DNA from: Microbacterium halophytorum
Lineage (GTDB): Bacteria > Actinomycetota > Actinomycetes > Actinomycetales > Microbacteriaceae
Length of the DNA: 64,000 nt
Reading direction: 5' to 3'
Assembly: GCF_002970975.1 (NCBI RefSeq)
Contig: NZ_PNFA01000006.1
Span: 62,001-126,000 of the forward strand
In this document: positions 1-64,000 of the stretch, piece after piece
Position numbering within the stretch: position 1 is the first letter of the stretch
How the letters are laid out: every line of letters starts with the position of its first letter
Position numbers and translations under genes: made by a program
Notes under the pieces: generated by a model
What the model was told of the DNA's origin: nothing
The model's input: the letters and a program-made list of their open reading frames with translations, nothing else
Database searches by the model: none

Positions 1-1
1 C

Positions 2-2512
2 GCCGCCGGCGTGATGCCGCTGCTCGCCGTCGTCGACGAGCTCCCCGTCCGCACGTCCGGCAAGGTCGACCGCGCGGCGCTGCCCTGGCCTCTGCCGGAG
101 GTCGAGGGCACCGAGATCGCGGGACTGACGCACACGGAGGAATGGCTCGTCGCGCAGTGGCAGGCCGTCCTGGGCGTGCCCGTTCCCGACACGCGCGCCG
201 ACTTCTTCGACCTCGGCGGAGGGTCGCTCTCGGCGGCGCAGCTGGTCTCGCGGGTGCGACAGCGGGTGCCCGAATTCACGGTCGCCGACATCTACGACAT
301 GCCGAAGCTGAAGCAGATGGCCAAGGCGCTCACCGCGACCGACGACGCATCCGGTGCCGACGGCTTCCATCAGTCGGCGCCGACGCGCCGGCGCACGCAG
401 TGGGCGCAGGTGCTCGTCGGGCTGCCGCTGTTCATCACGAGCGGCCTGCGCTGGCTCACTTACGCCCTCACGGTCACGACGCTGCTGAACCTGACGACGG
501 GCTTCGAGGCGCTTCCGACGGCGCCGTGGTGGGCGATCATCGTGTGCCTCGTGCTGTTCGCGACGCCGTTCGGCCGGATGGGCATCTCGGCGCTGGCGGC
601 ACGGCTGCTGCTGGCGGGCGTGCAGCCGGGCGATTACCCGCGCGGCGGCCGCGTGCACATGCGGCTGTGGCTCGCCGAGCAGTTCGCGGTGCAGATCGAG
701 GCCGTCGGCCTCGCCGGTGCGCCGTGGATGACCCTCTATGCCCGCGCGCTCGGCGCCGACATCGGCAGGAACGTGAGCCTGCACACCCTGCCGCCCATCA
801 CCGGAATGCTCACGATCGGCAAGGGCTCAGCGATCGAGCCCGAGGTCGACCTGACGGGCTACTGGATCGACGGCGACCTGCTGCGCCTCGGCGAGGTGCG
901 CATCGGCGAGCGGGCCTCGATCGGCGCGAGGAGCACGCTCGCCCCCGGCACGCGCATCGACGACGGCGCCGAGATCGCGCCGGGAGCGGCCGTGTTCGGC
1001 CGCGTGAAGGCCGGTCAGACCTGGGCGGGGTCGCCCGCCGTCCGCGTCGGCGGCGACTCGTCGGCGGACTGGCCGAAGGGCTCAGCGCCGCGCTCGCGAA
1101 CGTGGCAGACGATCTACGGAGTCACGTCGGCCCTGCTCGCGCTGCTGCCGATCTGCGCCTTCCTCGCCGGAGCGGCGCTCGTGGCGGCCGGCATCCGGGG
1201 CTCCGACACGCTCGGCGAGGCCTGGCTCGTCGCGCTGATCTGGCTGTTCCCCGCCGTGCTCGTGGTCGGAGTCGTCTACGCGGGCGCCGTCGTCGTGATC
1301 GTGCGACTGCTGTCGATCGGGCTGCGCGAGGGCACCTACCCGGTGCTCAGCCGTGTTGGCTGGCAGGCCTGGGCGACCGAACGCGTGCTCGACGCGGCGC
1401 GCACGCTCCTCTTCCCGCTGTACGCCGGCCTGTTCACCCCGGTATGGCTCCGGATGCTCGGGGCGCGCGTCGGCAGGAACGTCGAGGCCTCGACGGTGCT
1501 GCTCATTCCGAGCCTCTCGCGCATCGACGACGGCGCGTTCCTCGCAGACGACACCATGGTGGCCTCCTACGAGCTGCACCGCGGTTGGCTGCGCGTCGGC
1601 AGGGTCCGGATCGGCAAGCGGGCGTTCCTCGGCAACTCAGGCATGGCGGCCCCCGGTCACCGGGTGCCGAAGAACTCCCTCGTCGCGGTGCTCTCGTCGG
1701 CGCCGACGAAGGCGAAGTCGGGCTCATCGTGGCTCGGCTCGCCGCCCGTGCGCCTGCGCCGCGTGTCGCAGGATGCCGACGACTCGCGCACGTACGACCC
1801 CGGTGCGGGCCTGCGCATCGCCCGCGGCCTGTGGGAGCTGTGCCGCATCGTCCCCGTCACGATCAGCTGCGGGCTCGGCCTCACGCTCATGTTCGTCCTG
1901 GCCTGGCTGTGGCAGGCGGTCGGCGGATGGTGGACGGCCGCGCTCGCGGGGGCCGTCATGCTCGTCGCCGGTGCCGTCGCCGCGCTCATCTCGACCGCCG
2001 CGAAGTGGCTGATCGTGGGGCCCATCCGAGCGGGGGAGCAGCCGCTCTGGTCGAGCTTCGTCTGGCGCACCGAGGTCAGCGACGCGTTCACCGAGATGCT
2101 CGCGGCGCCCTGGTTCGCCCGCACGGCCGCCGGCACTCCCGTGCTCACGCTGTGGCTGCGCTCGCTCGGCGCGAAGATCGGCGCGGGCGTGTGGTGCGAG
2201 TCGTACTGGCTGCCCGAGCCCGATCTCGTCCGCCTCGGCGACGGCGCGACCGTGAACCGCGGCTGCGTCGTCCAGACGCACCTGTTCCACGACCGCATCA
2301 TGAGCATGGACACCGTCGAGCTCGGTCCCGGCGCCACGCTCGGCCCGCACAGCGTGATCCTGCCCGCCGCGTCGATCGGCGACCACGCGACCGTCGGCCC
2401 CGCGTCGCTCGTCATGCGCGGCGAGGGCGTGCCCGTCGGGTCGCGCTGGAGCGGGAACCCCATCGGACCCTGGCGCGCCGTCAAGGTGCGCGCCTACCAG
2501 TCGACGACGTAG
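2..2512 (+). CDS. Pls/PosA-type NRPS-like membrane protein, 5' partial
   Basis: The reading frame is open at the left edge, so the N-terminal adenylation domain lies outside the window. What remains starts with the A10 end of an adenylation domain (RTSGKVDRAALP, about residues 17-28), then a carrier domain whose phosphopantetheine serine is in DLGGGSLSAAQ (about residue 75). The rest holds several long hydrophobic segments alternating with three stretches of hexapeptide-like left-handed beta-helix repeats (such as IGERASIGARSTLAPGT). This order is that of the Pls/PosA family of NRPS-like proteins, known from epsilon-poly-lysine synthesis and from uncharacterised relatives; condensation domains are absent. 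The product here is unknown. A phosphopantetheinyl transferase gene lies 1.7 kb downstream on the other strand. The frame ends at a TAG 76 bases before the next start. Confidence 0.85.
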   Translation, partial: AAGVMPLLAVVDELPVRTSGKVDRAALPWPLPEVEGTEIAGLTHTEEWLVAQWQAVLGVPVPDTRADFFDLGGGSLSAAQLVSRVRQRVPEFTVADIYDMPKLKQMAKALTATDDASGADGFHQSAPTRRRTQWAQVLVGLPLFITSGLRWLTYALTVTTLLNLTTGFEALPTAPWWAIIVCLVLFATPFGRMGISALAARLLLAGVQPGDYPRGGRVHMRLWLAEQFAVQIEAVGLAGAPWMTLYARALGADIGRNVSLHTLPPITGMLTIGKGSAIEPEVDLTGYWIDGDLLRLGEVRIGERASIGARSTLAPGTRIDDGAEIAPGAAVFGRVKAGQTWAGSPAVRVGGDSSADWPKGSAPRSRTWQTIYGVTSALLALLPICAFLAGAALVAAGIRGSDTLGEAWLVALIWLFPAVLVVGVVYAGAVVVIVRLLSIGLREGTYPVLSRVGWQAWATERVLDAARTLLFPLYAGLFTPVWLRMLGARVGRNVEASTVLLIPSLSRIDDGAFLADDTMVASYELHRGWLRVGRVRIGKRAFLGNSGMAAPGHRVPKNSLVAVLSSAPTKAKSGSSWLGSPPVRLRRVSQDADDSRTYDPGAGLRIARGLWELCRIVPVTISCGLGLTLMFVLAWLWQAVGGWWTAALAGAVMLVAGAVAALISTAAKWLIVGPIRAGEQPLWSSFVWRTEVSDAFTEMLAAPWFARTAAGTPVLTLWLRSLGAKIGAGVWCESYWLPEPDLVRLGDGATVNRGCVVQTHLFHDRIMSMDTVELGPGATLGPHSVILPAASIGDHATVGPASLVMRGEGVPVGSRWSGNPIGPWRAVKVRAYQSTT

Positions 2513-2588
2513 TCTCGCGAGAATGCGGCGGGCCGTATCGGCGAGGGCGGCCCATCGACGGCGGCTCAGCGAGGAGGAAGCACACCGG

Positions 2589-3911
2589 ATGCCCCAGCAG
2601 TACACCCCGAACAGCGGCGATCGCGGCTACGCCGTGACCCACTACGATCTCGAGATCGATTACACACCCCGTACCAACCGCCTCGACGGCCGCGCCCGCA
2701 TGAGCATCCGGATGCTCGACGACGCGCACGCGCTGAACGTCGACCTCGTCGGGCTGCAGGCGGGCAAGGTGCGCATCGACGGCAAACCGCACAAAAAGGT
2801 GCAGCAGGGCCAGCACGGCCTCAAGGTCAAGCTCCCGCGGAGCCTGCCCGCCGGTGCGGAGCTCGAGCTCGAGATCGAGTACGGCGGGCGGCCGGGGCCG
2901 CGGCGCTCGCGCTGGGGCACGCTCGGCTGGGAGGAGCTCGAGGAGGGCGCGATGGTCGCATCGCAGCCGATCGGCGCCCCGACCTGGTTCCCGTGCAACG
3001 ACCGCGTCGACGACAGGGGCACGTACGACATCCGGTTCACGACCGATCGGGAGTTCTTCGTCGCCGTCACGGGCGCCCCCGGCGCCGTGAGTCACAAGGG
3101 CGGGAAGACGACGCGGGAGTTCTCGCTCGACGTTCCGACCGCGAGCTACTTGGTCGCGGCGCACCTCGGGCCGTACGCCGAGTACGCGGGCGCCGCATCC
3201 GTCGGCGCGGCAGGGCTCGGCTGGCGCATCGTGACGCCGCCCGCCCAGCGCGCCGAGACGCTGACGGCGTTCGAGCACGTCCCCCGGATGATCGAAGCGT
3301 TCGAGGGCTGGTTCGGCCCGTATCCGCAGCCCGACCTGACGGTCGTTGTCACGGCGGAGGAGCTGGAGATCCCGCTCGAGGCGCAGGCGCTCGTGACCTT
3401 CGGAGCCAATCACTGCGCCCCGGACGAACAGCGGCTGATCGCGCACGAGCTCGCCCACCAGTGGTTCGGCAACAGCGTCGGCATCGGCCGATGGCGCGAC
3501 ATCTGGCTGAACGAGGGCTTCGCCTGCTTCTCGGAGTGGGTGTGGTCGGAGGCGGCGGGCGGGCCGAGCATCGCGGAGCACGCGGAGGCGCACTACGCCC
3601 GCCTCGCCGGGCTGCCGCAGGATCTCGTGCTCGCCGACCCCGGCCCGGCCGACATGTTCGACGACCGCGTCTACAAGCGGGGGGCACTGGCGCTCGAGGC
3701 GCTGCGCCGCACGATCGGGCACCAGCCGTTCCGCACGCTGCTCCGCGAGTGGGCGACCCAGAACCGGCACCGCCTCGCGCGGCCGGCCGACCTCATCGCC
3801 CTGGCGGAGGGGCACTCGCCCGCGCCGCTCGACGGGTTCTGGGAGGCGTGGTTGCGCGATCCGGCACTCCCGGAGCTCCCGCCCCGCGCGGCGCGCCGCG
3901 GCGCGGCGTAG
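2589..3911 (+). CDS. M1-family zinc aminopeptidase
   Basis: A 440-residue zinc metallopeptidase that should release N-terminal residues from peptides in the cytoplasm; there is no signal peptide. The zinc site is HELAHQWFGN at residues 286-295 with the third ligand Glu309 in WLNEGF, giving the M1 spacing HExxH-x18-E. The exopeptidase loop (GAMEN in classical members) reads PLEAQA near residue 260, the variant common in short actinobacterial M1 enzymes. It lacks the long C-terminal domain of PepN, which fits its size. The ATG at 2589 was preferred over one at 2523 because GAGGAGGAAG stands eight bases upstream and the usual N-terminal beta strand (HYDLEIDY) follows soon after it. It may be cotranscribed with the preceding Pls-like gene, from which it is separated by 76 bases. 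Confidence 0.88.
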   Translation: MPQQYTPNSGDRGYAVTHYDLEIDYTPRTNRLDGRARMSIRMLDDAHALNVDLVGLQAGKVRIDGKPHKKVQQGQHGLKVKLPRSLPAGAELELEIEYGGRPGPRRSRWGTLGWEELEEGAMVASQPIGAPTWFPCNDRVDDRGTYDIRFTTDREFFVAVTGAPGAVSHKGGKTTREFSLDVPTASYLVAAHLGPYAEYAGAASVGAAGLGWRIVTPPAQRAETLTAFEHVPRMIEAFEGWFGPYPQPDLTVVVTAEELEIPLEAQALVTFGANHCAPDEQRLIAHELAHQWFGNSVGIGRWRDIWLNEGFACFSEWVWSEAAGGPSIAEHAEAHYARLAGLPQDLVLADPGPADMFDDRVYKRGALALEALRRTIGHQPFRTLLREWATQNRHRLARPADLIALAEGHSPAPLDGFWEAWLRDPALPELPPRAARRGAA

Positions 3912-3949
3912 GCGTCCGCGCGCGGCGGCGCGGCACCGGGACGAGCTCG

Positions 3950-4051
3950 GCGCGTCTCATTTGTGCCGTTGTCGGCGTCTGGCGCGTCTTTCGTCGACAA
4001 CGGCGCAAGTTGGGGAATCCGGTGGCGGTGTCTACGCCAGGCGATGCTCAG
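3950..4051. repeat. 102-bp direct repeat, copy 1
   Basis: This segment matches 4113-4215 over its whole length with scattered substitutions and one indel. It contains an inverted repeat (17-base arms at 3961-3977 and 3992-4008, TTGTGCCGTTGTCGGCG against its near complement). It ends with a copy of the last codons of the phosphopantetheinyl transferase gene including its stop, without the rest of that gene. It lies directly after the aminopeptidase gene. A bidirectional terminator that has been duplicated is a reasonable reading; a mobile palindromic element is another. Confidence 0.8.
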
Positions 4052-4112
4052 GAGTGGGTGGGTCGTGCTGTCGGAGCGCGGCGAGGTGGACCTCGCGTGC
4101 GCACGGGGTCGA

Positions 4113-4215
4113 GCGCGTCTCATTTGTGCCGTTGTCGGGGTTTGGCGCGCTTCTCGTCGACAACGGCGAAAATTGGGGATTCTGGTGGCGGTGTCTACGC
4201 CAGGGCGATGCTCAG
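4113..4215. repeat. 102-bp direct repeat, copy 2, overlapping a gene 3' end
   Basis: Second copy, starting 163 bases after the first. Its right end overlaps the last seven codons and stop of the minus-strand phosphopantetheinyl transferase gene. The central inverted repeat is kept (CCGTTGTCGG facing CGACAACGG). This copy is probably the ancestral one because it is joined to an intact gene. Confidence 0.8.
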
Positions 4216-4839
4216 AACCGCCCGCGTGGTGGCATCGAGATCGATGATCGCGTCTGTGACGTCGAGGCCGCGAGGGTGGGCGTCGGGAGCATTGCCCGCC
4301 GCACCTCGGGCGTTCCGGAGGCCGGTGCCCCGCGCCTTCGCGACGGCCTCGAGACGCGTCCAATCGGCGATCGTCGGTGCAAGGGCATCCGGGGTATCGC
4401 CGGGGGCAGGCTCGCGCGCTTCATCGCGATGGAGGGCCGGGCGCGCCGCATCGCGAGACGCTTCCGTGCCGACCGGGACCCTGGCGGCAAGGGCCTCACG
4501 GACGCGCACCAGCGTGGCGGCGTCGTCGAGCTCCATGTCGATGCCGAACGCGCTTGCGCCTTCCGGTGCGACCGCCGCGGCGGCGAAGCCGCCCGCGTAC
4601 GACACGCTCACGAGCCTCCCCGGTGCGCCCGAAGAGAGCCGCACCCGGATGGCACCGTGCGCCCCGCCGCACGCGGGGCACACCTGCACGAGGGTGCTGC
4701 CCTCGGGCAGCAGCTCGCCGAGAAGCCCCCGCGAAACGCCGCGCCGATCGCTGCCCGTCGGTGCGACCGCCACCCGCACCCCGCCGTTCAGATGACGCGC
4801 AATTCGGTTCTGCGCGAAGAAAACCGTCGTGCGCGTCAT
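4195..4839 (-). CDS. 4'-phosphopantetheinyl transferase family protein
   Basis: A 214-residue protein of the Sfp type, which transfers 4'-phosphopantetheine from CoA to a serine of carrier domains. The two family signatures are present: FGIDMEL with the magnesium ligands Asp101 and Glu103, and WTRLEAVAKARG at residues 160-171 with Glu164 and Lys168. The usual Lys of WxxKEA is Leu here. CPACGGAHG near residue 54 and VSVSYAGG near 77 match the CoA-binding segments (CxxCG-HG and SxSxxxG). It starts 10 bases after the RNase HI stop, so the two are probably cotranscribed. The nearest carrier protein is the Pls-like product at the left edge of the window, the most obvious substrate, though this is inferred from position only. 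Its last codons are shared with the repeat at 4113. Confidence 0.82.
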   Translation of the reverse strand: MTRTTVFFAQNRIARHLNGGVRVAVAPTGSDRRGVSRGLLGELLPEGSTLVQVCPACGGAHGAIRVRLSSGAPGRLVSVSYAGGFAAAAVAPEGASAFGIDMELDDAATLVRVREALAARVPVGTEASRDAARPALHRDEAREPAPGDTPDALAPTIADWTRLEAVAKARGTGLRNARGAAGNAPDAHPRGLDVTDAIIDLDATTRAVLSIALA

Positions 4840-4849
4840 GTGAAGCGGG

Positions 4850-5737
4850 TCAGATCAGGCTGCGGAGGAAGTCCTCCGCGGAGACGCCGGCCTCCGCCGC
4901 GCGGGCGCGCAGGCGGGTCGACTCGCGGGCCGTGAGGGTGATCCGGATCTCGTTGTCGACGGCGGCGGGCTGCTCGATGTCGTCGAAGAGCGTCGGCTGG
5001 GCGATTCCGACGGCGCCGCCCGCTGCGTGGTCGGTGAGTGAGACGCGCTCGCGCACGGCCGCGCCGCGGCGACGGGGCCCCGCGGCGTCATCCCCTGCCG
5101 GGGCCGGAGCCGTGTTCGTGCGTGCGGTCGCGGGCGCCGATGCTGCGGAGGTGCCCGACCGGCGGCGCGGCCCAGGTGTCTCCGCGTCCGCATCGCTGAG
5201 TGCGCTGCCCGCACCGGGCGAGCCAGCGGTGTCAGCGACGGAGCCCGGTTGCTCGGTTCCGTCGCGCTCGTCGCCGCCGGCGAACCCTGGCCCCTCCGCG
5301 ACGGGGGAGCGGCGCTGGAACGCCTGTGCCGCACCGTTCGCGCGCACATCGGCCGCCTCGTTCAGGGGATGGCCGGCGTGGCCCTTGACCCACTCGAAGC
5401 GCACGTCGCGGCCGGCGAGCTCGGCGTCGAGGGCCTCCATGATCTCGCGGTTGAGCACGGGCTTGCCGTCGGCTTTGCGCCAGCCCTTCCGCTTCCATCC
5501 GCGCATCCACTTGGTTACCGAGTCGATCACATACTTGCTGTCGCAGTGCACGACCATCGCCTCGCCCGTGTGCTTCGTCGCCCGCAGCAGTTCGAGCACG
5601 GCGGTCAGTTCGCCCTGGTTGTTCGTGCCGTGAGGCGCGCCGCCGGCGGCCCAGCTCGTGTCGTCGATGTACCAGGCCCAGCCCATCGGGCCGGGGTTGC
5701 CGAGTGCGGAGCCGTCTGCAGCGGCGATGATCGTCAT
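4850..5737 (-). CDS. rnhA: Ribonuclease HI with C-terminal extension
   Basis: A 295-residue protein whose first 140 residues form a complete RNase HI domain that cuts the RNA strand of RNA-DNA hybrids. The four carboxylates are Asp8 (AAADGSALGNPG), Glu43 (NNQGELTAV), Asp66 (HCDSKYV) and Asp130 (LNEAADVRAN), with the flexible-loop His near 120-123 (KGHAGHP). After this come about 105 residues rich in Gly, Pro, Ala and Arg, then a 45-residue tail (ITLTARESTRLRARAAEAG) that looks like an amphipathic, ribbon-helix-helix-like segment. Extensions of this kind are seen in other actinobacterial RNase HI proteins and their role is unknown. The ATG at 5737 was chosen because MTIIAAADGS is the normal N-terminus; an upstream ATG at 5785 adds 16 residues with no similarity. 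Confidence 0.9.
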   Translation of the reverse strand: MTIIAAADGSALGNPGPMGWAWYIDDTSWAAGGAPHGTNNQGELTAVLELLRATKHTGEAMVVHCDSKYVIDSVTKWMRGWKRKGWRKADGKPVLNREIMEALDAELAGRDVRFEWVKGHAGHPLNEAADVRANGAAQAFQRRSPVAEGPGFAGGDERDGTEQPGSVADTAGSPGAGSALSDADAETPGPRRRSGTSAASAPATARTNTAPAPAGDDAAGPRRRGAAVRERVSLTDHAAGGAVGIAQPTLFDDIEQPAAVDNEIRITLTARESTRLRARAAEAGVSAEDFLRSLI

Positions 5738-5843
5738 GGAGTCAAGCCTATTCGTGGCCGGCGACCTCTCCGGAACGGTGAGCATCGCAGCTCGATGCGG
5801 TTCTCAGAAGGCGTCGAAGGTCGCCGCTGCACCGGGCGCGACT

Positions 5844-5915
5844 CGCGGCAGAATCTCCGAGCTGCGGCATTCTCGCGTGGACTATGCCGCGGTTCGAGAA
5901 TTGTGCAGTGTCTCG
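5844..5915. repeat. Intergenic palindromic element (82-bp family), diverged copy
   Basis: The sequence shows units GCGGCAGAATCTCCGAG and TGCGGCATTCTCG followed by inverted units ATGCCGCGGTTCGAGAATTG, the same arrangement as the elements at 12301 and 12493. It sits between two divergently transcribed genes. The remainder of the 265-bp gap holds nothing recognisable. Confidence 0.65.
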
Positions 5916-6002
5916 GCGCCGGGCGCGACTGCCGCGGCACCGGCGGGCCGCGCTGCGCGAGCCGTTCACCGCGGGTTCACGCTCGTGGTGTCGGATCTCA
6001 GC

Positions 6003-6794
6003 ATGGGTCGTGTGCGCACGGTGGCCGGGGTCGCGTTGGCGGCCGCCTGCGCCGCCTCGGCGGTCTGGGGCGCTCGCGAGCTGCTGAGGCGCCAGGCCGC
6101 GATCGCGCGCGAGCGCATCGGCAAGCCGCTCGGCGAGGAATCGATCCCCGCCGACCGGATCTGGCGCCGCAAGCTCGGCGGCGAACCCGTCGAACTGCTC
6201 GTGCTCGGCGACTCGCTCGCGGCGGGTCTCGGCGCCGAACGCCGCAAGCAGACGCTCGGTGCGCGGCTCGCGAAGGAGCTCGCGCGCCGCATGGACAGGC
6301 CCGTCCGGCTGCACACGGCGGCCGTAGTCGGATCGGAGTCGAGCGCCCTGAAAGCGCAGATCGACGGCCTCGACCCCGCGCTGCGCGCCGACGTCGCGGT
6401 GATCGTCGTCGGAGGCAACGACGTCACCCACACGGTGTACCCGACGACGGCGGCCGCCCAGCTGTCCGAGGCGATCCGACGCCTGCGCGAGCGCGGTACG
6501 CCCGTCGTCGTCGGAACGTGCCCCGACCTCGGAATGCTCCCTGCGGTGCCGCAGCCGCTGCGCACGATCCTGTCGCGGATGTCGCACCACATGTCGATCG
6601 TGCAGGCGCGGGCGGCGCGTCGGGCGGGCGCCGTGCCGGTGAGCCTGCGCCGCACGCTGAGCCGGGCGTTCCGGGAAGCACCGGACGAGATGTTCAGCCT
6701 CGACCGGTTCCACCCCAGCCCCGCCGGCTACCGCCGCGCCGCCGATGCGCTGCTGCCCGCCGTCGCGGAAGCCGCGCTCGTCGGCGCGGCGTAG
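6003..6794 (+). CDS. SGNH/GDSL-family hydrolase, membrane anchored
   Basis: A 263-residue serine esterase/lipase-like protein. A hydrophobic N-terminal segment (residues 5-24, VRTVAGVALAAACAASAVWG) with an Arg before it suggests a signal anchor. The SGNH blocks are present in order: LVLGDSLAAGLG with Ser71, the Gly block around residues 108-112, VVGGNDVT with Asn139, and DRFHPSPAGY with Asp234 and His237. The substrate cannot be named; acyl esterase or lysophospholipase-type activity is usual for this group. The ATG at 6003 gives the membrane segment directly; no strong ribosome binding site was seen. It stands alone, between RNase HI (divergent) and an aldo/keto reductase (convergent). Confidence 0.82.
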   Translation: MGRVRTVAGVALAAACAASAVWGARELLRRQAAIARERIGKPLGEESIPADRIWRRKLGGEPVELLVLGDSLAAGLGAERRKQTLGARLAKELARRMDRPVRLHTAAVVGSESSALKAQIDGLDPALRADVAVIVVGGNDVTHTVYPTTAAAQLSEAIRRLRERGTPVVVGTCPDLGMLPAVPQPLRTILSRMSHHMSIVQARAARRAGAVPVSLRRTLSRAFREAPDEMFSLDRFHPSPAGYRRAADALLPAVAEAALVGAA

Positions 6795-6814
6795 GCGCCG
6801 CCGCGGCCCGGGGC

Positions 6815-7753
6815 CTACGGCACCCGGTGCCCGGCGGCGCGGGTCAGCTCGTACCACTCGGCGCGGGTGAGGTACACGTCGGAACCGGCGGCCGCGGCGG
6901 CCACGCGGGCGGGGGTCGTCGTGCCGAGCACGACCTGCATGCCCGCGGGGTGGCGCGTGATCCAGGCGATCGCGATCGCGATCGGTTCGACGCCGTACTG
7001 TGCCGCGAGGCGGTCGATCACGGCGTTCAGCTCCGGGAACTCGTCGGAGCCGAGGAACACGCCGCGGAACATGCCGTGCTGCAGGGGCGACCACGCCTGG
7101 ATCGTGATCTCGTTGATGCGGCAGTACTCGAGCAGGCCGCCGCCGTCGAGCACGGCCGATTGCTCGAGCCCCATCATGTTCGCCGCGATGCCCTGCGTCA
7201 CCAGTGCGCCGTGGGCGATCGACAGCTGCAGTTGATTGGCGACGAACTTCTGCTCGACGGCCGTGCGCAGCAGGTCGATCTGGCCCGGCGTGTGGTTCGA
7301 GACGCCGAAGCTGCGCACCTTGCCCGCGCCCTCGAGCTCGTCGAAAGCCTTCGCGACCTCTTCCGGTTCGACCAGGGCGTCCGGGCGGTGCAGCAGGAGC
7401 ACGTCGATGTAGTCGGTCTGCAGCGCCTTCAGCGAGCCGTCGACCTGCCGGATGATGTGGTCATAGGAGAAATCGAAGACTCCGCCCGCGTCCTTCACGA
7501 TGCCGCACTTCGTCTGGATCGTGATCTCGTCGCGCTCGGCGGCGCTCAGGGACAGCGCTTCGGCGAATCGCGTCTCGCAATGGTGCACGTGGTCGCCGTA
7601 GATATCGGCGTGGTCGAAGAAGTCGATGCCGGCATCGCGCGCCGCGCGGTACAGATCGCGGATCTGGTCGTCGCTGGAGTCGTTGATGCGCATCATGCCG
7701 GCGACGACATTGGGCGCGACAGCGTCGGCGGGGCCGAAGGGGACGGTCTTCAT
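6815..7753 (-). CDS. Aldo/keto reductase (YdhF-like)
   Basis: A 312-residue NADPH-dependent oxidoreductase of the (beta/alpha)8 aldo/keto reductase superfamily. The tetrad is visible: Asp47 and Tyr52 in FFDHADIYG, Lys82 in TKCGI, and His122 in LLLHRPDAL. The sequence resembles the E. coli YdhF branch (MRINDSSDDQIRDLY, DHADIYG). The substrate is unknown; small carbonyls or sugar aldehydes are likely. The start at 7753 is preferred to 7822 because GTGAGGAG precedes it and the conserved strand begins at once. It converges with the SGNH hydrolase and is divergent from the dehydrogenase operon that starts at 7974, with which it may share the intergenic region. Confidence 0.85.
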   Translation of the reverse strand: MKTVPFGPADAVAPNVVAGMMRINDSSDDQIRDLYRAARDAGIDFFDHADIYGDHVHHCETRFAEALSLSAAERDEITIQTKCGIVKDAGGVFDFSYDHIIRQVDGSLKALQTDYIDVLLLHRPDALVEPEEVAKAFDELEGAGKVRSFGVSNHTPGQIDLLRTAVEQKFVANQLQLSIAHGALVTQGIAANMMGLEQSAVLDGGGLLEYCRINEITIQAWSPLQHGMFRGVFLGSDEFPELNAVIDRLAAQYGVEPIAIAIAWITRHPAGMQVVLGTTTPARVAAAAAGSDVYLTRAEWYELTRAAGHRVP

Positions 7754-7900
7754 CGGAGGGCTCCTCACGGTGGTGATGCGGCTGCGGTGCCGCGCGCCCA
7801 GGCTATCGCCGACGTCGGACATCCGGCGTCGGCGTGCGGGCCGGAACCGACAGGGAGCCGCCGGCCCCGGACGCCTCCCGCGTGGTGGGACGAACGCCGC

Positions 7901-7950
7901 TTGGCACGCGGCTCCGGATCGCGTACAGTGGTGCTCGGAAAGCGTTTACC
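7901..7950 (+). promoter_or_regulatory. Promoter with LacI-type operator for the 7974 operon
   Basis: TTGGCA (7901-7906) and TACAGT (7924-7929) are separated by 17 bases. GGAAAGCGTTTACC (7937-7950), a LacI-family half-palindrome pair centred on CG, covers the expected transcription start. The regulator gene at 11264 at the end of this operon is the first candidate to bind it. Confidence 0.7.
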
Positions 7951-7973
7951 CAACGACGAGTAAGGACCTGAAC

Positions 7974-9143
7974 GTGACCGAGAACACCCCCGCCGTCCGC
8001 GAGATCGGCATCATCATGAACGGCGCCAGCGGGCGCATGGGCTACCGCCAGCACCTCGTGCGCTCGATCCTCGCGATCCGCGACGAGGGCGGCTTCGAGC
8101 TCTCCGACGGCACCAAGGTGACGGTCCGCCCGCTGCTGGTCGGCCGCAGCGAGGCCAAGCTCGCCGAGATCGCCGCGCAGCACGGCATCGAGGACTACAC
8201 GACCGACCTCGACGCGGCGCTCGCCGACCCGAAGTGGGAGATCTACGCAGACTTCCTCGTCACCAAGGCCCGCGCCACGGCCCTGCGCAAGGCGATCGCC
8301 GCCGGCAAGACGATCTATACAGAGAAGCCGACCGCCGAGACGCTGGAAGAGGCGATCGAGCTCGCGCAGCTGGCGAAGGATGCGGGCGTCAAGGCCGGCG
8401 TCGTGCACGACAAGCTCTACCTGCCCGGCCTGCAGAAGGCCAAGCGCCTCATCGACTCGGGCTTCTTCGGCCGCATCCTCTCGGTGCGCGGCGAGTTCGG
8501 CTACTGGGTCTTCGAAGGCGACTGGCAGCCCGCCCAGCGCCCGAGCTGGAACTACCGCGTCGAAGACGGCGGCGGCATCATCGTCGACATGTTCCCGCAC
8601 TGGAACTACGTGCTCGAGAACCTGTTCGGCAAGGTCAACAGCGTCTACACGCAGGCCTCGATCCACATCCCCGACCGCTGGGACGAGCAGGGCGAGCACT
8701 ACGCGACGACGGCGGAGGATGCCGCGTACGGCGTGTTCGAGCTCGAGGGCGGCGCCGTCGCGCAGATCAACTCGAGCTGGACGACCCGCGTGAACCGCGA
8801 CGAGCTCGTCGAGTTCCACATCGACGGCACCCACGGCTCGGCCGTCGTCGGCCTGTTCGGCGCGAAGATCCAGCCGCGGGGCGCCACGCCGAAGCCGGTC
8901 TGGAACCCCGACCTCGAAGACACGATCGACTACGACGCGACCTGGCAGAACGTGCCCACCAACGAGGTGTTCCTGAACGGCTTCCGCCAGCAGTGGCAGG
9001 AGTTCCTCGAGAGCTACGTCATCGGCACGGACTACGCGTTCGACCTGCTGGCCGGCGCCCGCGGCATGCAGCTGGCTGAGGCGGGCCTGAAGTCGGACAA
9101 GACGGGCGCCAAGGTGTCCCTCGACGAGATCGTGCTCGACTGA
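7974..9143 (+). CDS. Gfo/Idh/MocA-family oxidoreductase
   Basis: A 389-residue NAD(P)-dependent sugar dehydrogenase-like protein. The N-terminal Rossmann segment is unusual (IGIIMNGASGRMGYRQH instead of the GxGxxG seen in most members), a form known from a subgroup of this family. The catalytic Lys118 is in YTEKPTAET. The C-terminal half has the expected sheet domain (GGGIIVDMFPHWNYVLENL). The start is GTG at 7974 with AAGGA upstream; the next gene begins two bases after its stop. Within an operon with a DUF993 aldolase-like protein and a sugar isomerase-like protein it probably oxidises a cyclic sugar or polyol, but the substrate cannot be read from the sequence. Confidence 0.85.
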   Translation: MTENTPAVREIGIIMNGASGRMGYRQHLVRSILAIRDEGGFELSDGTKVTVRPLLVGRSEAKLAEIAAQHGIEDYTTDLDAALADPKWEIYADFLVTKARATALRKAIAAGKTIYTEKPTAETLEEAIELAQLAKDAGVKAGVVHDKLYLPGLQKAKRLIDSGFFGRILSVRGEFGYWVFEGDWQPAQRPSWNYRVEDGGGIIVDMFPHWNYVLENLFGKVNSVYTQASIHIPDRWDEQGEHYATTAEDAAYGVFELEGGAVAQINSSWTTRVNRDELVEFHIDGTHGSAVVGLFGAKIQPRGATPKPVWNPDLEDTIDYDATWQNVPTNEVFLNGFRQQWQEFLESYVIGTDYAFDLLAGARGMQLAEAGLKSDKTGAKVSLDEIVLD

Positions 9144-9144
9144 T

Positions 9145-10350
9145 ATGTCCGACGGCTTCATCCTGCTGGGCGAGGACGGCGCGACGTCCCTCGCCCCCGT
9201 GAACGACGCCGCTGGCTTCTCGAAGCCCGCGGGCGGCCTGCGCTCGCGCGTCGCCTATGCGGCCGCGCACGTGGCGCCGGTCGCCTGGGCCGACAACACG
9301 CCCGGTCAGCCCGCCGCGATCGACTGGGACTCGACGCTCGCCTTCCGCCGCAACGTCTACTCGTGGGGCCTCGGCGTCGCCGACGCCATGGACACCGCCC
9401 AGCGCAACATGGGCATCGACGCCACGGCGGTCCGCGAGCTCATCGCCCGCAGCGCCGAGGTCGCCCGCGAAGAGGGCGGCTCGGTCGCGGTCGGCGTGAA
9501 CACCGACCACATCGAGGACGCGTCGATCTCGCTGCAGCAGATCATCGACGGCTACGTCTACCAACTCGAGCACGCCGAAGAGCACGGGGCGGTTCCCGTG
9601 CTGATGGCGAGCCGCCACCTGGCGCGCGCGGCCGAGAGCGCCGACGACTACCGCGCCGTGTACCGCGCGGTGCTCGCGAAGGCCACGGGCGAGGTCGTGC
9701 TGCACTGGCTCGGCACCGCGTTCGACCCGCAGCTCGAGGGCTACTTCGGGGCGAGCGATTGGCGCGAGTCGTCGAACACCGTCGTCGACATCATCGCCGA
9801 GAACGCCGACAAGGTCGCGGGCATCAAGATGAGCCTCCTCGACGCCGACAGCGAGGTGCACGTGCGCGAGCGCCTGCCGCAGGGCGTGAGGATGTTCACG
9901 GGCGACGACTTCAACTACGTCGGCCTCATCGGCGGTGCGGATGTGCCGCAGGCGGCCCAGCCGGAGCGCTCCGCCGACACTGATCGCACGCACTCCGACG
10001 CGCTCCTGGGCGCGTTCGCCGCGATCACGCCCGTGGCATCCGGGGCGATCCAGGCGCTCGACGCGGGCGACCCCGACCGGTACTACGAACTGCTCCAGCC
10101 GACGGAGGCCCTCAGCCGCCAGGTGTTCGCCGCTCCGACGTTCTACTACAAGACCGGCGTCGCGTTCCTGGCCTGGCTGAACGGGCACCAGCCCGCGTTC
10201 CAGATGATCGGCGGTCTGCACTCGGCGCGCAGCCTGCCGCACCTGAGCGAGATCGTGCGCCTCGCCAACGACGCGCACGCGCTCGAGAGGCCCGAGCTCG
10301 CGGTGCAGCGATGGAACGACTACCTGCGCCTGAACGGAGTGACCGCATGA
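9145..10350 (+). CDS. DUF993-family protein (aldolase-like TIM barrel)
   Basis: A 401-residue protein recognised as the DUF993 family, which is grouped with dihydrodipicolinate-synthase-like (class I aldolase) TIM barrels. Visible features are DNTPGQPAAIDWDSTLAFRR near residue 50, GVNTDHIEDA near 120, the Lys-containing strand KVAGIKMSLLD near 227-237, and FTGDDFNYVGLIGG near 252. Lys in GIKMS is at the place where such aldolases carry the Schiff-base lysine, so a retro-aldol or dehydratase step is plausible. The gene lies directly after the Gfo/Idh dehydrogenase and overlaps the next start by four bases (ATGA), so the three products very likely act in sequence on one substrate. Confidence 0.8.
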   Translation: MSDGFILLGEDGATSLAPVNDAAGFSKPAGGLRSRVAYAAAHVAPVAWADNTPGQPAAIDWDSTLAFRRNVYSWGLGVADAMDTAQRNMGIDATAVRELIARSAEVAREEGGSVAVGVNTDHIEDASISLQQIIDGYVYQLEHAEEHGAVPVLMASRHLARAAESADDYRAVYRAVLAKATGEVVLHWLGTAFDPQLEGYFGASDWRESSNTVVDIIAENADKVAGIKMSLLDADSEVHVRERLPQGVRMFTGDDFNYVGLIGGADVPQAAQPERSADTDRTHSDALLGAFAAITPVASGAIQALDAGDPDRYYELLQPTEALSRQVFAAPTFYYKTGVAFLAWLNGHQPAFQMIGGLHSARSLPHLSEIVRLANDAHALERPELAVQRWNDYLRLNGVTA

Positions 10351-11216
10351 CCGCCCCGCACCCCCGCCTGTCGATCAATCAGGCGACCATCAAGCACACG
10401 ACCGCCGCGCAGGCGATCGAGGTCACGCGCGCGGCCGGCATCGGCGCCATCGGCCTCTGGCGCGAGCAGGTGCAGGAGGCGGGCCTCGACGAGACGGCGA
10501 AGATGCTCGCCGACAGCGGGCTGCGATACTCCACGCACTGCCGCGGCGGCTGGTTCACGGCGGAGGAGGGCCCCGGCCGGGTCGCGGCGCTCGACGACAA
10601 CCGCCGCGCGATCGATGAGACCGCTGTGCTCGCGGCCGCGGGCGCCGAGGGCTCCCGGCCCGTGCTCGTGCTCGTCGTCGGCGGCCTGCCCGAGGGGTCC
10701 CGCGACCTCCTCGGCGCCCGCGAGCGCGTCCGCGACGCGGTCGGTCAGCTCGCGCCGTACGCCGCCGAGCGCGGCGTGACCCTCGCCCTCGAGCCGCTGC
10801 ACCCGATGTACGCCTCCGATCGCTCGGTGCTGTCGACGCTCGACCAAGCGCTCGACATCGCCGCCGACTTCGCGCCCGAGACCGTCGGCGTCACGATCGA
10901 CACGTTCCACCTGTGGTGGGATCCGGATGTCATCGAGGGGATCGAGCGCGCGGGTGCCGAGGGGCGCATCGCCACCTACCAGGTGTGCGACTGGAAGACG
11001 CCGCTCGAGGCCGACAACCTGCTCTCGCGCCACTACCCGGGCGACGGCATGATCGACTTCGCCGACATGACCCGCGCCGTCGAGGCGACGGGCTACGACG
11101 GCGACATCGAGGTCGAGCTGCTGAACCAGGCGATCTGGGACACGGAGCCCGCCGAGGCCGTGCGGCGCACGATCGCCGGCTTCGACGTCGCAGTCGCGCC
11201 CTACCTCAGGGCGTAG
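10347..11216 (+). CDS. Sugar phosphate isomerase/epimerase-like TIM barrel
   Basis: A 289-residue protein of the xylose-isomerase-like/AP-endonuclease-2 superfamily. Conserved metal-site segments are present: ALEPLHPMY with Glu near residue 148, VGVTIDTFHLWWDP with Asp and His near 182-185, and a late Glu in DIEVELLN. The start ATG overlaps the DUF993 stop. Family members isomerise or dehydrate free or phosphorylated sugars, including IolE-like inosose dehydratases. It completes a three-gene catabolic cassette; the substrate is unknown. Confidence 0.82.
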   Translation: MTAPHPRLSINQATIKHTTAAQAIEVTRAAGIGAIGLWREQVQEAGLDETAKMLADSGLRYSTHCRGGWFTAEEGPGRVAALDDNRRAIDETAVLAAAGAEGSRPVLVLVVGGLPEGSRDLLGARERVRDAVGQLAPYAAERGVTLALEPLHPMYASDRSVLSTLDQALDIAADFAPETVGVTIDTFHLWWDPDVIEGIERAGAEGRIATYQVCDWKTPLEADNLLSRHYPGDGMIDFADMTRAVEATGYDGDIEVELLNQAIWDTEPAEAVRRTIAGFDVAVAPYLRA

Positions 11217-11250
11217 CCCGTCGAATCCCCGGCATCCGGAGGGCCTTCGA

Positions 11251-11263
11251 TACGATGAGACGC
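11251..11263 (+). promoter_or_regulatory. -10 box of a probable leaderless promoter
   Basis: TACGAT at 11251-11256 stands seven bases before the ATG at 11264. The same spacing of TANNNT to start codon is seen before the M24-like, methyltransferase and ftsY genes of this window. No clear -35 box was found. An alternative start at 11255 with GGAGGG upstream cannot be excluded. Confidence 0.45.
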
Positions 11264-12277
11264 ATGACGACCCCCGCCCCGCGAGCCGCGACCCTTCAGG
11301 ACGTGGCGCGCGAGGCGGGGGTCTCCCTCGCCACGGCGTCGCGCGTGCTGAACGGCTCGACGCGCAAGGTCGCCGAGGCCTATCGCGAGCGGGTCGAGGC
11401 CGCGGCCGACGCGCTCGGCTACGCCGCGAACATGTCGGCTCAGGCGACGGCGAGGGGCACCTCGTCGACGCTCGCCCTGCTGGTCGCCGACATCGCCGAC
11501 CCGTACTTCGCGCAGATCGCCTCCGGCGTCGCGCACGCCGCCGCCGACGAGGGCCTCGTGCTCACGATCGGCATCACGGAGCGCGAGGCGGCGCAGGAGG
11601 CCCAGTTCGTCCGCTCGCTGCGCGGCCAGCGCCCGCGCGGCGTCGTGCTCGCCGCTTCTCGATCGAGCGCCGGCGCGAGCGAGGCGCTCACCGCTGTGCT
11701 CAACGAGGTCGAGCAGATGGGCGGCACCGTCGTCTCGCTCGGCGCGCCCAGCGGAACCCCGGGCGGCCGCATGATCGCGGTGCAGAATCGCGAGGGCTCC
11801 CGGATGCTCGGGGCGGCCCTGGCGCAGCGCGGCTACTCCTCGGCGATCGCGCTCGGGGCGGCGGAGGGCCTCGTCACGAGCGACCAGCGCCTCGGCGGCT
11901 TCGCCGAGGGCTTCACCGGTGACGTGGCCGTGCGGCGCGACGGCTTCGACCGCGAGTCCGGCTACCGCGCGATGTCCGATGCGCTCGCCGCGGGCGTCCC
12001 AGGCGGGACCGTCGTGTTCGGCATCACCGATATGGTCGCGCTCGGTGCGATCGCCGCCATCCGGGACGCCGGCCGCTCCGTGGGCGACGACATCGCCGTC
12101 GCCGGCTTCGGCGACGTGTTCCCCGACATCGAGGTCGCCCTGTCGATGACGACGGTGCGCGCGCCCCTGCGCGACCTCGGCGAGCAGGCCGTCGCGGCCG
12201 TCGTCGCCGACGACTGGTCGGACGCCGACCCCCTCGGTGTCGAGGTGCTGCTGCGCGGCTCGACCCCCGGCCGCTGA
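11264..12277 (+). CDS. LacI-family transcriptional regulator
   Basis: A 337-residue repressor-type protein. The helix-turn-helix is TLQDVAREAGVSLATASRV near the N-terminus and the ligand domain starts at LALLVADIADPYFAQI. The hinge helix reads AANMSAQATA, without the usual ARxL leucine that intercalates in the operator centre, so its operator may differ in the middle bases. The effector domain ends with the usual FGDVFPD and SMTTVRAP segments. It sits 47 bases after the cassette at 7974-11216 and probably controls it through the operator at 7937. The start could be 11255 instead (three residues longer). Confidence 0.85.
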   Translation: MTTPAPRAATLQDVAREAGVSLATASRVLNGSTRKVAEAYRERVEAAADALGYAANMSAQATARGTSSTLALLVADIADPYFAQIASGVAHAAADEGLVLTIGITEREAAQEAQFVRSLRGQRPRGVVLAASRSSAGASEALTAVLNEVEQMGGTVVSLGAPSGTPGGRMIAVQNREGSRMLGAALAQRGYSSAIALGAAEGLVTSDQRLGGFAEGFTGDVAVRRDGFDRESGYRAMSDALAAGVPGGTVVFGITDMVALGAIAAIRDAGRSVGDDIAVAGFGDVFPDIEVALSMTTVRAPLRDLGEQAVAAVVADDWSDADPLGVEVLLRGSTPGR

Positions 12278-12300
12278 CCCGCGGCGGGTGCGGCCCATGG

Positions 12301-12382
12301 GCGCTGAGACGCGGCAGAATCCGCGAGCCGCGGCAGAATCGGGCGAATTGTGCCGCGGCCCAGGGATTATGCCGCGGCTCAG
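12301..12382. repeat. 82-bp intergenic palindromic element, copy 1
   Basis: Together with 12493-12574 this forms a pair of near-identical 82-base elements 192 bases apart. The left arm has two tandem units (GCGGCAGAATCCGCGAGCC and CGCGGCAGAATC); the right arm has two inverted units (GTGCCGCGGCCCAGGGATTA and TGCCGCGGCTCAG), so the whole can fold into one long imperfect hairpin. It lies directly downstream of the LacI gene. The 110 bases between the two copies hold no recognised gene. Confidence 0.8.
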
Positions 12383-12492
12383 GAACTGCGGCGATCGCGC
12401 TGCGAGCTCCTGAGGGTCTCGGCTTCGAGCCCTGAGTCGAGGGCGGCGGGTGCGTTTCGGCACCGTACGCCGAGCCGGGCGCGGCACCGTGA

Positions 12493-12574
12493 GCGCTGAG
12501 ACGCGGCAGAATCCGCGAGCCGCGGCAGAATCGAGCGGACTGTGCCGCGGCTCAGGGATTGTGCCGCGCCTCAG
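12493..12574. repeat. 82-bp intergenic palindromic element, copy 2
   Basis: Same length and layout as the copy at 12301, with a few substitutions. Its right end includes the stop codon of the minus-strand serine hydrolase gene (12571-12573). The location between convergent gene ends suits a bidirectional terminator, although its internal tandem-unit structure is more elaborate than a terminator needs. Confidence 0.8.
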
Positions 12575-13539
12575 ACCCCCGCGACGACCGCGTTGTCGAG
12601 CTGGAGGGGGTCGACGCCCGCGCGGTCGGCCTTCGCCGTGAGCAGCACGTAGGCGACGCCGTGCTCCGGGTGGAGCCAGAACTCCGTGCCCGACCATCCG
12701 GCGTGGCCGCATCCGTCCGTCGAGATGAGCCCCGGCGTGCGGTTGTTGAGGTTCAGAGTGAAGCCCCAGTCCTGGCCGCGCTCGGCCGGGTAGGGATCGA
12801 GGCGCGCCATTCCCTGCGTCACCGGGCGCCGCATGAAGGCGAGCCCCGCGGGGGTGAGGACGCCCGCCGTGCCGTCGCGGTGAGTGCGCAGCAGGTCGGT
12901 GGCGAGCCGCAGCAGGTCGTCGGCGCGGGCGAACAGGCCGGCGCCCGGGTCGCGGTTCGCGACGAGCTGCGACCAGTTCATCCCGGCCTCCGCGATGCCG
13001 TCGACCGGCACGTAGCCATCCGGATCGAGCGTGATGCCGGTCGCGCCGATCGTCTCGGCCCAGTCACGCACCGCCGCATCCCAACTGCGCCCGGTCGCGT
13101 GGGCGATGAGCTCCGCGATGCCGGTGTAGCCGAGCGTCGAGTACCGCGATGCGGTGCCTGCGGGGAAGTCTCGGCCGCGCGTGCGCAGTTCCGTCGCGAG
13201 GGGTACCGCGGTGTCGAGAGCGGGCTCCGAGATACCGGATGAGTGGCTCGCGAGGTGCCAGAGCCGCACGACGTCGTCGCGGTCGCGGCCGAACTCGGGC
13301 ACGGCGGCAGTCAGCGGCGTCTCCGGCGTGAGCAGCCCGCGCTCGATCGCGCGGGCCGCCGCGATGCCCGTGAGCACCTTGGTGATCGAGAACAGGGGAT
13401 AGGTCGCGTCGGCCGCCACGGGGCCGAACGCGTCGAGGGCGACGGTGCCGTCAGCGGTCGCGACGCCCAGCACCGCGTTCGGCAGGCGGCCGGAACCGAC
13501 ATGTCGGCGCGCCCAGTCGAAGGCGGCGTATGTGCTCAT
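12571..13539 (-). CDS. Serine hydrolase, class C beta-lactamase fold
   Basis: A 322-residue protein of the penicillin-binding/esterase family. The nucleophile motif is SITK (in YPLFSITKVLTG), the Tyr motif is YSTLGYTG, and the third motif is HAGWSG. There is no signal peptide, so it is probably a cytoplasmic esterase or amidase and not a beta-lactamase. The start at 13539 was chosen because GAGAGGA precedes it; an upstream in-frame ATG at 13635 would overlap unrelated sequence. It follows the enolase-superfamily dehydratase gene on the same strand after 166 bases in which nothing was recognised. It may be the last gene of that operon, but the gap makes this uncertain. Confidence 0.82.
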   Translation of the reverse strand: MSTYAAFDWARRHVGSGRLPNAVLGVATADGTVALDAFGPVAADATYPLFSITKVLTGIAAARAIERGLLTPETPLTAAVPEFGRDRDDVVRLWHLASHSSGISEPALDTAVPLATELRTRGRDFPAGTASRYSTLGYTGIAELIAHATGRSWDAAVRDWAETIGATGITLDPDGYVPVDGIAEAGMNWSQLVANRDPGAGLFARADDLLRLATDLLRTHRDGTAGVLTPAGLAFMRRPVTQGMARLDPYPAERGQDWGFTLNLNNRTPGLISTDGCGHAGWSGTEFWLHPEHGVAYVLLTAKADRAGVDPLQLDNAVVAGV

Positions 13540-13705
13540 GAGGTCCTCTCGGGTGCTCTGGGCGCGTGATGCACCTCGACAAGTCTCCCGGTCATCCGAG
13601 CGGATCACGGGCGGGTGGGGGAGTGTTGCCCGCACGGGCCCGCATCGCCGGGCCCATCGAGGCTCGGAAGCGGCACGCCGGGCCGGAATGCGTCAGCGCT
13701 GGCGA

Positions 13706-14767
13706 TCAGCGGAACCGGATGCCGAGCCCCAGCGCCGGGCCGCCCGTCGCCCGCCCGTCCGCGATGCGCAGCCCCGTCGGCTCCGCGAGCGCTCCGAGCT
13801 CGCCGAAGCCGGCAGACTCGACGTCCTCGACCCACGTCTCCTCGGGGAGCGCGTACGACAGCTGGCTCGACAGCTCCGGCAGCAGGTGCGGCGCGAGCTG
13901 TGCCCCGCGGTCGCGGGCGAGCTCCGCGATCTCCAAGAAGGGCGTGATGCCGCCGACCCTGATCACGTTGGGCTGGATCACATCGACGGCGCCCGCGTCG
14001 ATCGCGTCGCGGAACTGGTACCAGGTGTGCCGATTCTCGCCGAACGCGATCGGCACATCGATGCGGCGGCGCAGCTCGGCGTGACCCGCGATGTCATCGG
14101 CGCGCAGGGGCTCCTCGATCCAGGCGGGCGAGAACTCCGCGAGCCTGCCCATCGCGTCGGTCGCCTTCTCGAGCGACCAGCGCTGGTTCGCATCGATCAT
14201 GAGGGTGCGATCAGGGCCGAGCACGTCGCGCACGGCGGCCACGCGCTCGACGTCGCGGGCGATGTCGGGGCTGCCGACCTTGAACTTCACCGCCGTGAAA
14301 CCATCGGCGACCCAGCGCTCGACCTGGCCGACGAGATCGTCGAGCGAGTAGTGCAGGTTCACGCCGCTGCCGTACGCCGGGAGCGACGCGTGCCTGCGGC
14401 CCAGCAGGTCGGTGACGCTCCGGTCCGCGCGGCGCGCGCGCAGATCCCACAGCGCGAGGTCGAGCCCCGCGAGCGCGATCGTCGTGACCCCGCCGCCCCC
14501 GGCCTCGTGCAGGTGCTCCCACAGGGCGCGCCAGACGTCGGGCTCGGCGTCACGGCCGATCGCGGCGCTGGCGATGTCGTGGTCGAGCAGCGCCTGCACG
14601 GCGCGGGCGCCGATCGACGGCGTCCACGAGAAGCCGTGCCCCACGGCGCCGGATGAGTCGGTCACGTCGACCGCGACGACGCTGATCTCCGTGACGTCGG
14701 GGCCCCACGGGCGAGTCAGCGGGACCGTGATCAGACGCGTGTCGACGGCGGCGATCGTCGCAGTCAT
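13706..14767 (-). CDS. Mandelate racemase/muconate lactonizing enzyme family dehydratase
   Basis: A 353-residue member of the enolase superfamily. The base pair KFK (Lys161, Lys163), magnesium ligands Asp192 (MIDANQ), Glu218 (WIEEPL) and Glu244 (FGEN), and the Asp262-His294 dyad (VDVIQPN and APHLLPE) are all present, which places it in the mandelate racemase subgroup. Most such enzymes from sugar operons dehydrate acid sugars (galactonate, galactarate, fuconate and similar). The start overlaps the stop of the SDR gene by four bases. With the SDR and the Gfo/Idh protein it forms an oxidise-then-dehydrate route, plausibly for a uronic or aldonic acid from pectin; the exact substrate is not visible. 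Confidence 0.85.
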   Translation of the reverse strand: MTATIAAVDTRLITVPLTRPWGPDVTEISVVAVDVTDSSGAVGHGFSWTPSIGARAVQALLDHDIASAAIGRDAEPDVWRALWEHLHEAGGGGVTTIALAGLDLALWDLRARRADRSVTDLLGRRHASLPAYGSGVNLHYSLDDLVGQVERWVADGFTAVKFKVGSPDIARDVERVAAVRDVLGPDRTLMIDANQRWSLEKATDAMGRLAEFSPAWIEEPLRADDIAGHAELRRRIDVPIAFGENRHTWYQFRDAIDAGAVDVIQPNVIRVGGITPFLEIAELARDRGAQLAPHLLPELSSQLSYALPEETWVEDVESAGFGELGALAEPTGLRIADGRATGGPALGLGIRFR

Positions 14768-15674
14768 CCGGTCGCCCCCGCCGTGTCGGGGGTGCGCACG
14801 AGCTCGTCCCGCCAGAGGTGCCTGGCGCGCCACCCCAGCAGCTCCTCGGCGCGCGCGCTCGAGAACATCGACTGCGAACCGGTCAGCTGGTCGGCGGCAC
14901 CCGCCGCCGCCGGCAGGAAGCTCCGGATGGCGGTGGCCGTGTCGGATTCGCAGAGGGCATCGGGCGCCCCGACGAAGAACGTCGATCCGTTCGGCACATC
15001 GGCCGCGCGCTCGACCCATGCGGCCACGAACGCCCCCGCGTCGCGCGCGTCGACGTAGTTGAACAGCGCAACGGCGCTGAGCGCCGGGTCGGAGATGCGC
15101 TCGGCGACCGTGTGCCCCTGCTGAGTGGGCGCGCCTGCCCACTCCTCCGGAGCGATCACGTAGCAGGGGCGGAAGACGCCGAAGCTCATCCGGCCGCCGT
15201 GCTGGCGCACCGCCATCTGCACGATCTGCTCCATCGCGACCTTCGACGCGCCATATCCGTTCCACGGCGCGACGGGGTGATCCTCGTCGAGCGGCAGGTA
15301 ATCGGGCTTCCAGCCGCTGGGGGAGTGATAGCCCATGACGGTGGGGCTGGAGGCGAGGAGCATCTTCTCCGCGCCCGCGTCGAGGGACGCCTGCAGCACC
15401 GACCAGACGAGCTGCGTGTTGATGCGGTACGTGTCGGGGTCGGGCAGGGCACCCGGTACGGCGATCGCCGCCAGGTGCACGACGGCGGCGGGGCGGATGT
15501 CGGAGAAGACCGCCGAAGTCGCGCCGGCGTCGAGGAGGTCGACGGCGACCTGCCGAGCCGGGAGCCCGTCGAGGGCCTCGCGGTCGAGCGACGTCACCTC
15601 GTGCCCCTCGGCCGCGAGTGCCGCGACGACGCTGCGGCCGAGCCGGCCGGCGCCCCCCGTGACGATGATTCGGC

Positions 15675-15678
<4 letters not shown>
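14764..15678 (-). CDS. NAD-dependent epimerase/dehydratase (SDR), possibly uronate dehydrogenase-like
   Basis: A 304-residue extended short-chain dehydrogenase. The nucleotide motif is TGGAGRLG (residues 7-14), and the catalytic pair Tyr142-Lys146 lies in YGASK. The stretch LLASSPTVMGYH recalls the SSNHxIGYY segment of bacterial uronate dehydrogenases, which oxidise galacturonate or glucuronate to the aldarolactone; the match is partial. The gene overlaps both neighbours by four bases (Gfo/Idh upstream, dehydratase downstream), so translation is probably coupled. A uronate oxidising role would fit the pectate lyase nearby, but this is inference. Confidence 0.8.
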
Positions 15679-17021
<1,343 letters not shown>

Positions 17022-17091
17022 GTGAACGTGATCCTCTCGGAAGAAATCGGTTGCTCGTCGGGTGTGTCTGCGTGCGGGGTCGCGCCGCCGG

Positions 17092-18153
17092 TCATGCGCG
17101 CGTGAGGGGGAGCGGCCGGGGGAGGCCGCGGACGTCTGCGGTCGGCCACACGGGGTCGCGCGTGAGCACCTCGACGCCGGCCGAGCTCGTGATGATCGTG
17201 TCCTCGAGCTTGGCACCGGGGACCCAGGGGTTGAACGCGAAGGCCTGGCGCTCGGCGACGGTGCCGACGGAGTCCGGGGCGAGCTTCGGGTCGCGCCCGG
17301 CGTAGCCCGTCGGCCCGCCCTGGTGGTGGCGCGCCCACGCGTCGCGGCCGAAGCCGTTCGCGGCGTACGCGGCCCGGATGTCGCGGAAGACGTCATCGTA
17401 CCCCCGGCCGGGGCGGGCGGCGGCGAACACGTCGGCCTCGACCTCGCGGAGGCGGGCCTCGGCGTCGGTGTTCGCCTGGTCGTCGGAGAACGCAACCCAA
17501 CGCGACATGCTCGCGTGCAGCCCGCGCCTGACGGTCGTGACGACGGCCAGGGCGCGGTCGCCGAGCGGGGCATCGGTCGGGATCGGGTGCTGCACGCGGG
17601 ATCGCGATGCGCCCGCGACGAGCACGACCGACGGCTCCGCGCCGATGTCGTAGGACGCGGCGGCGAGCCGGGAGGCGAGGGTGCGCTCCGACCAGTCGGG
17701 CCGCGCCTCGCCGAGGACCCGCGTGACGGCGGCTGCGGTGTCGGCGCCGAGCGACCGGTAGCGGTCGAGCTCGGCCGGGAGCAGGGAGGCGCGCGCCGCG
17801 CGCAGCTCGCCGGCGATCTCCTCCTCCGCGACCGCCCCATCCGGGATGTCGCCGAGGCTCGCGTGCCAGGGCACGACGCGCCAGTCGACGTCACCGCCGA
17901 TCTCCTCGGCCGCGAGGCGGTCGACCTCATTGGCGAGCGTCGTGATCGCGACGCGGCCGTCGCGGTCGACGAGTGCTGAGAGCACGGGGGCGCCGCCGAG
18001 CGGAACGCCCGTGCGGGCACCTTCGAACAGCCACGCGAGCGAGGCGGGCGTCGCGAGCACGACCGCGCCCGCGCCGCGCTGTTCGAGCACCGACGCGACG
18101 CGGCGGAGCTTCGCCGGGCGATCGCCCGCATCGACCTCGATGGAAACTGCCAT
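17092..18153 (-). CDS. M24 (pita-bread) family protein without the usual metal ligands
   Basis: A 353-residue protein with the aminopeptidase P/creatinase two-domain layout: an N-terminal creatinase-like domain to about residue 125, then the pita-bread fold. His277 in RHHQGGPTG and a late Glu318 in KLEDTI match two ligand positions. However, the Asp pair expected in the strand around residues 203-218 reads VVTTVRRGLHASMSRW with no Asp, and the Glu before PWVPG is replaced (FAFNPW). Metal-dependent peptidase activity is therefore unlikely, and a creatinase-like or non-enzymatic role is possible. The ATG is six bases after the -10 box TACTGT, so the mRNA is probably leaderless. It heads the catabolic operon that runs to 13706. 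Confidence 0.75.
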   Translation of the reverse strand: MAVSIEVDAGDRPAKLRRVASVLEQRGAGAVVLATPASLAWLFEGARTGVPLGGAPVLSALVDRDGRVAITTLANEVDRLAAEEIGGDVDWRVVPWHASLGDIPDGAVAEEEIAGELRAARASLLPAELDRYRSLGADTAAAVTRVLGEARPDWSERTLASRLAAASYDIGAEPSVVLVAGASRSRVQHPIPTDAPLGDRALAVVTTVRRGLHASMSRWVAFSDDQANTDAEARLREVEADVFAAARPGRGYDDVFRDIRAAYAANGFGRDAWARHHQGGPTGYAGRDPKLAPDSVGTVAERQAFAFNPWVPGAKLEDTIITSSAGVEVLTRDPVWPTADVRGLPRPLPLTRA

Positions 18154-18190
18154 AGGTAGACAGTAACCGGTTTCCCGCTTATTGTGAACT
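18154..18190. promoter_or_regulatory. Divergent promoters sharing one AACCGGTT operator
   Basis: Minus strand: TTCACA (complement of 18183-18188), 17-base spacer, TACTGT (complement of 18160-18165), then six bases to the M24-like ATG. Plus strand: TAGACA (18157-18162), 17-base spacer, TATTGT (18180-18185) for the LacI gene. The palindrome AACCGGTT (18165-18172, within GTAACCGGTTTCCC) lies between the boxes of both promoters, so one bound repressor could block both. The downstream LacI gene is the likely regulator, acting also on itself. Confidence 0.75.
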
Positions 18191-18218
18191 CGCCGGACGA
18201 ACACGGGAGGCGGTCACG

Positions 18219-19238
18219 ATGGCGACCAGAAGAGCGGGGCAGACCACGACGCGCGGCACGACGATCTCCGATATCGCCGCGGCCGCAGGCGTGTCGAAGG
18301 CGACCGTCTCGCGGGTGATGAACGGCGTGTCGACCGTGAACGCCGACATCGCGCAGCGCGTGCGGGACGTGATCGACGAGCTCGGGTACTCGCCGAGCCA
18401 GACGGCGCGATCGCTCTCACTGGGCGAGAGCCGCACGGTGGGCGTGCTCGTGCCTGATCTCGAGAACCCGATGTTCCACCAGGTGCTGAACGGCTTCAAC
18501 CGTGCCGCTGCGGCGGACGGCTACCACGTCGTCGTCTCCGACGCGTTCGAAGACGCGGAGCGCGAGCCGGGGCTGGCGCTCGACCTGCGCGACCGCACCG
18601 ACGCGATCGCGCTGTTCGCGCCGCGCATGACGCGCGAGAACCTGCTCGACCTCTTGCCGAGGGTGCAGCCCGTCGCCGTCTTCAACCGCACGACGGGGAG
18701 GAACGCCCCCTCGGTCCTGGTCGACTACCGGCAGGGCATCGTGCTGTTGGCCGAGCACCTGATCGGGCTCGGGCACCGGAGCATCGCCTTCCTCGAGGGC
18801 CCCGCGTTCAGTCGTTCGAACTGGGAGCGCGAGAAGGGGCTCGACGAGGTCCGCGAGAGGCATCCCGACGTCGACATCCTCGCGGTTCCGTGCGGGCACT
18901 CGTTCGCCGACGGACACGCTGCGTGGCCTGCGCTGTCGGAGACGGGGGCGAGTGCCGCGATCGCGTTCAACGACGTCGTCGCGCTCGGCCTGCTCGGCCG
19001 CCTGGCGCAGGAGGGCGTGTCGGTGCCCGGCGACCTCTCGGTCGTCGGCTTCGACGACATCCCGTTCTCGCAGTACTCGTCGCCCTCGCTGACGACCATG
19101 ACGTCGGGGCTCGGCGACGTGGGCGAACGGCTGTGGCGCGAGCTGCGCGCCGAGATGGTCGGCGGCGTCGGCGAGCGCGAGCCCGTGATGTTCGCCCCGT
19201 CTCTGGCGGAGCGCGGCAGCGCGGGGGAGCGCGCATGA
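18219..19238 (+). CDS. LacI-family transcriptional regulator
   Basis: A 339-residue protein with helix-turn-helix TISDIAAAAGVSKATVSRV and a canonical hinge SPSQTARSLSL (ARxL-type leucine present). The ligand domain runs from TVGVLVPDLENPMFHQVL to FDDIPFSQYSSPSLTTM. GGGAGG stands nine bases before the ATG at 18219. It is divergent from the uronate-type catabolic operon and overlaps the following DUF6807 gene (ATGA). Three AACCGGTT operators, one at its own promoter and two at the importer promoter at 20062, mark its probable regulon. Confidence 0.88.
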   Translation: MATRRAGQTTTRGTTISDIAAAAGVSKATVSRVMNGVSTVNADIAQRVRDVIDELGYSPSQTARSLSLGESRTVGVLVPDLENPMFHQVLNGFNRAAAADGYHVVVSDAFEDAEREPGLALDLRDRTDAIALFAPRMTRENLLDLLPRVQPVAVFNRTTGRNAPSVLVDYRQGIVLLAEHLIGLGHRSIAFLEGPAFSRSNWEREKGLDEVRERHPDVDILAVPCGHSFADGHAAWPALSETGASAAIAFNDVVALGLLGRLAQEGVSVPGDLSVVGFDDIPFSQYSSPSLTTMTSGLGDVGERLWRELRAEMVGGVGEREPVMFAPSLAERGSAGERA

Positions 19239-20044
19239 TCATCGAGCTGCTGCGCGACGGGGCCGCCGCCGTGCGGTACGACACCGGCGACGGCATCGCG
19301 CCCGAGCTGTCGCCCCGCCCGTTCCTCACCGCGACGACCCCATCGGGAGTGCCTGCCACGGACACGGCGCCGGCCGACCACGCGCACCACTTCGGGCTCA
19401 GCCTGGCGATCCCGGATGTCGATGGCACGAGCTTCTGGGGTGGCCGCACGTTCGTCCGCGGTGCAGGGCCGACGATGCTCGACAACCATGGCCGGCAGCG
19501 GGTGCTCTCGCGTGAGGTCGCGGGGCCGGGAGCCCTCAGCGAGCGCCTCGTGTGGGTCGGCGCCGGGGGCGAGGAGCTGCTCGACGAGGAGCGGGAGGTG
19601 ATGGCGCGCCGGGCGGACGACGGCTGGGAGGTGCACTGGCGATCGCGCCTGACGCCGCGCGGCCGGGGCGCAAGCTTCGGGAGCCCGCAGACGAACGGCC
19701 GGGACGGAGCGTTCTACGGTGGGCTCTTCTGGCGCACGGCGTTCGACAGAGCGCGCGTCTCGTGCTCCGACGGTGAGGGCGAGGCCGCCGCGCACGGGTC
19801 GACGTCGCCGTGGCTCCTCGTCGTCGCCGACGATGCGGCGGTGCTCGCGGCGACCGCGACGGGCATGCCGTGGTTCGTGCGCACCGGCGAATACGTCGGC
19901 TTCGGCCCCGCCGTCGCCGTGGACGAGAGGCGGCGCCTCGCGGCGGGGGAGGCCCTCGAGGTCGACCTCTGCGCTGCGCTGCTCGACGGTCCGCCGCGCG
20001 ACCCCGCGGCGCTCGCCGCAGAGCTGCTCGTGCGCACTTCGTAA
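19235..20044 (+). CDS. DUF6807 (PmoA-like) family protein
   Basis: A 269-residue protein recognised by HAHHFGLSLAIPDVDG, TSFWGGRTFV and GAFYGGLFWR, the segments typical of the DUF6807 family. Members are often annotated PmoA-like and occur next to Gfo/Idh/MocA genes in polysaccharide loci; no reaction is established that I can name. There is no signal peptide, so it acts in the cytoplasm. The ATG overlaps the LacI stop, which implies coupled translation. A paralogue lies at 43447 in the rhamnogalacturonan module, likewise beside a (broken) Gfo/Idh start. Confidence 0.75.
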   Translation: MIIELLRDGAAAVRYDTGDGIAPELSPRPFLTATTPSGVPATDTAPADHAHHFGLSLAIPDVDGTSFWGGRTFVRGAGPTMLDNHGRQRVLSREVAGPGALSERLVWVGAGGEELLDEEREVMARRADDGWEVHWRSRLTPRGRGASFGSPQTNGRDGAFYGGLFWRTAFDRARVSCSDGEGEAAAHGSTSPWLLVVADDAAVLAATATGMPWFVRTGEYVGFGPAVAVDERRRLAAGEALEVDLCAALLDGPPRDPAALAAELLVRTS

Positions 20045-20061
20045 CAACTCGCGGCGACCCC

Positions 20062-20110
20062 TTGGTAACCGGTTCCCGGTGTGCTACGTTCGCATCAGCA
20101 ACCGGTTTCT
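20062..20110 (+). promoter_or_regulatory. Promoter with two AACCGGTT operators for the importer/pectinase operon
   Basis: TTGGTA (20062-20067), 17-base spacer and TACGTT (20085-20090) form a good promoter. AACCGGTT occurs at 20067-20074 (GTAACCGGTTCCC, against the -35 box) and at 20100-20107 (GCAACCGGTTTCT, just past the start site). Their centres are 33 bases apart, about three helical turns, which suits repression by a LacI-type dimer pair or tetramer. Confidence 0.8.
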
Positions 20111-20188
20111 GGCGCAGGTCGGCAGAACATCTCACGACAGGATCGACGCAGATCCGCAACGGCGAAGAAGCCACGAGAGGACGCATTC

Positions 20189-21112
20189 ATGGCGGTGATC
20201 CAAGAGTTCGCCAAGACGCGAAAGGCGCCACCGGAACGGCGCAAGGGCGACGGCAGGGCGGCACTCATCTTCCTGGCCCCCTGGTTCATCGGGCTGGCCC
20301 TGATCACGGCGTTCCCGCTCGGGGCCTCCCTGTACCTGTCGTTCACCGACTACAGCCTTCTCGAGGCGCCGAACTGGCTCGGGCTCGACAACTACCAGCG
20401 CATGCTGGAGGACCCGCGGCTGGGGAAGGCCCTCGGCGTCACCTTCGTGTACGTGTTCGTCTCGGTGCCGCTGCAGCTCGCCGCGGCGCTCGGGCTCGCG
20501 ATCATCCTCGACAAGGGGCTGAAGGGGCTGGCGATCTACCGCTCGGTCTTCTATCTCCCGTCGCTGCTCGGCGCGTCCGTCGCGATCGCGATCCTGTGGC
20601 GCCAGGTGTTCGGGGCCGACGGCCTCATCAACCAACTGCTCGGGCTCTTCGGGATCCAGGGCGAGGGGTGGGTCTCGCACCCCGACTACGCGCTCGGCAC
20701 CCTGATCGTCCTGAACGTGTGGACGTTCGGCGCCCCGATGGTCATCTTCCTCGCGGGGCTGCGCCAGATCCCGCAGATGTACTACGAAGCCGCCGCGATC
20801 GACGGCGCGGGCCGCTTCCGGCAGTTCTGGTCGATCACGGTGCCGCTGCTGACGCCCATCATCTTCTTCAACCTCGTGCTCCAGCTGATCGGTGCGTTCC
20901 AGACCTTCACGCAGGCCTTCATCGTGTCGAACGGCACGGGCGGGCCGGTCGATTCGACGCTCTTCTACACGCTCTACCTCTACCAGCGCGGCTTCGGCGC
21001 ATACGACATGGGATACGCATCGGCGCTCGCCTGGCTGCTGCTGCTCATCATCGCCGGCATGACCGCGGCCAACTTCCTGATCTCGAAGTACTGGGTGTTC
21101 TACGATGACTGA
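20189..21112 (+). CDS. Carbohydrate ABC transporter permease (MalF-like)
   Basis: A 307-residue inner-membrane protein with six predicted transmembrane segments, the first being LIFLAPWFIGLALITAFPLG. The coupling-helix EAA motif reads YYEAAAIDGAGRFRQFWSITVPLLTP (about residues 195-220). It forms the importer channel with the next gene. The ATG at 20189 has GAGAGG eight bases upstream; earlier in-frame starts would precede the transcription start. No ATPase gene is in the window, so a shared MsmX/MsiK-type ATPase from elsewhere is probably used. Confidence 0.9.
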   Translation: MAVIQEFAKTRKAPPERRKGDGRAALIFLAPWFIGLALITAFPLGASLYLSFTDYSLLEAPNWLGLDNYQRMLEDPRLGKALGVTFVYVFVSVPLQLAAALGLAIILDKGLKGLAIYRSVFYLPSLLGASVAIAILWRQVFGADGLINQLLGLFGIQGEGWVSHPDYALGTLIVLNVWTFGAPMVIFLAGLRQIPQMYYEAAAIDGAGRFRQFWSITVPLLTPIIFFNLVLQLIGAFQTFTQAFIVSNGTGGPVDSTLFYTLYLYQRGFGAYDMGYASALAWLLLLIIAGMTAANFLISKYWVFYDD

Positions 21113-22040
21113 CTCGCTGACCCGCAGGGCCGACACCCGGCCCGCACCGACCGTCACCGAGGCGATCTCGCTCACCCCGCGCGAGTCGCGCCGGATGCGG
21201 CGGAGGGCGCTCGGGCCGACCTGGAAGCGCGTGCTGAAGCACGTCCTCCTGATCGTCTTCGGCTTCATCATGCTGTACCCGCTGCTGTGGATGCTGTCGA
21301 GCTCGTTCAAGCCGACCGAGCTGATCTTCCGCGAGCCGGGCCTCATCCCGAGCGACATCGACCTCAGCAACTACAGCGAGGGCTGGAACGCCCTGCTGCA
21401 TCCGTTCGGCCACTACCTGTGGAACTCCGCGATCGTCGTCGCGGGCTCGGTGCTCGGCAACCTCGTGTCGTGCTCGATGGCGGCGTACGCCTTCGCCCGA
21501 CTGAAGTTCCGCGGCCGCGGGCTCTGGTTCGCGATCATGCTGATGTCGATCATGCTGCCGATCCACGTGATCATCGTTCCGCAGTACGTGCTGTTCGCGG
21601 GCCTCGACTGGATCAACACCTTCCTGCCGCTGATCGTGCCGAAGCTGCTCGCGACCGACGCGTTCTTCGTCTTCCTGATGGTGCAGTTCTTCCGCGGCAT
21701 CCCGAAGGAGCTCGACGAGGCCGCGCGGATCGACGGCTGCGGGCACGGCCGCATCTTCCTGCAGATCATGCTGCCGCTCTCGCTGCCCGCCCTCGCGACC
21801 ACCGCGATCTTCACGTTCATCTGGACGTGGAACGACTTCTTCAGCCAGCTGATCTTCCTCACCGACCCCGAGATGTACACCGTCCCGATCGCGCTGCGCA
21901 CGTTCGTCGACGCGACGACCTCCAGTTCGTGGGGCGCGCTGTTCGCGATGTCGATCGTCTCGCTGATCCCGGTGTTCTTCGTCTTCCTGTTCGGCCAGAA
22001 ATACCTCGTGAAGGGAATCGCGACGACCGGTATCAAGTGA
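21105..22040 (+). CDS. Carbohydrate ABC transporter permease (MalG-like)
   Basis: A 311-residue partner permease starting eight bases inside the previous gene. A cytoplasmic N-terminus of about 45 residues precedes the first membrane helix (HVLLIVFGFIMLYPLLWML). The EAA motif is ELDEAARIDGCGHGRIFLQI, and the C-terminus KYLVKGIATTGIK is typical of MalG-type subunits, in which it contacts the ATPase. It is followed after 59 bases by the binding protein gene. Confidence 0.9.
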   Translation: MTDSLTRRADTRPAPTVTEAISLTPRESRRMRRRALGPTWKRVLKHVLLIVFGFIMLYPLLWMLSSSFKPTELIFREPGLIPSDIDLSNYSEGWNALLHPFGHYLWNSAIVVAGSVLGNLVSCSMAAYAFARLKFRGRGLWFAIMLMSIMLPIHVIIVPQYVLFAGLDWINTFLPLIVPKLLATDAFFVFLMVQFFRGIPKELDEAARIDGCGHGRIFLQIMLPLSLPALATTAIFTFIWTWNDFFSQLIFLTDPEMYTVPIALRTFVDATTSSSWGALFAMSIVSLIPVFFVFLFGQKYLVKGIATTGIK

Positions 22041-22099
22041 GCGCCCCGGCGCAGAACAGAACAACGGCGTTCTCAACGCACACACCAAGGAGTGAACAC

Positions 22100-23398
22100 A
22101 TGCGATACAACAAGCACGTCCGCAACTCGGCCATCGCGCTGACCGCCGTCGGCGCGCTGGCACTCACCGGATGCGGCGGCTCCGGCGACGAAGGGGGCGG
22201 GGGAGGCGGTGACGTCGAGATCCGCTTCTCGTGGTGGGGGTCCGACGACCGCCACCAGTCGACGCAGGAGCTCATCGACCTCTTCGAATCGAAGAACGAG
22301 GGCATCACGGTCACGCCCGACTACACCGACTGGGGCGGGTACTGGGACAAGCTCGCGACCTCGGTCGCCGGCGGCAACGCCCCCGACGTCATGACGCAGG
22401 AGGAGCGTTTCATCGCCGACTACGCCACGCGGGGCGTCGTCACCGACATGTCGCAGCTCGACATCGCGACCGACGAGATCCCCGAGGCCGTGCTGGCCAC
22501 GGGCCAGATCGACGGCGCGCAGTACGGCATCCCCACCGGCGTCAACGCGTACACGATCGTCGCCGACCCCGATCTGTTCGCAGAGGCGGGCGTCGAGATG
22601 CCCGACGACACCACGTGGACGTGGGAGGACTTCGTCGACATCGCCGGCCAGCTCTCGGAGGGCCTCGGCGACGGTGCCTGGGGCATGCAGGACATCGGCT
22701 TCAACGAGGCGGGCCTGAACATCATGGCGCGCCAGCACGGCGAGAACCTCTACAACGAGGACGGCACCGTCGGCGCCTCGGTGGAGACCGTCACGGAGTT
22801 CTTCGAGATCGGCCAGCAACTGATCGAGAACGGCGGGCAGCCGGACGCCTCGCGCACCGTCGAGATCCAGAACGCGGGCCCGGAGGGTTCGCTGCTCGGC
22901 ACGAACACCGGCGCCATGGGCATCTGGTGGTCCAATCAGCTCGGTGCCCTGAGCGCCTCGTCCGGCCACGACCTCGAGCTGCTCCGGATGCCGGGCGAGA
23001 CCGAGTTCGACGCTCCCGGAATGTACTTCAAGCCCGCCATGTACTACTCCATCGCGGAGGACACGGAGCATCCGGAGGAAGCGGCCAAGTTCGTCGACTT
23101 CCTGCTCAACGACCCGGAGGCGGCGGAGATCATGCTCACCGACCGCGGTCTGCCGGCGAACCTCGACGTGCGCGATGCGATCCAGGACCAGCTGGAGCCC
23201 GCCGACCAGCGGATGAGCGAGTTCATGTCCGACATCGAGGACGAGATCGGCGACGCGACCCCCGTCCCGCCGGACGGCTCCGGCGAGGTGCAGGACATCA
23301 CGATCCGGCTCAACACCGAGGTGCTCTTCGGCGACAAGACGCCGGAGGAGGCGGCTCAGGCGTTCATCGACGAGGTCAACGCCGCGACACAGGGCTGA
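22100..23398 (+). CDS. Extracellular sugar-binding lipoprotein (family 1)
   Basis: A 432-residue solute-binding protein with a lipoprotein signal (LALTGC, lipid-modified Cys25) and a Gly-rich tether before VEIRFSWWGSDDRHQ. Aromatic residues near the start and in TDWGGYWDKLATS are as in oligosaccharide-binding relatives. AAGGAG stands eight bases before the ATG. As the gene is flanked by a matching permease pair and a pectate lyase, oligogalacturonides are the most likely ligand, inferred from context. An inverted repeat after the stop may limit transcription into the next gene. Confidence 0.88.
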   Translation: MRYNKHVRNSAIALTAVGALALTGCGGSGDEGGGGGGDVEIRFSWWGSDDRHQSTQELIDLFESKNEGITVTPDYTDWGGYWDKLATSVAGGNAPDVMTQEERFIADYATRGVVTDMSQLDIATDEIPEAVLATGQIDGAQYGIPTGVNAYTIVADPDLFAEAGVEMPDDTTWTWEDFVDIAGQLSEGLGDGAWGMQDIGFNEAGLNIMARQHGENLYNEDGTVGASVETVTEFFEIGQQLIENGGQPDASRTVEIQNAGPEGSLLGTNTGAMGIWWSNQLGALSASSGHDLELLRMPGETEFDAPGMYFKPAMYYSIAEDTEHPEEAAKFVDFLLNDPEAAEIMLTDRGLPANLDVRDAIQDQLEPADQRMSEFMSDIEDEIGDATPVPPDGSGEVQDITIRLNTEVLFGDKTPEEAAQAFIDEVNAATQG

Positions 23399-23405
23399 TG
23401 CCCAC

Positions 23406-23437
23406 GCGCCCCGCTCCCTCTCCAGGGGGCGGGGCGC
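23406..23437 (+). terminator. Hairpin after the binding protein gene
   Basis: GCGCCCCGC (23406-23414) pairs with GCGGGGCGC (23429-23437). There is no T run. It lies inside the presumed operon, between the binding protein and the pectate lyase, so it may act as a partial terminator or an mRNA stabiliser. Confidence 0.5.
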
Positions 23438-23475
23438 ACTTCTTCCACCCGAAGCACGATTCACAAAGGAGTGAC

Positions 23476-25932
23476 ATGCAGCGCACGAGAGGGAACAGCA
23501 GGACGAAGGCGGCCGTCGGGGCCGCACTGGCGGCGGCGCTCGCGCTGACGGGCGCGCCGGCGCTCGCCGCGACGACGGACGCAGCGGGATCCGGCGCCGA
23601 GGCCGGCACCTGGTTCGAGAGCGCCTACGCGACGTGGTCGGGAAGCGACGACGGCTACCGCGTGTACGTCAGGGCGCAGGAGGCCTTCGACTGGCGCGAC
23701 GACAGCCGCATCTCGGGGTGGCTCGCCGAATGGGATGAGGTCGACTCCCAGCTCGTCCGGGTCATCGACGAGGCGCGCGGCACTTGGCGCGTCGACGTGC
23801 CCGGACTGCCGCGGGGCACGTACGACATCGAGGTGCGCGACGGCGACGGCGCTGTCGTGCACGCGTTCGACGGGCTGCAGACCTCCTCGTACCCGCGGAA
23901 CGGGGCGGCTTTCGTCCCCTCCGACGAAGACGTCTACGGCTTCCCCGGCACGAACGGAGCAGCGCCCGAGGGCGTCACGGGGGGCTACCTGGCCGACGGC
24001 CGCATCGATCCGGATGCCGAGCTCGTCTACCTGACCGCCGAGACGATGGGCGACTTCGACGCCGCCGTGTTCGCGGAAGGGCGCGGCGATGCGCGCGAGG
24101 GCGACGAGCCGCTCGTCGTGCGCGTCATCGGAACGGTCGGATCGTTCGACGAGGTCGCGGCGACGAAGGCCGAGGCCGGTGCCGAAGTGCCGGCGGGCGT
24201 CGGCGACGGGCGGATGATGTCGATCGGGGCGGGCAACGGCGATGTCACGATCGAGGGCATCGGGCCGGACGCGACCGTGTACGGGTGGGGCTTCACGACC
24301 GCGGGCGCCAGCAACGTCGAGTTCCGCAACCTGAGCTTCGACCAATGGCTGGACGACGCCGTGTACCTCAACGGCGGCGGGAGCGGGACCAGGGCATCGA
24401 ACCTGTGGGTGCACAACAACACGTTCGGCTACGGCCAGAACAAGCATCTCGCCCTCGGCCAGGATCCGGATCAGGCCAAAGGCGACGGCGCCGTCGACGT
24501 GTCGAACCACGCGCGCAACTACACCGTCGACTACAACCGCTTCGACGGGAGCAGCAAGGCCATGCTCATCGGCGGCGGCACGGGGTCGATCAGCCAGCAC
24601 TACGGCACGATCCACCACAACTGGTTCCACGGCTCCGAGGAGCGCACGCCGCGCGTCCGCAACGGGCGGGTGCACGTCTTCAACAACCTGTACCAGGACA
24701 TCCAGGGCCACCCGTTCCACAACCAGCTCCTGGAACGGAACACGGGCTACGGCATCGGTGCGGCGCACAACGCGACGGTCTGGGCCGAGGGCAACATCTT
24801 CGACGACGTGAACTACCCGTTCCTCCGCAGCCGCCAGGGGCACGCGCGCGGGTCTCAGGTGATCGACTACGAGCCGGGGCCCGGCGAGAGCGCCGACGCG
24901 AACGCGGGCTTCAACCACTTCTTCGGCGACGCTCCCGGCTTCATCGTGTCGCAGGAATCCGTCGCACAGGGCGACTTCCCCGAGAGCGTCGCAGGGTTCC
25001 GCAGTGCCGACGATGTCGAGGCCGGCATCACGGAGGAGGACCTCGACTCGCTCCGCGAGGCGGCAGGGGCGCTGCAGCCGAACGTGCTCGACGAGGCCTC
25101 CGCGGCGAACTTCGACCCGACGCTCGACGTCGGCGTCGTGGTGGCGGACGGCTCCACGACGACGAACCCGACGATGAAGACGGACCCGCTCGCGCAGCTC
25201 GACTGGGCGTTCCGGCCGGCTGAGGGCGGCGTATGGTCGACGGGAACGCCGGACGAAGCGGCGGCGCTCAGGGCCGAGATCGAGGAGCGAGCGGGGGCGA
25301 TCCGCAGGGACGTGCCGCAGCAGACGCCCAGCGCGCCGAGGATCACGGGCGTCGAGATCAACGATGAGCGGCGTTCGGCGACGAGCGAGTTCATCCCCGA
25401 ACCCGGCCGCATCGTCGTGCACGAGGGGACCTTCACGATCGACTGGGCCGGCGAGGACCCGTTGGCCGAGGCGTACGAGGTCGAGTGGGATCGCGGAGAA
25501 GGGGAGTGGACCCCGATCGCGACCATCGCGGCGAGCGCGCGGCCCACGACGCTCCTGACGGAGACGATGAACCAGTTCGCGCTGCCGGAGTCCGTCGAGA
25601 TCCAGGCGGAGGCGGACGATCCCGATGCGCAGTTCCTGTTCCGCGTGAGGGCGGTGAACCCCGCGGGCGCCAGCCCCTGGTCGGAGACCTATGCGCTGAA
25701 CGGAGAGCTCGTGCGTGCGACGCCGGCAGCGACGGTGGAGCGCCGCTCCGGCGCGACGAACCAGCTCACCGTCACGGTCGACGAGGAGTACTCGGACGGC
25801 CTCGTGCTCGAGGAATCGGCGGTATTCGACGTCCGGAACAACGCCGACGGCGCCTACCGGGTCGGATCCCGCCTTGTGCACGTCGACACGTACGGCGGCA
25901 CGAAGGTCCGCGACGTCCGGTTCGTCGACTGA
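23476..25932 (+). CDS. Secreted pectate lyase, PL1 family, multidomain
   Basis: An 818-residue secreted enzyme that should cleave polygalacturonate by beta-elimination. A signal peptide covers about residues 1-31 (ends in APALAA). An immunoglobulin-like domain follows (about 40-135), then the PL1 parallel beta-helix (about 150-520). PL1 hallmarks are DGAVDVSNHARNYTVDYN near 337 for calcium binding, SSKAMLIGG, HHNWF, and the catalytic-arginine motif RTPRVR at 391-396 (RxPxxR). A fibronectin-III-like domain (about 615-750) precedes a 67-residue C-terminal module (ATVERRSGATNQLTVTVDEE onwards). The same module ends the protein of the next gene. AAAGGA precedes the ATG at 23476. Confidence 0.88.
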   Translation: MQRTRGNSRTKAAVGAALAAALALTGAPALAATTDAAGSGAEAGTWFESAYATWSGSDDGYRVYVRAQEAFDWRDDSRISGWLAEWDEVDSQLVRVIDEARGTWRVDVPGLPRGTYDIEVRDGDGAVVHAFDGLQTSSYPRNGAAFVPSDEDVYGFPGTNGAAPEGVTGGYLADGRIDPDAELVYLTAETMGDFDAAVFAEGRGDAREGDEPLVVRVIGTVGSFDEVAATKAEAGAEVPAGVGDGRMMSIGAGNGDVTIEGIGPDATVYGWGFTTAGASNVEFRNLSFDQWLDDAVYLNGGGSGTRASNLWVHNNTFGYGQNKHLALGQDPDQAKGDGAVDVSNHARNYTVDYNRFDGSSKAMLIGGGTGSISQHYGTIHHNWFHGSEERTPRVRNGRVHVFNNLYQDIQGHPFHNQLLERNTGYGIGAAHNATVWAEGNIFDDVNYPFLRSRQGHARGSQVIDYEPGPGESADANAGFNHFFGDAPGFIVSQESVAQGDFPESVAGFRSADDVEAGITEEDLDSLREAAGALQPNVLDEASAANFDPTLDVGVVVADGSTTTNPTMKTDPLAQLDWAFRPAEGGVWSTGTPDEAAALRAEIEERAGAIRRDVPQQTPSAPRITGVEINDERRSATSEFIPEPGRIVVHEGTFTIDWAGEDPLAEAYEVEWDRGEGEWTPIATIAASARPTTLLTETMNQFALPESVEIQAEADDPDAQFLFRVRAVNPAGASPWSETYALNGELVRATPAATVERRSGATNQLTVTVDEEYSDGLVLEESAVFDVRNNADGAYRVGSRLVHVDTYGGTKVRDVRFVD

Positions 25933-25945
25933 CGATCCGGTGACA

Positions 25946-25991
25946 GCGGCGGGCGGCGCTCCATCGGATGCGACGATGCGCCGCCCGCCGC
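25946..25991 (+). terminator. Hairpin after the pectate lyase gene
   Basis: GCGGCGGGCGGCGC (25946-25959) is perfectly complementary to GCGCCGCCCGCCGC (25978-25991). There is no T run, as is common in actinobacteria. It may separate or attenuate expression of the next gene. Confidence 0.55.
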
Positions 25992-26036
25992 GCGCGAACC
26001 ATCGACGATTCGGCACCACACAGGAACGAGAGACAC

Positions 26037-29000
26037 ATGAGAGATCGGACGTCCTTTCGTCGGGCCATTGCGCTCGGCATCTCCTTGGCGACGGGGCTGT
26101 CGCTGTTCGGGCTGGCGCTGCCGGCCGCTGCCGGAACCGGGCCCACCGGCGCGATCGCGCGGCAGATCGCGCCGGCCGCGACCGACGAGGATGCGGGCGA
26201 GGTGGTCGTGACCTTCGACACCGGCGGCGGCGGCGAGGTCGAAGCGCAGCGGCTGAGCCCGGGTGCGGCGATCGCCGAGCCGGACCGCCCGACGAAGGAC
26301 GGCGCGGTGTTCGTCGGCTGGTACGCCGACGCGGCCGCGAGCAGCGCGATGTGGGATTTCCGGAACGGCACCGTGACGGAGCCGTTGACGCTGTACGCGA
26401 AGTGGGTCCAGGTCGACGAGACGCACCTGCTGCTGAATGCCTACGCGTCCGAGGAGGAGCTGGAGAGCCCGTACGTCGCGTCGACGCTGCAGGCGCTCGG
26501 TGAGCTCTCGGACGATGAACGGCTCCTGACGGTTCCGGACGGCACGACCGTCTACGTCGCCCCCGGGGTATACTGGACCGACAGGACGTACCGCGAGGGC
26601 GGTGTGATCGCCGGGCCGAACGTCGGGCTGAGCATCCTCGGCGAGGACGTGTCGTTCCTCGGCCTCACGGACGACGCGACCGACACCATCATCGCCGGCA
26701 ACCGCGGCGAGGGAGGCGAGAGCGGCCTCGGCGCCGATGGGAGCTGGTACTCCCTCGGCATCTCCTCGGGGTTCCGCGGCGAGAACATCACGATCGCGAA
26801 CTACGCTCAGCAGGATCTCGTGTATCCTCGCGATCCCTCACAGAACATCGAGAAGCGCCTCGATTCGAAGAACCACGCCGAGGTGCTGACGCGCGCCGTC
26901 GGAACGGGCGCCCCGGATCGGATCCATTTCGAGAACATGCGGTTCGTCGGGTATCTGAACATGATGCTCGGCCTCGCACCGGAGCGCGCGTACTTCAAGG
27001 ACAGCTTCTTCCAGCTGACCGACGACTCGGTGTTCTCGGGGAAGAAGAACGTCTACGAGAACTGCACGTTCCATTTCTTCGGCAATCATCCGTCCGTCAA
27101 CGGCGCCGACGACGGCGGCATCGTCGCCCTGCTCGGCAGCGAGGTCGTGGGCATGCCGCAGATGACGAGCAGCGATGTCTTCCTGGCGAAGCAGTCCAAC
27201 GAGATCGGACCGGACGCCAACGGCATCTTCGCCATCATCGACACGCATTTCTCCGGCCGGATCGAGACGGTCGAATGGGAGAACGTCGTGCGCGAGGACG
27301 CCCGCCACTTCGTGTCGAACAACACGATCGGAGACGAACGCGCACCCCTGGCGATCAGCCCGGCTCAGCCGCAGACATCGGTGGAGCTGACGGGGTCGGC
27401 ACTCGAGGCGTTCAAGGTCGGCGACGAGTACAACGTCTACAACCTGCTCAAGGGCGACGACGGCTGGGACCCGAAGGGCCAGGCGGGCGGCGGCTGGGAG
27501 CCGTTCGCCGACCTGCCGTACCGGTTCCTCGTGGGCGCCGAGGGGAAGACGATGCGCTCGGGCGAGACGGGGGAGTCGAATCGCGCCGTGCTGACGCCGG
27601 CGGTCGCCCCCGCCGGCTCCGCCGACCCCGCGGCGATCGAGTGGGAGTACGACACCGAGCTCCTCGACGGCACCATCGACCCGGAGACGGGCGTCGGGAC
27701 GTTCACGGCCGCGCCGAACGCCACGGGCGCCGAGATCAGCACGATCGTCACGGCGACGCTGCCGAGCGGCATCTCGGCGGGCGCGACCCTGCACATCCGG
27801 CCGCTCCCGGTCGACCCTCCTGTCGTCACGGACACATCGCTGACGATCGGCGAGAACGCGGCCTCTCTCGACTACGCACTGGACGAGGCTGACTACCGGG
27901 AGGCCTCGGTCATCGATTGGTACCGGGAGAGCGGCCCCGACACGACCGACGGCGTCCACATCGGGACGATGCGCAACGATGACGCCGGCTTCTTCATCGA
28001 CGAGCCGTACACCGAGTACGCGCTCGGCCGCTACGACGTCGGTTCGTACCTGCGCGCCGTGATCCGGCCGAAGTACGAGTTCAGCGGGTACGGAGACCCC
28101 GTCACGGTGCGCTCCGAGCGCCCGGTCGAGGCGGCCGACGTGACGGAGGCGTCGCTGTCGACCGACTTCAGGAACCTCTTCGTGACGGACGAGGACCACC
28201 TCACCACGACGGGGCGCTGGTTCTTCGACCGCGTCAGCGGCACGGCCGTGCCGTGGGGTTGGGGCATCGGAACGAACGGCACGGACCGGATCTGGGGGCT
28301 CCAGAACAACTCCGGCGGCGCAGGCACGCGGTTCGTGTTCGGGCAGGAAGGCGCATACGGAGACATGAGCCTGACCCTGGACTACTCCACCAGCAAGGTC
28401 GAGGGGCAGGGGTTCGGCGGAAGCGGTCACTTCATGGACGTCTACGTGAAGTACGACCCGGCGGCGCGCGTCGGCTACGGGCTCCGCGTCGAGCGGACCG
28501 CGGCGGGCGGTTCGAACGCGACGATGTGGACGCTGAACAGGTACGACGGCGACACGGTGACGCCCGTGACTGAGCCCATCCGGACGGCGGCGTTCATGCC
28601 GAAGAGCGAGATCACGATCGGCGTCGAGGGCGATACCCTGCGGGTGCGGGCGACGACCGAGTCCGAGCGAACGCCCCTCCAGGTGGAGCAGGGGCTGTCG
28701 AACTCGGTCGATCTCGCGTGGACCGACACGACGGGGGCACTGCGCGGGAACGACGACGCCGGCTTCGGGTTCCGGATCAACAACTCCGGCAACTCGTCGT
28801 ACGACTACGCGGGCAGCGGCATGATGACCAACAACACCGTGATGCTGCACGGCGTGACGGTCACGGCGGAGGAGGCGGCGCGCGAGAGCACCGTGACGTT
28901 CGACACCAGGGGCGGCAGCGACGTCGCCCCGGTGACCGTGGAGGCGGGCGCCGCGGTCGGCGAACCGGCGGCGCCGACGCGCGGCGAGGACCTGTTCTTC

Positions 29001-29315
29001 GCCTGGGCGACCGACCCGTCGTGCGAGGCGATGTACGACTTCGGCAGCGCCGTGACCGGGGACCTGACGCTCTACGCGTGCTGGGAGATGCTCGTCGCGG
29101 CCGAGCCGTCGGCGCGCGTCGACAAGGTCGCGGGACCCGAGAACGCGCTCACGATCACGGTCACGGAGGAGTACTCCCGAGGCACGTCCAGGGAGCACGT
29201 GGAGGCGTTCACGATCAGGAACAACGCGTCGGGCGTGTTCGAGGTCGCCGGCTACCGCGTCCACGTCGCCACGTACGACAACACGGGGGTCAGGGACGTC
29301 CGCCTGGTCGGCTGA
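26037..29315 (+). CDS. Secreted pectinesterase-fold protein with InlB-type repeats
   Basis: A 1092-residue secreted protein. A signal peptide (about 1-32) is followed by an InlB/Flg_new beta-grasp repeat (VVTFDTGGGGEVE to LTLYAKW, about 56-122). The right-handed beta-helix domain (about 130-460) resembles carbohydrate esterase family 8: ENITIANYAQQD, IHFENMRFVGYLNMM, KNVYENCTFHFFG. In classical pectin methylesterases the third block reads GYQDT. Here it is GYLNM, with Asn308 in place of the first catalytic Asp, while Asp330 of DSVFSG stands at the second Asp position. Ig-like segments (about 520-700) and a laminin-G-like sandwich (about 715-925) follow, then a second InlB-type repeat (STVTFDTRGGSD to LTLYACW) and the same 67-residue C-terminal module as the pectate lyase. 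Esterase activity is therefore doubtful. Confidence 0.75.
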   Translation: MRDRTSFRRAIALGISLATGLSLFGLALPAAAGTGPTGAIARQIAPAATDEDAGEVVVTFDTGGGGEVEAQRLSPGAAIAEPDRPTKDGAVFVGWYADAAASSAMWDFRNGTVTEPLTLYAKWVQVDETHLLLNAYASEEELESPYVASTLQALGELSDDERLLTVPDGTTVYVAPGVYWTDRTYREGGVIAGPNVGLSILGEDVSFLGLTDDATDTIIAGNRGEGGESGLGADGSWYSLGISSGFRGENITIANYAQQDLVYPRDPSQNIEKRLDSKNHAEVLTRAVGTGAPDRIHFENMRFVGYLNMMLGLAPERAYFKDSFFQLTDDSVFSGKKNVYENCTFHFFGNHPSVNGADDGGIVALLGSEVVGMPQMTSSDVFLAKQSNEIGPDANGIFAIIDTHFSGRIETVEWENVVREDARHFVSNNTIGDERAPLAISPAQPQTSVELTGSALEAFKVGDEYNVYNLLKGDDGWDPKGQAGGGWEPFADLPYRFLVGAEGKTMRSGETGESNRAVLTPAVAPAGSADPAAIEWEYDTELLDGTIDPETGVGTFTAAPNATGAEISTIVTATLPSGISAGATLHIRPLPVDPPVVTDTSLTIGENAASLDYALDEADYREASVIDWYRESGPDTTDGVHIGTMRNDDAGFFIDEPYTEYALGRYDVGSYLRAVIRPKYEFSGYGDPVTVRSERPVEAADVTEASLSTDFRNLFVTDEDHLTTTGRWFFDRVSGTAVPWGWGIGTNGTDRIWGLQNNSGGAGTRFVFGQEGAYGDMSLTLDYSTSKVEGQGFGGSGHFMDVYVKYDPAARVGYGLRVERTAAGGSNATMWTLNRYDGDTVTPVTEPIRTAAFMPKSEITIGVEGDTLRVRATTESERTPLQVEQGLSNSVDLAWTDTTGALRGNDDAGFGFRINNSGNSSYDYAGSGMMTNNTVMLHGVTVTAEEAARESTVTFDTRGGSDVAPVTVEAGAAVGEPAAPTRGEDLFFAWATDPSCEAMYDFGSAVTGDLTLYACWEMLVAAEPSARVDKVAGPENALTITVTEEYSRGTSREHVEAFTIRNNASGVFEVAGYRVHVATYDNTGVRDVRLVG

Positions 29316-29316
29316 T

Positions 29317-29368
29317 CGCGTCCCGCGCATCGGCGCCCCGCGAGCGGGGCGCCGATGCGCGGGACGCG
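29317..29368. terminator. Strong bidirectional-type terminator hairpin
   Basis: A perfect 24-bp stem (29317-29340 against 29345-29368) with a four-base loop begins just after the pectinesterase-fold stop. It marks the end of the transcript that starts at 20062 or later. Confidence 0.8.
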
Positions 29369-29443
29369 CGGCGACCGGCTTCCGCGCCGGCCCCGGTTCG
29401 GGTTGACTGAGGGGAGCCCTGTTCCCCGAAGAAGGAGACTGAC

Positions 29444-30490
29444 GTGCGACGTCGCCGTCCCATCGCCGCGCTGGCCGCGGCCGCCCTGGCACTGCCCCTC
29501 TCGATCGCCGCGCTCGCTGCGCCGGCGCACGCGAGCCCCGATTCGACGCCGAACGGCCCGTACGTGCAGTGCGGCAAGCAGCCGATCAACCTGAACGGCA
29601 TGCTGTCGAACGAGGAGCTGCAGAACGAGATCGACCGGCTCGAGTCGCGGCGAGGCGACGTCGTCTCCGTCGAGGAGATCGGCCGATCGGTCGAGGGGCG
29701 CGCGCTGAACGCCGTGACCGTCGGCAGCGGCCCCCGTACGCTCGTCGTGCAGACCCAGATCCACGGCGACGAGCCGATCGGAACCGAGGCGGCCGTGGCG
29801 CTGCTGAAGAGCGTTTCGGCACCGACGGCTTCCGCGCAGGAGGTCCGCGACGCGGTCACGCTCGTCGTGGTGCCCCGCCTCAACCCCGACGGGTGGGAGC
29901 GGTACAACCGCGACGACTGGGCGAGCCGCCTCGACCCGCGCCGCAACAGCAATGACGTGGACCTGAACCGCACGTTCGGCCCCTCCGATCAGGACATGAG
30001 TCTCGCCCCGGAAGCGGTCGCCATCCAGGACCTCCTGACCGAGCTCCAGCCCGACCTCGTCCTCGACTACCACCACCAGGTCACCTACGGCACCGAGGAC
30101 GGCGGCATGGCGACCATGTCGGTCATGTGGGGCACGCACCCGGATGTCGCGCCCGAGGTCGCCGACACGGGCAAGCGCGCCGCGTCGGTCATCGGTGAGG
30201 GCCTGGCGGGCAGCGGCCACGCCGCCGTCACGCTCTACCCGCAGTCCGACACCGCCACCACGGCGCGCAACGGCCTGTCGATGGACGGCATCCCCACCCT
30301 CCTGATCGAGCAGCGCGGTCAGCAGGAAGCGGGCCAGAAGTCGTCCGGCGTGCTCACGAAGGAGGCGCTGACGAGCATGGACTCCGTGCTCGGCGCGTTC
30401 GCCGACGGCAGTTTCGAGTCCGTCGACCCGGAGACCGCGTACGACCTGCCGGAGCGCGGCGACCGCATCCGCACCTCCTGCAAGGAATGA
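29444..30490 (+). CDS. Secreted M14-family zinc carboxypeptidase
   Basis: A 348-residue secreted peptidase-like protein with an Ala/Leu-rich signal peptide (about 1-31, ending APAHA). Zinc ligands are His and Glu of QIHGDEPIGTE (about 109-113) and His of LDYHHQVTYG. Substrate-binding NSNDVDLNRTFG carries the expected Asn-Arg pair, and the catalytic Glu is probably that of LLIEQRGQ. This is the general M14 carboxypeptidase pattern, and it could trim C-terminal residues of extracellular peptides. The start is GTG at 29444 with GAAGGAG upstream. It is isolated by terminators on both sides and does not obviously take part in pectin breakdown. Confidence 0.85.
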   Translation: MRRRRPIAALAAAALALPLSIAALAAPAHASPDSTPNGPYVQCGKQPINLNGMLSNEELQNEIDRLESRRGDVVSVEEIGRSVEGRALNAVTVGSGPRTLVVQTQIHGDEPIGTEAAVALLKSVSAPTASAQEVRDAVTLVVVPRLNPDGWERYNRDDWASRLDPRRNSNDVDLNRTFGPSDQDMSLAPEAVAIQDLLTELQPDLVLDYHHQVTYGTEDGGMATMSVMWGTHPDVAPEVADTGKRAASVIGEGLAGSGHAAVTLYPQSDTATTARNGLSMDGIPTLLIEQRGQQEAGQKSSGVLTKEALTSMDSVLGAFADGSFESVDPETAYDLPERGDRIRTSCKE

Positions 30491-30522
30491 CCGGCCGGCC
30501 GAGCTGACGCGGCCTGCCCGAA

Positions 30523-30564
30523 CGCGCCGGGGCGCACGGCTCCCCGTTCCCGCACCCCGGCGCG
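30523..30564 (+). terminator. Hairpin after the M14 peptidase gene
   Basis: CGCGCCGGGG (30523-30532) pairs with CCCCGGCGCG (30555-30564) across a GC-rich 22-base loop. Confidence 0.5.
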
Positions 30565-30612
30565 ATCGGGCGTCCGGGCGCATCGGCCGCGAGCCGAGTG
30601 CGCCCCGATGCC

Positions 30613-30636
30613 GGAAAGCGCTTGCTCGGCTAGACT
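30613..30636 (+). promoter_or_regulatory. LacI-type operator and -10 box for the 30703 gene
   Basis: GGAAAGCGCTTGCT (30613-30626) directly precedes TAGACT (30631-30636), so a bound repressor would occupy the core promoter. No good -35 box was found. The operator is identical to those upstream of the binding protein gene at 39271 and the PL11 gene at 40646, linking this gene to the rhamnogalacturonan regulon. Confidence 0.65.
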
Positions 30637-30702
30637 GGGTCGACGGCGCGGGCGCCCGCGCCCCTGCCGCGCTGTTCGCACCGACCCTGAGGACCACACC
30701 GC

Positions 30703-31833
30703 ATGAACGCACCTCGCATCGCCGTCATCGGAACCGGTGGCTACGGAAAGCACCACATGAACACGGCGATCCGGATGCAGGAGGAGGGCACGGCGCTGCT
30801 CGCCGCGGTCGCCGACACGCACCCGCCCGCTGCCGAGGAGCTCCCGGCCGGCACAGCGGTCTTCACCGACGGCGCCGAGATGATCGCCGCAGGCGGCACC
30901 GACATCGTCGCGATCGCGACGCCGATCCACACCCACTTCGATCTCGCGTCCGCGGCCATCGAAGCCGGCAACGACGTGCTCCTCGAGAAGCCGACCACGG
31001 CGACGCTCGAGCAGTTCGAGGAGCTCGTCGCCCTGGCGGGGGCGAGGGGCGCGCGCGTGCAGATCGGCTTCCAGAGCCTCGGCTCGGAGGGCATCCGGAT
31101 CATCCGGGATCGGATCGCGTCGGGTGAGATCGGCGACGTCGTGCGCTACGGCGCGCGCGGCACGTGGCTCAGGAGCTTCGCCTACTTCAACCGCTCGAAG
31201 TGGGCAGGGAAGCGCCGCATGGACGGGGTCGTCGTCGCAGACGGAGCGCTCACCAACCCGTTCGCGCACGCGACCGCGACGGCCCTGGCGATCGCGGGGG
31301 CGACCCGCGTCGACGATGTCCGCGGCCTCGAGCTCGACCTGTGGCGGGCGAACGACATCGAGGCGGACGACACCTCGGTCGCGATCTTCGAGCTGCCGGG
31401 CGGCGTGCGGCTCACGACCGCCGTGACGGTGGCGGCGCGCGAGCAGGTCGAGCCGCTCGTCGACGTCGTCGGCTCGGAGGGCACGATCCGGTTCTGGTAC
31501 ACCCAGGACGTCATCGAGCGGCTCGATGCGTCGGGCGTGGTCGTCTCCACGGAGACCGTCGGCCGCTCGCCGCTGCTCGAGAACCTCGTCGATGCGCGCA
31601 CCGACGGCGCCCCGCTGATCGCGCCCCTGGTCGAGACGGGCGCCTTCATGCGGCTCGTCGAGGGCGTCATGAGCGCCCCCGACCCGCGCCGGGCCGCCTC
31701 GGCTGAGGTGGCGACCGTCGACGACGAGTGGGGCCCGCGCCGAGTGATCGCGGGCGTCGCGGCCGAGGTCGACCGCGCCCTGCGCGAGGAGCGCACGTTC
31801 ACCCAGCTCGGCAGCGCGTTCACGCGGGGCTGA
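30703..31833 (+). CDS. Gfo/Idh/MocA-family oxidoreductase
   Basis: A 376-residue NAD(P)-dependent dehydrogenase-like protein with IAVIGTGGYGKHHM (residues 6-19) and the catalytic Lys in LLEKPTTAT near residue 95. There is no signal peptide. TGAGGA lies about nine bases before the ATG. Its promoter carries the AGCGCT-type operator of the rhamnogalacturonan regulon, so its substrate is probably a monosaccharide or disaccharide released from that polymer, perhaps rhamnose or galactose; this is inference. The gene converges with the GH42 gene, whose frame runs without a stop into this region. Confidence 0.85.
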   Translation: MNAPRIAVIGTGGYGKHHMNTAIRMQEEGTALLAAVADTHPPAAEELPAGTAVFTDGAEMIAAGGTDIVAIATPIHTHFDLASAAIEAGNDVLLEKPTTATLEQFEELVALAGARGARVQIGFQSLGSEGIRIIRDRIASGEIGDVVRYGARGTWLRSFAYFNRSKWAGKRRMDGVVVADGALTNPFAHATATALAIAGATRVDDVRGLELDLWRANDIEADDTSVAIFELPGGVRLTTAVTVAAREQVEPLVDVVGSEGTIRFWYTQDVIERLDASGVVVSTETVGRSPLLENLVDARTDGAPLIAPLVETGAFMRLVEGVMSAPDPRRAASAEVATVDDEWGPRRVIAGVAAEVDRALREERTFTQLGSAFTRG

Positions 31834-33846
31834 GCGGCCCCGTTTCCCGCGGCGGGGCGACGTGATGAACGCGTACCCCTGCGGCTCGAGCGTGCGCTTC
31901 TCGCCGGCCGGCAGCGTGACGGACACCGGCTCCGCGCCGTGGTTGATCACCGTGAGCAGGTCGCCGCGGCGGGCGACCTCCACCCCCTCGGGAACCTCGG
32001 CGAGCTCGCCCGAGACGCCGGCGTCGTCGAGCAGCACGCCGAGCACGGGGTCGAGGGAGCCGAGCGACGGGTGCGTCGTGAGGTACCAGGCGGAGCCGTC
32101 GCCGTGCGCACGGCGGGTGAGCGCGGGGCGGCCCGCCGATGGCCCGGTCCCGTAGCTCGACACGACCTCGGCGTCATCCGCCCAGACGGCCTCGGCGAGC
32201 ACGGTGCCCTCGCCCGCGACGCGGCCCGCGTAGCGGGCGTACGCGCGCTCGTCGCGTTCGGCGGTGTCGGACGACCCGAGCTCCCCGGCTCGTTCGGCGA
32301 TCTTGGCGCGGGCGGGCGGCACGAGCGCCCGGAAGTCCTCGAACGCGACGCCGAGCATCGGGCCGAGCTGCGTGAGGAACCCGCCCTCGCGGAAGGCGTC
32401 GTTCCCATCGACGACGTCGGTGAACGGGCCAGCGGCGAGAACGCCGCCGTGCTCGACGAATGCCCTCAGCGCCGCGGCGCCCTCGTCTCGCAGGAGGTAC
32501 AGGAACGGTGCGAGCGCGAGCCGGTAGCGGTCGTCGACCTTCTCGGGCGGCACGATGTCGGCCATGACGCCCCTGCGGGTGAGCGCGGCGTGCCAGTCGC
32601 GCACGAGCTGCAGGTAGTCGACGGTGGTCGGGTGCCCATCGCCCTCGACCGCCCACCAGTTCTCCCAGTCGAAGATGAGGGCGACCCTGGCGTCGTCGGC
32701 GGGCGGCGGCAGCTCGCCGAGCCGCGCGAGACGCTCGCCGAGCGCGACGACCTCCCGCCATGTCCGGGTCCGGGTGCCGGCCTGGGGGATCATCGCCGAG
32801 TGGAACTTCTCGGCACCGGAGCGGGACTGGCGCCACTGGAAGAACATGATGCCGTCGGCGCCGCGGCCGATCGACTGCGCCGTCTCCGCGGCCAACTGGC
32901 CCGCCGCCTTCGACGGGTTCGTCCGCCGCCAGTTCACGGCGTCCGATGCCTGCTCCATCAGGATCCACGGCTGCCCGCGCTTGAGCGAGCGCACCAGATC
33001 GCGCTGGAACGCCGTCGTCAGCGGCCGCTGCGGATCGAGAGGGTCGGGGTAGCAGTCGTCCGTGATGACGTCGATGTGCTCGGCCCACTTCGCGTAGTCG
33101 GCCGGCGGGAACGCGCCCATCATGTTCGTCGAGATCGGCTGCGTCGCGCCGGAGGCGCGGATGATGTCGCGCTGCATCACGTAGATCTCGAGCCACATGT
33201 CCGACATGAAGCGCTTGTAGTCGAGCACCTGGGCCGGGTTCCGGATGAACGGCGCCCTCCGCGGGGGGAAGACCTCGTCGAGCGATCCGTACCGCTGCGA
33301 CCAGAACGCCGTTCCCCACGCCCTGTTGACGCCCTCGACGTCGCCGTACCGGTCGGCGAGCCATGCCCGGAACGCGTCCCGAGCCGAATCCGAGAACTCC
33401 TCGTTCAGGTGACAGCCGAGCTCGTTGTCCACGTGCCACATCACGATGGCGGGGTGGTCGGCGTACCGCTCGGCGAGGCGGCGCACGAGCTCGGCGGCGA
33501 GGCGCCGGTACGTCGGCGAGGCGGGGGAGTGATGCTGGCGCGAGCCGTGCCAGTACGGGGAGCCGTTCTCGTCGGCGGCCAGGACGTCCGGGTGCGCGCT
33601 CGTGACCCACGGCGGCGGCGAGGCGGTCGCCGTCGCGAGGTTGACCCCGATGCCTCCCGCGTGCAGCAGGTCGACGATGCGGTCGAGCCAGCCGAAGTCC
33701 CAGGTGTCGGGGCCCGGTTGGAGGCGCGACCACGCGAAGATGCCGAGGCTCACGGTCGTGACGCCGGCCTCCCGCATCAGCTCGACGTCCTCCGGCCAGA
33801 TCTCCTCCGGCCATTGGTCGGGGTTGTAGTCGGCTCCGTACAGCAC
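31834..33846 (-). CDS. GH42 beta-galactosidase, 3' end unclear
   Basis: A cytoplasmic beta-galactosidase for galactose-containing oligosaccharides such as galactan side chains of rhamnogalacturonan. The GH42 blocks are clear: VLYGADYNPDQWP at the N-terminus, the acid/base Glu142 in HVDNELGCH, and the nucleophile Glu298 in WILMEQASD, followed by the trimerisation and C-terminal domains to about residue 662 (LEPQGYAFIT). The start is GTG at 33846 with GGAG five bases upstream. No stop codon follows in frame: the frame stays open through the whole convergent gene to 30319. A shift of one frame would end it at 31820. The given end is therefore only the boundary of the neighbour. It probably belongs to the operon of the YesL-like protein and permeases upstream. 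Confidence 0.8.
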
Positions 33847-33875
33847 GATGGCTCCAGTTCTCTCGGTCGGAACGA

Positions 33876-33903
33876 GTGAGCCGCACCCCTGGGTGCGGCT
33901 CAC
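33876..33903 (-). terminator. Hairpin between the YesL-like and GH42 genes
   Basis: A perfect 13-bp inverted repeat (33876-33888 against 33891-33903) with a two-base centre. It probably lowers transcription into GH42 or protects the upstream message. Confidence 0.6.
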
Positions 33904-33922
33904 CTGCGGATCAGTCTGCGGA

Positions 33923-34570
33923 TCAGGCAGTGCTTCTGCCGCGCCTGCGGGCGGGGGCGGCGACGGCCGCGAGGGCCGCGCATCCGGCGGCGGGGATCGC
34001 GAGCGGCAGCAGCATCCACCCGGCGAGGCCGACGAAGCACGCGGCGACGACGGCGTAGAGTGCGCCGATGGGGTCCGCCGCGACGGCGGTTGGGGCGGCG
34101 CGGAAGGCCGCGCGCCAGCCGGCCTCGGAGGTCCACGCCGCGCAGACGAGGAGGAGCCCGCCCGCCGCCGCGGCCGCGATCACCCAGCCGAGCGCCTCGA
34201 TCACGGGGCCGCCGGGCATCGCACCCGAGCGAGCGACCACGATGTCCAGCGCGAGCACGCCGCCCAGGAGCGCGGTCGCGGCACCGACGAGCAGGCCCGC
34301 CGGCAGCGCCTTGAGGAAGTCGGCCCACAGGGCGCGGAACGGAGATCCCTCCGCGCGCACGAACCGACGCACGTGCCGGATGCCGGCCGCGAGGGCCGCC
34401 GGCAGGGTCAGCACGGTGAAGCCGAAGCCCACCACGACGACCCCGACCAGCAGCACCTCGCCGAGGAGGGCGAACGCGCCGACCGCGCCCGGGTTCGGCG
34501 CCGGCGCGTCGTGCGTCGGGCCGATCCCGGTGCGCGCCGCGCGGCGCATCGCGCGCTGCTGCCTGCTCAT
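33923..34570 (-). CDS. YesL-like (DUF624) membrane protein
   Basis: A 215-residue integral membrane protein with about five hydrophobic segments. The first half (GFTVLTLPAALAAGIRHVRR, then a cytoplasmic FRALWADFLKALPAG) follows the layout of the DUF624/YesL family: a first long helix, a Pro-Ala turn, a basic loop and an Fxx(Y/F)xxxF loop. B. subtilis yesL stands at the head of the rhamnogalacturonan yes cluster. Here the gene begins five bases after the permease gene ends and precedes GH42. The function is not established; a role in ABC importer assembly or sensing is only a guess. Similarity is moderate, so an unrelated membrane protein remains possible. Confidence 0.55.
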   Translation of the reverse strand: MSRQQRAMRRAARTGIGPTHDAPAPNPGAVGAFALLGEVLLVGVVVVGFGFTVLTLPAALAAGIRHVRRFVRAEGSPFRALWADFLKALPAGLLVGAATALLGGVLALDIVVARSGAMPGGPVIEALGWVIAAAAAGGLLLVCAAWTSEAGWRAAFRAAPTAVAADPIGALYAVVAACFVGLAGWMLLPLAIPAAGCAALAAVAAPARRRGRSTA

Positions 34571-34574
34571 CGCG

Positions 34575-35465
34575 TCAGCCCTTCAGCCCCTGCGTCGCGA
34601 CGCCGTTGACCAGGAAGCGCTGGAACACGATGAAGAACAGCAGGATCGGGATGAGGGCGATGAACGACGCGGTGACGGTCGCGCCGTAGTCGCTCGTCGA
34701 CGTCTGGTCGTTGTAGAGGCGCAGCGCGATCGGGAGCGGGTACTTCTCGGGGCTGTTCAGGTAGAGCAGGGGGCCGAGGAAGTCGTTCCACTGCCAGATG
34801 AACGCGAAGATCGCGCCGGTCACCATCGACGGCTTGATGAGCGGCAGGATGATCGAGAAGAAGATGCGCCCGTGGCCGGCGCCGTCGATCCGGGCCGCCT
34901 CGTCCATGTCCTTCGGGAGCCCCCTGATGAACTGCACCATCAGGAAGACGAAGAAGGCCTCCGTCGCGAGGAACTTCGGCAGGATCAGCGGCACGAACGT
35001 GTCGACGAGGCCGAGCTGGTTGAACCAGATGTACTGCGGGATGATCACGACGTGCACGGGGAGCAGGAGCGTGCCGATCATCGCCGCGAACAGGATCGCC
35101 ACGCCCTTGAACTTGATGCGCGCGAACGCATAGGCCGCTAGCGACGACGAGAACAGCGTTCCGACGACCGCGGCGACCGACAGGATCGTGGAGTTCAGGA
35201 AGAACCGCCACATCGGCACGCCGCCGATGCCCTCGGAGACCGTCGCGTAGTTCTCGAGGGTCGGGTCGATGGGGATGAGCCCCTGGTTCTGGCCGAACTC
35301 GCTGTTCGGCTTGAACGTCGAGGCGAAGAGCCACACGAGCGGGTAGATCACGACTGCGGCGATCAGCAGCAGCGCGATGAACCAGATCACCGTCTGCCAG
35401 CCGCGGCGGGTGATCTTCTTGCGGGGGGCCGGCTTGCCCGTCGTGACGAGAGCGGTGGCGGTCAT
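34575..35465 (-). CDS. Carbohydrate ABC transporter permease (MalG-like)
   Basis: A 296-residue permease with six transmembrane helices, EAA motif DMDEAARIDGAGHGRIFFSI and C-terminus FLVNGVATQGLKG. It starts four bases inside the end of the partner permease gene. Compared with the paralogue at 21105 it shares long blocks such as TEAFFVFLMVQFIRGLPK. It should import rhamnogalacturonan-derived oligosaccharides, judged from the operators and neighbours. As with the other importer, no ATPase gene is nearby. Confidence 0.9.
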   Translation of the reverse strand: MTATALVTTGKPAPRKKITRRGWQTVIWFIALLLIAAVVIYPLVWLFASTFKPNSEFGQNQGLIPIDPTLENYATVSEGIGGVPMWRFFLNSTILSVAAVVGTLFSSSLAAYAFARIKFKGVAILFAAMIGTLLLPVHVVIIPQYIWFNQLGLVDTFVPLILPKFLATEAFFVFLMVQFIRGLPKDMDEAARIDGAGHGRIFFSIILPLIKPSMVTGAIFAFIWQWNDFLGPLLYLNSPEKYPLPIALRLYNDQTSTSDYGATVTASFIALIPILLFFIVFQRFLVNGVATQGLKG

Positions 35466-36442
35466 CGGTCTTCTCCCGTGTAGTGGACCCAGTTCTTCTG
35501 GGTGCGGAACAGGATCACGGCGATGACCGCGACGGCGATCATCACGATCCACCCGATCGCGGAGGCGTAGCCCATCTGCGTGTCGGTGAAGCCGCGCTTG
35601 TACAGGTACAGGGTGATGAAGTTGGTCATGCCGGCGGGGCCGCCGGTGCCGTTGGAGATGATGTACGCGGACGCGAACACCTGGAACGCGGCGACCAGCT
35701 CGAGCAGCAGGTTGAAGAAGATCACCGGCGAGAGCATCGGGATCGTCACGGCCCGGAACCGGCGCAGCGCGCCGGCGCCGTCGACCTCCGCCGCCTCGTA
35801 CAGCTCCTTCGGCACCTGCTTCAAGCCCGCGAGGAAGATCACCATGGTAGAGCCGAACTGCCACACCGCGAGCAGGATCATCATGGGCAGCACGAGATTC
35901 ACGTTGCCGATCCACCCGCCCCAGTTGATCCCGAAGACCTGCAGGGTGCTGTCGACGGGGCCGTCGGTGCTGAACATCGCACGCCACACGATCGCGACCG
36001 ACACCGACGCGCCGATCAGGCTGGGCGCGTAGAACGCCGAGCGGAAGAAGCCGGCGCCCCTGTCGCGGTAGTTCAGCAGCAGGGCGATCGCCAGTGCCGC
36101 CGCGAGCTTGATCGGGGTGCCGACCAGCACGTAGACGAGGGTGATCTGCGCCGACTGGATGAACACCGGGTCGTCCGTGAACAGCCGGATGTAGTTCTCG
36201 AACCCGACCCACTCGGGCGCCGAGAACAGGTTGTAGTCGGTGAACGACAGGTACAGCGAGTACGCCATCGGCCCGAGCGTCAGCCCGAGGAAGCCGATGA
36301 TCCACGGCAGCAGGAACGTGTATCCGGCCGCGGTCTCCCTCAGCGTCCGCTTTCGGTGGGCGGCGGAGCGCTCCCAGCGGACACCGCCCTTCTGCGAACC
36401 GCCGTCGGCGGTCACGACCCGCCTCGTCTCAGTTGTGCTCAT
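35462..36442 (-). CDS. Carbohydrate ABC transporter permease (MalF-like)
   Basis: A 326-residue permease with a 35-residue basic cytoplasmic N-terminus, six helices starting at YTFLLPWIIGFLGLTLGPMA, and EAA motif LYEAAEVDGAGALRRFRAV. It follows the binding protein gene at 36500 after a hairpin that may reduce permease synthesis relative to the binding protein. Confidence 0.9.
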   Translation of the reverse strand: MSTTETRRVVTADGGSQKGGVRWERSAAHRKRTLRETAAGYTFLLPWIIGFLGLTLGPMAYSLYLSFTDYNLFSAPEWVGFENYIRLFTDDPVFIQSAQITLVYVLVGTPIKLAAALAIALLLNYRDRGAGFFRSAFYAPSLIGASVSVAIVWRAMFSTDGPVDSTLQVFGINWGGWIGNVNLVLPMMILLAVWQFGSTMVIFLAGLKQVPKELYEAAEVDGAGALRRFRAVTIPMLSPVIFFNLLLELVAAFQVFASAYIISNGTGGPAGMTNFITLYLYKRGFTDTQMGYASAIGWIVMIAVAVIAVILFRTQKNWVHYTGEDR

Positions 36443-36461
36443 GATCTCCCGATCGGTAGCG

Positions 36462-36490
36462 GTGGGCGGCGCGGGGTGCGCCGCCCACCG
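36462..36490 (-). terminator. Hairpin between binding protein and permease genes
   Basis: A perfect 12-bp inverted repeat, GGTGGGCGGCGC (36462-36473) and its complement (36479-36490), with a five-base loop. Such hairpins after binding-protein genes commonly set a high binding-protein to permease ratio. Confidence 0.6.
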
Positions 36491-36499
36491 GTGACAGCA

Positions 36500-37789
36500 T
36501 CAGTTCAGCGCCGCGTCCATCTCGCCGAAGAACTGCTCGACGGCCTCGTCGACGGTCATCGTGCCGAAGCCGAGCTCCTTGCCCAGCTCGAGGAACTTCT
36601 GCTCGAGCGAGCCGTAGCCGACGATCGGCACGGGCGGGGCCGAGCCCAGGCGGTCGGCGATCGACGCCTCATAGTCCTTGATCTGCGTGCTGAGTTCGTC
36701 GAGCTCCGCCGCCTCGAGCGCGACCGTCGACGCAGGGAGGCCGCGGTTCGTGCCGAAGACCTCGCCCGACTCCTCCGAGTTGATCAGGAAGTCGACCAGC
36801 ATCGCCGATGCCTCGGGGTGCTCCGTGCCCTCGGCGACGGCGTGCAGCATCGAGGGCTTGAGGTAGAGGTCCTTCGCGTCCTCCTCGAAGTACGGCGGGG
36901 CCTGCAGGCTGAGCTCGGTGTAGTCCTCGCCGAGGTTGCCGAGGTACCCGGCGCCGAAGTTGTCCCACGTGCCCTCGCTCATCACGAAGGCGGCGTCGAA
37001 GCCGCTCAGCGGTGCGATCTCCTCGAGGTTCTTCGCGGGGAAGCCGTAGTCGGCGCGCGCCTCCTCGCCCATCGCCCAGAACGTGCGCAGGTCGTCCTCG
37101 GTGAACTGCGGCTCGCCATCCTCGGAGAACAGGTCGGTGCCCTGCGAGCGCATGTACAGCTCGAAGAGCTGGATGCGCCCCGACCAGTCGGTCGCGCCCC
37201 ATGCGTCGACGCCGTTGGCCTGCGCGGTCTCGGTCGCCTCCTTCATCCAGGCGTTGTAGTCCTCGAACGACCCGCCGGCGAAGTCCTCGACGCCCGCGTC
37301 GGCGAGCAGCTTCGTGTTCCCGAACAGGCCCCACGCGTTCGTCGAGGTGGTGATGCCGTAGTTGCCGCCGGCGACCTCGCCGATCGCCAGGATGTCGTCG
37401 GAGAGCGATTCGTCACTGATCTCTTCGCCGATGTACGGCGTGAGGTCGAGCAGCAGGCCGTTCTCGGCGTACTGGCGCAGGAACGAGTAGTCGAACTGCA
37501 TCACGTCGGGCAGACCGCCGCCGGCGGCCTCGGTCTGGCGCTTCTCCCAGTACGCGGGGAAGTCGAGGAACGACGAATTGATCGTGATGTTCGGGTGCTC
37601 CTCGGTGAACAGGTCGAACATCTGCTGGTACAGGTCAGCGCGCTGGTCGTTGCCCCAGAGCGAGAAGTTCAGGGTGATCTCCTCGTCGGGGTCGTAGCCG
37701 TCGCTCCCGCCGCCGGAGCAGCCCGCGAGTGCGAGGCCGGCGATCGCGGTTCCCGCGACGGCCGAGAGGAGTCTTGTCGTGCGAAGCAT
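36500..37789 (-). CDS. Extracellular sugar-binding lipoprotein (family 1), importer-linked copy
   Basis: A 429-residue binding protein with lipoprotein signal LALAGC (Cys24). Its ligand domain (EITLNFSLWGNDQRADLYQQ, DFPAYWEKRQTEAAGGGLPD) and C-terminus (GYGSLEQKFLELGKELGFGT) are closely shared with the product of 37963-39240, so the two arose by duplication. Directly upstream of the permease pair, it is the main binding component of that importer. Its promoter at 37850-37896 carries two LacI-type operators. The ligand is inferred to be a rhamnogalacturonan oligosaccharide. Confidence 0.88.
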   Translation of the reverse strand: MLRTTRLLSAVAGTAIAGLALAGCSGGGSDGYDPDEEITLNFSLWGNDQRADLYQQMFDLFTEEHPNITINSSFLDFPAYWEKRQTEAAGGGLPDVMQFDYSFLRQYAENGLLLDLTPYIGEEISDESLSDDILAIGEVAGGNYGITTSTNAWGLFGNTKLLADAGVEDFAGGSFEDYNAWMKEATETAQANGVDAWGATDWSGRIQLFELYMRSQGTDLFSEDGEPQFTEDDLRTFWAMGEEARADYGFPAKNLEEIAPLSGFDAAFVMSEGTWDNFGAGYLGNLGEDYTELSLQAPPYFEEDAKDLYLKPSMLHAVAEGTEHPEASAMLVDFLINSEESGEVFGTNRGLPASTVALEAAELDELSTQIKDYEASIADRLGSAPPVPIVGYGSLEQKFLELGKELGFGTMTVDEAVEQFFGEMDAALN

Positions 37790-37849
37790 CGTTGCTCGTC
37801 CTTTCAGAACATCATTGTTCGGTCACGAAGCTGAGTTCGGGCCAGCGCT

Positions 37850-37896
37850 GGAAAGCGCTTGCCAAGATTCTAGTGGAAGCTCAAAACGTTTTACAA
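37850..37896 (-). promoter_or_regulatory. Promoter with paired LacI-type operators (box A and box B)
   Basis: Read on the minus strand, TTGTAA (complement of 37891-37896), an 18-base spacer and TAGAAT (complement of 37867-37872) form the promoter. Box B, GTAAAACGTTTTG (37882-37894), covers the -35 box and spacer. Box A, GGAAAGCGCTTGCC in plus orientation (37850-37863), covers the start site. The centres are 31 bases apart. An extra palindrome CCAGCGCTGG lies at 37842-37851. Confidence 0.8.
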
Positions 37897-37925
37897 GTCT
37901 CGAGGGCGTAACGATCGCCCGGAGG

Positions 37926-37958
37926 GGTGCGGCGGCGGCGCCGTGCCGCCGCCGCACC
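37926..37958 (-). terminator. Terminator hairpin of the second binding protein gene
   Basis: GGTGCGGCGGCGGC (37926-37939) pairs perfectly with GCCGCCGCCGCACC (37945-37958). It lies just after the stop at 37963 of the minus-strand gene and upstream of the promoter at 37850. Confidence 0.65.
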
Positions 37959-37962
37959 GGGG

Positions 37963-39240
37963 TCAGCTGCCGAGGATGACGTCGGCCTCGCTGAAGAACT
38001 GCTCGACGGCCTCGTCCACGGTGACGGTGCCGAGCCCCAGCTCCTTGCCGAGGTCCCAGAACTTCTGCTCGAGCGAGCCGTAGCCGGCGACGGGGACGGG
38101 CGGTGCGTCGCCGATGCGGTCCTCGACCGACTCGAGGAAGTCGGCGACCTGCTGGTCGGGGCCCTCGAGGGTCGCGCCCTCGAGCTTCGTGTCGGATGCG
38201 GGGAAGCCGACCGAGGTGCCGAAGATCTCCCCGGCCTCGGGGCTGTTCACGACGTAGTCGAGGAAGATCGCGGCGGCCTCGGGGTGCTCGCTCGACTCGG
38301 AGACGGCCATCTGCAGGCCCGCCTGGCGGTACAGGTCCTGGGCGCCCTCGACGTCGAGCGGCGGCGCGACCACCGAGATGCTCGATGCGCCGGAGTCGCC
38401 GAGGTAGGAGGCGATGAAGTTGCTCCAGCTCGCCTCGCTGGCCGTGAGGTTGCCGCCGAAGCCCGAGACGGGGGTGATCTCCTCGAGCGCCTGCTGCGGC
38501 ACCGTGACGCCGTCGCGGTCGGCCGCCCCGCTCTCCCAGAACGCGGCGAGCTGCTCCTCGGTGAACCCGAGCTCACCGTCCTCCGTGTAGAGGTTGCCGC
38601 CCTCGGCGCGCAGGACGTTCTCGAAGTTCTGGATGCGCTGCGTGTAGTCGGTGCCGCCGTAGATCTCGCCGCCGGTGGCCTCGGTGACGTCGGCCATCCA
38701 TTCCGAGTACTCGGCGTAGGTCGTGCCGCCGGCGTAGGGCTCGATGCCGTGCTCGGCGAGGATGTCGTCGTTGAGGAACACCGACCAGGTGCTGTAGCCG
38801 ATCGGCAGCGAGTACTGCGTGCCCTCGAGGGCGCCGGTGCCGAGCAGGCCCTCGTCGATCGCGTCGGTCGACACGTACTCGCTGAGCTCGCCGAGGTCGG
38901 CGAGCAGGCCGTTCTCGGCGTACTGGCGCAGGTAGGTGTCGGAGAACTGCCACACGTCGGGGAGGCCGCCGCCGGCCGCCTCGGTCTGCCGCTTCTCCCA
39001 GTACGCGGGGAAGTCGGTGAACGAGCCGTTCACCGTGATGTTCGGGTGCTCCTCGTTGAAGGCGTCGATGAGCTGCTGGTAGCGCTGGGCGCGATCGTCG
39101 TTGCCCCACCAGGTGAAGGTGAGCTCGACCTCGGCTTCGGGGTCGTACTCGCCGCCGTCGGACGAGCAGGCGGCGAGTGCGCCGGCCGCGACGCCGAGGA
39201 CGGCGACGGTGGTCAGGGAGCGTCGGAGGGATAGCTTCAT
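37963..39240 (-). CDS. Extracellular sugar-binding lipoprotein (family 1), orphan paralogue
   Basis: A 425-residue binding protein with lipoprotein signal (AALAAC) and a ligand domain parallel to that of 36500-37789 (LTFTWWGNDDRAQRYQQLID, DFPAYWEKRQTEAAGGGLPD, GYGSLEQKFWDLGKELGLGT). The start at 39240 was chosen because the basic signal peptide MKLSLRRSL begins there and AGAAGAGA precedes it; an upstream in-frame ATG at 39294 overlaps the operator. It has its own terminator and promoter and no permease of its own, so it probably feeds the same permease pair with a different ligand. Confidence 0.85.
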   Translation of the reverse strand: MKLSLRRSLTTVAVLGVAAGALAACSSDGGEYDPEAEVELTFTWWGNDDRAQRYQQLIDAFNEEHPNITVNGSFTDFPAYWEKRQTEAAGGGLPDVWQFSDTYLRQYAENGLLADLGELSEYVSTDAIDEGLLGTGALEGTQYSLPIGYSTWSVFLNDDILAEHGIEPYAGGTTYAEYSEWMADVTEATGGEIYGGTDYTQRIQNFENVLRAEGGNLYTEDGELGFTEEQLAAFWESGAADRDGVTVPQQALEEITPVSGFGGNLTASEASWSNFIASYLGDSGASSISVVAPPLDVEGAQDLYRQAGLQMAVSESSEHPEAAAIFLDYVVNSPEAGEIFGTSVGFPASDTKLEGATLEGPDQQVADFLESVEDRIGDAPPVPVAGYGSLEQKFWDLGKELGLGTVTVDEAVEQFFSEADVILGS

Positions 39241-39270
39241 TGCGGTTCTCTTCTCTGGTGCGAGCTGATA

Positions 39271-39319
39271 GGAAAGCGCTTGCTCGCGACACAATAGAAG
39301 GAATCAAAACGATTCACAA
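39271..39319 (-). promoter_or_regulatory. Promoter with paired LacI-type operators (box A and box B)
   Basis: On the minus strand TTGTGA (complement of 39314-39319), a 17-base spacer and TATTGT (complement of 39291-39296). Box B GTGAATCGTTTTG (39305-39317) lies over the -35 and spacer. Box A GGAAAGCGCTTGCT (39271-39284) lies near the start site. The centres are 33 bases apart, almost as in the promoter at 37850. Confidence 0.8.
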
Positions 39320-39391
39320 CCCCGATGACGGCCGATGGCGCCGTCCGCGACGGCGCCGGGTGCTCGGTGCGCCGGGGGTCGTGCGCCGACG

Positions 39392-39463
39392 CGGTGGGCG
39401 GCGGGAGGGCCGTTCGTGCGCGGTGGGCGGCGGGAGGGCCGTTCGCGCGCGGTAGGGTGGCGG
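39392..39463. repeat. 29-bp tandem repeat, two and a half copies
   Basis: The unit CGGTGGGCGGCGGGAGGGCC (first 20 of 29 bases) repeats at 39392-39420 and 39421-39449 with one mismatch, and a shortened diverged third copy runs to 39463, where the operator before the LacI gene begins. The rest of the 295-bp gap between the divergent genes contains only promoter elements. Confidence 0.7.
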
Positions 39464-39475
39464 AAAGCGATTTCT
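39453..39475 (+). promoter_or_regulatory. Autoregulatory LacI-type operator
   Basis: TAGGGT (39453-39458) is a possible -10 box. GGAAAGCGATTTCT (39462-39475) is a variant of box A at the expected start site of the LacI gene at 39536, which suggests autoregulation. No clear -35 box was found. Confidence 0.5.
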
Positions 39476-39535
39476 CGTGCGCACGACCTGCGCGCCGATC
39501 CGTCATCGTCGACGAAGAGCACGAAGGAGGCGCCC

Positions 39536-40570
39536 ATGCAGGGGGGCACGCTCGAGCCCGCGCGCCGGACCCGGCGCATCGGGATCCGCGACGTCGCCGA
39601 GCACGCCGGCGTGTCGATCGCGACGGTCTCGAACGCGCTGAATCGGCCGCAACGGGTCAGCGACGCGACGCGTACGCGCGTCTCCGCCGCCGTCGAGCAG
39701 CTCGGCTACGCGCCGTCGCCGGCGGCGCGCATGCTGCGCGCGCAGAAGAGCGGGCTGATCGGCATGACGGTCATCAACATCCGGAACCCCTTCTTCGGCG
39801 CGCTGATCTCCGGCGCCGAGCAGGCGGCGGCCGCCCGGTCGATGCGCGTGTTCTCCGGCAACGTGTCCGACAGCGCGCAGACGGAGAAGGACCACCTCGG
39901 CCTGTTCCGCTCCGTCCATGTCGAGGGCGCGCTCATCACGCCGTTCGGTGACACGTCGTCCGCGATCCGGAGCCTCCGCTCCCACGGAATCCCCGTCGTG
40001 CTCGTCGACGGCGCGGACGAGACCGGCACCCTCTCGTCCGTGTCGTTCGACAACCGCACGGCGGCCGACATGGTGGCCCGCCACCTGCTCGAGACCGGGC
40101 GGCGCAGGGTGCTGTTCCTCGGCTCGCGCCGCGAACTCGCCCAGGTGCGCGATCGCGAGGACGGGGCGCGCGAGGTGCTGGCCGCGGCCGGCTCGACCAT
40201 GGCGGCCGAGCGCCTGCACCGGACGGACCCGGAGGCGGGGCTCGAGTACGGCGCGAAGCTCGCCGCGGGGGCCGCCGGCGACCTGCCCGACGCGATCATC
40301 TGCTCGAACGACCATCTCGCGGCCGGCCTCGTGCGGGCGCTCGTCGACGGGGGTGTGCGCGTGCCGGAGGACGTCGCCGTCGTGGGCTACGACGACACGC
40401 CCCTGTCGCGCGTCGCCGCCGTGCCGCTCACGTCGATCCGGCAGCCGGCGGTGGACATGGGGCGGCGAGCGGCGGAGCTCCTGCTGGGTGCGATCGGCCG
40501 TTCGCCGGAGCCCCGGCAGAACGTCGTCTACGCCCCGGAACTCGTCATCCGCGCGTCGACCGTCGGCTGA
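39536..40570 (+). CDS. LacI-family regulator, probable rhamnogalacturonan regulon repressor
   Basis: A 344-residue protein with helix-turn-helix GIRDVAEHAGVSIATVSNAL, a canonical hinge APSPAARMLRA (leucine present), and ligand domain from LIGMTVINIRNPFFGALI to YDDTPLSRVAAVPLTSIRQP. AAGGAGG lies five bases before the ATG at 39536. The gene is placed between the importer genes and the PL11 lyase and is surrounded by AGCGCT-type operators, so it is the best candidate to control them. Which protein binds the second operator type (AACGTT) is not resolved. Confidence 0.88.
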   Translation: MQGGTLEPARRTRRIGIRDVAEHAGVSIATVSNALNRPQRVSDATRTRVSAAVEQLGYAPSPAARMLRAQKSGLIGMTVINIRNPFFGALISGAEQAAAARSMRVFSGNVSDSAQTEKDHLGLFRSVHVEGALITPFGDTSSAIRSLRSHGIPVVLVDGADETGTLSSVSFDNRTAADMVARHLLETGRRRVLFLGSRRELAQVRDREDGAREVLAAAGSTMAAERLHRTDPEAGLEYGAKLAAGAAGDLPDAIICSNDHLAAGLVRALVDGGVRVPEDVAVVGYDDTPLSRVAAVPLTSIRQPAVDMGRRAAELLLGAIGRSPEPRQNVVYAPELVIRASTVG

Positions 40571-40600
40571 CGGCTGCCCCTGGCGTCCACGCCACCGGGG

Positions 40601-40660
40601 TTGAAACGTTCGGACCCGACGCGCTAACGTGACACCGTCGGTGCGGGAAAGCGCTTGCTA
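40601..40660 (+). promoter_or_regulatory. Promoter with paired LacI-type operators before the PL11 gene
   Basis: TTGAAA (40601-40606), an 18-base spacer and TAACGT (40625-40630). Box B, TTGAAACGTTCGG, overlaps the -35 box. Box A, GGAAAGCGCTTGCT (40646-40659), lies about 15 bases past the -10 box. The centres are 45 bases apart, wider than in the other three paired promoters. Confidence 0.75.
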
Positions 40661-40708
40661 CATCCGGGTGGGCGAAGGTGCGCGGCGACGTGACGAAGAG
40701 GAGATTCG

Positions 40709-43216
40709 ATGGAGAACTCGGCATTCATCCGGCCCAGGGCGCTGCGCATCGGCGCGTGCGCTGCCGCGGCCGCGCTCGCCCTGACCCTGCCAGTGGTCGC
40801 CGCATCGGCGGCGCCCGCATCGGGCGCACGGGAGCACGTGCCGGCGCAGCTCGAGCAGGACCTGGGGCGCGGCCTCGCGGCCGCGACGACCGACGACGGC
40901 GTGTTCGTCAGCTGGCGCCTGCTGGGCGGCGAGACGACCGGCGCCTCCGGCACGGGGATGACGGGCGCGGACTTCGCCCTGTACCGCGACGGCGAGCGCA
41001 TCGCCACCGTAACCGACAGCACGAACTATCAGGACGCCGAGGGCTCGGCGGATTCGCGGTACCAGGTCGCCCCGATCGTCAACGGCGTCGAGCTGGAGCG
41101 CAGCGACGTGGTCGCTCCGTGGGGCGGTCAGTACGGGTCGATCCCGCTGCAGAAGCCCGAGGGTGGACGCACGCCGGCCGGCGTCCTGCACCCGGAGGGC
41201 GAGGAGTACACGTACGCGGCGAACGACATGTCGGTCGCCGATGTCGACGGCGACGGCGAGTACGAGTACGTCGTCAAGTGGTACCCGTCGAACGCGAAGG
41301 ACGTCTCGCAGCGCGGGTACACGGGGAGCACCATCCTCGACACGTACGAGGCCGACGGCACGCTGCTGCACCGCATCGACCTGGGCAGGAACATCCGATC
41401 GGGCGCGCACTACGCGCAGGTGGTCGTCGAGGACTTCGACGGCGACGGCAGTGCGGAGATCATGGTGAAGACGGCGCCGGGAACGACCGTCACGGCCGGC
41501 GGCGAGACGACGCCGATCACACTGCCGCAGCGCGACGTCGACGCCGGCGTCGCGAACGACGACGACTACCGGATGTCGGCCGACGACTATGCGGAGCACC
41601 TCGCCGGGATCTTCGAGGGATGGGCCGAGCGCGATGAGGTCGTCTCCGGCCAGTGGCCCGCGACCATCGAGGCGGCTCTCGGTATCGAGCAGCGCTACGA
41701 CTACCCGCTCAGCGGCGCGGACGCGGCCGAGCTCGCCGACTACTTCATCGACGAGTGGGCGGTTCAGCGCAGCGGCAGGAACCTGCTGCGCGAGTTCGAG
41801 GGCTTCATCCTCACGGGCCCGGAATACCTCACGGTGTTCGACGGCGACACGGGCGCCGAGCTCGACACGGTCGACTACGAACCGGGCCGCGGCGACGACG
41901 GACTGCTCTGGGGCGACTACGCCATGAGCCGCATCGAGCCGGGCAACCGCGTCGACCGGTTCCTCTCAGGGGCGGCGAACCTCGACGGCGAGTCGGTCTC
42001 GGCCGTCTTCGCGCGCGGCTACTACACGCGCGCCGTCATCGCGGCGTACGACTGGGACGGCGAGCGCCTCTCGATCCGATGGGTCTCCGACAGCGGGCAC
42101 GTGCCGATGACGAACCCGTTCGACGACGGGCCGCACGGCGGCGTCGGCTCCGACCCGGAGCTCGGCGCGCTCGCGGGCCAGGGCTTCCACTCCCTGTCGG
42201 CCGCCGACGTCGACGCCGACGGCGCGCAGGAGATCGTCTACGGCGCCGCCACGGTCGACGACGACGGCTCCCTGCTGTACAGCTCGCACGACGTGCTGCC
42301 CGAGGGGAGCGCCGACCCCGGCGCCACGGCGAAGCTCGGCCACGGGGACGCGATGCACGTCACCGACATCGTTCCCGGGCGCGACGGCCTCGAGATCTTC
42401 ACGGTGCATGAGGGCGGCAGCTACGCGCCGTACGGTTGGGCGCTGCGCGACGCCGCGACGGGCGAGATCATCGACGGCGAGTACTCGGGCCGCGACACGG
42501 GCCGCGGCATGATCGGCGACATCGATCCGGAGCGCGAGGGCCTCGAGTACTGGGCCTCGATGCCTCCCGGTTCCGACCTGGGCACGGCGACCGCGGGCAC
42601 GAACGCGTCGATCCGGTGGGCCGCGGACGGGACGACGCAACTGGTCGCAGGCTACGGCGACGAGAACGTCCGCATCGAGAACGGTGAGGGCGAGACGCTC
42701 TTCACGGCGGAGGGGACCCGCACCAACAACGGCACGAAGGGAAACCCGGGCCTCGTCGCGGACGTGACGGGCGACTGGCGCGAGGAACTGCTCGTCCGCG
42801 ACGCGGACAGCACCGAGATCCGGGTCTACATGTCGACGGACCCGACCGATCGCAAGCTGACGACGCTGATGCACGACCCTCAGTACCGGGTCGAGGTCGC
42901 GCGCCAGAACACGGCGTACAACCAGCCGAGCTACACGAGCTACATGCTCGCGAGCGACACCGACTTCGCCGACGTGCCGGTGCTCACGGAGCCCGTGGCG
43001 GCGCCCGCCCCGGAGTTCGTGGAGCGGCCGGGCCTGGGGCGCGACGGCTACGTCATCCCGGATGCCGATCACGTGACCTATTACGTCGACGGCGAACCGG
43101 TCGAGGCGGGCTTCCACCGGGAGAAGCGGGCGGTCGAGATCACGGCCGTGGCGGACACGTGGTTCCGTACGGACGGCGAGGCGACCTGGTCGCATACGTT
43201 CCGCACGGGTCGCTGA
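40709..43216 (+). CDS. Secreted rhamnogalacturonan lyase, PL11 family
   Basis: An 835-residue secreted lyase that should cut the rhamnose-galacturonate backbone of rhamnogalacturonan I by beta-elimination. The signal peptide ends near residue 33 (VVAASAAPAS). The catalytic eight-bladed propeller follows the YesW/YesX pattern: EQDLGRGLAAATTDDGVFVSWRLLG near 49-73, NDMSVADVDGDGEYEYVVKW, GRNIRSGAHYAQVVVEDFDG, and repeated Asp-rich calcium sites (DVDGDG, DFDGDG, DVDADG). The late segments TNNGTKGNPGLVADVTGDWR and YNQPSYTSYML match the PL11 end. A tail of about 85 residues follows (EFVERPGLGRDGY). A paralogous PL11 domain lies in the fusion at 46799-51481. Confidence 0.9.
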   Translation: MENSAFIRPRALRIGACAAAAALALTLPVVAASAAPASGAREHVPAQLEQDLGRGLAAATTDDGVFVSWRLLGGETTGASGTGMTGADFALYRDGERIATVTDSTNYQDAEGSADSRYQVAPIVNGVELERSDVVAPWGGQYGSIPLQKPEGGRTPAGVLHPEGEEYTYAANDMSVADVDGDGEYEYVVKWYPSNAKDVSQRGYTGSTILDTYEADGTLLHRIDLGRNIRSGAHYAQVVVEDFDGDGSAEIMVKTAPGTTVTAGGETTPITLPQRDVDAGVANDDDYRMSADDYAEHLAGIFEGWAERDEVVSGQWPATIEAALGIEQRYDYPLSGADAAELADYFIDEWAVQRSGRNLLREFEGFILTGPEYLTVFDGDTGAELDTVDYEPGRGDDGLLWGDYAMSRIEPGNRVDRFLSGAANLDGESVSAVFARGYYTRAVIAAYDWDGERLSIRWVSDSGHVPMTNPFDDGPHGGVGSDPELGALAGQGFHSLSAADVDADGAQEIVYGAATVDDDGSLLYSSHDVLPEGSADPGATAKLGHGDAMHVTDIVPGRDGLEIFTVHEGGSYAPYGWALRDAATGEIIDGEYSGRDTGRGMIGDIDPEREGLEYWASMPPGSDLGTATAGTNASIRWAADGTTQLVAGYGDENVRIENGEGETLFTAEGTRTNNGTKGNPGLVADVTGDWREELLVRDADSTEIRVYMSTDPTDRKLTTLMHDPQYRVEVARQNTAYNQPSYTSYMLASDTDFADVPVLTEPVAAPAPEFVERPGLGRDGYVIPDADHVTYYVDGEPVEAGFHREKRAVEITAVADTWFRTDGEATWSHTFRTGR

Positions 43217-43218
43217 CG

Positions 43219-43263
43219 CGGAACGGGAGGCCGCGCCCCGCTGGAGCGCGGCCTCCCGTTCCG
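43219..43263 (+). terminator. Terminator of the PL11 gene
   Basis: CGGAACGGGAGGCCGCGC (43219-43236) is perfectly complementary to 43246-43263 with a nine-base loop, three bases after the stop. A -10-like TACGCT follows at 43264. Confidence 0.75.
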
Positions 43264-43315
43264 TACGCTGGACCCATTCCCGCAGGCGCGGATCTCGCAG
43301 GAGGAAGCCACCGCC

Positions 43316-43450
43316 ACGACGCACGAGCCGAAGCGCCGCCGCGTCGCCGTCATCGGCGCGGGACAGAACCAGAGCGACGACCCGCGCGAAGCGACAACGA
43401 GCGGCGGCAGGGTGCCGCGGCCGCATCAGAACCAGGAGACAGGCGCATGA
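43316..43450 (+). pseudogene. Remnant of a Gfo/Idh/MocA gene (start-less, body deleted)
   Basis: After GCAGGAGG (43298-43305), where a start codon would be expected, the frame reads TTHEPKRRRVAVIGAGQN, which is the N-terminal Rossmann beginning of a Gfo/Idh/MocA enzyme, but no ATG or GTG is present. After about 18 codons the similarity stops. The frame then continues to a TGA that overlaps the next ATG by ATGA, the usual coupling seen between such genes here. This fits an internal deletion of a dehydrogenase gene that left both ends. A chance resemblance is possible because the matching piece is short. Confidence 0.45.
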
Positions 43451-44364
43451 CCGGATTGAGGATGACCCACGAGATCGGCCGCGAGATCGCGGTGCGGGAC
43501 GGCGAGGTCGAGCTGTTCCGCTACGTGTACGCGCCCGACGATCCGCAGCTCGAGTCGCCCCGCCCGTACGTGCACCCGCTGCGGACCCGTGCCGGCAACG
43601 ACGTCAGCCTGTACCGGCCGCACGACCACGTCTGGCACAAGGGTCTGTCGTGGTCGCTGCCGGTCGTGAACGATCAGAACTTCTGGGGCGGGCCGACGTA
43701 CATCCGGGGCGAGGGGTATGTGCAGCTGCCGAACAACGGCACGCAGGCGCACCGCGCGTTCACCGAGCTGACCCAGGACGACGACGGCGTCGCGATCGAG
43801 CACGAGCTCGACTGGACGACGCAGGCCGGCGGGGCGTACATGGCCGAGGTCAGGCGGATCGAGGCGCACCTCAGCGACGCCGGATCGTGGGTGATGACGT
43901 TCGCGACGACCCTCGAGAACGTCTCGGGAGGCCCGATCGCGCTCGGCTCCCCGACCACGAAGGGCCGCGAGAACGCCGGCTACGGCGGCCTGTTCTGGCG
44001 CGGCCTGCGCTCGTTCACGGACGGAACCCTCGTCACCGCCGCCGGCACCGGCTCCGGCGGCGACGTGCGCGGCCAGCGGCACGAGTGGATGGCCTTCGAG
44101 GGCAGGCAGGACGCAACCGACGCGACGAGCCTCGTGCTGATGCTCGACGATGCGGCGAACCCCCACCACCCGCCCCAGTGGTTCGCGCGCTCGGAGGAGT
44201 ACGCGGCGCTGAACCCCGCCCCCTTCTTCAGCGAGGAGGTCGTGATCCGCGCGGGGGAGAGCGCGGCGTTCCGGTACGGAGTGGGCATCGCCGACGCCGA
44301 CGCCGGAGGCGCGCAGGACCTGCTCGGCTCGGTCAGGCGCGTGCTCGCGGGCGCGGGGTCGTGA
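43447..44364 (+). CDS. DUF6807 (PmoA-like) family protein
   Basis: A 305-residue cytoplasmic protein of the same family as 19235-20044, with clearer family blocks: YRPHDHVWHKGLSWSLPVVN (about 58-77), NFWGGPTYIRGEGY, and ENAGYGGLFWRGLRSF. AGGAG lies about nine bases before the ATG at 43447. It starts in overlap with the stop of the dehydrogenase remnant and is followed by GH29 after 55 bases. Family members accompany dehydrogenases in plant-polysaccharide loci; the reaction is unknown. Confidence 0.8.
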   Translation: MTGLRMTHEIGREIAVRDGEVELFRYVYAPDDPQLESPRPYVHPLRTRAGNDVSLYRPHDHVWHKGLSWSLPVVNDQNFWGGPTYIRGEGYVQLPNNGTQAHRAFTELTQDDDGVAIEHELDWTTQAGGAYMAEVRRIEAHLSDAGSWVMTFATTLENVSGGPIALGSPTTKGRENAGYGGLFWRGLRSFTDGTLVTAAGTGSGGDVRGQRHEWMAFEGRQDATDATSLVLMLDDAANPHHPPQWFARSEEYAALNPAPFFSEEVVIRAGESAAFRYGVGIADADAGGAQDLLGSVRRVLAGAGS

Positions 44365-44419
44365 CGACCCGCCCCGGCGGCGCGCCGGTGTCGTCCTCCG
44401 CAGCACGGAGCGCTCTATC

Positions 44420-45634
44420 ATGAGCGGGGCCGCGACCCGCCCCCTCCCGGAATGGGCGCGTGAGGCGTCGCTCGGCATCTTCGTCCACTGGGGCCCGTAC
44501 TCCGTGCCGGCGTGGGCGGAGTCGCCCGGCGCGTGGGGCGCGGTCGACCCCGACACCTGGTTCGCGCACAACGGCTACGCCGAGTGGTACGCGAACACGA
44601 TCCGCATCGAGGGTTCGCCCGCAGCGCAGCACCAGGCCGATGCGCACGGCGGCCGGCCGTACGACGCGTTCGTCGACGCGTGGCGAGCCGAGGAGTACGA
44701 CCCGGTCGACTGGGCGCGACTGTTCCGCGACCTCGGCGCCGACTACGTCGTCCCCGTGGCGAAGCACCACGACGGCATCGCGCTCTGGGACGCACCGGGC
44801 GCCGAGGAGCGGAGCACCGCGCACCGGGGCCCGAGGGGCGATCTGATCGCGCCTCTCGCCGACGCGGTGCGGGCGGAGGGGATGCGCTTCGGCGTGTACT
44901 ACTCGGGAGGCCTGGACTGGGCGCACTCCGCGTTCCCGCCCATCACCTCGATGGAGGACGTCGAGCGCTGGCGACCTGTCGACGCGGACTACGCCCGGTA
45001 CGCGACAGCCCACGTCCGCGACCTCGTCGACCGGTATCGGCCGTCGGTGATCTGGAACGACATCGACTGGCCGGATGCGGGCAAGGCCGACGGGTCGCTC
45101 GACGCGCTCATCCGGCACTACCGCGCCGTCGTTCCCGACGGCATCGTGAACGACCGGTGGGGCGGTGCCGCTGCGGACTACCGAACGAGCGAGTACGCGC
45201 ACGACGCGCAGAACGAATCGGGCGTCGGCTGGGAGCACAACCGCGGCCTGGGTTTCTCGTTCGGCTACAACGCCGAGGAGGACCCGGCGCATGCGCTGTC
45301 GCCGCGCGGGCTCGCACGGCTGTACGCCGACGTCGTCTCGCGCGGTGGGCGCCTGCTGCTCAACGTCGGCCCGGACGCCGCCGGGCGCATCCCCGCTTGT
45401 CAGCGCCGCACGCTCGAAGGCGCCGCCGCCTGGCTGCGCGCCGTCAAGCCCTGGACGGCATCACGGCGATCGTTCACAGAGGCCGAAGCGGCGCAGCTCC
45501 CGGATGCCGGATGGTCGTGCGGATGGATGAGCCGCGGCCGGCCGGTCGTCGTCGCGGAAGCCGAGCCGACCGCGGTCCGGATCGACGGCGTCCCGGCGAC
45601 CGTCTTCGTCCTGCCCGCCGACGACGCGGCATGA
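44420..45634 (+). CDS. GH29-type alpha-L-fucosidase
   Basis: A 404-residue cytoplasmic glycosidase. GH29 blocks are LGIFVHWGPYSVPAW (18-32), EYDPVDWARLFRDLGADYVV, AKHHDGIALWDA, and SVIWNDIDWP with the nucleophile Asp214. LLLNVGPDAAGRIP marks the end of the barrel; a short C-terminal domain follows. It lacks a signal peptide, so it would act on imported oligosaccharides bearing terminal fucose or a related residue, which occur as side groups of rhamnogalacturonan or xyloglucan. The ATG at 44420 lies within the same plus-strand run as DUF6807 and the esterase. Confidence 0.85.
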   Translation: MSGAATRPLPEWAREASLGIFVHWGPYSVPAWAESPGAWGAVDPDTWFAHNGYAEWYANTIRIEGSPAAQHQADAHGGRPYDAFVDAWRAEEYDPVDWARLFRDLGADYVVPVAKHHDGIALWDAPGAEERSTAHRGPRGDLIAPLADAVRAEGMRFGVYYSGGLDWAHSAFPPITSMEDVERWRPVDADYARYATAHVRDLVDRYRPSVIWNDIDWPDAGKADGSLDALIRHYRAVVPDGIVNDRWGGAAADYRTSEYAHDAQNESGVGWEHNRGLGFSFGYNAEEDPAHALSPRGLARLYADVVSRGGRLLLNVGPDAAGRIPACQRRTLEGAAAWLRAVKPWTASRRSFTEAEAAQLPDAGWSCGWMSRGRPVVVAEAEPTAVRIDGVPATVFVLPADDAA

Positions 45635-45762
45635 TCCGGTAGCGTCGGACCTGTTCCGCGACCGCGCGCCGGTGGGGCGGTGCCCCGTTCTCGGAAGGAC
45701 CGGGCGACGTCCGCACCCCGGCCGCCCGGCGCGACGCCCGCACCGCAGCGACGAGGAGCGCG

Positions 45763-46635
45763 ATGACCGATACACCCGCGGCAGCGACGGGAGAACCCCG
45801 CCGACCGACCGTCACCACCGCCGACCGCGTCGTCGCCGGCCGCACGCTGCGCATTTACGCACCCGAGCGCCCGAGCGGCGCCGGGCTCGTCTGGCTCCAC
45901 GGCGGCGGGTTCTCGCGCGGCGACATCGACATGCCGGAAGCCGACTGGGTCGCGCGCGAGCTGGCGGCTCGCGGCATCGCGGTGGCATCGCTCGACTACC
46001 GCCTCGCCGCCGTCGCGGGCGAAGCGGCCTTCGGCACGATGCAGGGCCGCCACTACCCGGCCGCGTCGGACGACGCGCTCGCCGCGTGGGAGTGGGCGAT
46101 GGCGCACGCCGATGAGCTCGGCGTCGACCCGGCTCGCGTGGGCTTCGGCGGCGCGAGCGCCGGCGCGAACATCGCCGTGGGCGCGACGCTGCGGATGCTC
46201 GCCGACGGCCGGCGGACCCCGGGGCTGATGGTGCTGGCGTACCCGACGCTGCTCGCGGAGCAGCCGGCACCGGCCGCGGAGCTGCGCGCGAAGCTCGAGG
46301 CGGACCCGGTCGCCGATCGCTTCGGGCCCGAGGTCGTGCTCGCCATGTACGAGAACTACCTCGGCGGAACGGTCGCCGGCGCACCCTCCGCGGCGATCCC
46401 CGGGCTGGCGTCGGCGGAGGAGCTGGCGGGCTTCCCGCCGACCGTCATGGTCAACAGCGACGCCGACGAGCTGCGCGTCTCGGGGGAGGCGTTCGCCGAC
46501 CAGCTCCGTGCCGCAGGCATCGAGGTCGCGGCCGCGACGGAGCCGGGCACCACGCACGGCCACCTCAACCGCCCGAACGAGGGCACGGCCGCCCGCGACA
46601 CGATCGACCGCTTCGCGAGCGCGCTGCTGCGCTGA
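45763..46635 (+). CDS. Alpha/beta hydrolase, hormone-sensitive-lipase-type esterase
   Basis: A 290-residue cytoplasmic esterase. The oxyanion motif HGGGF (46-50) and nucleophile Ser132 in GGASAGANIA are clear. Asp in NSDADELR and His in THGHLN complete the triad. The ATG at 45763 follows GACGAGGAG. It lies 128 bases after the GH29 gene; TAGCGT at 45640 could be a -10 box of its own promoter. In this context deacetylation of imported pectic oligosaccharides is plausible but not shown. Confidence 0.83.
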   Translation: MTDTPAAATGEPRRPTVTTADRVVAGRTLRIYAPERPSGAGLVWLHGGGFSRGDIDMPEADWVARELAARGIAVASLDYRLAAVAGEAAFGTMQGRHYPAASDDALAAWEWAMAHADELGVDPARVGFGGASAGANIAVGATLRMLADGRRTPGLMVLAYPTLLAEQPAPAAELRAKLEADPVADRFGPEVVLAMYENYLGGTVAGAPSAAIPGLASAEELAGFPPTVMVNSDADELRVSGEAFADQLRAAGIEVAAATEPGTTHGHLNRPNEGTAARDTIDRFASALLR

Positions 46636-46691
46636 TCCGGGTCGCCCGAGGCATTCGGGCGGCCCGTCCGCGGGCGGGCTCGGGGTTCCCC

Positions 46692-46735
46692 GATCCGGCC
46701 GAGCGCGACGGCGTGCGGCCGCGCTCGGCCGGATC
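46692..46735. terminator. Bidirectional terminator between convergent genes
   Basis: A 16-bp perfect stem, GATCCGGCCGAGCGCG (46692-46707) with 46720-46735, and a 12-base loop. Confidence 0.7.
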
Positions 46736-46757
46736 GGACCGCCGAGGCGCACACGAC

Positions 46758-46790
46758 GGGGCGGGAACGGCCGCGCGCCGCTCCCGCCCC
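46758..46790. terminator. Second hairpin between convergent genes
   Basis: GGGGCGGGA (46758-46766) pairs with TCCCGCCCC (46782-46790). It is nine bases from the stop of the minus-strand fusion gene and is probably its terminator. Confidence 0.6.
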
Positions 46791-46798
46791 GCGTGCGA

Positions 46799-49700
46799 TC
46801 ACGCCTGGCCGGCCGCCTCGTAGGGGGCCGTGACCCTCGTGATGGTCCCGTCGGCATCCGTCGCGGTCAGAGCCACCTCGCCCGCGGCGATCTCCTCGGC
46901 ACGTGTGTGGAACGTCACGGACTTCGTCGCACCAGCCGCCAGGTGCTTCAGCGCCTTGTCCCCATACGCCGATCCGATCTCGACCGAGACGGGCTCATCC
47001 GAATCGTTCGTCACGCTCACGACGAGCACCTGCCGGCCGCCGACGGTCCGCGTGTCCGCCTCACCGCTCACGGGCGAGGCGTGCACCGGCTCGAGCGCCG
47101 GCGCCTCGGTCGTGTACCGGATGTGCGGCGCGGCAGGCGCCTCCATGCCCTCGCCCAGGAAGTAGCTGGTGTGCGGGGGCTGGTTGTACGCGGACACCTG
47201 CGTCGCGACGGCCGCCCGGTAGACCGGATCGGACATCAGCGTGCGCAGCCGGTGCTCGGTCTCGTCGACCGTCGTGAAGATCCGCAGCGCGGACGAATCG
47301 GCCGTGCGATACACGAGCTCCTCGCGCCAATCGCCGAGGAAGTCGGCCTGCAGGGCCGGGTTCCCCTTGGTCGAGTTGTTCGTCAGCACGCCCTCGGGCG
47401 CGAACACCGTGGTCTCCTTCGCGTTCTCGTAGTCCCAGTCGGACACCGTCGGCGAGCCGGCGCCGGTCTCGGCGTCGTACTCGTGGTCGACGATCTCGCT
47501 GAGCAGGTCGCCATCCCACTGCGCGACGAAGTTCGCCGCGGGGATCGACTCCGAGATCAGCTCGCCGGACGCGCTCTTCAGCGTTCCGACGGGGGAGTTC
47601 CACGCGGCATCTCCGCCGACGGCCCACCCCTCGGCGCCGTCGTGCCGAGGGTCGATGTCGGCCATGGCGGCTCGGCCTGTGTCGCGCTCAGCGGGGATGT
47701 CCCACAGGACGTCTCCCGTGGCCGCGTCGCGGAACGTCGCGCCCCTGTTGCCCGAGCTGCCCATGTCCTCGTGCGCCGCGAACACCTCGAGACCGGGGCG
47801 CGAGGGGTCGAAGTCGCTCACGTGCAGCGCGTCGCCGTGGCCGAGGCCGGTGGAGTACAGACCCGTGCCGTCGTCATCGATCGCGGCCGAGCCGTAGATG
47901 ATCTCGTCCTTGCCGTCGTCGTCGACGTCGGCGACGTTCATGTTGTGGTTGCCCTGACCGTAGTAGTCGCCGTTGCCGGGAGCCGACGAGTCGAAGGTCC
48001 AGCGCTCCGAGAGGCTCTCACCATCGAAGTCGAACGCCGCGACGACCGCGCGCGTGTAGTAGCCGCGGCTGAACACGACGCTCGGGTGCTCTCCGTCGAG
48101 GTGGGCCACCGACGCCAGGAAGCGGTCGACGCGGTTCCCGTAGCCGTCGCCCCAGGAGGCGACGTCGCCGCGCGCCGGAACGTAGTCGATCGTGTCGACC
48201 GCCGCTCCCGTCGCGCCGTCGAAGGCCGTCAGGAACTCCGGGCCCTGCAGCACGTAGCCCGACGAGTTGCGGTGGTCGGCGTCGGCGTCGCCGATCACGG
48301 TGCCGGTGCCGTCGACCGTGCCGTCGGCCGTCTTCACGAACAGCTCCGCGCTGCCGTCGCTGTTCAGGTCGGCGACCATCGGCTGCGTGTAGTGCGCGCC
48401 TGCCCGGATGTTCCGACCCAGGTCGATGCGCCACAGGTTCTCGCCCGTCAGCTCATAGGCGTCGAGGTAGACGTTGCCCGTGTAGCCGGACTGCGAGTTG
48501 TCCTTCGCGTTCGTCGGGTTCCAGAGCAGCACGATCTCGTACTGCCCGTCGCCGTCCAGATCGCCGATCGTCGCGTCGTTCGCCGTGTACTCGTACGGCT
48601 GCCCGTCCTTCGTGTACCCGCCCTCCGGCTTGTCGAGCGGCACGTCGAGGTGCTGCTCCGCCCACGGCGAGAACTCCTCGGTCGACCAGTGCTCGACGCC
48701 GTCGCTCACCTGCGCGATGCGGTAGCTCGCCTCGGCCGTGCCCTCGGCGTCGGTGTAGTTGGTGCTGCCCGTGATCGGCTCATCCGTGATGCGCTCGCCG
48801 TCGCGGTAGACGTGGAACGCAATGTCCTCAGGGTCGTCGCCGTTCATGCGCCACCCGATGTAGGTGCCGTCGCCCTGGGCGACGGCGACCGGCTGGCGGC
48901 CGATGCGCTCCGCGTCGCGGTCGAGCACCGTGCCGCCGTCGACCTCGAGGGCCGCCGATGCGTCACCGGTTCCGCCCGCGTTGACGGCCTGCACGCGGTA
49001 GAAGTACGGCACCGTCGTCAGGACGTCCTCGTCGACGAAGGCGGCCTCGTCGGTGCGTCCGATGACGGCGAAGTCGCCGTCGGCGGCCTCCGCGCGGCTG
49101 ACGAGGTAGAACAGAGCGTCATCCGATGCGTCCCAGCTCAGCGCGACGCTGCGCGCCTCGACCGCATCGGCGGCCAGGCCCGTCGGCGCCGCCGGCACCG
49201 CGACATCCGGATCGAACACGTCGACGTCGACGGCCACGGAGGCGACCGATTCGTCGTCGCCCGTGACCGCGGTCACGTCGTACGAGTAGGTCGAACCGGC
49301 CGCCGCCGTCGCGTCGATGGCGCGGAGCTCCTGGGTCTCGGCGACGAGCTCGCGCTCACCGCCGGCGGAGCTGCGGTAGACGCGGTACGAATCGGCCTCG
49401 GCGGCCTCGTCCCACGCCAGCGCGACCGATCCCGTCGCGCCGTCGACGTCCACGGACTCGACCGCGAGGCCCTGCGGCGCCACGAGGATCGGCGTGATCT
49501 CGAGCGCGTTCAGATGACCGGTCTGCCCGCTCACGGTCAGGTCGAGCCGACCGTCCTCGACGACGATGCCGTCGAACGCCTTCTCCGTTGCACCCCTGCT
49601 GACCGACATCCCGCCGTAGTCCTGGCCCTCGAACGCGATGTTCGAGCGCACCGTGCCGAGCGTGTCGCCGACCGTGACGGTCGCGGCGTACTCGCCGTTG

Positions 49701-51481
49701 GGCAGCTCGGTCGCGAACTCGTATTCGCCGCCGAAGTACGCCACGAAGTCGCGGGCGGCGGCGTCGAGGGAGTCGCCGCGGTCGCGGTCGATCATGCCCA
49801 TGGGGTCGACGATGCCGAAGCCGCGCTCGGCGCTGTAGACGGTTTCGCGCGTGACCTCGTCGAATCCGTCGGCGACGACCGAGCCGACGGGGCCGAAGTC
49901 GTAGCGGTACTTCGCGGTGCGCGTGCCGGCGACGACCGTCTCGCTGGGCTCGCCCTCGCCGAGGCCGTTCGCGGCCGCGACGCGGAACTCGTACGAGGTG
50001 CCCTCATCGAGGCCGGACACGGAGGCCTGCGGGATCGTCGACGTCGTCGCGAGTGCGAAATCGATCGTGCCTGCCGGCGCGCGGTAGACGCGGTAGATGT
50101 CGGCACCCGGCGTCTCGTCCCAGCGCAGCGCGACCGATGAACCCGTCGTGCTGTCGAGCGTGAGGCCCGTCGGTGCCGCGGGCACGGCATCCGGCGTCGT
50201 CACCTCGACGGCGTCTGAGATCGGCAGGCCGAGCTCCGCGACGTCGAGCGCGATCAGCCGCGCCATCTGGATCGCGCCGTACTCCTGGAAGTGCGTGTCG
50301 TCCTGCGTGCCGTCCGGGCGGTTCGGGTACACGCCCGCCGGCACGTGCAGGAACACCGACTTCGCGTTCTCCACGCCGATCTCATCGAGGTACGCGCGGC
50401 TCGATGCGGAGAGGTCGACCAGGTCGACCTCGAGTTCGGTCGCGACGTCCTTCATCGCCTGCACGTACTCGGGGAAGCTCTCGTTGAAGGCGCCCGTCTC
50501 GGTGTTCACGTCGAGGCGGTTGACGGGGGTGACGAGCACGGGGGTGCCGCCGCGCTGGCGCGTGCCCTCGACGTAGATCTTCAGGTAGTCGCGGAAGTCC
50601 TCGGGGCTCGTGTAGCGCTCGGGAACGGACGCCGTCGCGTCGTTGTGCCCGAACTGCGTGAAGACGTAGTCGCCCGGCTTCACCGAGCGCAGCACGTCGT
50701 CGAGCCGCCCCTGCTCCACGAACGAGCGCGAGCTGCGGCCGCCGATGGCGTGGTTGTCGACGGCGACGTCGTCGCTCAGGAAGCGGTCGAGCATCTGGCC
50801 CCAGCCGGCCTGCGGAACCCAGTACGGGTCGTAGGTCTGCACGGTCGAGTCGCCCGTGAGGTAGGCGGTCGGAACGGCGCCGGCCTCGTCTGCGGGGTGA
50901 GCCGTGATCTCGATCGCGGCGATGTTCGGGGTCTCGCCGCCGAACGCGAACGACAGCTGCCCGTCGACGAGCGCGATGTCGTAGTCCATCTCGAGGAACT
51001 CGCCCGTCGCCTTCTGCGTGGGCTGCACCTTCTGCATGAACTCGGTCGTGATCGAGATGTCGGTCGCGCCACCGGTGTCTCCGGCGATGAGCGACACGGT
51101 GTAGTCGAGGTTGTCGAGGTCGACGGCGAACGTCGCGCCCGCGGCCGTGACGAAGTCGCCGCGCAGCGCGTCGTCGCCGCCCCTGTCAGTGCCGGTGACG
51201 CCGGCCGGGTCGATGAAGCCGAAGCCCCGCTCCGGCGTGTACGCCGTCTCGGCGGTGACGGCCTGGTAGCCCTCCGCCGCAGCTCCGGGGCCGAAGTCGA
51301 ATCGGACGGGCTCCGGTACCTCCTGCATCGTCGTATCGCGCTCCGCCGCCGTGGCGGCGCCGCTCGCGCAGACGATGCCCGAGACGGTCATGGCCGCGGC
51401 GAGCGCCGCCCCTGTGACGCGCAGCGTTCGGCGTGGGGAGCCTGTGCCCCCTCGCCGCGCGCGTCGGAATGCCGTTTCCAT
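46799..51481 (-). CDS. Secreted CE12 rhamnogalacturonan acetylesterase - PL11 lyase fusion
   Basis: A 1560-residue secreted protein that joins deacetylation and cleavage of rhamnogalacturonan. Order: signal peptide (1-46); a beta-sandwich module (about 58-195, VRFDFGPG); an SGNH esterase of family CE12 (about 203-415) with Ser212 in LTGDSTVQ, Asn280 in GHND, and Asp395/His397 in DDTHF; a fibronectin III domain; a second copy of the sandwich module (YRYDFGPVGS); two more fibronectin III domains; a PL11 propeller from about residue 855 (ERIGRQPVAVAQGDG, DLDGDGQYEIVLLWNP, LGRNIRAGAHYTQP, TNNSTKGNPALQADF); and a C-terminal beta domain of about 100 residues. The start at 51481 has AGAGAGGA upstream; an ATG at 51574 would lie in the operator region. 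Confidence 0.88.
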   Translation of the reverse strand: METAFRRARRGGTGSPRRTLRVTGAALAAAMTVSGIVCASGAATAAERDTTMQEVPEPVRFDFGPGAAAEGYQAVTAETAYTPERGFGFIDPAGVTGTDRGGDDALRGDFVTAAGATFAVDLDNLDYTVSLIAGDTGGATDISITTEFMQKVQPTQKATGEFLEMDYDIALVDGQLSFAFGGETPNIAAIEITAHPADEAGAVPTAYLTGDSTVQTYDPYWVPQAGWGQMLDRFLSDDVAVDNHAIGGRSSRSFVEQGRLDDVLRSVKPGDYVFTQFGHNDATASVPERYTSPEDFRDYLKIYVEGTRQRGGTPVLVTPVNRLDVNTETGAFNESFPEYVQAMKDVATELEVDLVDLSASSRAYLDEIGVENAKSVFLHVPAGVYPNRPDGTQDDTHFQEYGAIQMARLIALDVAELGLPISDAVEVTTPDAVPAAPTGLTLDSTTGSSVALRWDETPGADIYRVYRAPAGTIDFALATTSTIPQASVSGLDEGTSYEFRVAAANGLGEGEPSETVVAGTRTAKYRYDFGPVGSVVADGFDEVTRETVYSAERGFGIVDPMGMIDRDRGDSLDAAARDFVAYFGGEYEFATELPNGEYAATVTVGDTLGTVRSNIAFEGQDYGGMSVSRGATEKAFDGIVVEDGRLDLTVSGQTGHLNALEITPILVAPQGLAVESVDVDGATGSVALAWDEAAEADSYRVYRSSAGGERELVAETQELRAIDATAAAGSTYSYDVTAVTGDDESVASVAVDVDVFDPDVAVPAAPTGLAADAVEARSVALSWDASDDALFYLVSRAEAADGDFAVIGRTDEAAFVDEDVLTTVPYFYRVQAVNAGGTGDASAALEVDGGTVLDRDAERIGRQPVAVAQGDGTYIGWRMNGDDPEDIAFHVYRDGERITDEPITGSTNYTDAEGTAEASYRIAQVSDGVEHWSTEEFSPWAEQHLDVPLDKPEGGYTKDGQPYEYTANDATIGDLDGDGQYEIVLLWNPTNAKDNSQSGYTGNVYLDAYELTGENLWRIDLGRNIRAGAHYTQPMVADLNSDGSAELFVKTADGTVDGTGTVIGDADADHRNSSGYVLQGPEFLTAFDGATGAAVDTIDYVPARGDVASWGDGYGNRVDRFLASVAHLDGEHPSVVFSRGYYTRAVVAAFDFDGESLSERWTFDSSAPGNGDYYGQGNHNMNVADVDDDGKDEIIYGSAAIDDDGTGLYSTGLGHGDALHVSDFDPSRPGLEVFAAHEDMGSSGNRGATFRDAATGDVLWDIPAERDTGRAAMADIDPRHDGAEGWAVGGDAAWNSPVGTLKSASGELISESIPAANFVAQWDGDLLSEIVDHEYDAETGAGSPTVSDWDYENAKETTVFAPEGVLTNNSTKGNPALQADFLGDWREELVYRTADSSALRIFTTVDETEHRLRTLMSDPVYRAAVATQVSAYNQPPHTSYFLGEGMEAPAAPHIRYTTEAPALEPVHASPVSGEADTRTVGGRQVLVVSVTNDSDEPVSVEIGSAYGDKALKHLAAGATKSVTFHTRAEEIAAGEVALTATDADGTITRVTAPYEAAGQA

Positions 51482-51579
51482 TCGATCCTCTCTGATCCGA
51501 TTCGCTGGCGGCGTCTTCGCCGCAGCGGCGCCCGCGAGGGCTCGCGCAGGCAGCCGGTCCATCCGGGCGAACACAGCTG

Positions 51580-51625
51580 AGAAAGCGCTATCCCGAAGTT
51601 AGTGAACCGTTTTACGCGGCGTCAA
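51580..51625 (-). promoter_or_regulatory. Promoter with paired LacI-type operators for the CE12-PL11 fusion
   Basis: On the minus strand TTGACG (complement of 51620-51625), an 18-base spacer and TAACTT (complement of 51596-51601). Box B GTAAAACGGTTCAC (51603-51616) fills the spacer. Box A, GAGAAAGCGCTATC in plus orientation (51580-51593), covers the start site. The centres are 22 bases apart. In the 308-bp gap to smc the other notable element is TAGGCT at 51743, a possible -10 box for smc. Confidence 0.78.
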
Positions 51626-51789
51626 GCCCGTGTTTCGGAGTGCGTCGCCGGGGGAGGCGCCGCCGGGGCTCAGCGGCCGGTCGTCCGCGCGGAGTTCCGC
51701 GCCGCAGGGCGTGGAAGCGGGGCGCTGCGCCTGACCGGCCGTAGGCTGGGCGGGGGAATGCCGTGTGACCTGCGCGGGGAGGAGGCCGG

Positions 51790-54700
51790 ATGCACCTGAA
51801 GTCGCTGACGATCAAGGGCTTCAAGTCGTTCGCGCAGCCGACCACCTTCGTGCTCGAACCGGGGGTGACGGCGATCGTCGGTCCGAACGGCTCCGGCAAG
51901 TCCAACGTCGTCGACGCCCTCGCCTGGGTGATGGGGGAGCAGGGCGCCAAGAGCCTCCGCGGCGGCAAGATGGAGGACGTCATCTTCGCGGGCACCGCGA
52001 CGCGCGGCCCGCTCGGCCGGGCCGAGGTGCAGCTGACGATCGACAACTCCGACGGCGCGCTGCCGATCGAGTACAGCGAGGTCACGATCAGCCGCACGCT
52101 CTTCCGCAGCGGACAGAGCGAGTACTCGATCAACGGCGAGACCTGCCGCCTGCTCGACGTGCAGGAGCTGCTGAGCGACTCGGGCCTCGGCCGCGAGATG
52201 CACGTGATCGTGGGGCAGGGTCGCCTCGACACGGTGCTGCAGGCGACGCCGGAGGACCGCCGCGGCTTCGTCGAGGAGGCCGCGGGGATCCTGAAGCACC
52301 GCAGGCGCAAGGAGAAGTCGCTGCGCAAGCTCGCCGCGATGGAGCAGAACCTCCAGCGGCTGAGCGACCTGGCGGGGGAGATCCGGCGCCAGCTCAAGCC
52401 GCTGGGGCGCCAGGCCGAGATCGCCCGCGAGGCGCAGACGATCGCCGCCGTGGTGCGCGATGCGAAGGCGCGCCTGTTCGCCGACGAGGTCGTGCAGCTG
52501 CGTCGTGCCCTGGCTGACCACGCGCGGAACGAGCAGGAGCGCCACACCGAGCGGCTCGTGCTGCAGGACCGCGCCGATGAGGTGAAGGCCCGGATCGCCG
52601 CGCTCGAGGCGGCGCAGAGCACGACCGAGGTCGACGAGGCCCGTCGCGTCGCGTTCGATCTCGAGCAGGTGCAGGAGCGGCTGCGCGGCCTGTTCTCGCT
52701 CGTCGGGCAGCGGCTCGCGCTGCTCGGAGCCGAGGAGGACGATCCGCAGGCGCAGATCACGGTGACGCAGGCGGCGATCGACGAGGCGCGCGAGCGCATT
52801 ACGGAGGCGAAGGACGGCGTCGGCGCCGCACACGACGCCGTGGCGGACTCCGCCAGGCGCCTCGCGAAGGCGAAGGCCGATCTCGACGCGCTCGACGAGG
52901 AGATCGCGGCGCAGAGCGCGCTCGTCTCCGAGTACGACATGCGCGTTTCGCAGCTGCGCGGCAACGCGTCGTCGGCCGAGTCGACGCTCGAGGCCGTGCG
53001 CCAGGCGGTCACGCGCCAGCAGGTGCAGCTCGATGCCGCGAACGAGCGCCGAGACGAGGCGACAGCCGCGTACGAGGCGCTCGACGACGCGGAGTTGCAG
53101 GAGGGCGCCGCCGCCCGGCTGCAGGAGGAGTACGAGGCGGCCCAGCAGTCGGCAACCGCGGCCGAGGGGGAGGTCGAGCGGCTGCGCGAGGCCCACCGCG
53201 CCGCCGAGCGCGAGGCCGACGCCCTCACGGCGAAGGCGTCGGCGCTCGGCAGCGCGCTGCAGGTGCTGGGCGGTGCCGCAGACATCGTCGCGGAGGGCGG
53301 CGACGGCGTGATCGGCCTCGTGGGCGATTCGGTGCAGGTGCGGGGCGGGTTCGAGGGCGCCGTCGCCGCCGCGCTCGGCCCGCTCGCCGAGGGCGTGCTC
53401 GTCGCCGACCGCGACGCGGCCCGCGAGGTCGCCGCCCGCGCCGAGGGCATCGGCGTCGTCGACATCGTGATCGCCCAGGGCGGCCCGGATCAGGCCGAAC
53501 CGCCGGGCGCACCGGGCGAGCTCGAGCGGGCGTCGGACGTCGTGACGGCACCCGCGGGCATCCGCGCGATCCTCGCGCACACTTTCATCGCCGACGACCT
53601 CGCCGCCGCGCTCGACGCCGGTTCCGCGGCGTTCTCATCCGGCGCGGCCACGATCGTCACGCGCGCTGGCGAGGTGCTGACGCCGCAGACGCTGCGCGCC
53701 GGTTCGGGCGAGGGCCGGTCGCGCCTCGAGCTGCAGGCCGAGCGCGACGACGCCGTGGCGCGCCTCGAGGAGGTGCGGGCGCAGGTCGACGACTTCGCGG
53801 CGCAGCGCCGCGAGGCCGGCGATGCGCTGCAGGCCGCGCGCACGGCATCGAAGGAGGCGCTGGCCGAGCTGAGGCGCCACGACGCCCAGCTGGCCCAGCA
53901 CGCGGAGCACCTCAACAGAGTGACGGTGCGGTACGAATCGGCCATCGCCGAGTGCGAGAGGCTCGAAGCGAGCCTCGGGCAGGCGCAGGCCGCGGTGGGC
54001 GACGCCGAGAAGGACGCGGCGGCGCACACGGCCGCGCTCGAGGCGGCGCTCGCCGAACCGCGCCCCGTCCTCGACGCGTCGGCGCGCGCGGGGGTCGCCG
54101 CCGCCGTCGAGGAGGCGCGCGAGGCGGAGATGGGCGCTCGCCTCGAGGTCGAGACGCTGAAGGAGCGCGTCCGCCAGGCGGAGGGCAGGGCGCGCGGCCT
54201 CGAGAAGCAGCGCGAACGCGAGAAGGCGGCGGCCGAGCACGCCGCGCGGCGCGCGGTCATCCGGCGACGGCAGCGGGAGGTCGCAGAAGGCGTCGCCGAT
54301 GAGCTGCCCCGTGCCATGGAATCGGTCGACCGCTCCGTCGCGGAGGCGCGCGTGGCCCTCGCCGAGGCCGAGAAGCGGCGCACCGAGCAGAACGAGGAGC
54401 TGCGCGGCCTGCGCGAGCAGGAGGCGGGCCTGCGCGAGCGGCTCGCGGGCCTCACCGAGAGCGTGCACGGTCTCGAGCTGCAGATCCACGAGAAGAAGCT
54501 CCACGTCGCGAGCCTGCTCGAGCGCGTCGCGAGCGAGCTGGCCCTCGACGAGCGCATCCTCGTCGCCGAGTACGGCCCCGACCAGCCGGTGCCCCGCGAC
54601 ATCGCCGACATCACGCCGGATCGCGCGCCCCGTGAGCTGCTCCGCGAGCCGGCGGAGGCCGTTCCGGACGGCGCCGCGGCGGACGAAGACGCGGAAGCCG

Positions 54701-55629
54701 AAGAGGCGGCGCGCCGCGGGGTCGCGGAACGGCGCGAGGCCGCGGCGCAGCGCGACCTGATCGCGGAGCCGGACGGCGCGGGCGGCGGCCCCGAACCGGG
54801 GGCGTCCGCGGCCGGTGCCGACCGCGGCGGCGTGGGCGAGGCGCCCGGAGCGGGCTTCGGGGACGGGCCGGCAGCACCCGGTGCCGACCCCGTCGACGCG
54901 ACCGCGGCAACCGGGGCCGCCCCCGATGCGCCGGGTGCGTACGACGACGTCGAGACGATCCCGTACGACCGCCGCATGCAGGAGCGCCGCCTGCGCGACG
55001 CCGAGCGCAAGCTCTCGCAGCTCGGCAAGGTCAACCCGCTGGCCCTCGAGGAGTTCGCGGCCCTCGAGCAGCGCCACGCGTTCCTGAAGGAGCAGCTCGA
55101 CGACCTGCAGCAGACCCGCGCCGACCTGATGACGATCGTGGCCGACCTCGACGAGCGGATGCAGGTGATCTTCGCGGCGGCGTTCGAAGACACCAGGGCG
55201 GCGTTCACCGAGGTGTTCCCGATCCTGTTCCCCGGCGGTACCGGCAGCATCTCGCTGACGAACCCGGATGACATGCTCACGACGGGCATCGAGGTCGCGG
55301 TGCGGCCGGCGGGCAAGAAGATTGAGCGGCTCTCGCTGCTCTCGGGCGGCGAGCGCTCGCTCGCGGCCGTCGCCCTGCTGACGGCGATCTTCAAGGCACG
55401 ACCGAGCCCGTTCTACATCCTCGACGAGGTGGAGGCCGCGCTCGACGACGCGAACCTCGGCCGCCTGCTCGGCGTGTTCGAGACGCTCCGCGAGAGCAGC
55501 CAGCTGATCGTCATCACCCACCAGAAGCGCACGATGGAGACGGCGGACGCGCTCTACGGCGTCTCGATGCGTCAGGACGGCGTCTCGGCCGTCGTGGGCC
55601 AGCGCATCCGGGAGACCCAGGACGCGTAG
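51790..55629 (+). CDS. smc: Chromosome segregation protein SMC with low-complexity insertion
   Basis: A 1279-residue ATPase of the condensin type that organises and segregates the chromosome as a dimer with ScpA and ScpB. Walker A is GPNGSGKSN (31-39). The long coiled coils flank a hinge (about 505-640, VIGLVGDSVQVRGGFEGAV). The C-terminal head has LSGGERSLAAVAL (about 1185) and Walker B FYILDEVEAALDD. Between about residues 949 and 1057 the second coiled coil is interrupted near the head by a stretch of Ala, Gly, Pro, Asp and Glu with no predicted structure (EPDGAGGGPEPGASAAGADR), which makes the protein roughly 100 residues longer than usual. GGGGAGGAGG precedes the ATG. Confidence 0.95.
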   Translation: MHLKSLTIKGFKSFAQPTTFVLEPGVTAIVGPNGSGKSNVVDALAWVMGEQGAKSLRGGKMEDVIFAGTATRGPLGRAEVQLTIDNSDGALPIEYSEVTISRTLFRSGQSEYSINGETCRLLDVQELLSDSGLGREMHVIVGQGRLDTVLQATPEDRRGFVEEAAGILKHRRRKEKSLRKLAAMEQNLQRLSDLAGEIRRQLKPLGRQAEIAREAQTIAAVVRDAKARLFADEVVQLRRALADHARNEQERHTERLVLQDRADEVKARIAALEAAQSTTEVDEARRVAFDLEQVQERLRGLFSLVGQRLALLGAEEDDPQAQITVTQAAIDEARERITEAKDGVGAAHDAVADSARRLAKAKADLDALDEEIAAQSALVSEYDMRVSQLRGNASSAESTLEAVRQAVTRQQVQLDAANERRDEATAAYEALDDAELQEGAAARLQEEYEAAQQSATAAEGEVERLREAHRAAEREADALTAKASALGSALQVLGGAADIVAEGGDGVIGLVGDSVQVRGGFEGAVAAALGPLAEGVLVADRDAAREVAARAEGIGVVDIVIAQGGPDQAEPPGAPGELERASDVVTAPAGIRAILAHTFIADDLAAALDAGSAAFSSGAATIVTRAGEVLTPQTLRAGSGEGRSRLELQAERDDAVARLEEVRAQVDDFAAQRREAGDALQAARTASKEALAELRRHDAQLAQHAEHLNRVTVRYESAIAECERLEASLGQAQAAVGDAEKDAAAHTAALEAALAEPRPVLDASARAGVAAAVEEAREAEMGARLEVETLKERVRQAEGRARGLEKQREREKAAAEHAARRAVIRRRQREVAEGVADELPRAMESVDRSVAEARVALAEAEKRRTEQNEELRGLREQEAGLRERLAGLTESVHGLELQIHEKKLHVASLLERVASELALDERILVAEYGPDQPVPRDIADITPDRAPRELLREPAEAVPDGAAADEDAEAEEAARRGVAERREAAAQRDLIAEPDGAGGGPEPGASAAGADRGGVGEAPGAGFGDGPAAPGADPVDATAATGAAPDAPGAYDDVETIPYDRRMQERRLRDAERKLSQLGKVNPLALEEFAALEQRHAFLKEQLDDLQQTRADLMTIVADLDERMQVIFAAAFEDTRAAFTEVFPILFPGGTGSISLTNPDDMLTTGIEVAVRPAGKKIERLSLLSGGERSLAAVALLTAIFKARPSPFYILDEVEAALDDANLGRLLGVFETLRESSQLIVITHQKRTMETADALYGVSMRQDGVSAVVGQRIRETQDA

Positions 55630-55646
55630 CGGCGCGAGGCGCCGAA

Positions 55647-55658
55647 TAGACTGGCCGG
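55647..55658 (+). promoter_or_regulatory. -10 box of a leaderless promoter (methyltransferase)
   Basis: TAGACT (55647-55652) is followed by six bases and the ATG at 55659, so transcription should start at or next to the start codon. No Shine-Dalgarno sequence is present. Confidence 0.6.
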
Positions 55659-56795
55659 ATGGTGCCGGACGTGACCTCGCAGTTCGACGCGATCGGCCCC
55701 GGAATGCGCCGCTGGCCCGACGTCGAGACGCACGACCTCGTCGCCGCCGATCGGAGCGACCGGGCGGTCCTCGGCGAGGCGGGGGAGATGCCGGATGACG
55801 TGGTCGTCATCGGAGATCGGTACGGGGCGCTGGCCCTGCCCGTTCTCGCGGCCCGGCCGGGAACGCGCGTACGCGTGCACCAGGACCCTCTGACGGGGGA
55901 GCGGGCGCTCGCGGCGAATGCCGAGGCGCTGGGCATCGACCTGGGCGGGCTGACCTGGCACGCGCTCGACGCCTCTCTGACGCGCGGCGCCGGCCTCGTG
56001 ATCGGGCACCTGCCGCGCGGCCTCGACGCGCTCGACGAGATCGCGGGCGTCGTCGCCGACCACGCCGACCCCGCCGTGCGCGTCGCCCTCGGCGGGCGCG
56101 TGAAGCACATGACGCCGTCGATGAACGAGGTGCTCGGGTTGCACTTCGCCGAGGTGCGCGCGAGCCGCGGCATCGGCAAGTCGCGCGTGCTGCACGCGGC
56201 CGCTCCCTTGCAGGGGGCCGGCGCGCCGTGGCCGCGCAGGGCGGAGCACGACGGGCTCGTGCTCGCCGCACACGGCGCCGCCTTCGCCGGCACCGACCTC
56301 GACATCGGCACGCGCTTCCTGCTCACGTTCCTCGACGACATGCCGCATGCGGCATCCGTGATCGATCTCGGCTGCGGCACGGGTGCGATCGCGGCGTCCT
56401 TCGCGCTCGCTCGGCCGGAGGCGCGCGTGATCGCGACCGACCGCTCGGCCGCCGCGGTGGCCTCCGCCGCCGAGACGATGCGCGCCAACGGCGTCGCCGA
56501 TCGCGTCGCGGTCGTGCGCGACGACGGCCTCGGCGCACAGCCCGACGCGTCGGCCGACCTCGTGCTGCTGAACCCGCCGTTCCACTCCGGCAGCGCCGTG
56601 ACCGACGAGATCGCGCCGCGCCTGTTCGCCGACGCGGCCCGGGTGCTGCTTCCCGGCGGCGAGCTCTGGTGCGTGTGGAATTCGCACCTCCGCTATCGCG
56701 CGCACCTCGAGCGCCTGGTCGGCCCCACGCGCCAGGTCGGCCGCAACGCGCGGTTCACGGTGACCGCGTCATCCCGCCGATCGCGGCCTTCGTAG
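55659..56795 (+). CDS. Class I SAM-dependent methyltransferase (RsmC/RlmG-like)
   Basis: A 378-residue protein made of two Rossmann-like halves, as in the rRNA guanine-N2 methyltransferases RsmC and RlmG. The C-terminal half is the active one: VIDLGCGTGAIAASFA (about 229-245) for SAM, and LVLLNPPFHSG with NPPF near residue 305. The N-terminal half (VVVIGDRYGALALPVL) is a degenerate copy that probably recognises RNA. It lies 29 bases after smc. A 188-bp gap follows, in which no gene was recognised and only a weak promoter (TACGAT at 56951) was seen. Confidence 0.83.
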   Translation: MVPDVTSQFDAIGPGMRRWPDVETHDLVAADRSDRAVLGEAGEMPDDVVVIGDRYGALALPVLAARPGTRVRVHQDPLTGERALAANAEALGIDLGGLTWHALDASLTRGAGLVIGHLPRGLDALDEIAGVVADHADPAVRVALGGRVKHMTPSMNEVLGLHFAEVRASRGIGKSRVLHAAAPLQGAGAPWPRRAEHDGLVLAAHGAAFAGTDLDIGTRFLLTFLDDMPHAASVIDLGCGTGAIAASFALARPEARVIATDRSAAAVASAAETMRANGVADRVAVVRDDGLGAQPDASADLVLLNPPFHSGSAVTDEIAPRLFADAARVLLPGGELWCVWNSHLRYRAHLERLVGPTRQVGRNARFTVTASSRRSRPS

Positions 56796-56983
56796 AACGC
56801 GCACGACCGTTCCGACGGCCGGGAACGGTGATCCGCGTCGTTCGGAAGGCTCGGGGCGCCACTGTCGAGAACCGACCGGATTGCGCCGTTCGAGCCCCGT
56901 GGCCGTTGAATGATTCGCCGGATCCGGCGCTGACACGGCCCACGACTCCGTACGATCGAGTCATCGTTCGAAAGAGGGGGACC

Positions 56984-57979
56984 ATGGCTCAGCAGGTCGC
57001 GATCGTGTGGAATCCGAGCAAGACGTCTCGGGAGGAACTGGAGGACGCGCTCGGGGACGCCGTCGAGAAGACGGGCGCCGAGCTCGAGGTGATGTGGCTG
57101 CAGACGTCGCCGGACGACCCCGGTCGTGCCGCGGCCGAGCAGGCGATCGACAAGGCGGCCGGCCTGATCGTCGCCGCCGGCGGCGACGGCACGGTCCGTG
57201 CGGTCGCCGAGGTCCTCGCCGAACGCACCGCGGCGCTCGATGTCGGCGCTCCCGGCGCGGCCAGCGCGAGCGTTCCCCGCGATGGCCTTCCCGACCTCGC
57301 GATCGCACCGCTCGGCACGGGGAACCTGCTGGCCAGGAACCTGGGCGTTCCGGTCGGCGACCTCGCCGCGGCGTTCACGAGGGCGCTCGCCGACGACGCG
57401 CGATCGATCGACGTCGGCTGGCTGTCGGTCGACGGGGCCGACGAGCGACAGGCGTTCGCGGTGATGGCGGGCTTCGGCATCGACGCGCACATGATCTCCG
57501 AGACGGACGACGACCTGAAGAGCCGGGTCGGTTGGCTCGCGTACGTCGAGTCGCTGGGCCGCGCCGTCTCGGTCAGCGAGGTCATCGACATCCGGGTCAC
57601 GGAGGGCGACGGGGCCGAGCGCGAGGCACGCGCGCACACCCTGATGATCGGCAACTGCGGCATGGTCCAGGGCGGCATCACTCTGCTGCCGGCGGCCGAC
57701 CCGGCCGACGGCGAGCTCGACATGCTCGTCGTCGACACCGAAGGCGTCGGCGGCTGGTTCGACGCCGCCCGGAACATGCTGTGGGACAACGGCCTCAAGA
57801 AGCTTCTGCCCGGCACGGGGGTCGAGGCGGAGAGCAGCGACTCGATCGCGCATCACCGCACCACCCGCATCCGGATCGACCTCGACGAGCCGCGCGAGAT
57901 CGAGCTCGACGGCGACATCATCGGTGAGGCGACCCGCATCGATGCCGAGGTGCAGCCAGCCGCCCTCCGCGTCCGCTGA
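56984..57979 (+). CDS. Diacylglycerol kinase-family lipid kinase
   Basis: A 331-residue protein of the DagK/YegS/LCB5 kinase family. VWNPSK (8-13), the nucleotide loop AAGGDGTVR (about 65-73) and APLGTGNLLARN (about 106-117) are the family signatures. The C-terminal beta domain includes GFGIDAHMI and a late DGDIIGEATR, the usual position of metal-binding acids. It phosphorylates diacylglycerol or a related lipid in the inner membrane face. TACGAT at 56951 may be its -10 box; AGAGGGGG precedes the ATG. Confidence 0.86.
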   Translation: MAQQVAIVWNPSKTSREELEDALGDAVEKTGAELEVMWLQTSPDDPGRAAAEQAIDKAAGLIVAAGGDGTVRAVAEVLAERTAALDVGAPGAASASVPRDGLPDLAIAPLGTGNLLARNLGVPVGDLAAAFTRALADDARSIDVGWLSVDGADERQAFAVMAGFGIDAHMISETDDDLKSRVGWLAYVESLGRAVSVSEVIDIRVTEGDGAEREARAHTLMIGNCGMVQGGITLLPAADPADGELDMLVVDTEGVGGWFDAARNMLWDNGLKKLLPGTGVEAESSDSIAHHRTTRIRIDLDEPREIELDGDIIGEATRIDAEVQPAALRVR

Positions 57980-58006
57980 CGCGGTCGGCGGGACGCCGCA
58001 GGATCG

Positions 58007-58068
58007 CTGACCCGCGGCATGCTTCCGCCGATTGCGCCGCGCCTCGCGGATTCTGCCGCGCGTCGCAG
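58007..58068. repeat. Intergenic palindromic element (82-bp family), diverged copy
   Basis: The units GACCCGCGGCATGCTTCCG, ATTGCGCCGCGCC and GGATTCTGCCGCGCGTC match the units of the elements at 12301 and 12493 in order and orientation, with more substitutions. A partial unit (TTGCCGCGGATTCTGGAACC) follows at 58139-58158. The 266-bp gap between the lipid kinase and ftsY contains nothing else except the ftsY promoter. Confidence 0.55.
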
Positions 58069-58233
58069 CGCCGGACGTCTCCGCAAGCGCGATCGCGATT
58101 CCGCCGCCGTCGCGATCGACGCGCTTTCGGGCGCGTTCTTGCCGCGGATTCTGGAACCGCGGCTCGGAACGAGCGCTGCGCGCCGGCGGCAGGGCGGGGC
58201 CGGGCGCGATCCGGATGCGCGGGGCCGGGCCGA

Positions 58234-58245
58234 TAGGCTGGGGGC
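58234..58245 (+). promoter_or_regulatory. -10 box of a leaderless promoter (ftsY)
   Basis: TAGGCT (58234-58239), six bases, then the ATG of ftsY at 58246, with no separate ribosome binding site. Confidence 0.6.
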
Positions 58246-59115
58246 ATGGCGGAGAAATGGTCACTCGGGCGCGCGCTGCGCGGCATGTTCACGAAGCCGC
58301 AGATCGACGACGGCACCTGGGACGACCTCGAGACGGCGCTCATCACGGCCGACTTCGGGCCCGACATCACCGAGGCGATCGTCGACGACCTGCGCGAGAA
58401 GGTCGTTCGCTACGGCACGACGGACCCGGCCGACCTGCAGCGCATGCTGCGCGAGTCGCTCGAGGAGCGCTTCGCGAAGTTCGACACGACGCTGAAGCTC
58501 ACCGAGCGCCCCGCCGTGGTCCTCGTGGTCGGTGTGAACGGCGTCGGCAAGACGACCACGATCGGCAAGTTCGCGAACTTCCTGCGCCGATACGGCCGGT
58601 CGATCGTCGTCGGCGCGGCCGACACCTTCCGCGCCGCCGCCGTCGACCAGCTCGCCACGTGGGCCGAGCGCTCGGGCGCCGCGATCGTGCGGCCCGAGAA
58701 AGAGGGGCAGGACCCGGCGTCGGTCGCCTTTCAGACGATCGACTACGCCAAGGCGAACGGCACCGAGATCGTGCTCGTCGACACCGCGGGCCGCCTGCAC
58801 ACCAAGGCGGGCCTGATGGACGAGCTGACGAAGGTGCGCCGCGTCATCGAGAAGCAGGCTCCGATCAGCGAGGTGCTGCTCGTGCTCGACGCGACGACGG
58901 GCCAGAACGGCGTCATGCAGGCCGAGGCGTTCCTCGAGCACGCGGGCGTCACCGGCCTCGTCATCAGCAAGCTCGACGGCTCCGCGAAGGGCGGCTTCGT
59001 GCTCGCGGTGCAGGAGCGCACGGGCATCCCCGTGAAGCTCGTCGGCCAGGGCGAGGGCCTCGGCGACATCACCGGCTTCACGCCGCATGTCTTCGTCGAG
59101 CAGCTCGTCTCATAG
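58246..59115 (+). CDS. ftsY: Signal recognition particle receptor FtsY
   Basis: A 289-residue SRP-family GTPase that docks ribosome-nascent-chain-SRP complexes at the membrane. It has only the NG core: N domain helices (1-85), G1 GVNGVGKTTT (96-105), the DTFRAAAVDQL insertion-box helix, G3 VDTAGR, and SKLDGSAKGG. The long acidic A domain of E. coli FtsY is absent, and the protein begins directly with WSLGRALRGMF, an amphipathic stretch that may bind lipid. A gap of 195 bases follows, with a small inverted repeat but no recognised gene. Confidence 0.95.
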   Translation: MAEKWSLGRALRGMFTKPQIDDGTWDDLETALITADFGPDITEAIVDDLREKVVRYGTTDPADLQRMLRESLEERFAKFDTTLKLTERPAVVLVVGVNGVGKTTTIGKFANFLRRYGRSIVVGAADTFRAAAVDQLATWAERSGAAIVRPEKEGQDPASVAFQTIDYAKANGTEIVLVDTAGRLHTKAGLMDELTKVRRVIEKQAPISEVLLVLDATTGQNGVMQAEAFLEHAGVTGLVISKLDGSAKGGFVLAVQERTGIPVKLVGQGEGLGDITGFTPHVFVEQLVS

Positions 59116-59310
59116 TCAGCGGCCCGCGAGCACTGCGCCGGCGGCGTTCTCGTCGCTTGCAGTACGCGGTACAGCTGCGCTCCTCGGCCCTGCCGGCACG
59201 GCACTCGCGAACCGCTGGCCCGTCGTACGAGCACGGCGCAGAACGCAACCGGATGGCATCGATCGTCAGCGACTGCTGACATCCGGTGCCCGGAATGATT
59301 GGATAGCCGC

Positions 59311-59811
59311 ATGGCACTCGAACACGACTTCTTCGGCCTCTTGGAGTCCGGGCCGGACGGCTCGGTCTTCTGGTCGGAGACCGTCGATCTCGGCGATCAG
59401 AGCGTCGCGGTCGACCTGACGGCGCCCGATCAGGACGACGTGACCCCCGACGCGCTCGATGCCGCCGCCGCGATCGTCGCGAGCATCGAGGAGATCGACC
59501 GCCGCGCGCGCATCGCGATGCTCGGCGAGGTCGACAACCGCGCCAGCGAGGTCACCGAGTACATCCTGCAGCAGCAGGACCAACTGGGCGACGATCTCGA
59601 GGACCTCCTCGTCGATGTGTCCGGCGACATCGCGGTCGACATCATCCGGTCGATGCAGCTCGCGAGCGTCACGATCCTTGCCGACGAGCACGGCGGCTCC
59701 GACCCCTTCGCGGTGTTCGAGTACGCACTCGACCGCGATGCCGCCGACGATGTGCTGCTGGTCAACCTGATGGGCGACGGCGAGATCCAGTCGGTCACGA
59801 GCGCCGAGTAA
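59311..59811 (+). CDS. DUF2004-family protein
   Basis: A 166-residue acidic protein resembling DUF2004 proteins of Microbacterium and relatives: MALEHDFFGLLES at the start, QSVAVDLTAPDQDDV, then a helical stretch with VEYILQQQ-like segment VTEYILQQQDQL, and a C-terminal strand VLLVNLMGDGEIQSV. The function is unknown; no catalytic motif is visible. The start at 59311 matches the conserved N-terminus, and no ribosome binding site is evident. Its 3' end overlaps the remnant on the other strand by 17 bases. Confidence 0.7.
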   Translation: MALEHDFFGLLESGPDGSVFWSETVDLGDQSVAVDLTAPDQDDVTPDALDAAAAIVASIEEIDRRARIAMLGEVDNRASEVTEYILQQQDQLGDDLEDLLVDVSGDIAVDIIRSMQLASVTILADEHGGSDPFAVFEYALDRDAADDVLLVNLMGDGEIQSVTSAE

Positions 59812-59893
59812 CCGAGCTCTCGTAAGCGAGGACGTCGCCGGGCCGGCAGCCGAGCTCGCGGCAGATCGCGTCGAGCGTCGTGAACGGAACCGC
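59795..59893 (-). pseudogene. C-terminal remnant of a small XRE-family HTH regulator
   Basis: On the minus strand the frame reads FTTLDAICRELGCRPGDVLA and ends after about ten more residues at a TGA. This is the last third of the short Cro/C1-type (YozG-like) regulators, whose final helices read like TLxAIC-LxCxPGDLL. Upstream in the same frame there is no start codon and no helix-turn-helix, so the first two thirds are lost. About 130 bases beyond it up to 60021 hold nothing recognised. Confidence 0.5.
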
Positions 59894-60021
59894 CGTCGCA
59901 GATTCCGCACCAGATCCGCACGTCAGAGCGCGTTCGTTGTCACCGCGGCCGGGTGGGATTGCGCGCCCGGGCGGCCGGCCCGGGCTGAGGGCGGGGACAG
60001 GGCCCGACCCCGCGCGGCGGT

Positions 60022-62073
60022 CTACGCGTCGCGCGATCTCCAGAGCAGCCAGACGAAGTACGGCGCACCCAGGAGGGCGACGACGAGCCCGGCGGGCAGC
60101 TGCTCGGGGGCGATGACCGTTCGTCCGATCGTGTCGGCGGCGCCGACGAGCAGCGCTCCCAGCAGCACGGCGACGGGGACGACGCGGGCGTGCCGCGCCC
60201 CGACGAGCGCCCGCGCGGCGTGCGGGGCGACGAGCCCGACGAAGCCGATCACCCCGACGGCCGTCACGCTCAGCGCGGCCAGCACCGCAGCGGTCACGAG
60301 GAGCACCAGCCGCGTCCGCTCGAGCCTGATGCCGACCAGGCGCGGGGTGTCCTCATCCAGCGCGAGCACGTCCTCCTCGCGCCGCAGCGCGTAGGCGAGG
60401 GGCAGGGCGATCAGCAGCACGACCGCGATCGGGATGATCTGCTCCCACACCCGACCGTACGTCGTGCCGGACAGCCAGGTGTAGATCTTCGGGGTGTCCC
60501 ACGGGTTCGCGCGCAGCAGCACGAACGTCGTCAGCGCCGTGGCGCCGTACGAGACGCCGATGCCGATCAGGATGAATCGGTCGGCGTTGAGCCCGCCTCG
60601 CCAGGCCAGCAGGTAGACGAGGGCGAACGCGAGCAGTGCGCCCGTGACGGCGGCGGCGATCATGCCGGCGGTCGAGGCGACGGCGCTCGTGACGACGATC
60701 ACGGCACCGAGGCCCGCGCCGCCCGTCACGCCGAGGATGCCGGGGTCGGCCAGCGGGTTCCGGCTGACGGCCTGGATGAGCGTTCCCGCGAGCGCCAGCG
60801 CCGCACCGGCGCAGACCGCGGCGGTGATCCGGGGCGCGCGCTCCGACAGCGCGAAGGCGATCTGCGGCGGGGCGTCGCCCTGCAGCCACAGCGCGACGTC
60901 CCCGGTGCGCAGCAGCGAGGTCCCCAGCAGCAGGCCCGCGACGACGACGCCGATCACGCCGATGACCGCCAGCGCGAGGACGGTCCAGAAGCGGGATTCG
61001 CTGCGCACCCCGAAGCGCACTTTCGGGGGTTCGCGGGTCGGGCCCGCGTCGCGGATCCTGCGCGCCATGACCACGAGGACGACGGCGCCGAGCAGCGTCG
61101 TGGCGACGCCGGTCGGGATGCTGATGGCCGCTTCCGCGCCCAGGACGGCGCGGAGCACGGCGTCCGAGAGGAGGACGACCAGCGCGCCGATCAGGCCCGA
61201 GGTCGGGAGCAGGAACACGTGGCGGGAGAGCCCGGGGATCACCCGGGTGAGGAGACGGGCGAGCACGGGGGCGCAGAGCCCCACGAACCCGAGCGGGCCC
61301 GCGAGCGTGACCGAGATCGCGGTGAGCGCGACGGCGAAGAGGATGCCGACGGCGCGCGTCGAGCGGATCGGGACGCCCAGCGACGACGCCGTGTCGTCGC
61401 CCAGCGCGAGCACGTCGAATCGCCGCCCCATCAGGAGCGCGATCGCGAGCACGAGGATCACGACGGGGGCCGCCTGTGCGAAGGCGTCCAGGTTCAGCTG
61501 GGTGAGCGAGCCGCTTCCCCAGGCGAGCAGGCCGTCGGTCTCCTCCTGGAACAGGATGAGCAGCGTCGACGTGCCCGCCTGGAACGCCATCGCCAGAGCG
61601 GAGCCCGCGAGGACGAGCCGCGTCGTGGAGGAGGCGGCCCCGCCCGCGAGCCCGAGCACGATGACGGCGCCGACGAGCCCGCCGGCGAACGCCACCGTCC
61701 CGGATGCCCAGATCGGCACGGCGATGCCGAAGGCCGCGACGATCGTGACGGCCAGGTACGAGCCGGCGGTGACGCCGAGCGTGTCGGGCGAGGCGAGCGA
61801 ATTGCGCGACAGCGACTGCAGCAGGGTGCCGGCCGCGCCGAGCGCGAGGCCGACCGTGACGCCTGCGGCCAGGCGGGGGAGGCGGGAGCCCCACAGCACC
61901 GTCTGGTCGGCGAACACGGCGCCGCTGGTGCCCTGCGTCAGATGCCACAGCGACACCAGCGCGAGGAGCACGGCGAGGGCGACGAGCGCCGCCGCGGGGC
62001 CGAGGCGCGCGGCGCGCCGATCGGGCGCGGTATCCGCTCCGACCGGAGCGCCGCGCGTCTCGGTGACGGTCAC
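60022..62073 (-). CDS. Iron-siderophore ABC permease, fused double FecCD
   Basis: A 683-residue membrane protein with two FecCD-type permease domains in tandem, as in FhuB: residues 20-335 and 345-683, about ten helices each. Each half carries the family blocks: RLPRLAAGVTVGLALGAAGT and RAPRITAAVCAGAALALAGT near the start, SLSRNSLASPDTLGVTAG and AVSRNPLADPGILGVTGG, and GPLGFVGLCAP against GVIGFVGLVAP near the ATPase-contact loop. The GTG start at 62073 overlaps the binding protein stop by four bases. It forms the whole channel, so no second permease gene is needed. Confidence 0.92.
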   Translation of the reverse strand: MTVTETRGAPVGADTAPDRRAARLGPAAALVALAVLLALVSLWHLTQGTSGAVFADQTVLWGSRLPRLAAGVTVGLALGAAGTLLQSLSRNSLASPDTLGVTAGSYLAVTIVAAFGIAVPIWASGTVAFAGGLVGAVIVLGLAGGAASSTTRLVLAGSALAMAFQAGTSTLLILFQEETDGLLAWGSGSLTQLNLDAFAQAAPVVILVLAIALLMGRRFDVLALGDDTASSLGVPIRSTRAVGILFAVALTAISVTLAGPLGFVGLCAPVLARLLTRVIPGLSRHVFLLPTSGLIGALVVLLSDAVLRAVLGAEAAISIPTGVATTLLGAVVLVVMARRIRDAGPTREPPKVRFGVRSESRFWTVLALAVIGVIGVVVAGLLLGTSLLRTGDVALWLQGDAPPQIAFALSERAPRITAAVCAGAALALAGTLIQAVSRNPLADPGILGVTGGAGLGAVIVVTSAVASTAGMIAAAVTGALLAFALVYLLAWRGGLNADRFILIGIGVSYGATALTTFVLLRANPWDTPKIYTWLSGTTYGRVWEQIIPIAVVLLIALPLAYALRREEDVLALDEDTPRLVGIRLERTRLVLLVTAAVLAALSVTAVGVIGFVGLVAPHAARALVGARHARVVPVAVLLGALLVGAADTIGRTVIAPEQLPAGLVVALLGAPYFVWLLWRSRDA

Positions 62074-63104
62074 TCGCCCAGAGCCGACACGTACGCGTCG
62101 ATGATCTGCTGGGCCGAGCGCGGGCCGCCGAAGGTCCAGATGCCGGCGGGGAAGCTGTACACGCGCTCCTCGGTGACGGCCGGGAGCGACGCCCAGACCT
62201 CGTTGCTGTCCAGCGCGGTGACGAAGTCGTCCTCGGCGTCGTCGACCGTGCCGGTGTGCAGCAGGTTCGCGTCGCCGACGGCGACCATGCCCTCGATATC
62301 GGTCTGGCCCAGGCCGTAGGCCGCGTCGACCTCGCCGGTCCAGGCGTTCGTGAGGCCGAGCTCCTCGCCGATCTCGCCGATCAGCGAGCCCTGGCCGAAC
62401 GGGCGGATGGCGACGTTGCCGCCGTCGACCCAGCCGTCGAAGAACACGAAGTCGGTGGTGGCCAGGTCGGCATCCGCGAGCTCGCCCGAGGCCTCGGCGA
62501 GGTGGGCCTCGAACTCGTCGGTGACGACCTCGGCGCGCTCCTCGCGGCCCGTCGCCTGTGCGATGAGGTCGAAGGTCGACAGCATCTTCGCGATGGGGTC
62601 GGCCGCGTCGGCGCCGATCGTGGCGAGCACGGGCACGTCGTACGCCTCGAGCTGGGAGATGATCTCGTCGTCCGCGCCGGTGGCCTCGACGATCACGAGG
62701 TCGGGGTCGGTCGCGAACAGCGCCTCGAGGTTCGGCTCCTGGCGCGTTCCCACGTCGGTGATGCCGTCGGGGAGGGCCTCGGCGGTGTCCCACGTCGAGT
62801 ACCCCTCGGCATCGGCGACCGCCACGGGGGTGACGCACAGCGTGAGCGCGTCCTCGATCTGCTGCCATTCCAGGATGGCGACGCGCTCCGCCGGCTCTTC
62901 GAGCTCGACCGTGCGGCCGTAGTCGTCGGTCAGGGTGACCGGGTCGGTCGACGTCGCGGTCTCGTCGGCCGAGCAGTCGGCGCTGGACGCCGACTCGGGG
63001 GCCGCCGTGTCCTCAGCGGCGACGTCGGTCGTGCCGCATCCGGACAGCGCGAGCGCGAGGACGCCGAGCGCCGCGAGCGAGGCGAGGGGTGCCTTCTTCA
63101 TCAT
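62070..63104 (-). CDS. Iron-siderophore binding lipoprotein
   Basis: A 344-residue class III solute-binding protein (periplasmic-binding fold FepB/FhuD). The lipoprotein signal ends in LALSGC (Cys23). TLTDDYGRTVELEEPAERVA begins the fold, DPDLVIVEA and GQTDIEGMVAVGDANLL are typical strands, and PAGIWTFGGPRSAQQII closes it. Two Met codons stand in tandem (63104 and 63101) close behind AGAGGA; either may be used. It lies nine bases after the ATPase gene in the same operon and presents ferric siderophore to the fused permease. Confidence 0.9.
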   Translation of the reverse strand: MMKKAPLASLAALGVLALALSGCGTTDVAAEDTAAPESASSADCSADETATSTDPVTLTDDYGRTVELEEPAERVAILEWQQIEDALTLCVTPVAVADAEGYSTWDTAEALPDGITDVGTRQEPNLEALFATDPDLVIVEATGADDEIISQLEAYDVPVLATIGADAADPIAKMLSTFDLIAQATGREERAEVVTDEFEAHLAEASGELADADLATTDFVFFDGWVDGGNVAIRPFGQGSLIGEIGEELGLTNAWTGEVDAAYGLGQTDIEGMVAVGDANLLHTGTVDDAEDDFVTALDSNEVWASLPAVTEERVYSFPAGIWTFGGPRSAQQIIDAYVSALGE

Positions 63105-63112
63105 TCCTCTGT

Positions 63113-63970
63113 TCAGTTCGTCGAGGCGGTGAGCAGGGCATCGGATGCCCGGCGACGCCGCTCCTGGTGACGCCCGCGCGGGTGCACGCGGACGTGGCCT
63201 GTCTCGGCGTCGACGACGGTGTCGATCCGCAGTCCGTAGACCTCGGTGAGGTTCTCGGAGGTGAGCACGTCTTCCGGGGCGCCGGCAGCGCGGACGCGTC
63301 CGGCCTGGATGAGGACGACCTCGTCGGCGACGGACGCCGCGTGGTCGAGATCGTGGAGGACGACGCCGAGCGCCGTGCCGCGATCGGCGAGGTCGCGCAC
63401 GAGCTCGAGCGTCTCGATCTGGTAGCGCAGGTCCAGGTGGTTCGTCGGCTCGTCCAGCAGCAGGATTCCCGTGTCCTGCGCGAGGCACGTGGCCAGCCAC
63501 ACGCGCTGCAGCTCGCCGCCGGACAGCTCGTCGACCGCGCGGTGCGCCATGTCGGCGAGGCCCGTGAGCGCGAGCGCGTGGGAGATGGCGGCGTGGTCGG
63601 AGCCGCTCATGCCGGAGAAGCGGCCGCGGTGCGGGTGGCGGCCGAAGGCCACGACGTCGCGGATCTCCAGGCCGGAGGGGTGGGGGCGGGACTGCGACAG
63701 CATGGCGACGGTGCGCGCGAACTCGCGGGAGGTGAGCGCGCGGGATTCCGCGTCACCGACGTGCACCGTCCCGGCGTCGATCGGATGCAGCCGCGCGAGC
63801 GAGCGCAGCACCGTGGACTTGCCGCTGCCGTTCGGGCCGATCAGGGCCGTGACCTCTCCCGGGCGCAGCTGGAGCGACACATCGTGCACGACCCGGTCCT
63901 TGCGGTAGCCGAGCGCCAGGCTGTCGCCGCGCAGCGCGCTGAGGGAGTGGTCGGCATCGGGGGCAGTCAC
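63113..63970 (-). CDS. Iron-siderophore ABC transporter ATP-binding protein
   Basis: A 285-residue FecE-type ATPase: Walker A GPNGSGKST (45-53), Q-loop MLSQSRPH, signature LSGGELQRV, Walker B LLLDEPTNH, and switch His in VLHDLDH. It has a 25-residue basic tail after the core. The start is GTG at 63970, eight bases after a -10-like TAGGCT inside the iron box, so the message may be nearly leaderless. First gene of the operon with the binding protein and permease. Confidence 0.92.
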   Translation of the reverse strand: MTAPDADHSLSALRGDSLALGYRKDRVVHDVSLQLRPGEVTALIGPNGSGKSTVLRSLARLHPIDAGTVHVGDAESRALTSREFARTVAMLSQSRPHPSGLEIRDVVAFGRHPHRGRFSGMSGSDHAAISHALALTGLADMAHRAVDELSGGELQRVWLATCLAQDTGILLLDEPTNHLDLRYQIETLELVRDLADRGTALGVVLHDLDHAASVADEVVLIQAGRVRAAGAPEDVLTSENLTEVYGLRIDTVVDAETGHVRVHPRGRHQERRRRASDALLTASTN

Positions 63971-63971
63971 A

Positions 63972-63990
63972 TTAGGGGAGCCTAACCTAT
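63972..63990 (-). promoter_or_regulatory. IdeR/DtxR-type iron box
   Basis: Read on the minus strand the 19 bases are ATAGGTTAGGCTCCCCTAA, agreeing with the IdeR consensus TTAGGTTAGGCTAACCTAA at 16 positions. The box overlaps the -10 region and start codon of the siderophore operon, so repression under iron-replete conditions is expected. Confidence 0.8.
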
Positions 63991-64000
63991 AGCCGCCGCC

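Follow-up and report, generated by a model that had tools for sequence, protein, structure and literature searches.

Four promoters of a rhamnogalacturonan module in Microbacterium halophytorum each contain two different palindromes that resemble operators of LacI-family regulators, which raises the question of whether one protein reads both or two regulators act at the same promoter. We analyzed the surrounding stretch of 64,000 nucleotides, here called the window (C4:62001-126000 in a genome of 3.33 Mb), in which the module encodes two ABC binding proteins, a permease, a GH42 beta-galactosidase, a PL11 lyase, an alpha-L-fucosidase, an alpha/beta hydrolase, a GDSL esterase-PL11 fusion and a LacI protein (gene at 39536). 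Four of these genes are predicted to be regulated through the paired sites:

36500-37789, minus strand: SBP1, ABC binding protein
37963-39240, minus strand: SBP2, ABC binding protein
40709-43216, plus strand: rhamnogalacturonan lyase family 11 (PL11)
46799-51574, minus strand: GDSL esterase (CE12 in the preliminary description) fused to rhamnogalacturonan lyase family 11

Results

Site pairs at the four promoters

We denote the palindrome at the start region A and the one lying upstream of it B. Direct reading of the sequence recovered both palindromes in all four promoters where they had been described, and reproduced the centre spacings given for them:

37846-37900, minus strand: SBP1 promoter (gene 36500-37789); B at 37882-37893 over the -35 box and spacer, -10 box TAGAAT, A at 37851-37862 at the start region; spacing 31
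39268-39322, minus strand: SBP2 promoter (gene 37963-39240); B at 39306-39316 (TGAATCGTTTTG on the minus strand), A at 39272-39283; spacing 33
40600-40660, plus strand: PL11 promoter (gene 40709-43216); degenerate B at 40602-40613, A at 40647-40658; spacing 45
51579-51625, minus strand: promoter of the GDSL esterase-PL11 gene (46799-51574); B at 51603-51614, A at 51581-51592; spacing 22

The first three A sites all read GAAAGCGCTTGC, and the fourth reads GAAAGCGCTATC. The B sites have the cores AAAACGTTTT (37883-37892), AAAACGATTCA (39306-39316) and, on the minus strand, AAAACGGTTCA (51603-51613), and TGAAACGTTCGG at 40602-40613 before the PL11 gene, where only one half matches. The LacI-type look ascribed to these sites is borne out, both being CG-centred palindromes with a AANCGNTT-like core. 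The SBP1 layout recurs in relatives, the SBP2 layout in three further loci (L190, L191 and L192), and in L392 the A and B sites of the orthologous GDSL esterase-PL11 promoter are at 8618 and 8641, respectively.

Three more A-type sites in the window had escaped the preliminary description:

30614-30625: A site without a visible B, ahead of a GFO/IDH oxidoreductase gene (30703-31833)
39463-39474: A-type site GAAAGCGATTTC in the promoter of the LacI gene at 39536 (LacI-A), a hybrid of one AAGC half and one AATC half; the closest B site, at 39306, belongs to the divergent gene
7937-7950: A-type site GGAAAGCGTTTACC in the promoter of an operon that includes a second LacI gene (LacI-T), just past a -10-like TACAGT (7924-7929)

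Pairing across the genome

The whole-genome search for both motifs, proposed as a check of the paired design, found every exact B place paired with A. The exact A forms GAAAGCGCTWNC and GAAAGCGCTTKC occur at six and five places, respectively, and the tight B form AAAACGNTTNA at four, namely three module promoters and C4:178199; all four lie within 22-46 bp of an A site. The fourth, whose A partner is at C4:178245 with 46 bp between the centres, precedes an MFS transporter gene and, because it lies outside the window, is an independent test of the pairing. The ortholog of this gene in another genome (G457; 85% identical) is again preceded by an A-B pair. Conversely, a B-type site accompanies five of the six exact A places, in degenerate form at the PL11 gene, and is missing only at 30614. 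The prospect that the motifs would turn out scattered and unpaired was realized for the relaxed forms: one-mismatch matches of both motifs are spread over the genome and many are unpaired. In six genomes that encode a LacI-A ortholog, with 33 A places and 49 B places in all, 11 of the A places lie within 70 bp of a B place. About 0.01 such pairs would be expected under uniform scatter, a figure that serves only as a rough guide in view of the relatedness of the genomes and the preference of operators for intergenic DNA. The pairing of A and B is not due to chance. Neither does A look like the target of a global control of the CcpA/cre type, with sites before many unrelated operons, given that five of the six exact A places are in the module and one is before the MFS gene.

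Conservation of the pair and of the promoter frame

Among 366 genomes of the genus, 125 have an SBP1 ortholog (E <= 1e-100) and 53 a LacI-A ortholog (E <= 1e-90). We scored 62 loci with half-site rules that were derived from the rhaI and LacI-T operators described below, not from the scored promoters; 56 of the loci have an SBP1 match (L193, L196, L202, L203, L204 and L207, which have none, were omitted). An A-B pair 15-60 bp apart is present in 54 of the 56 SBP1 promoters, as opposed to 31 of 11200 block-of-two shuffles, so that the suggested comparison of co-occurrence with shuffled DNA, carried out on these promoters, came out in favour of the pairing. With A held fixed, a B-type site lies 30-32 bp upstream in 53 of 56; among the three exceptions, L318 has no B, and in L339 and L349 the B-type sites are 66 and 55 bp from A.

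The alignment also fixes the promoter. Counted from the centre of A, all 56 aligned promoters have TTG at positions -41 to -39, and 53 have TAnnnT at -17 or -16; B therefore overlaps the -35 box and the spacer, and A overlaps the start region. The preliminary description had the -35 and -10 boxes fitting every time, which survives in the relatives rather than in the strength of the boxes themselves: these are weak, and of the four promoters in the window, only the one at 37896-37867 reaches 9 of 12 matches in a scan with the sigma-70 consensus. For this reason, our statements on the promoters are based on conservation.

Two classes of half-sites

To compare the halves of A and B, we used a picking rule that is blind to positions -6, -5 and -2 and covers 54 of the 56 SBP1 promoters, that is, 108 A halves and 108 B halves. 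G occupies position -6 in all 108 A halves and in 3 of the B halves; at position -2, G is found in 96 A halves and in 1 B half, and 107 B halves have A or T there. Rules that score the compared positions themselves gave the same result. A and B are thus two distinct classes of sites. In much of the LacI family, position -6 of the half-site is read by residue 20 of the helix-turn-helix. Because the halves differ at both -6 and -2, it is unlikely that a single protein reads the two sites alike.

A RhaR-type regulator as the candidate for B

The half-sites of B agree with those of the operator of the L-rhamnose isomerase gene rhaI (TGAAAC and TGAATC). All 22 rhaI loci, from 21 genomes, have an exact TGAAACGATTCA no more than 550 bp upstream of the gene. 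In M. halophytorum, exact TGAAWCGWTTCA occurs at only two places, one ahead of rhaI (TIGR02635, above cutoff), adjoining a LacI gene, and the other flanked by a LacI gene on one side and, on the other, by an ABC transporter operon that includes RhaS (TIGR02637, above cutoff). Two further places have one mismatch, one ahead of a rhamnosidase-like gene with NCBIfam matches below cutoff and one in the coding start of an unrelated-looking gene (L159). A homolog of the LacI protein that we call RhaR, from its association with L-rhamnose genes, is present in all 21 genomes, with 62-66% identity in the 20 of 20 other genomes searched, and is encoded less than 2 kb from rhaI in 14 genomes and 9-12 kb away in 7. 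These associations point to a RhaR-type LacI regulator as the predicted binder of B.

Our initial reading of B as purely a RhaR site had to be loosened in view of the symmetric form that prevails in most species: the rhaI operators are always AAACGATT, and the commonest B forms are symmetric AAACGTTT. Because these forms differ, B may belong to another member of the RhaR clade, LacI-A included.

LacI-T and LacI-A as candidates for A

The statement that the module holds only one LacI gene is true in the narrow sense, and it leaves out a second LacI gene of the window, LacI-T (about 11285-12277), which belongs to an operon with an A-type site of its own. The genes concerned are as follows:

7974-9143, plus strand: GFO/IDH family oxidoreductase, first gene of the LacI-T operon
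9145-10350, plus strand: DUF993 protein, LacI-T operon
10311-11216, plus strand: xylose-isomerase-like TIM barrel protein, LacI-T operon
10913-12277, plus strand: LacI-T open reading frame, helix-turn-helix GVSLATASRVLNGSTRKV, predicted owner of the A sites; LacI homology begins at about 11285 and the true start is probably just before
39536-40570, plus strand: LacI-A, a paralog of the rhamnose regulator with a TVSN-type helix; predicted reader of B-type rather than A-type half-sites

The clustering of A sites around the LacI-A gene suggests LacI-A as their owner, and the preliminary description implied a regulatory role for it. Several observations make this doubtful. The recognition helix of LacI-A is TVSN, with Asn rather than Arg at position 20. 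In a tree covering 23 of the 27 LacI proteins of the genome (four were left out, and the LacI-A of G164 is also absent), LacI-A falls within the RhaR clade with support of 100/99, among regulators whose presumed sites have TGAANC halves. Finally, all 38 fetched genomes that gave no LacI-A match at E <= 1e-90 retain A sites; they come from a set of about 73 such genomes (the SBP1 list minus the LacI-A list). This persistence of A, together with the finding of LacI-T behind an A-type site, led us to drop the assignment of A to LacI-A.

The case for LacI-T comes from the same genomes. In five genomes without a LacI-A match, the 32 A-type places (at most one mismatch) comprise 27 that are no more than about 60 kb from SBP1 and five elsewhere; in these five genomes, an A-type site is found ahead of an operon that includes LacI-T (helix LATASR). 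All 8 genomes compared have such a site before the LacI-T operon, not counting one further match that is a truncated copy of the window gene, and so do G164, G477 and G722; in G651, the A-type site is present and LacI-T was not found by the search pattern. The helix of LacI-T is TASR, with Arg at residue 20, and the A halves of the SBP1 promoters have G at -6 throughout. For LacI proteins of the TVSR group, PMC2978694 associates Arg at this residue with G at half-site position -6. This rule fits LacI-T on A and not LacI-A, although it is stretched here, since it was stated for TVSR and the helix of LacI-T is TASR. LacI-T is most likely the owner of A, and a better candidate than LacI-A.

In some species A may have other owners, because LacI-S, another LacI protein with Arg at position 20, is encoded within 8 kb of SBP1 at 7 of 40 loci, two of which have an A-like site ahead of the LacI-S gene; among the LacI genes of M. 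halophytorum, we saw no helix of the LacI-S type. A recognition code compiled from palindromes before the LacI genes of the same genome was too noisy to use, with the helix parsed at 16 of 27 loci and a palindrome found at 4 of these 16.

Discussion

A two-repressor model and its alternatives

Of the two possibilities offered in the preliminary description, two LacI regulators fit far better than one regulator for both sites, given the difference at -6 and the plausible separate owners. On balance, we favour, with moderate confidence, an AND gate formed by two different LacI repressors. Under this model, B, which covers the -35 box and spacer, would be occupied by a RhaR-type repressor, and A, at the transcription start, by a second LacI protein, for which LacI-T is the most likely candidate. 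Either repressor, when bound, would block RNA polymerase, and because one sits over the -35 box and the other at the start, both would have to leave before the uptake and lyase genes could open. The B side might be released by rhamnose or a rhamnose-like signal, and the A side by some sugar or breakdown intermediate sensed by LacI-T. We infer repression, rather than activation, from the positions of B and A on the promoter, in line with the treatment of sites over the -35 and start regions in the relevant part of PMC5928203.

The competing explanations differ mostly in the place that they give to LacI-A. As a local repressor of the module, LacI-A would act on the A sites, with RhaR on B; local LacI regulators are usually arranged in this way, the LacI-A gene does sit among A sites, and its own promoter has an A-type site both here and, as GAAAGCGCMTAC, at 7 of 14 loci with diverged orthologs (L193-L206), which would be compatible with ownership of A by LacI-A. 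Set against the retention of A in every fetched genome lacking a LacI-A match, the Asn at helix position 20 and a clade presumed to read TGAANC halves, we consider this assignment unlikely. Binding of LacI-A to B where it is present, replacing or competing with its paralog RhaR, would agree with its strongly supported place in the RhaR clade and with the two B-type sites between LacI-A and a divergent lyase gene in L196, L203 and L204. However, B is also found where LacI-A was not detected, and in M. halophytorum the B closest to LacI-A, some 220 bp off, belongs to the divergent binding-protein gene, so that we regard this as possible, on the less likely side. LacI-A may then be an added, RhaR-like competitor at B, with its own gene under the control of A. 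Extended to a circuit of three repressors that arose by paralogy, with LacI-T on A, RhaR on B and, in some species, a duplicated RhaR (LacI-A) that entered the rhamnogalacturonan module, came under LacI-T control through its A-type site and competes for B, this becomes a speculative proposal to which we give rather little credence; were it true, rhamnose, a rhamnogalacturonan oligomer and a downstream intermediate would all be sensed at the same promoters.

Two further explanations dispense with one of the regulators. A single repressor might bind A strongly and B weakly: the two palindromes are alike in being LacI-type and centred on CG, regulators of the CcpA type accept either A or G at position -2, and the site at 39463 combines AAGC and AATC halves. 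Yet the near-complete separation of the halves at -6 and -2 under the blind rule, the lack of a AAGCGCTT core among those listed beside the B-type sites of rhaI, and the 30614 promoter, which has A without B, make this very improbable. Alternatively, B might not be an operator at all, but a tract of T and A surrounding the -35 box and selected for promoter strength, which would account for the overlap of B with the -35 hexamer and for a position fixed by the promoter. However, the palindrome extends beyond the hexamer, its halves resemble those of the rhaI operator, and the distance between B and A is 45-46 at the PL11 and MFS promoters rather than about 31; we therefore see hardly any room for this explanation.

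Relation to known regulatory systems

Overlapping LacI regulons are already known. In Actinomycetales, a LacI-type RhaR has been predicted to co-regulate genes for rhamnose and rhamnose oligosaccharides (Rodionova et al. 2013, PMC3870299). The present case would share with that regulon a LacI regulator of L-rhamnose genes and a palindromic operator; however, the sections of the paper that concern Actinomycetales present RhaR control alone, whereas here a second, different LacI-type operator lies on the rhamnogalacturonan promoters. The same paper names dedicated rhamnogalacturonan regulators, RhgR in Bacillales and RhiR in Rhizobiales and Erwinia, which act alongside a rhamnose regulator encoded by the same bacteria; in the portions of PMC3870299 on these groups, the specialized regulator replaces control by the rhamnose regulator, in contrast to the presence of both site types on the same promoters here. 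Another parallel is in bifidobacteria, where the AraQ and AbfR regulons overlap and dual sites are predicted for some arabino-oligosaccharide operons (PMC5928203). There, too, plant-oligosaccharide operons are preceded by the sites of two regulators predicted to act together, but the sugars and regulators are others and two species are named in the part concerned, as opposed to a fixed geometry of the pair around one promoter in more than 50 genomes.

In the open-access collection searched, no paper combines rhamnogalacturonan, Microbacterium and LacI, and the pairing is absent from the titles and abstract openings of the wider matches listed. What appears to be new is the fixed geometry, the two separable half-site codes, the wide conservation and a likely owner of A other than the LacI protein of the module. 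The promoters described here provide a natural case in which two LacI-type operators with separable half-site codes are conserved on one promoter across many species, and in which regulator duplication (LacI-A, LacI-V and RhaR) and operator retention can be traced together. They also carry a caution for the annotation of such loci, in that a neighbouring LacI gene need not own the nearest palindrome.

Additional sites in the SBP1 promoters

Upstream of SBP1, the first ABC binding-protein gene of the rhamnogalacturonan module, 9 of the 56 promoters compared (L315, L329, L333, L334, L341, L342, L343, L345 and L347) carry a third, A-like site 54-56 bp upstream of A, the palindrome of the start region, with B, the palindrome over the -35 box or spacer, in between. 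This arrangement may allow action across the promoter by a second repressor dimer. An additional site resembling those of the rhamnose regulator RhaR, TGAATCGTTYWA, is located ~32-34 bp upstream of B in the SBP1 promoters of L194, L195, L197-L201, L205 and L206, from species in which LacI-A, the RhaR paralog of the module, is diverged; together with B and A, this site forms a regular A-B-B array.

The form of A varies among loci encoding LacI-V, another RhaR-type LacI. In nine loci with LacI-V ~4 kb after the SBP1 start (L316, L317, L320-L322, L324, L326, L327 and L330), A is GGTAAGCGTTTTCC; three other LacI-V loci (L313, L325 and L344) retain the AAGCGCTT core. Judging from these sequences, co-evolution of the regulator and the site is possible.

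Sites at LacI genes and rhaI

Upstream of LacI-A, AAACGTTT occurs twice in L196, L200, L203 and L204, the two sites being exactly 66 bp apart, that is, at twice the usual spacing; where the divergent neighbour of LacI-A is annotated (L196, L203 and L204), it is the esterase-lyase fusion. In L194, L197, L199, L201, L202, L205 and L206, the same region contains the palindrome CGAACCGCTTCG as a tandem direct repeat with 16-bp spacing, a putative operator of some regulator.

Two further features involve other LacI genes:

L158:7801-7834, palindromes TGAAGCGCTTCA and TGAACCGCTTCA, 22 bp apart, in the divergent promoter of the LacI gene at C3:99914 of the window's own genome
7974-12277 of the window, operon of a GFO/IDH oxidoreductase, a DUF993 protein, a TIM-barrel protein and a LacI (LacI-T)

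The LacI-T operon may specify a sugar pathway linked to rhamnogalacturonan use. In some relatives, the operon is followed by a gene whose product begins with MxIVVALDSFKGS and resembles glycerate kinase.

In one genome (G410), rhaI, the L-rhamnose isomerase gene, is present in two copies, each adjoined by a RhaR homolog, and an exact TGAAACGATTCA lies upstream of both.
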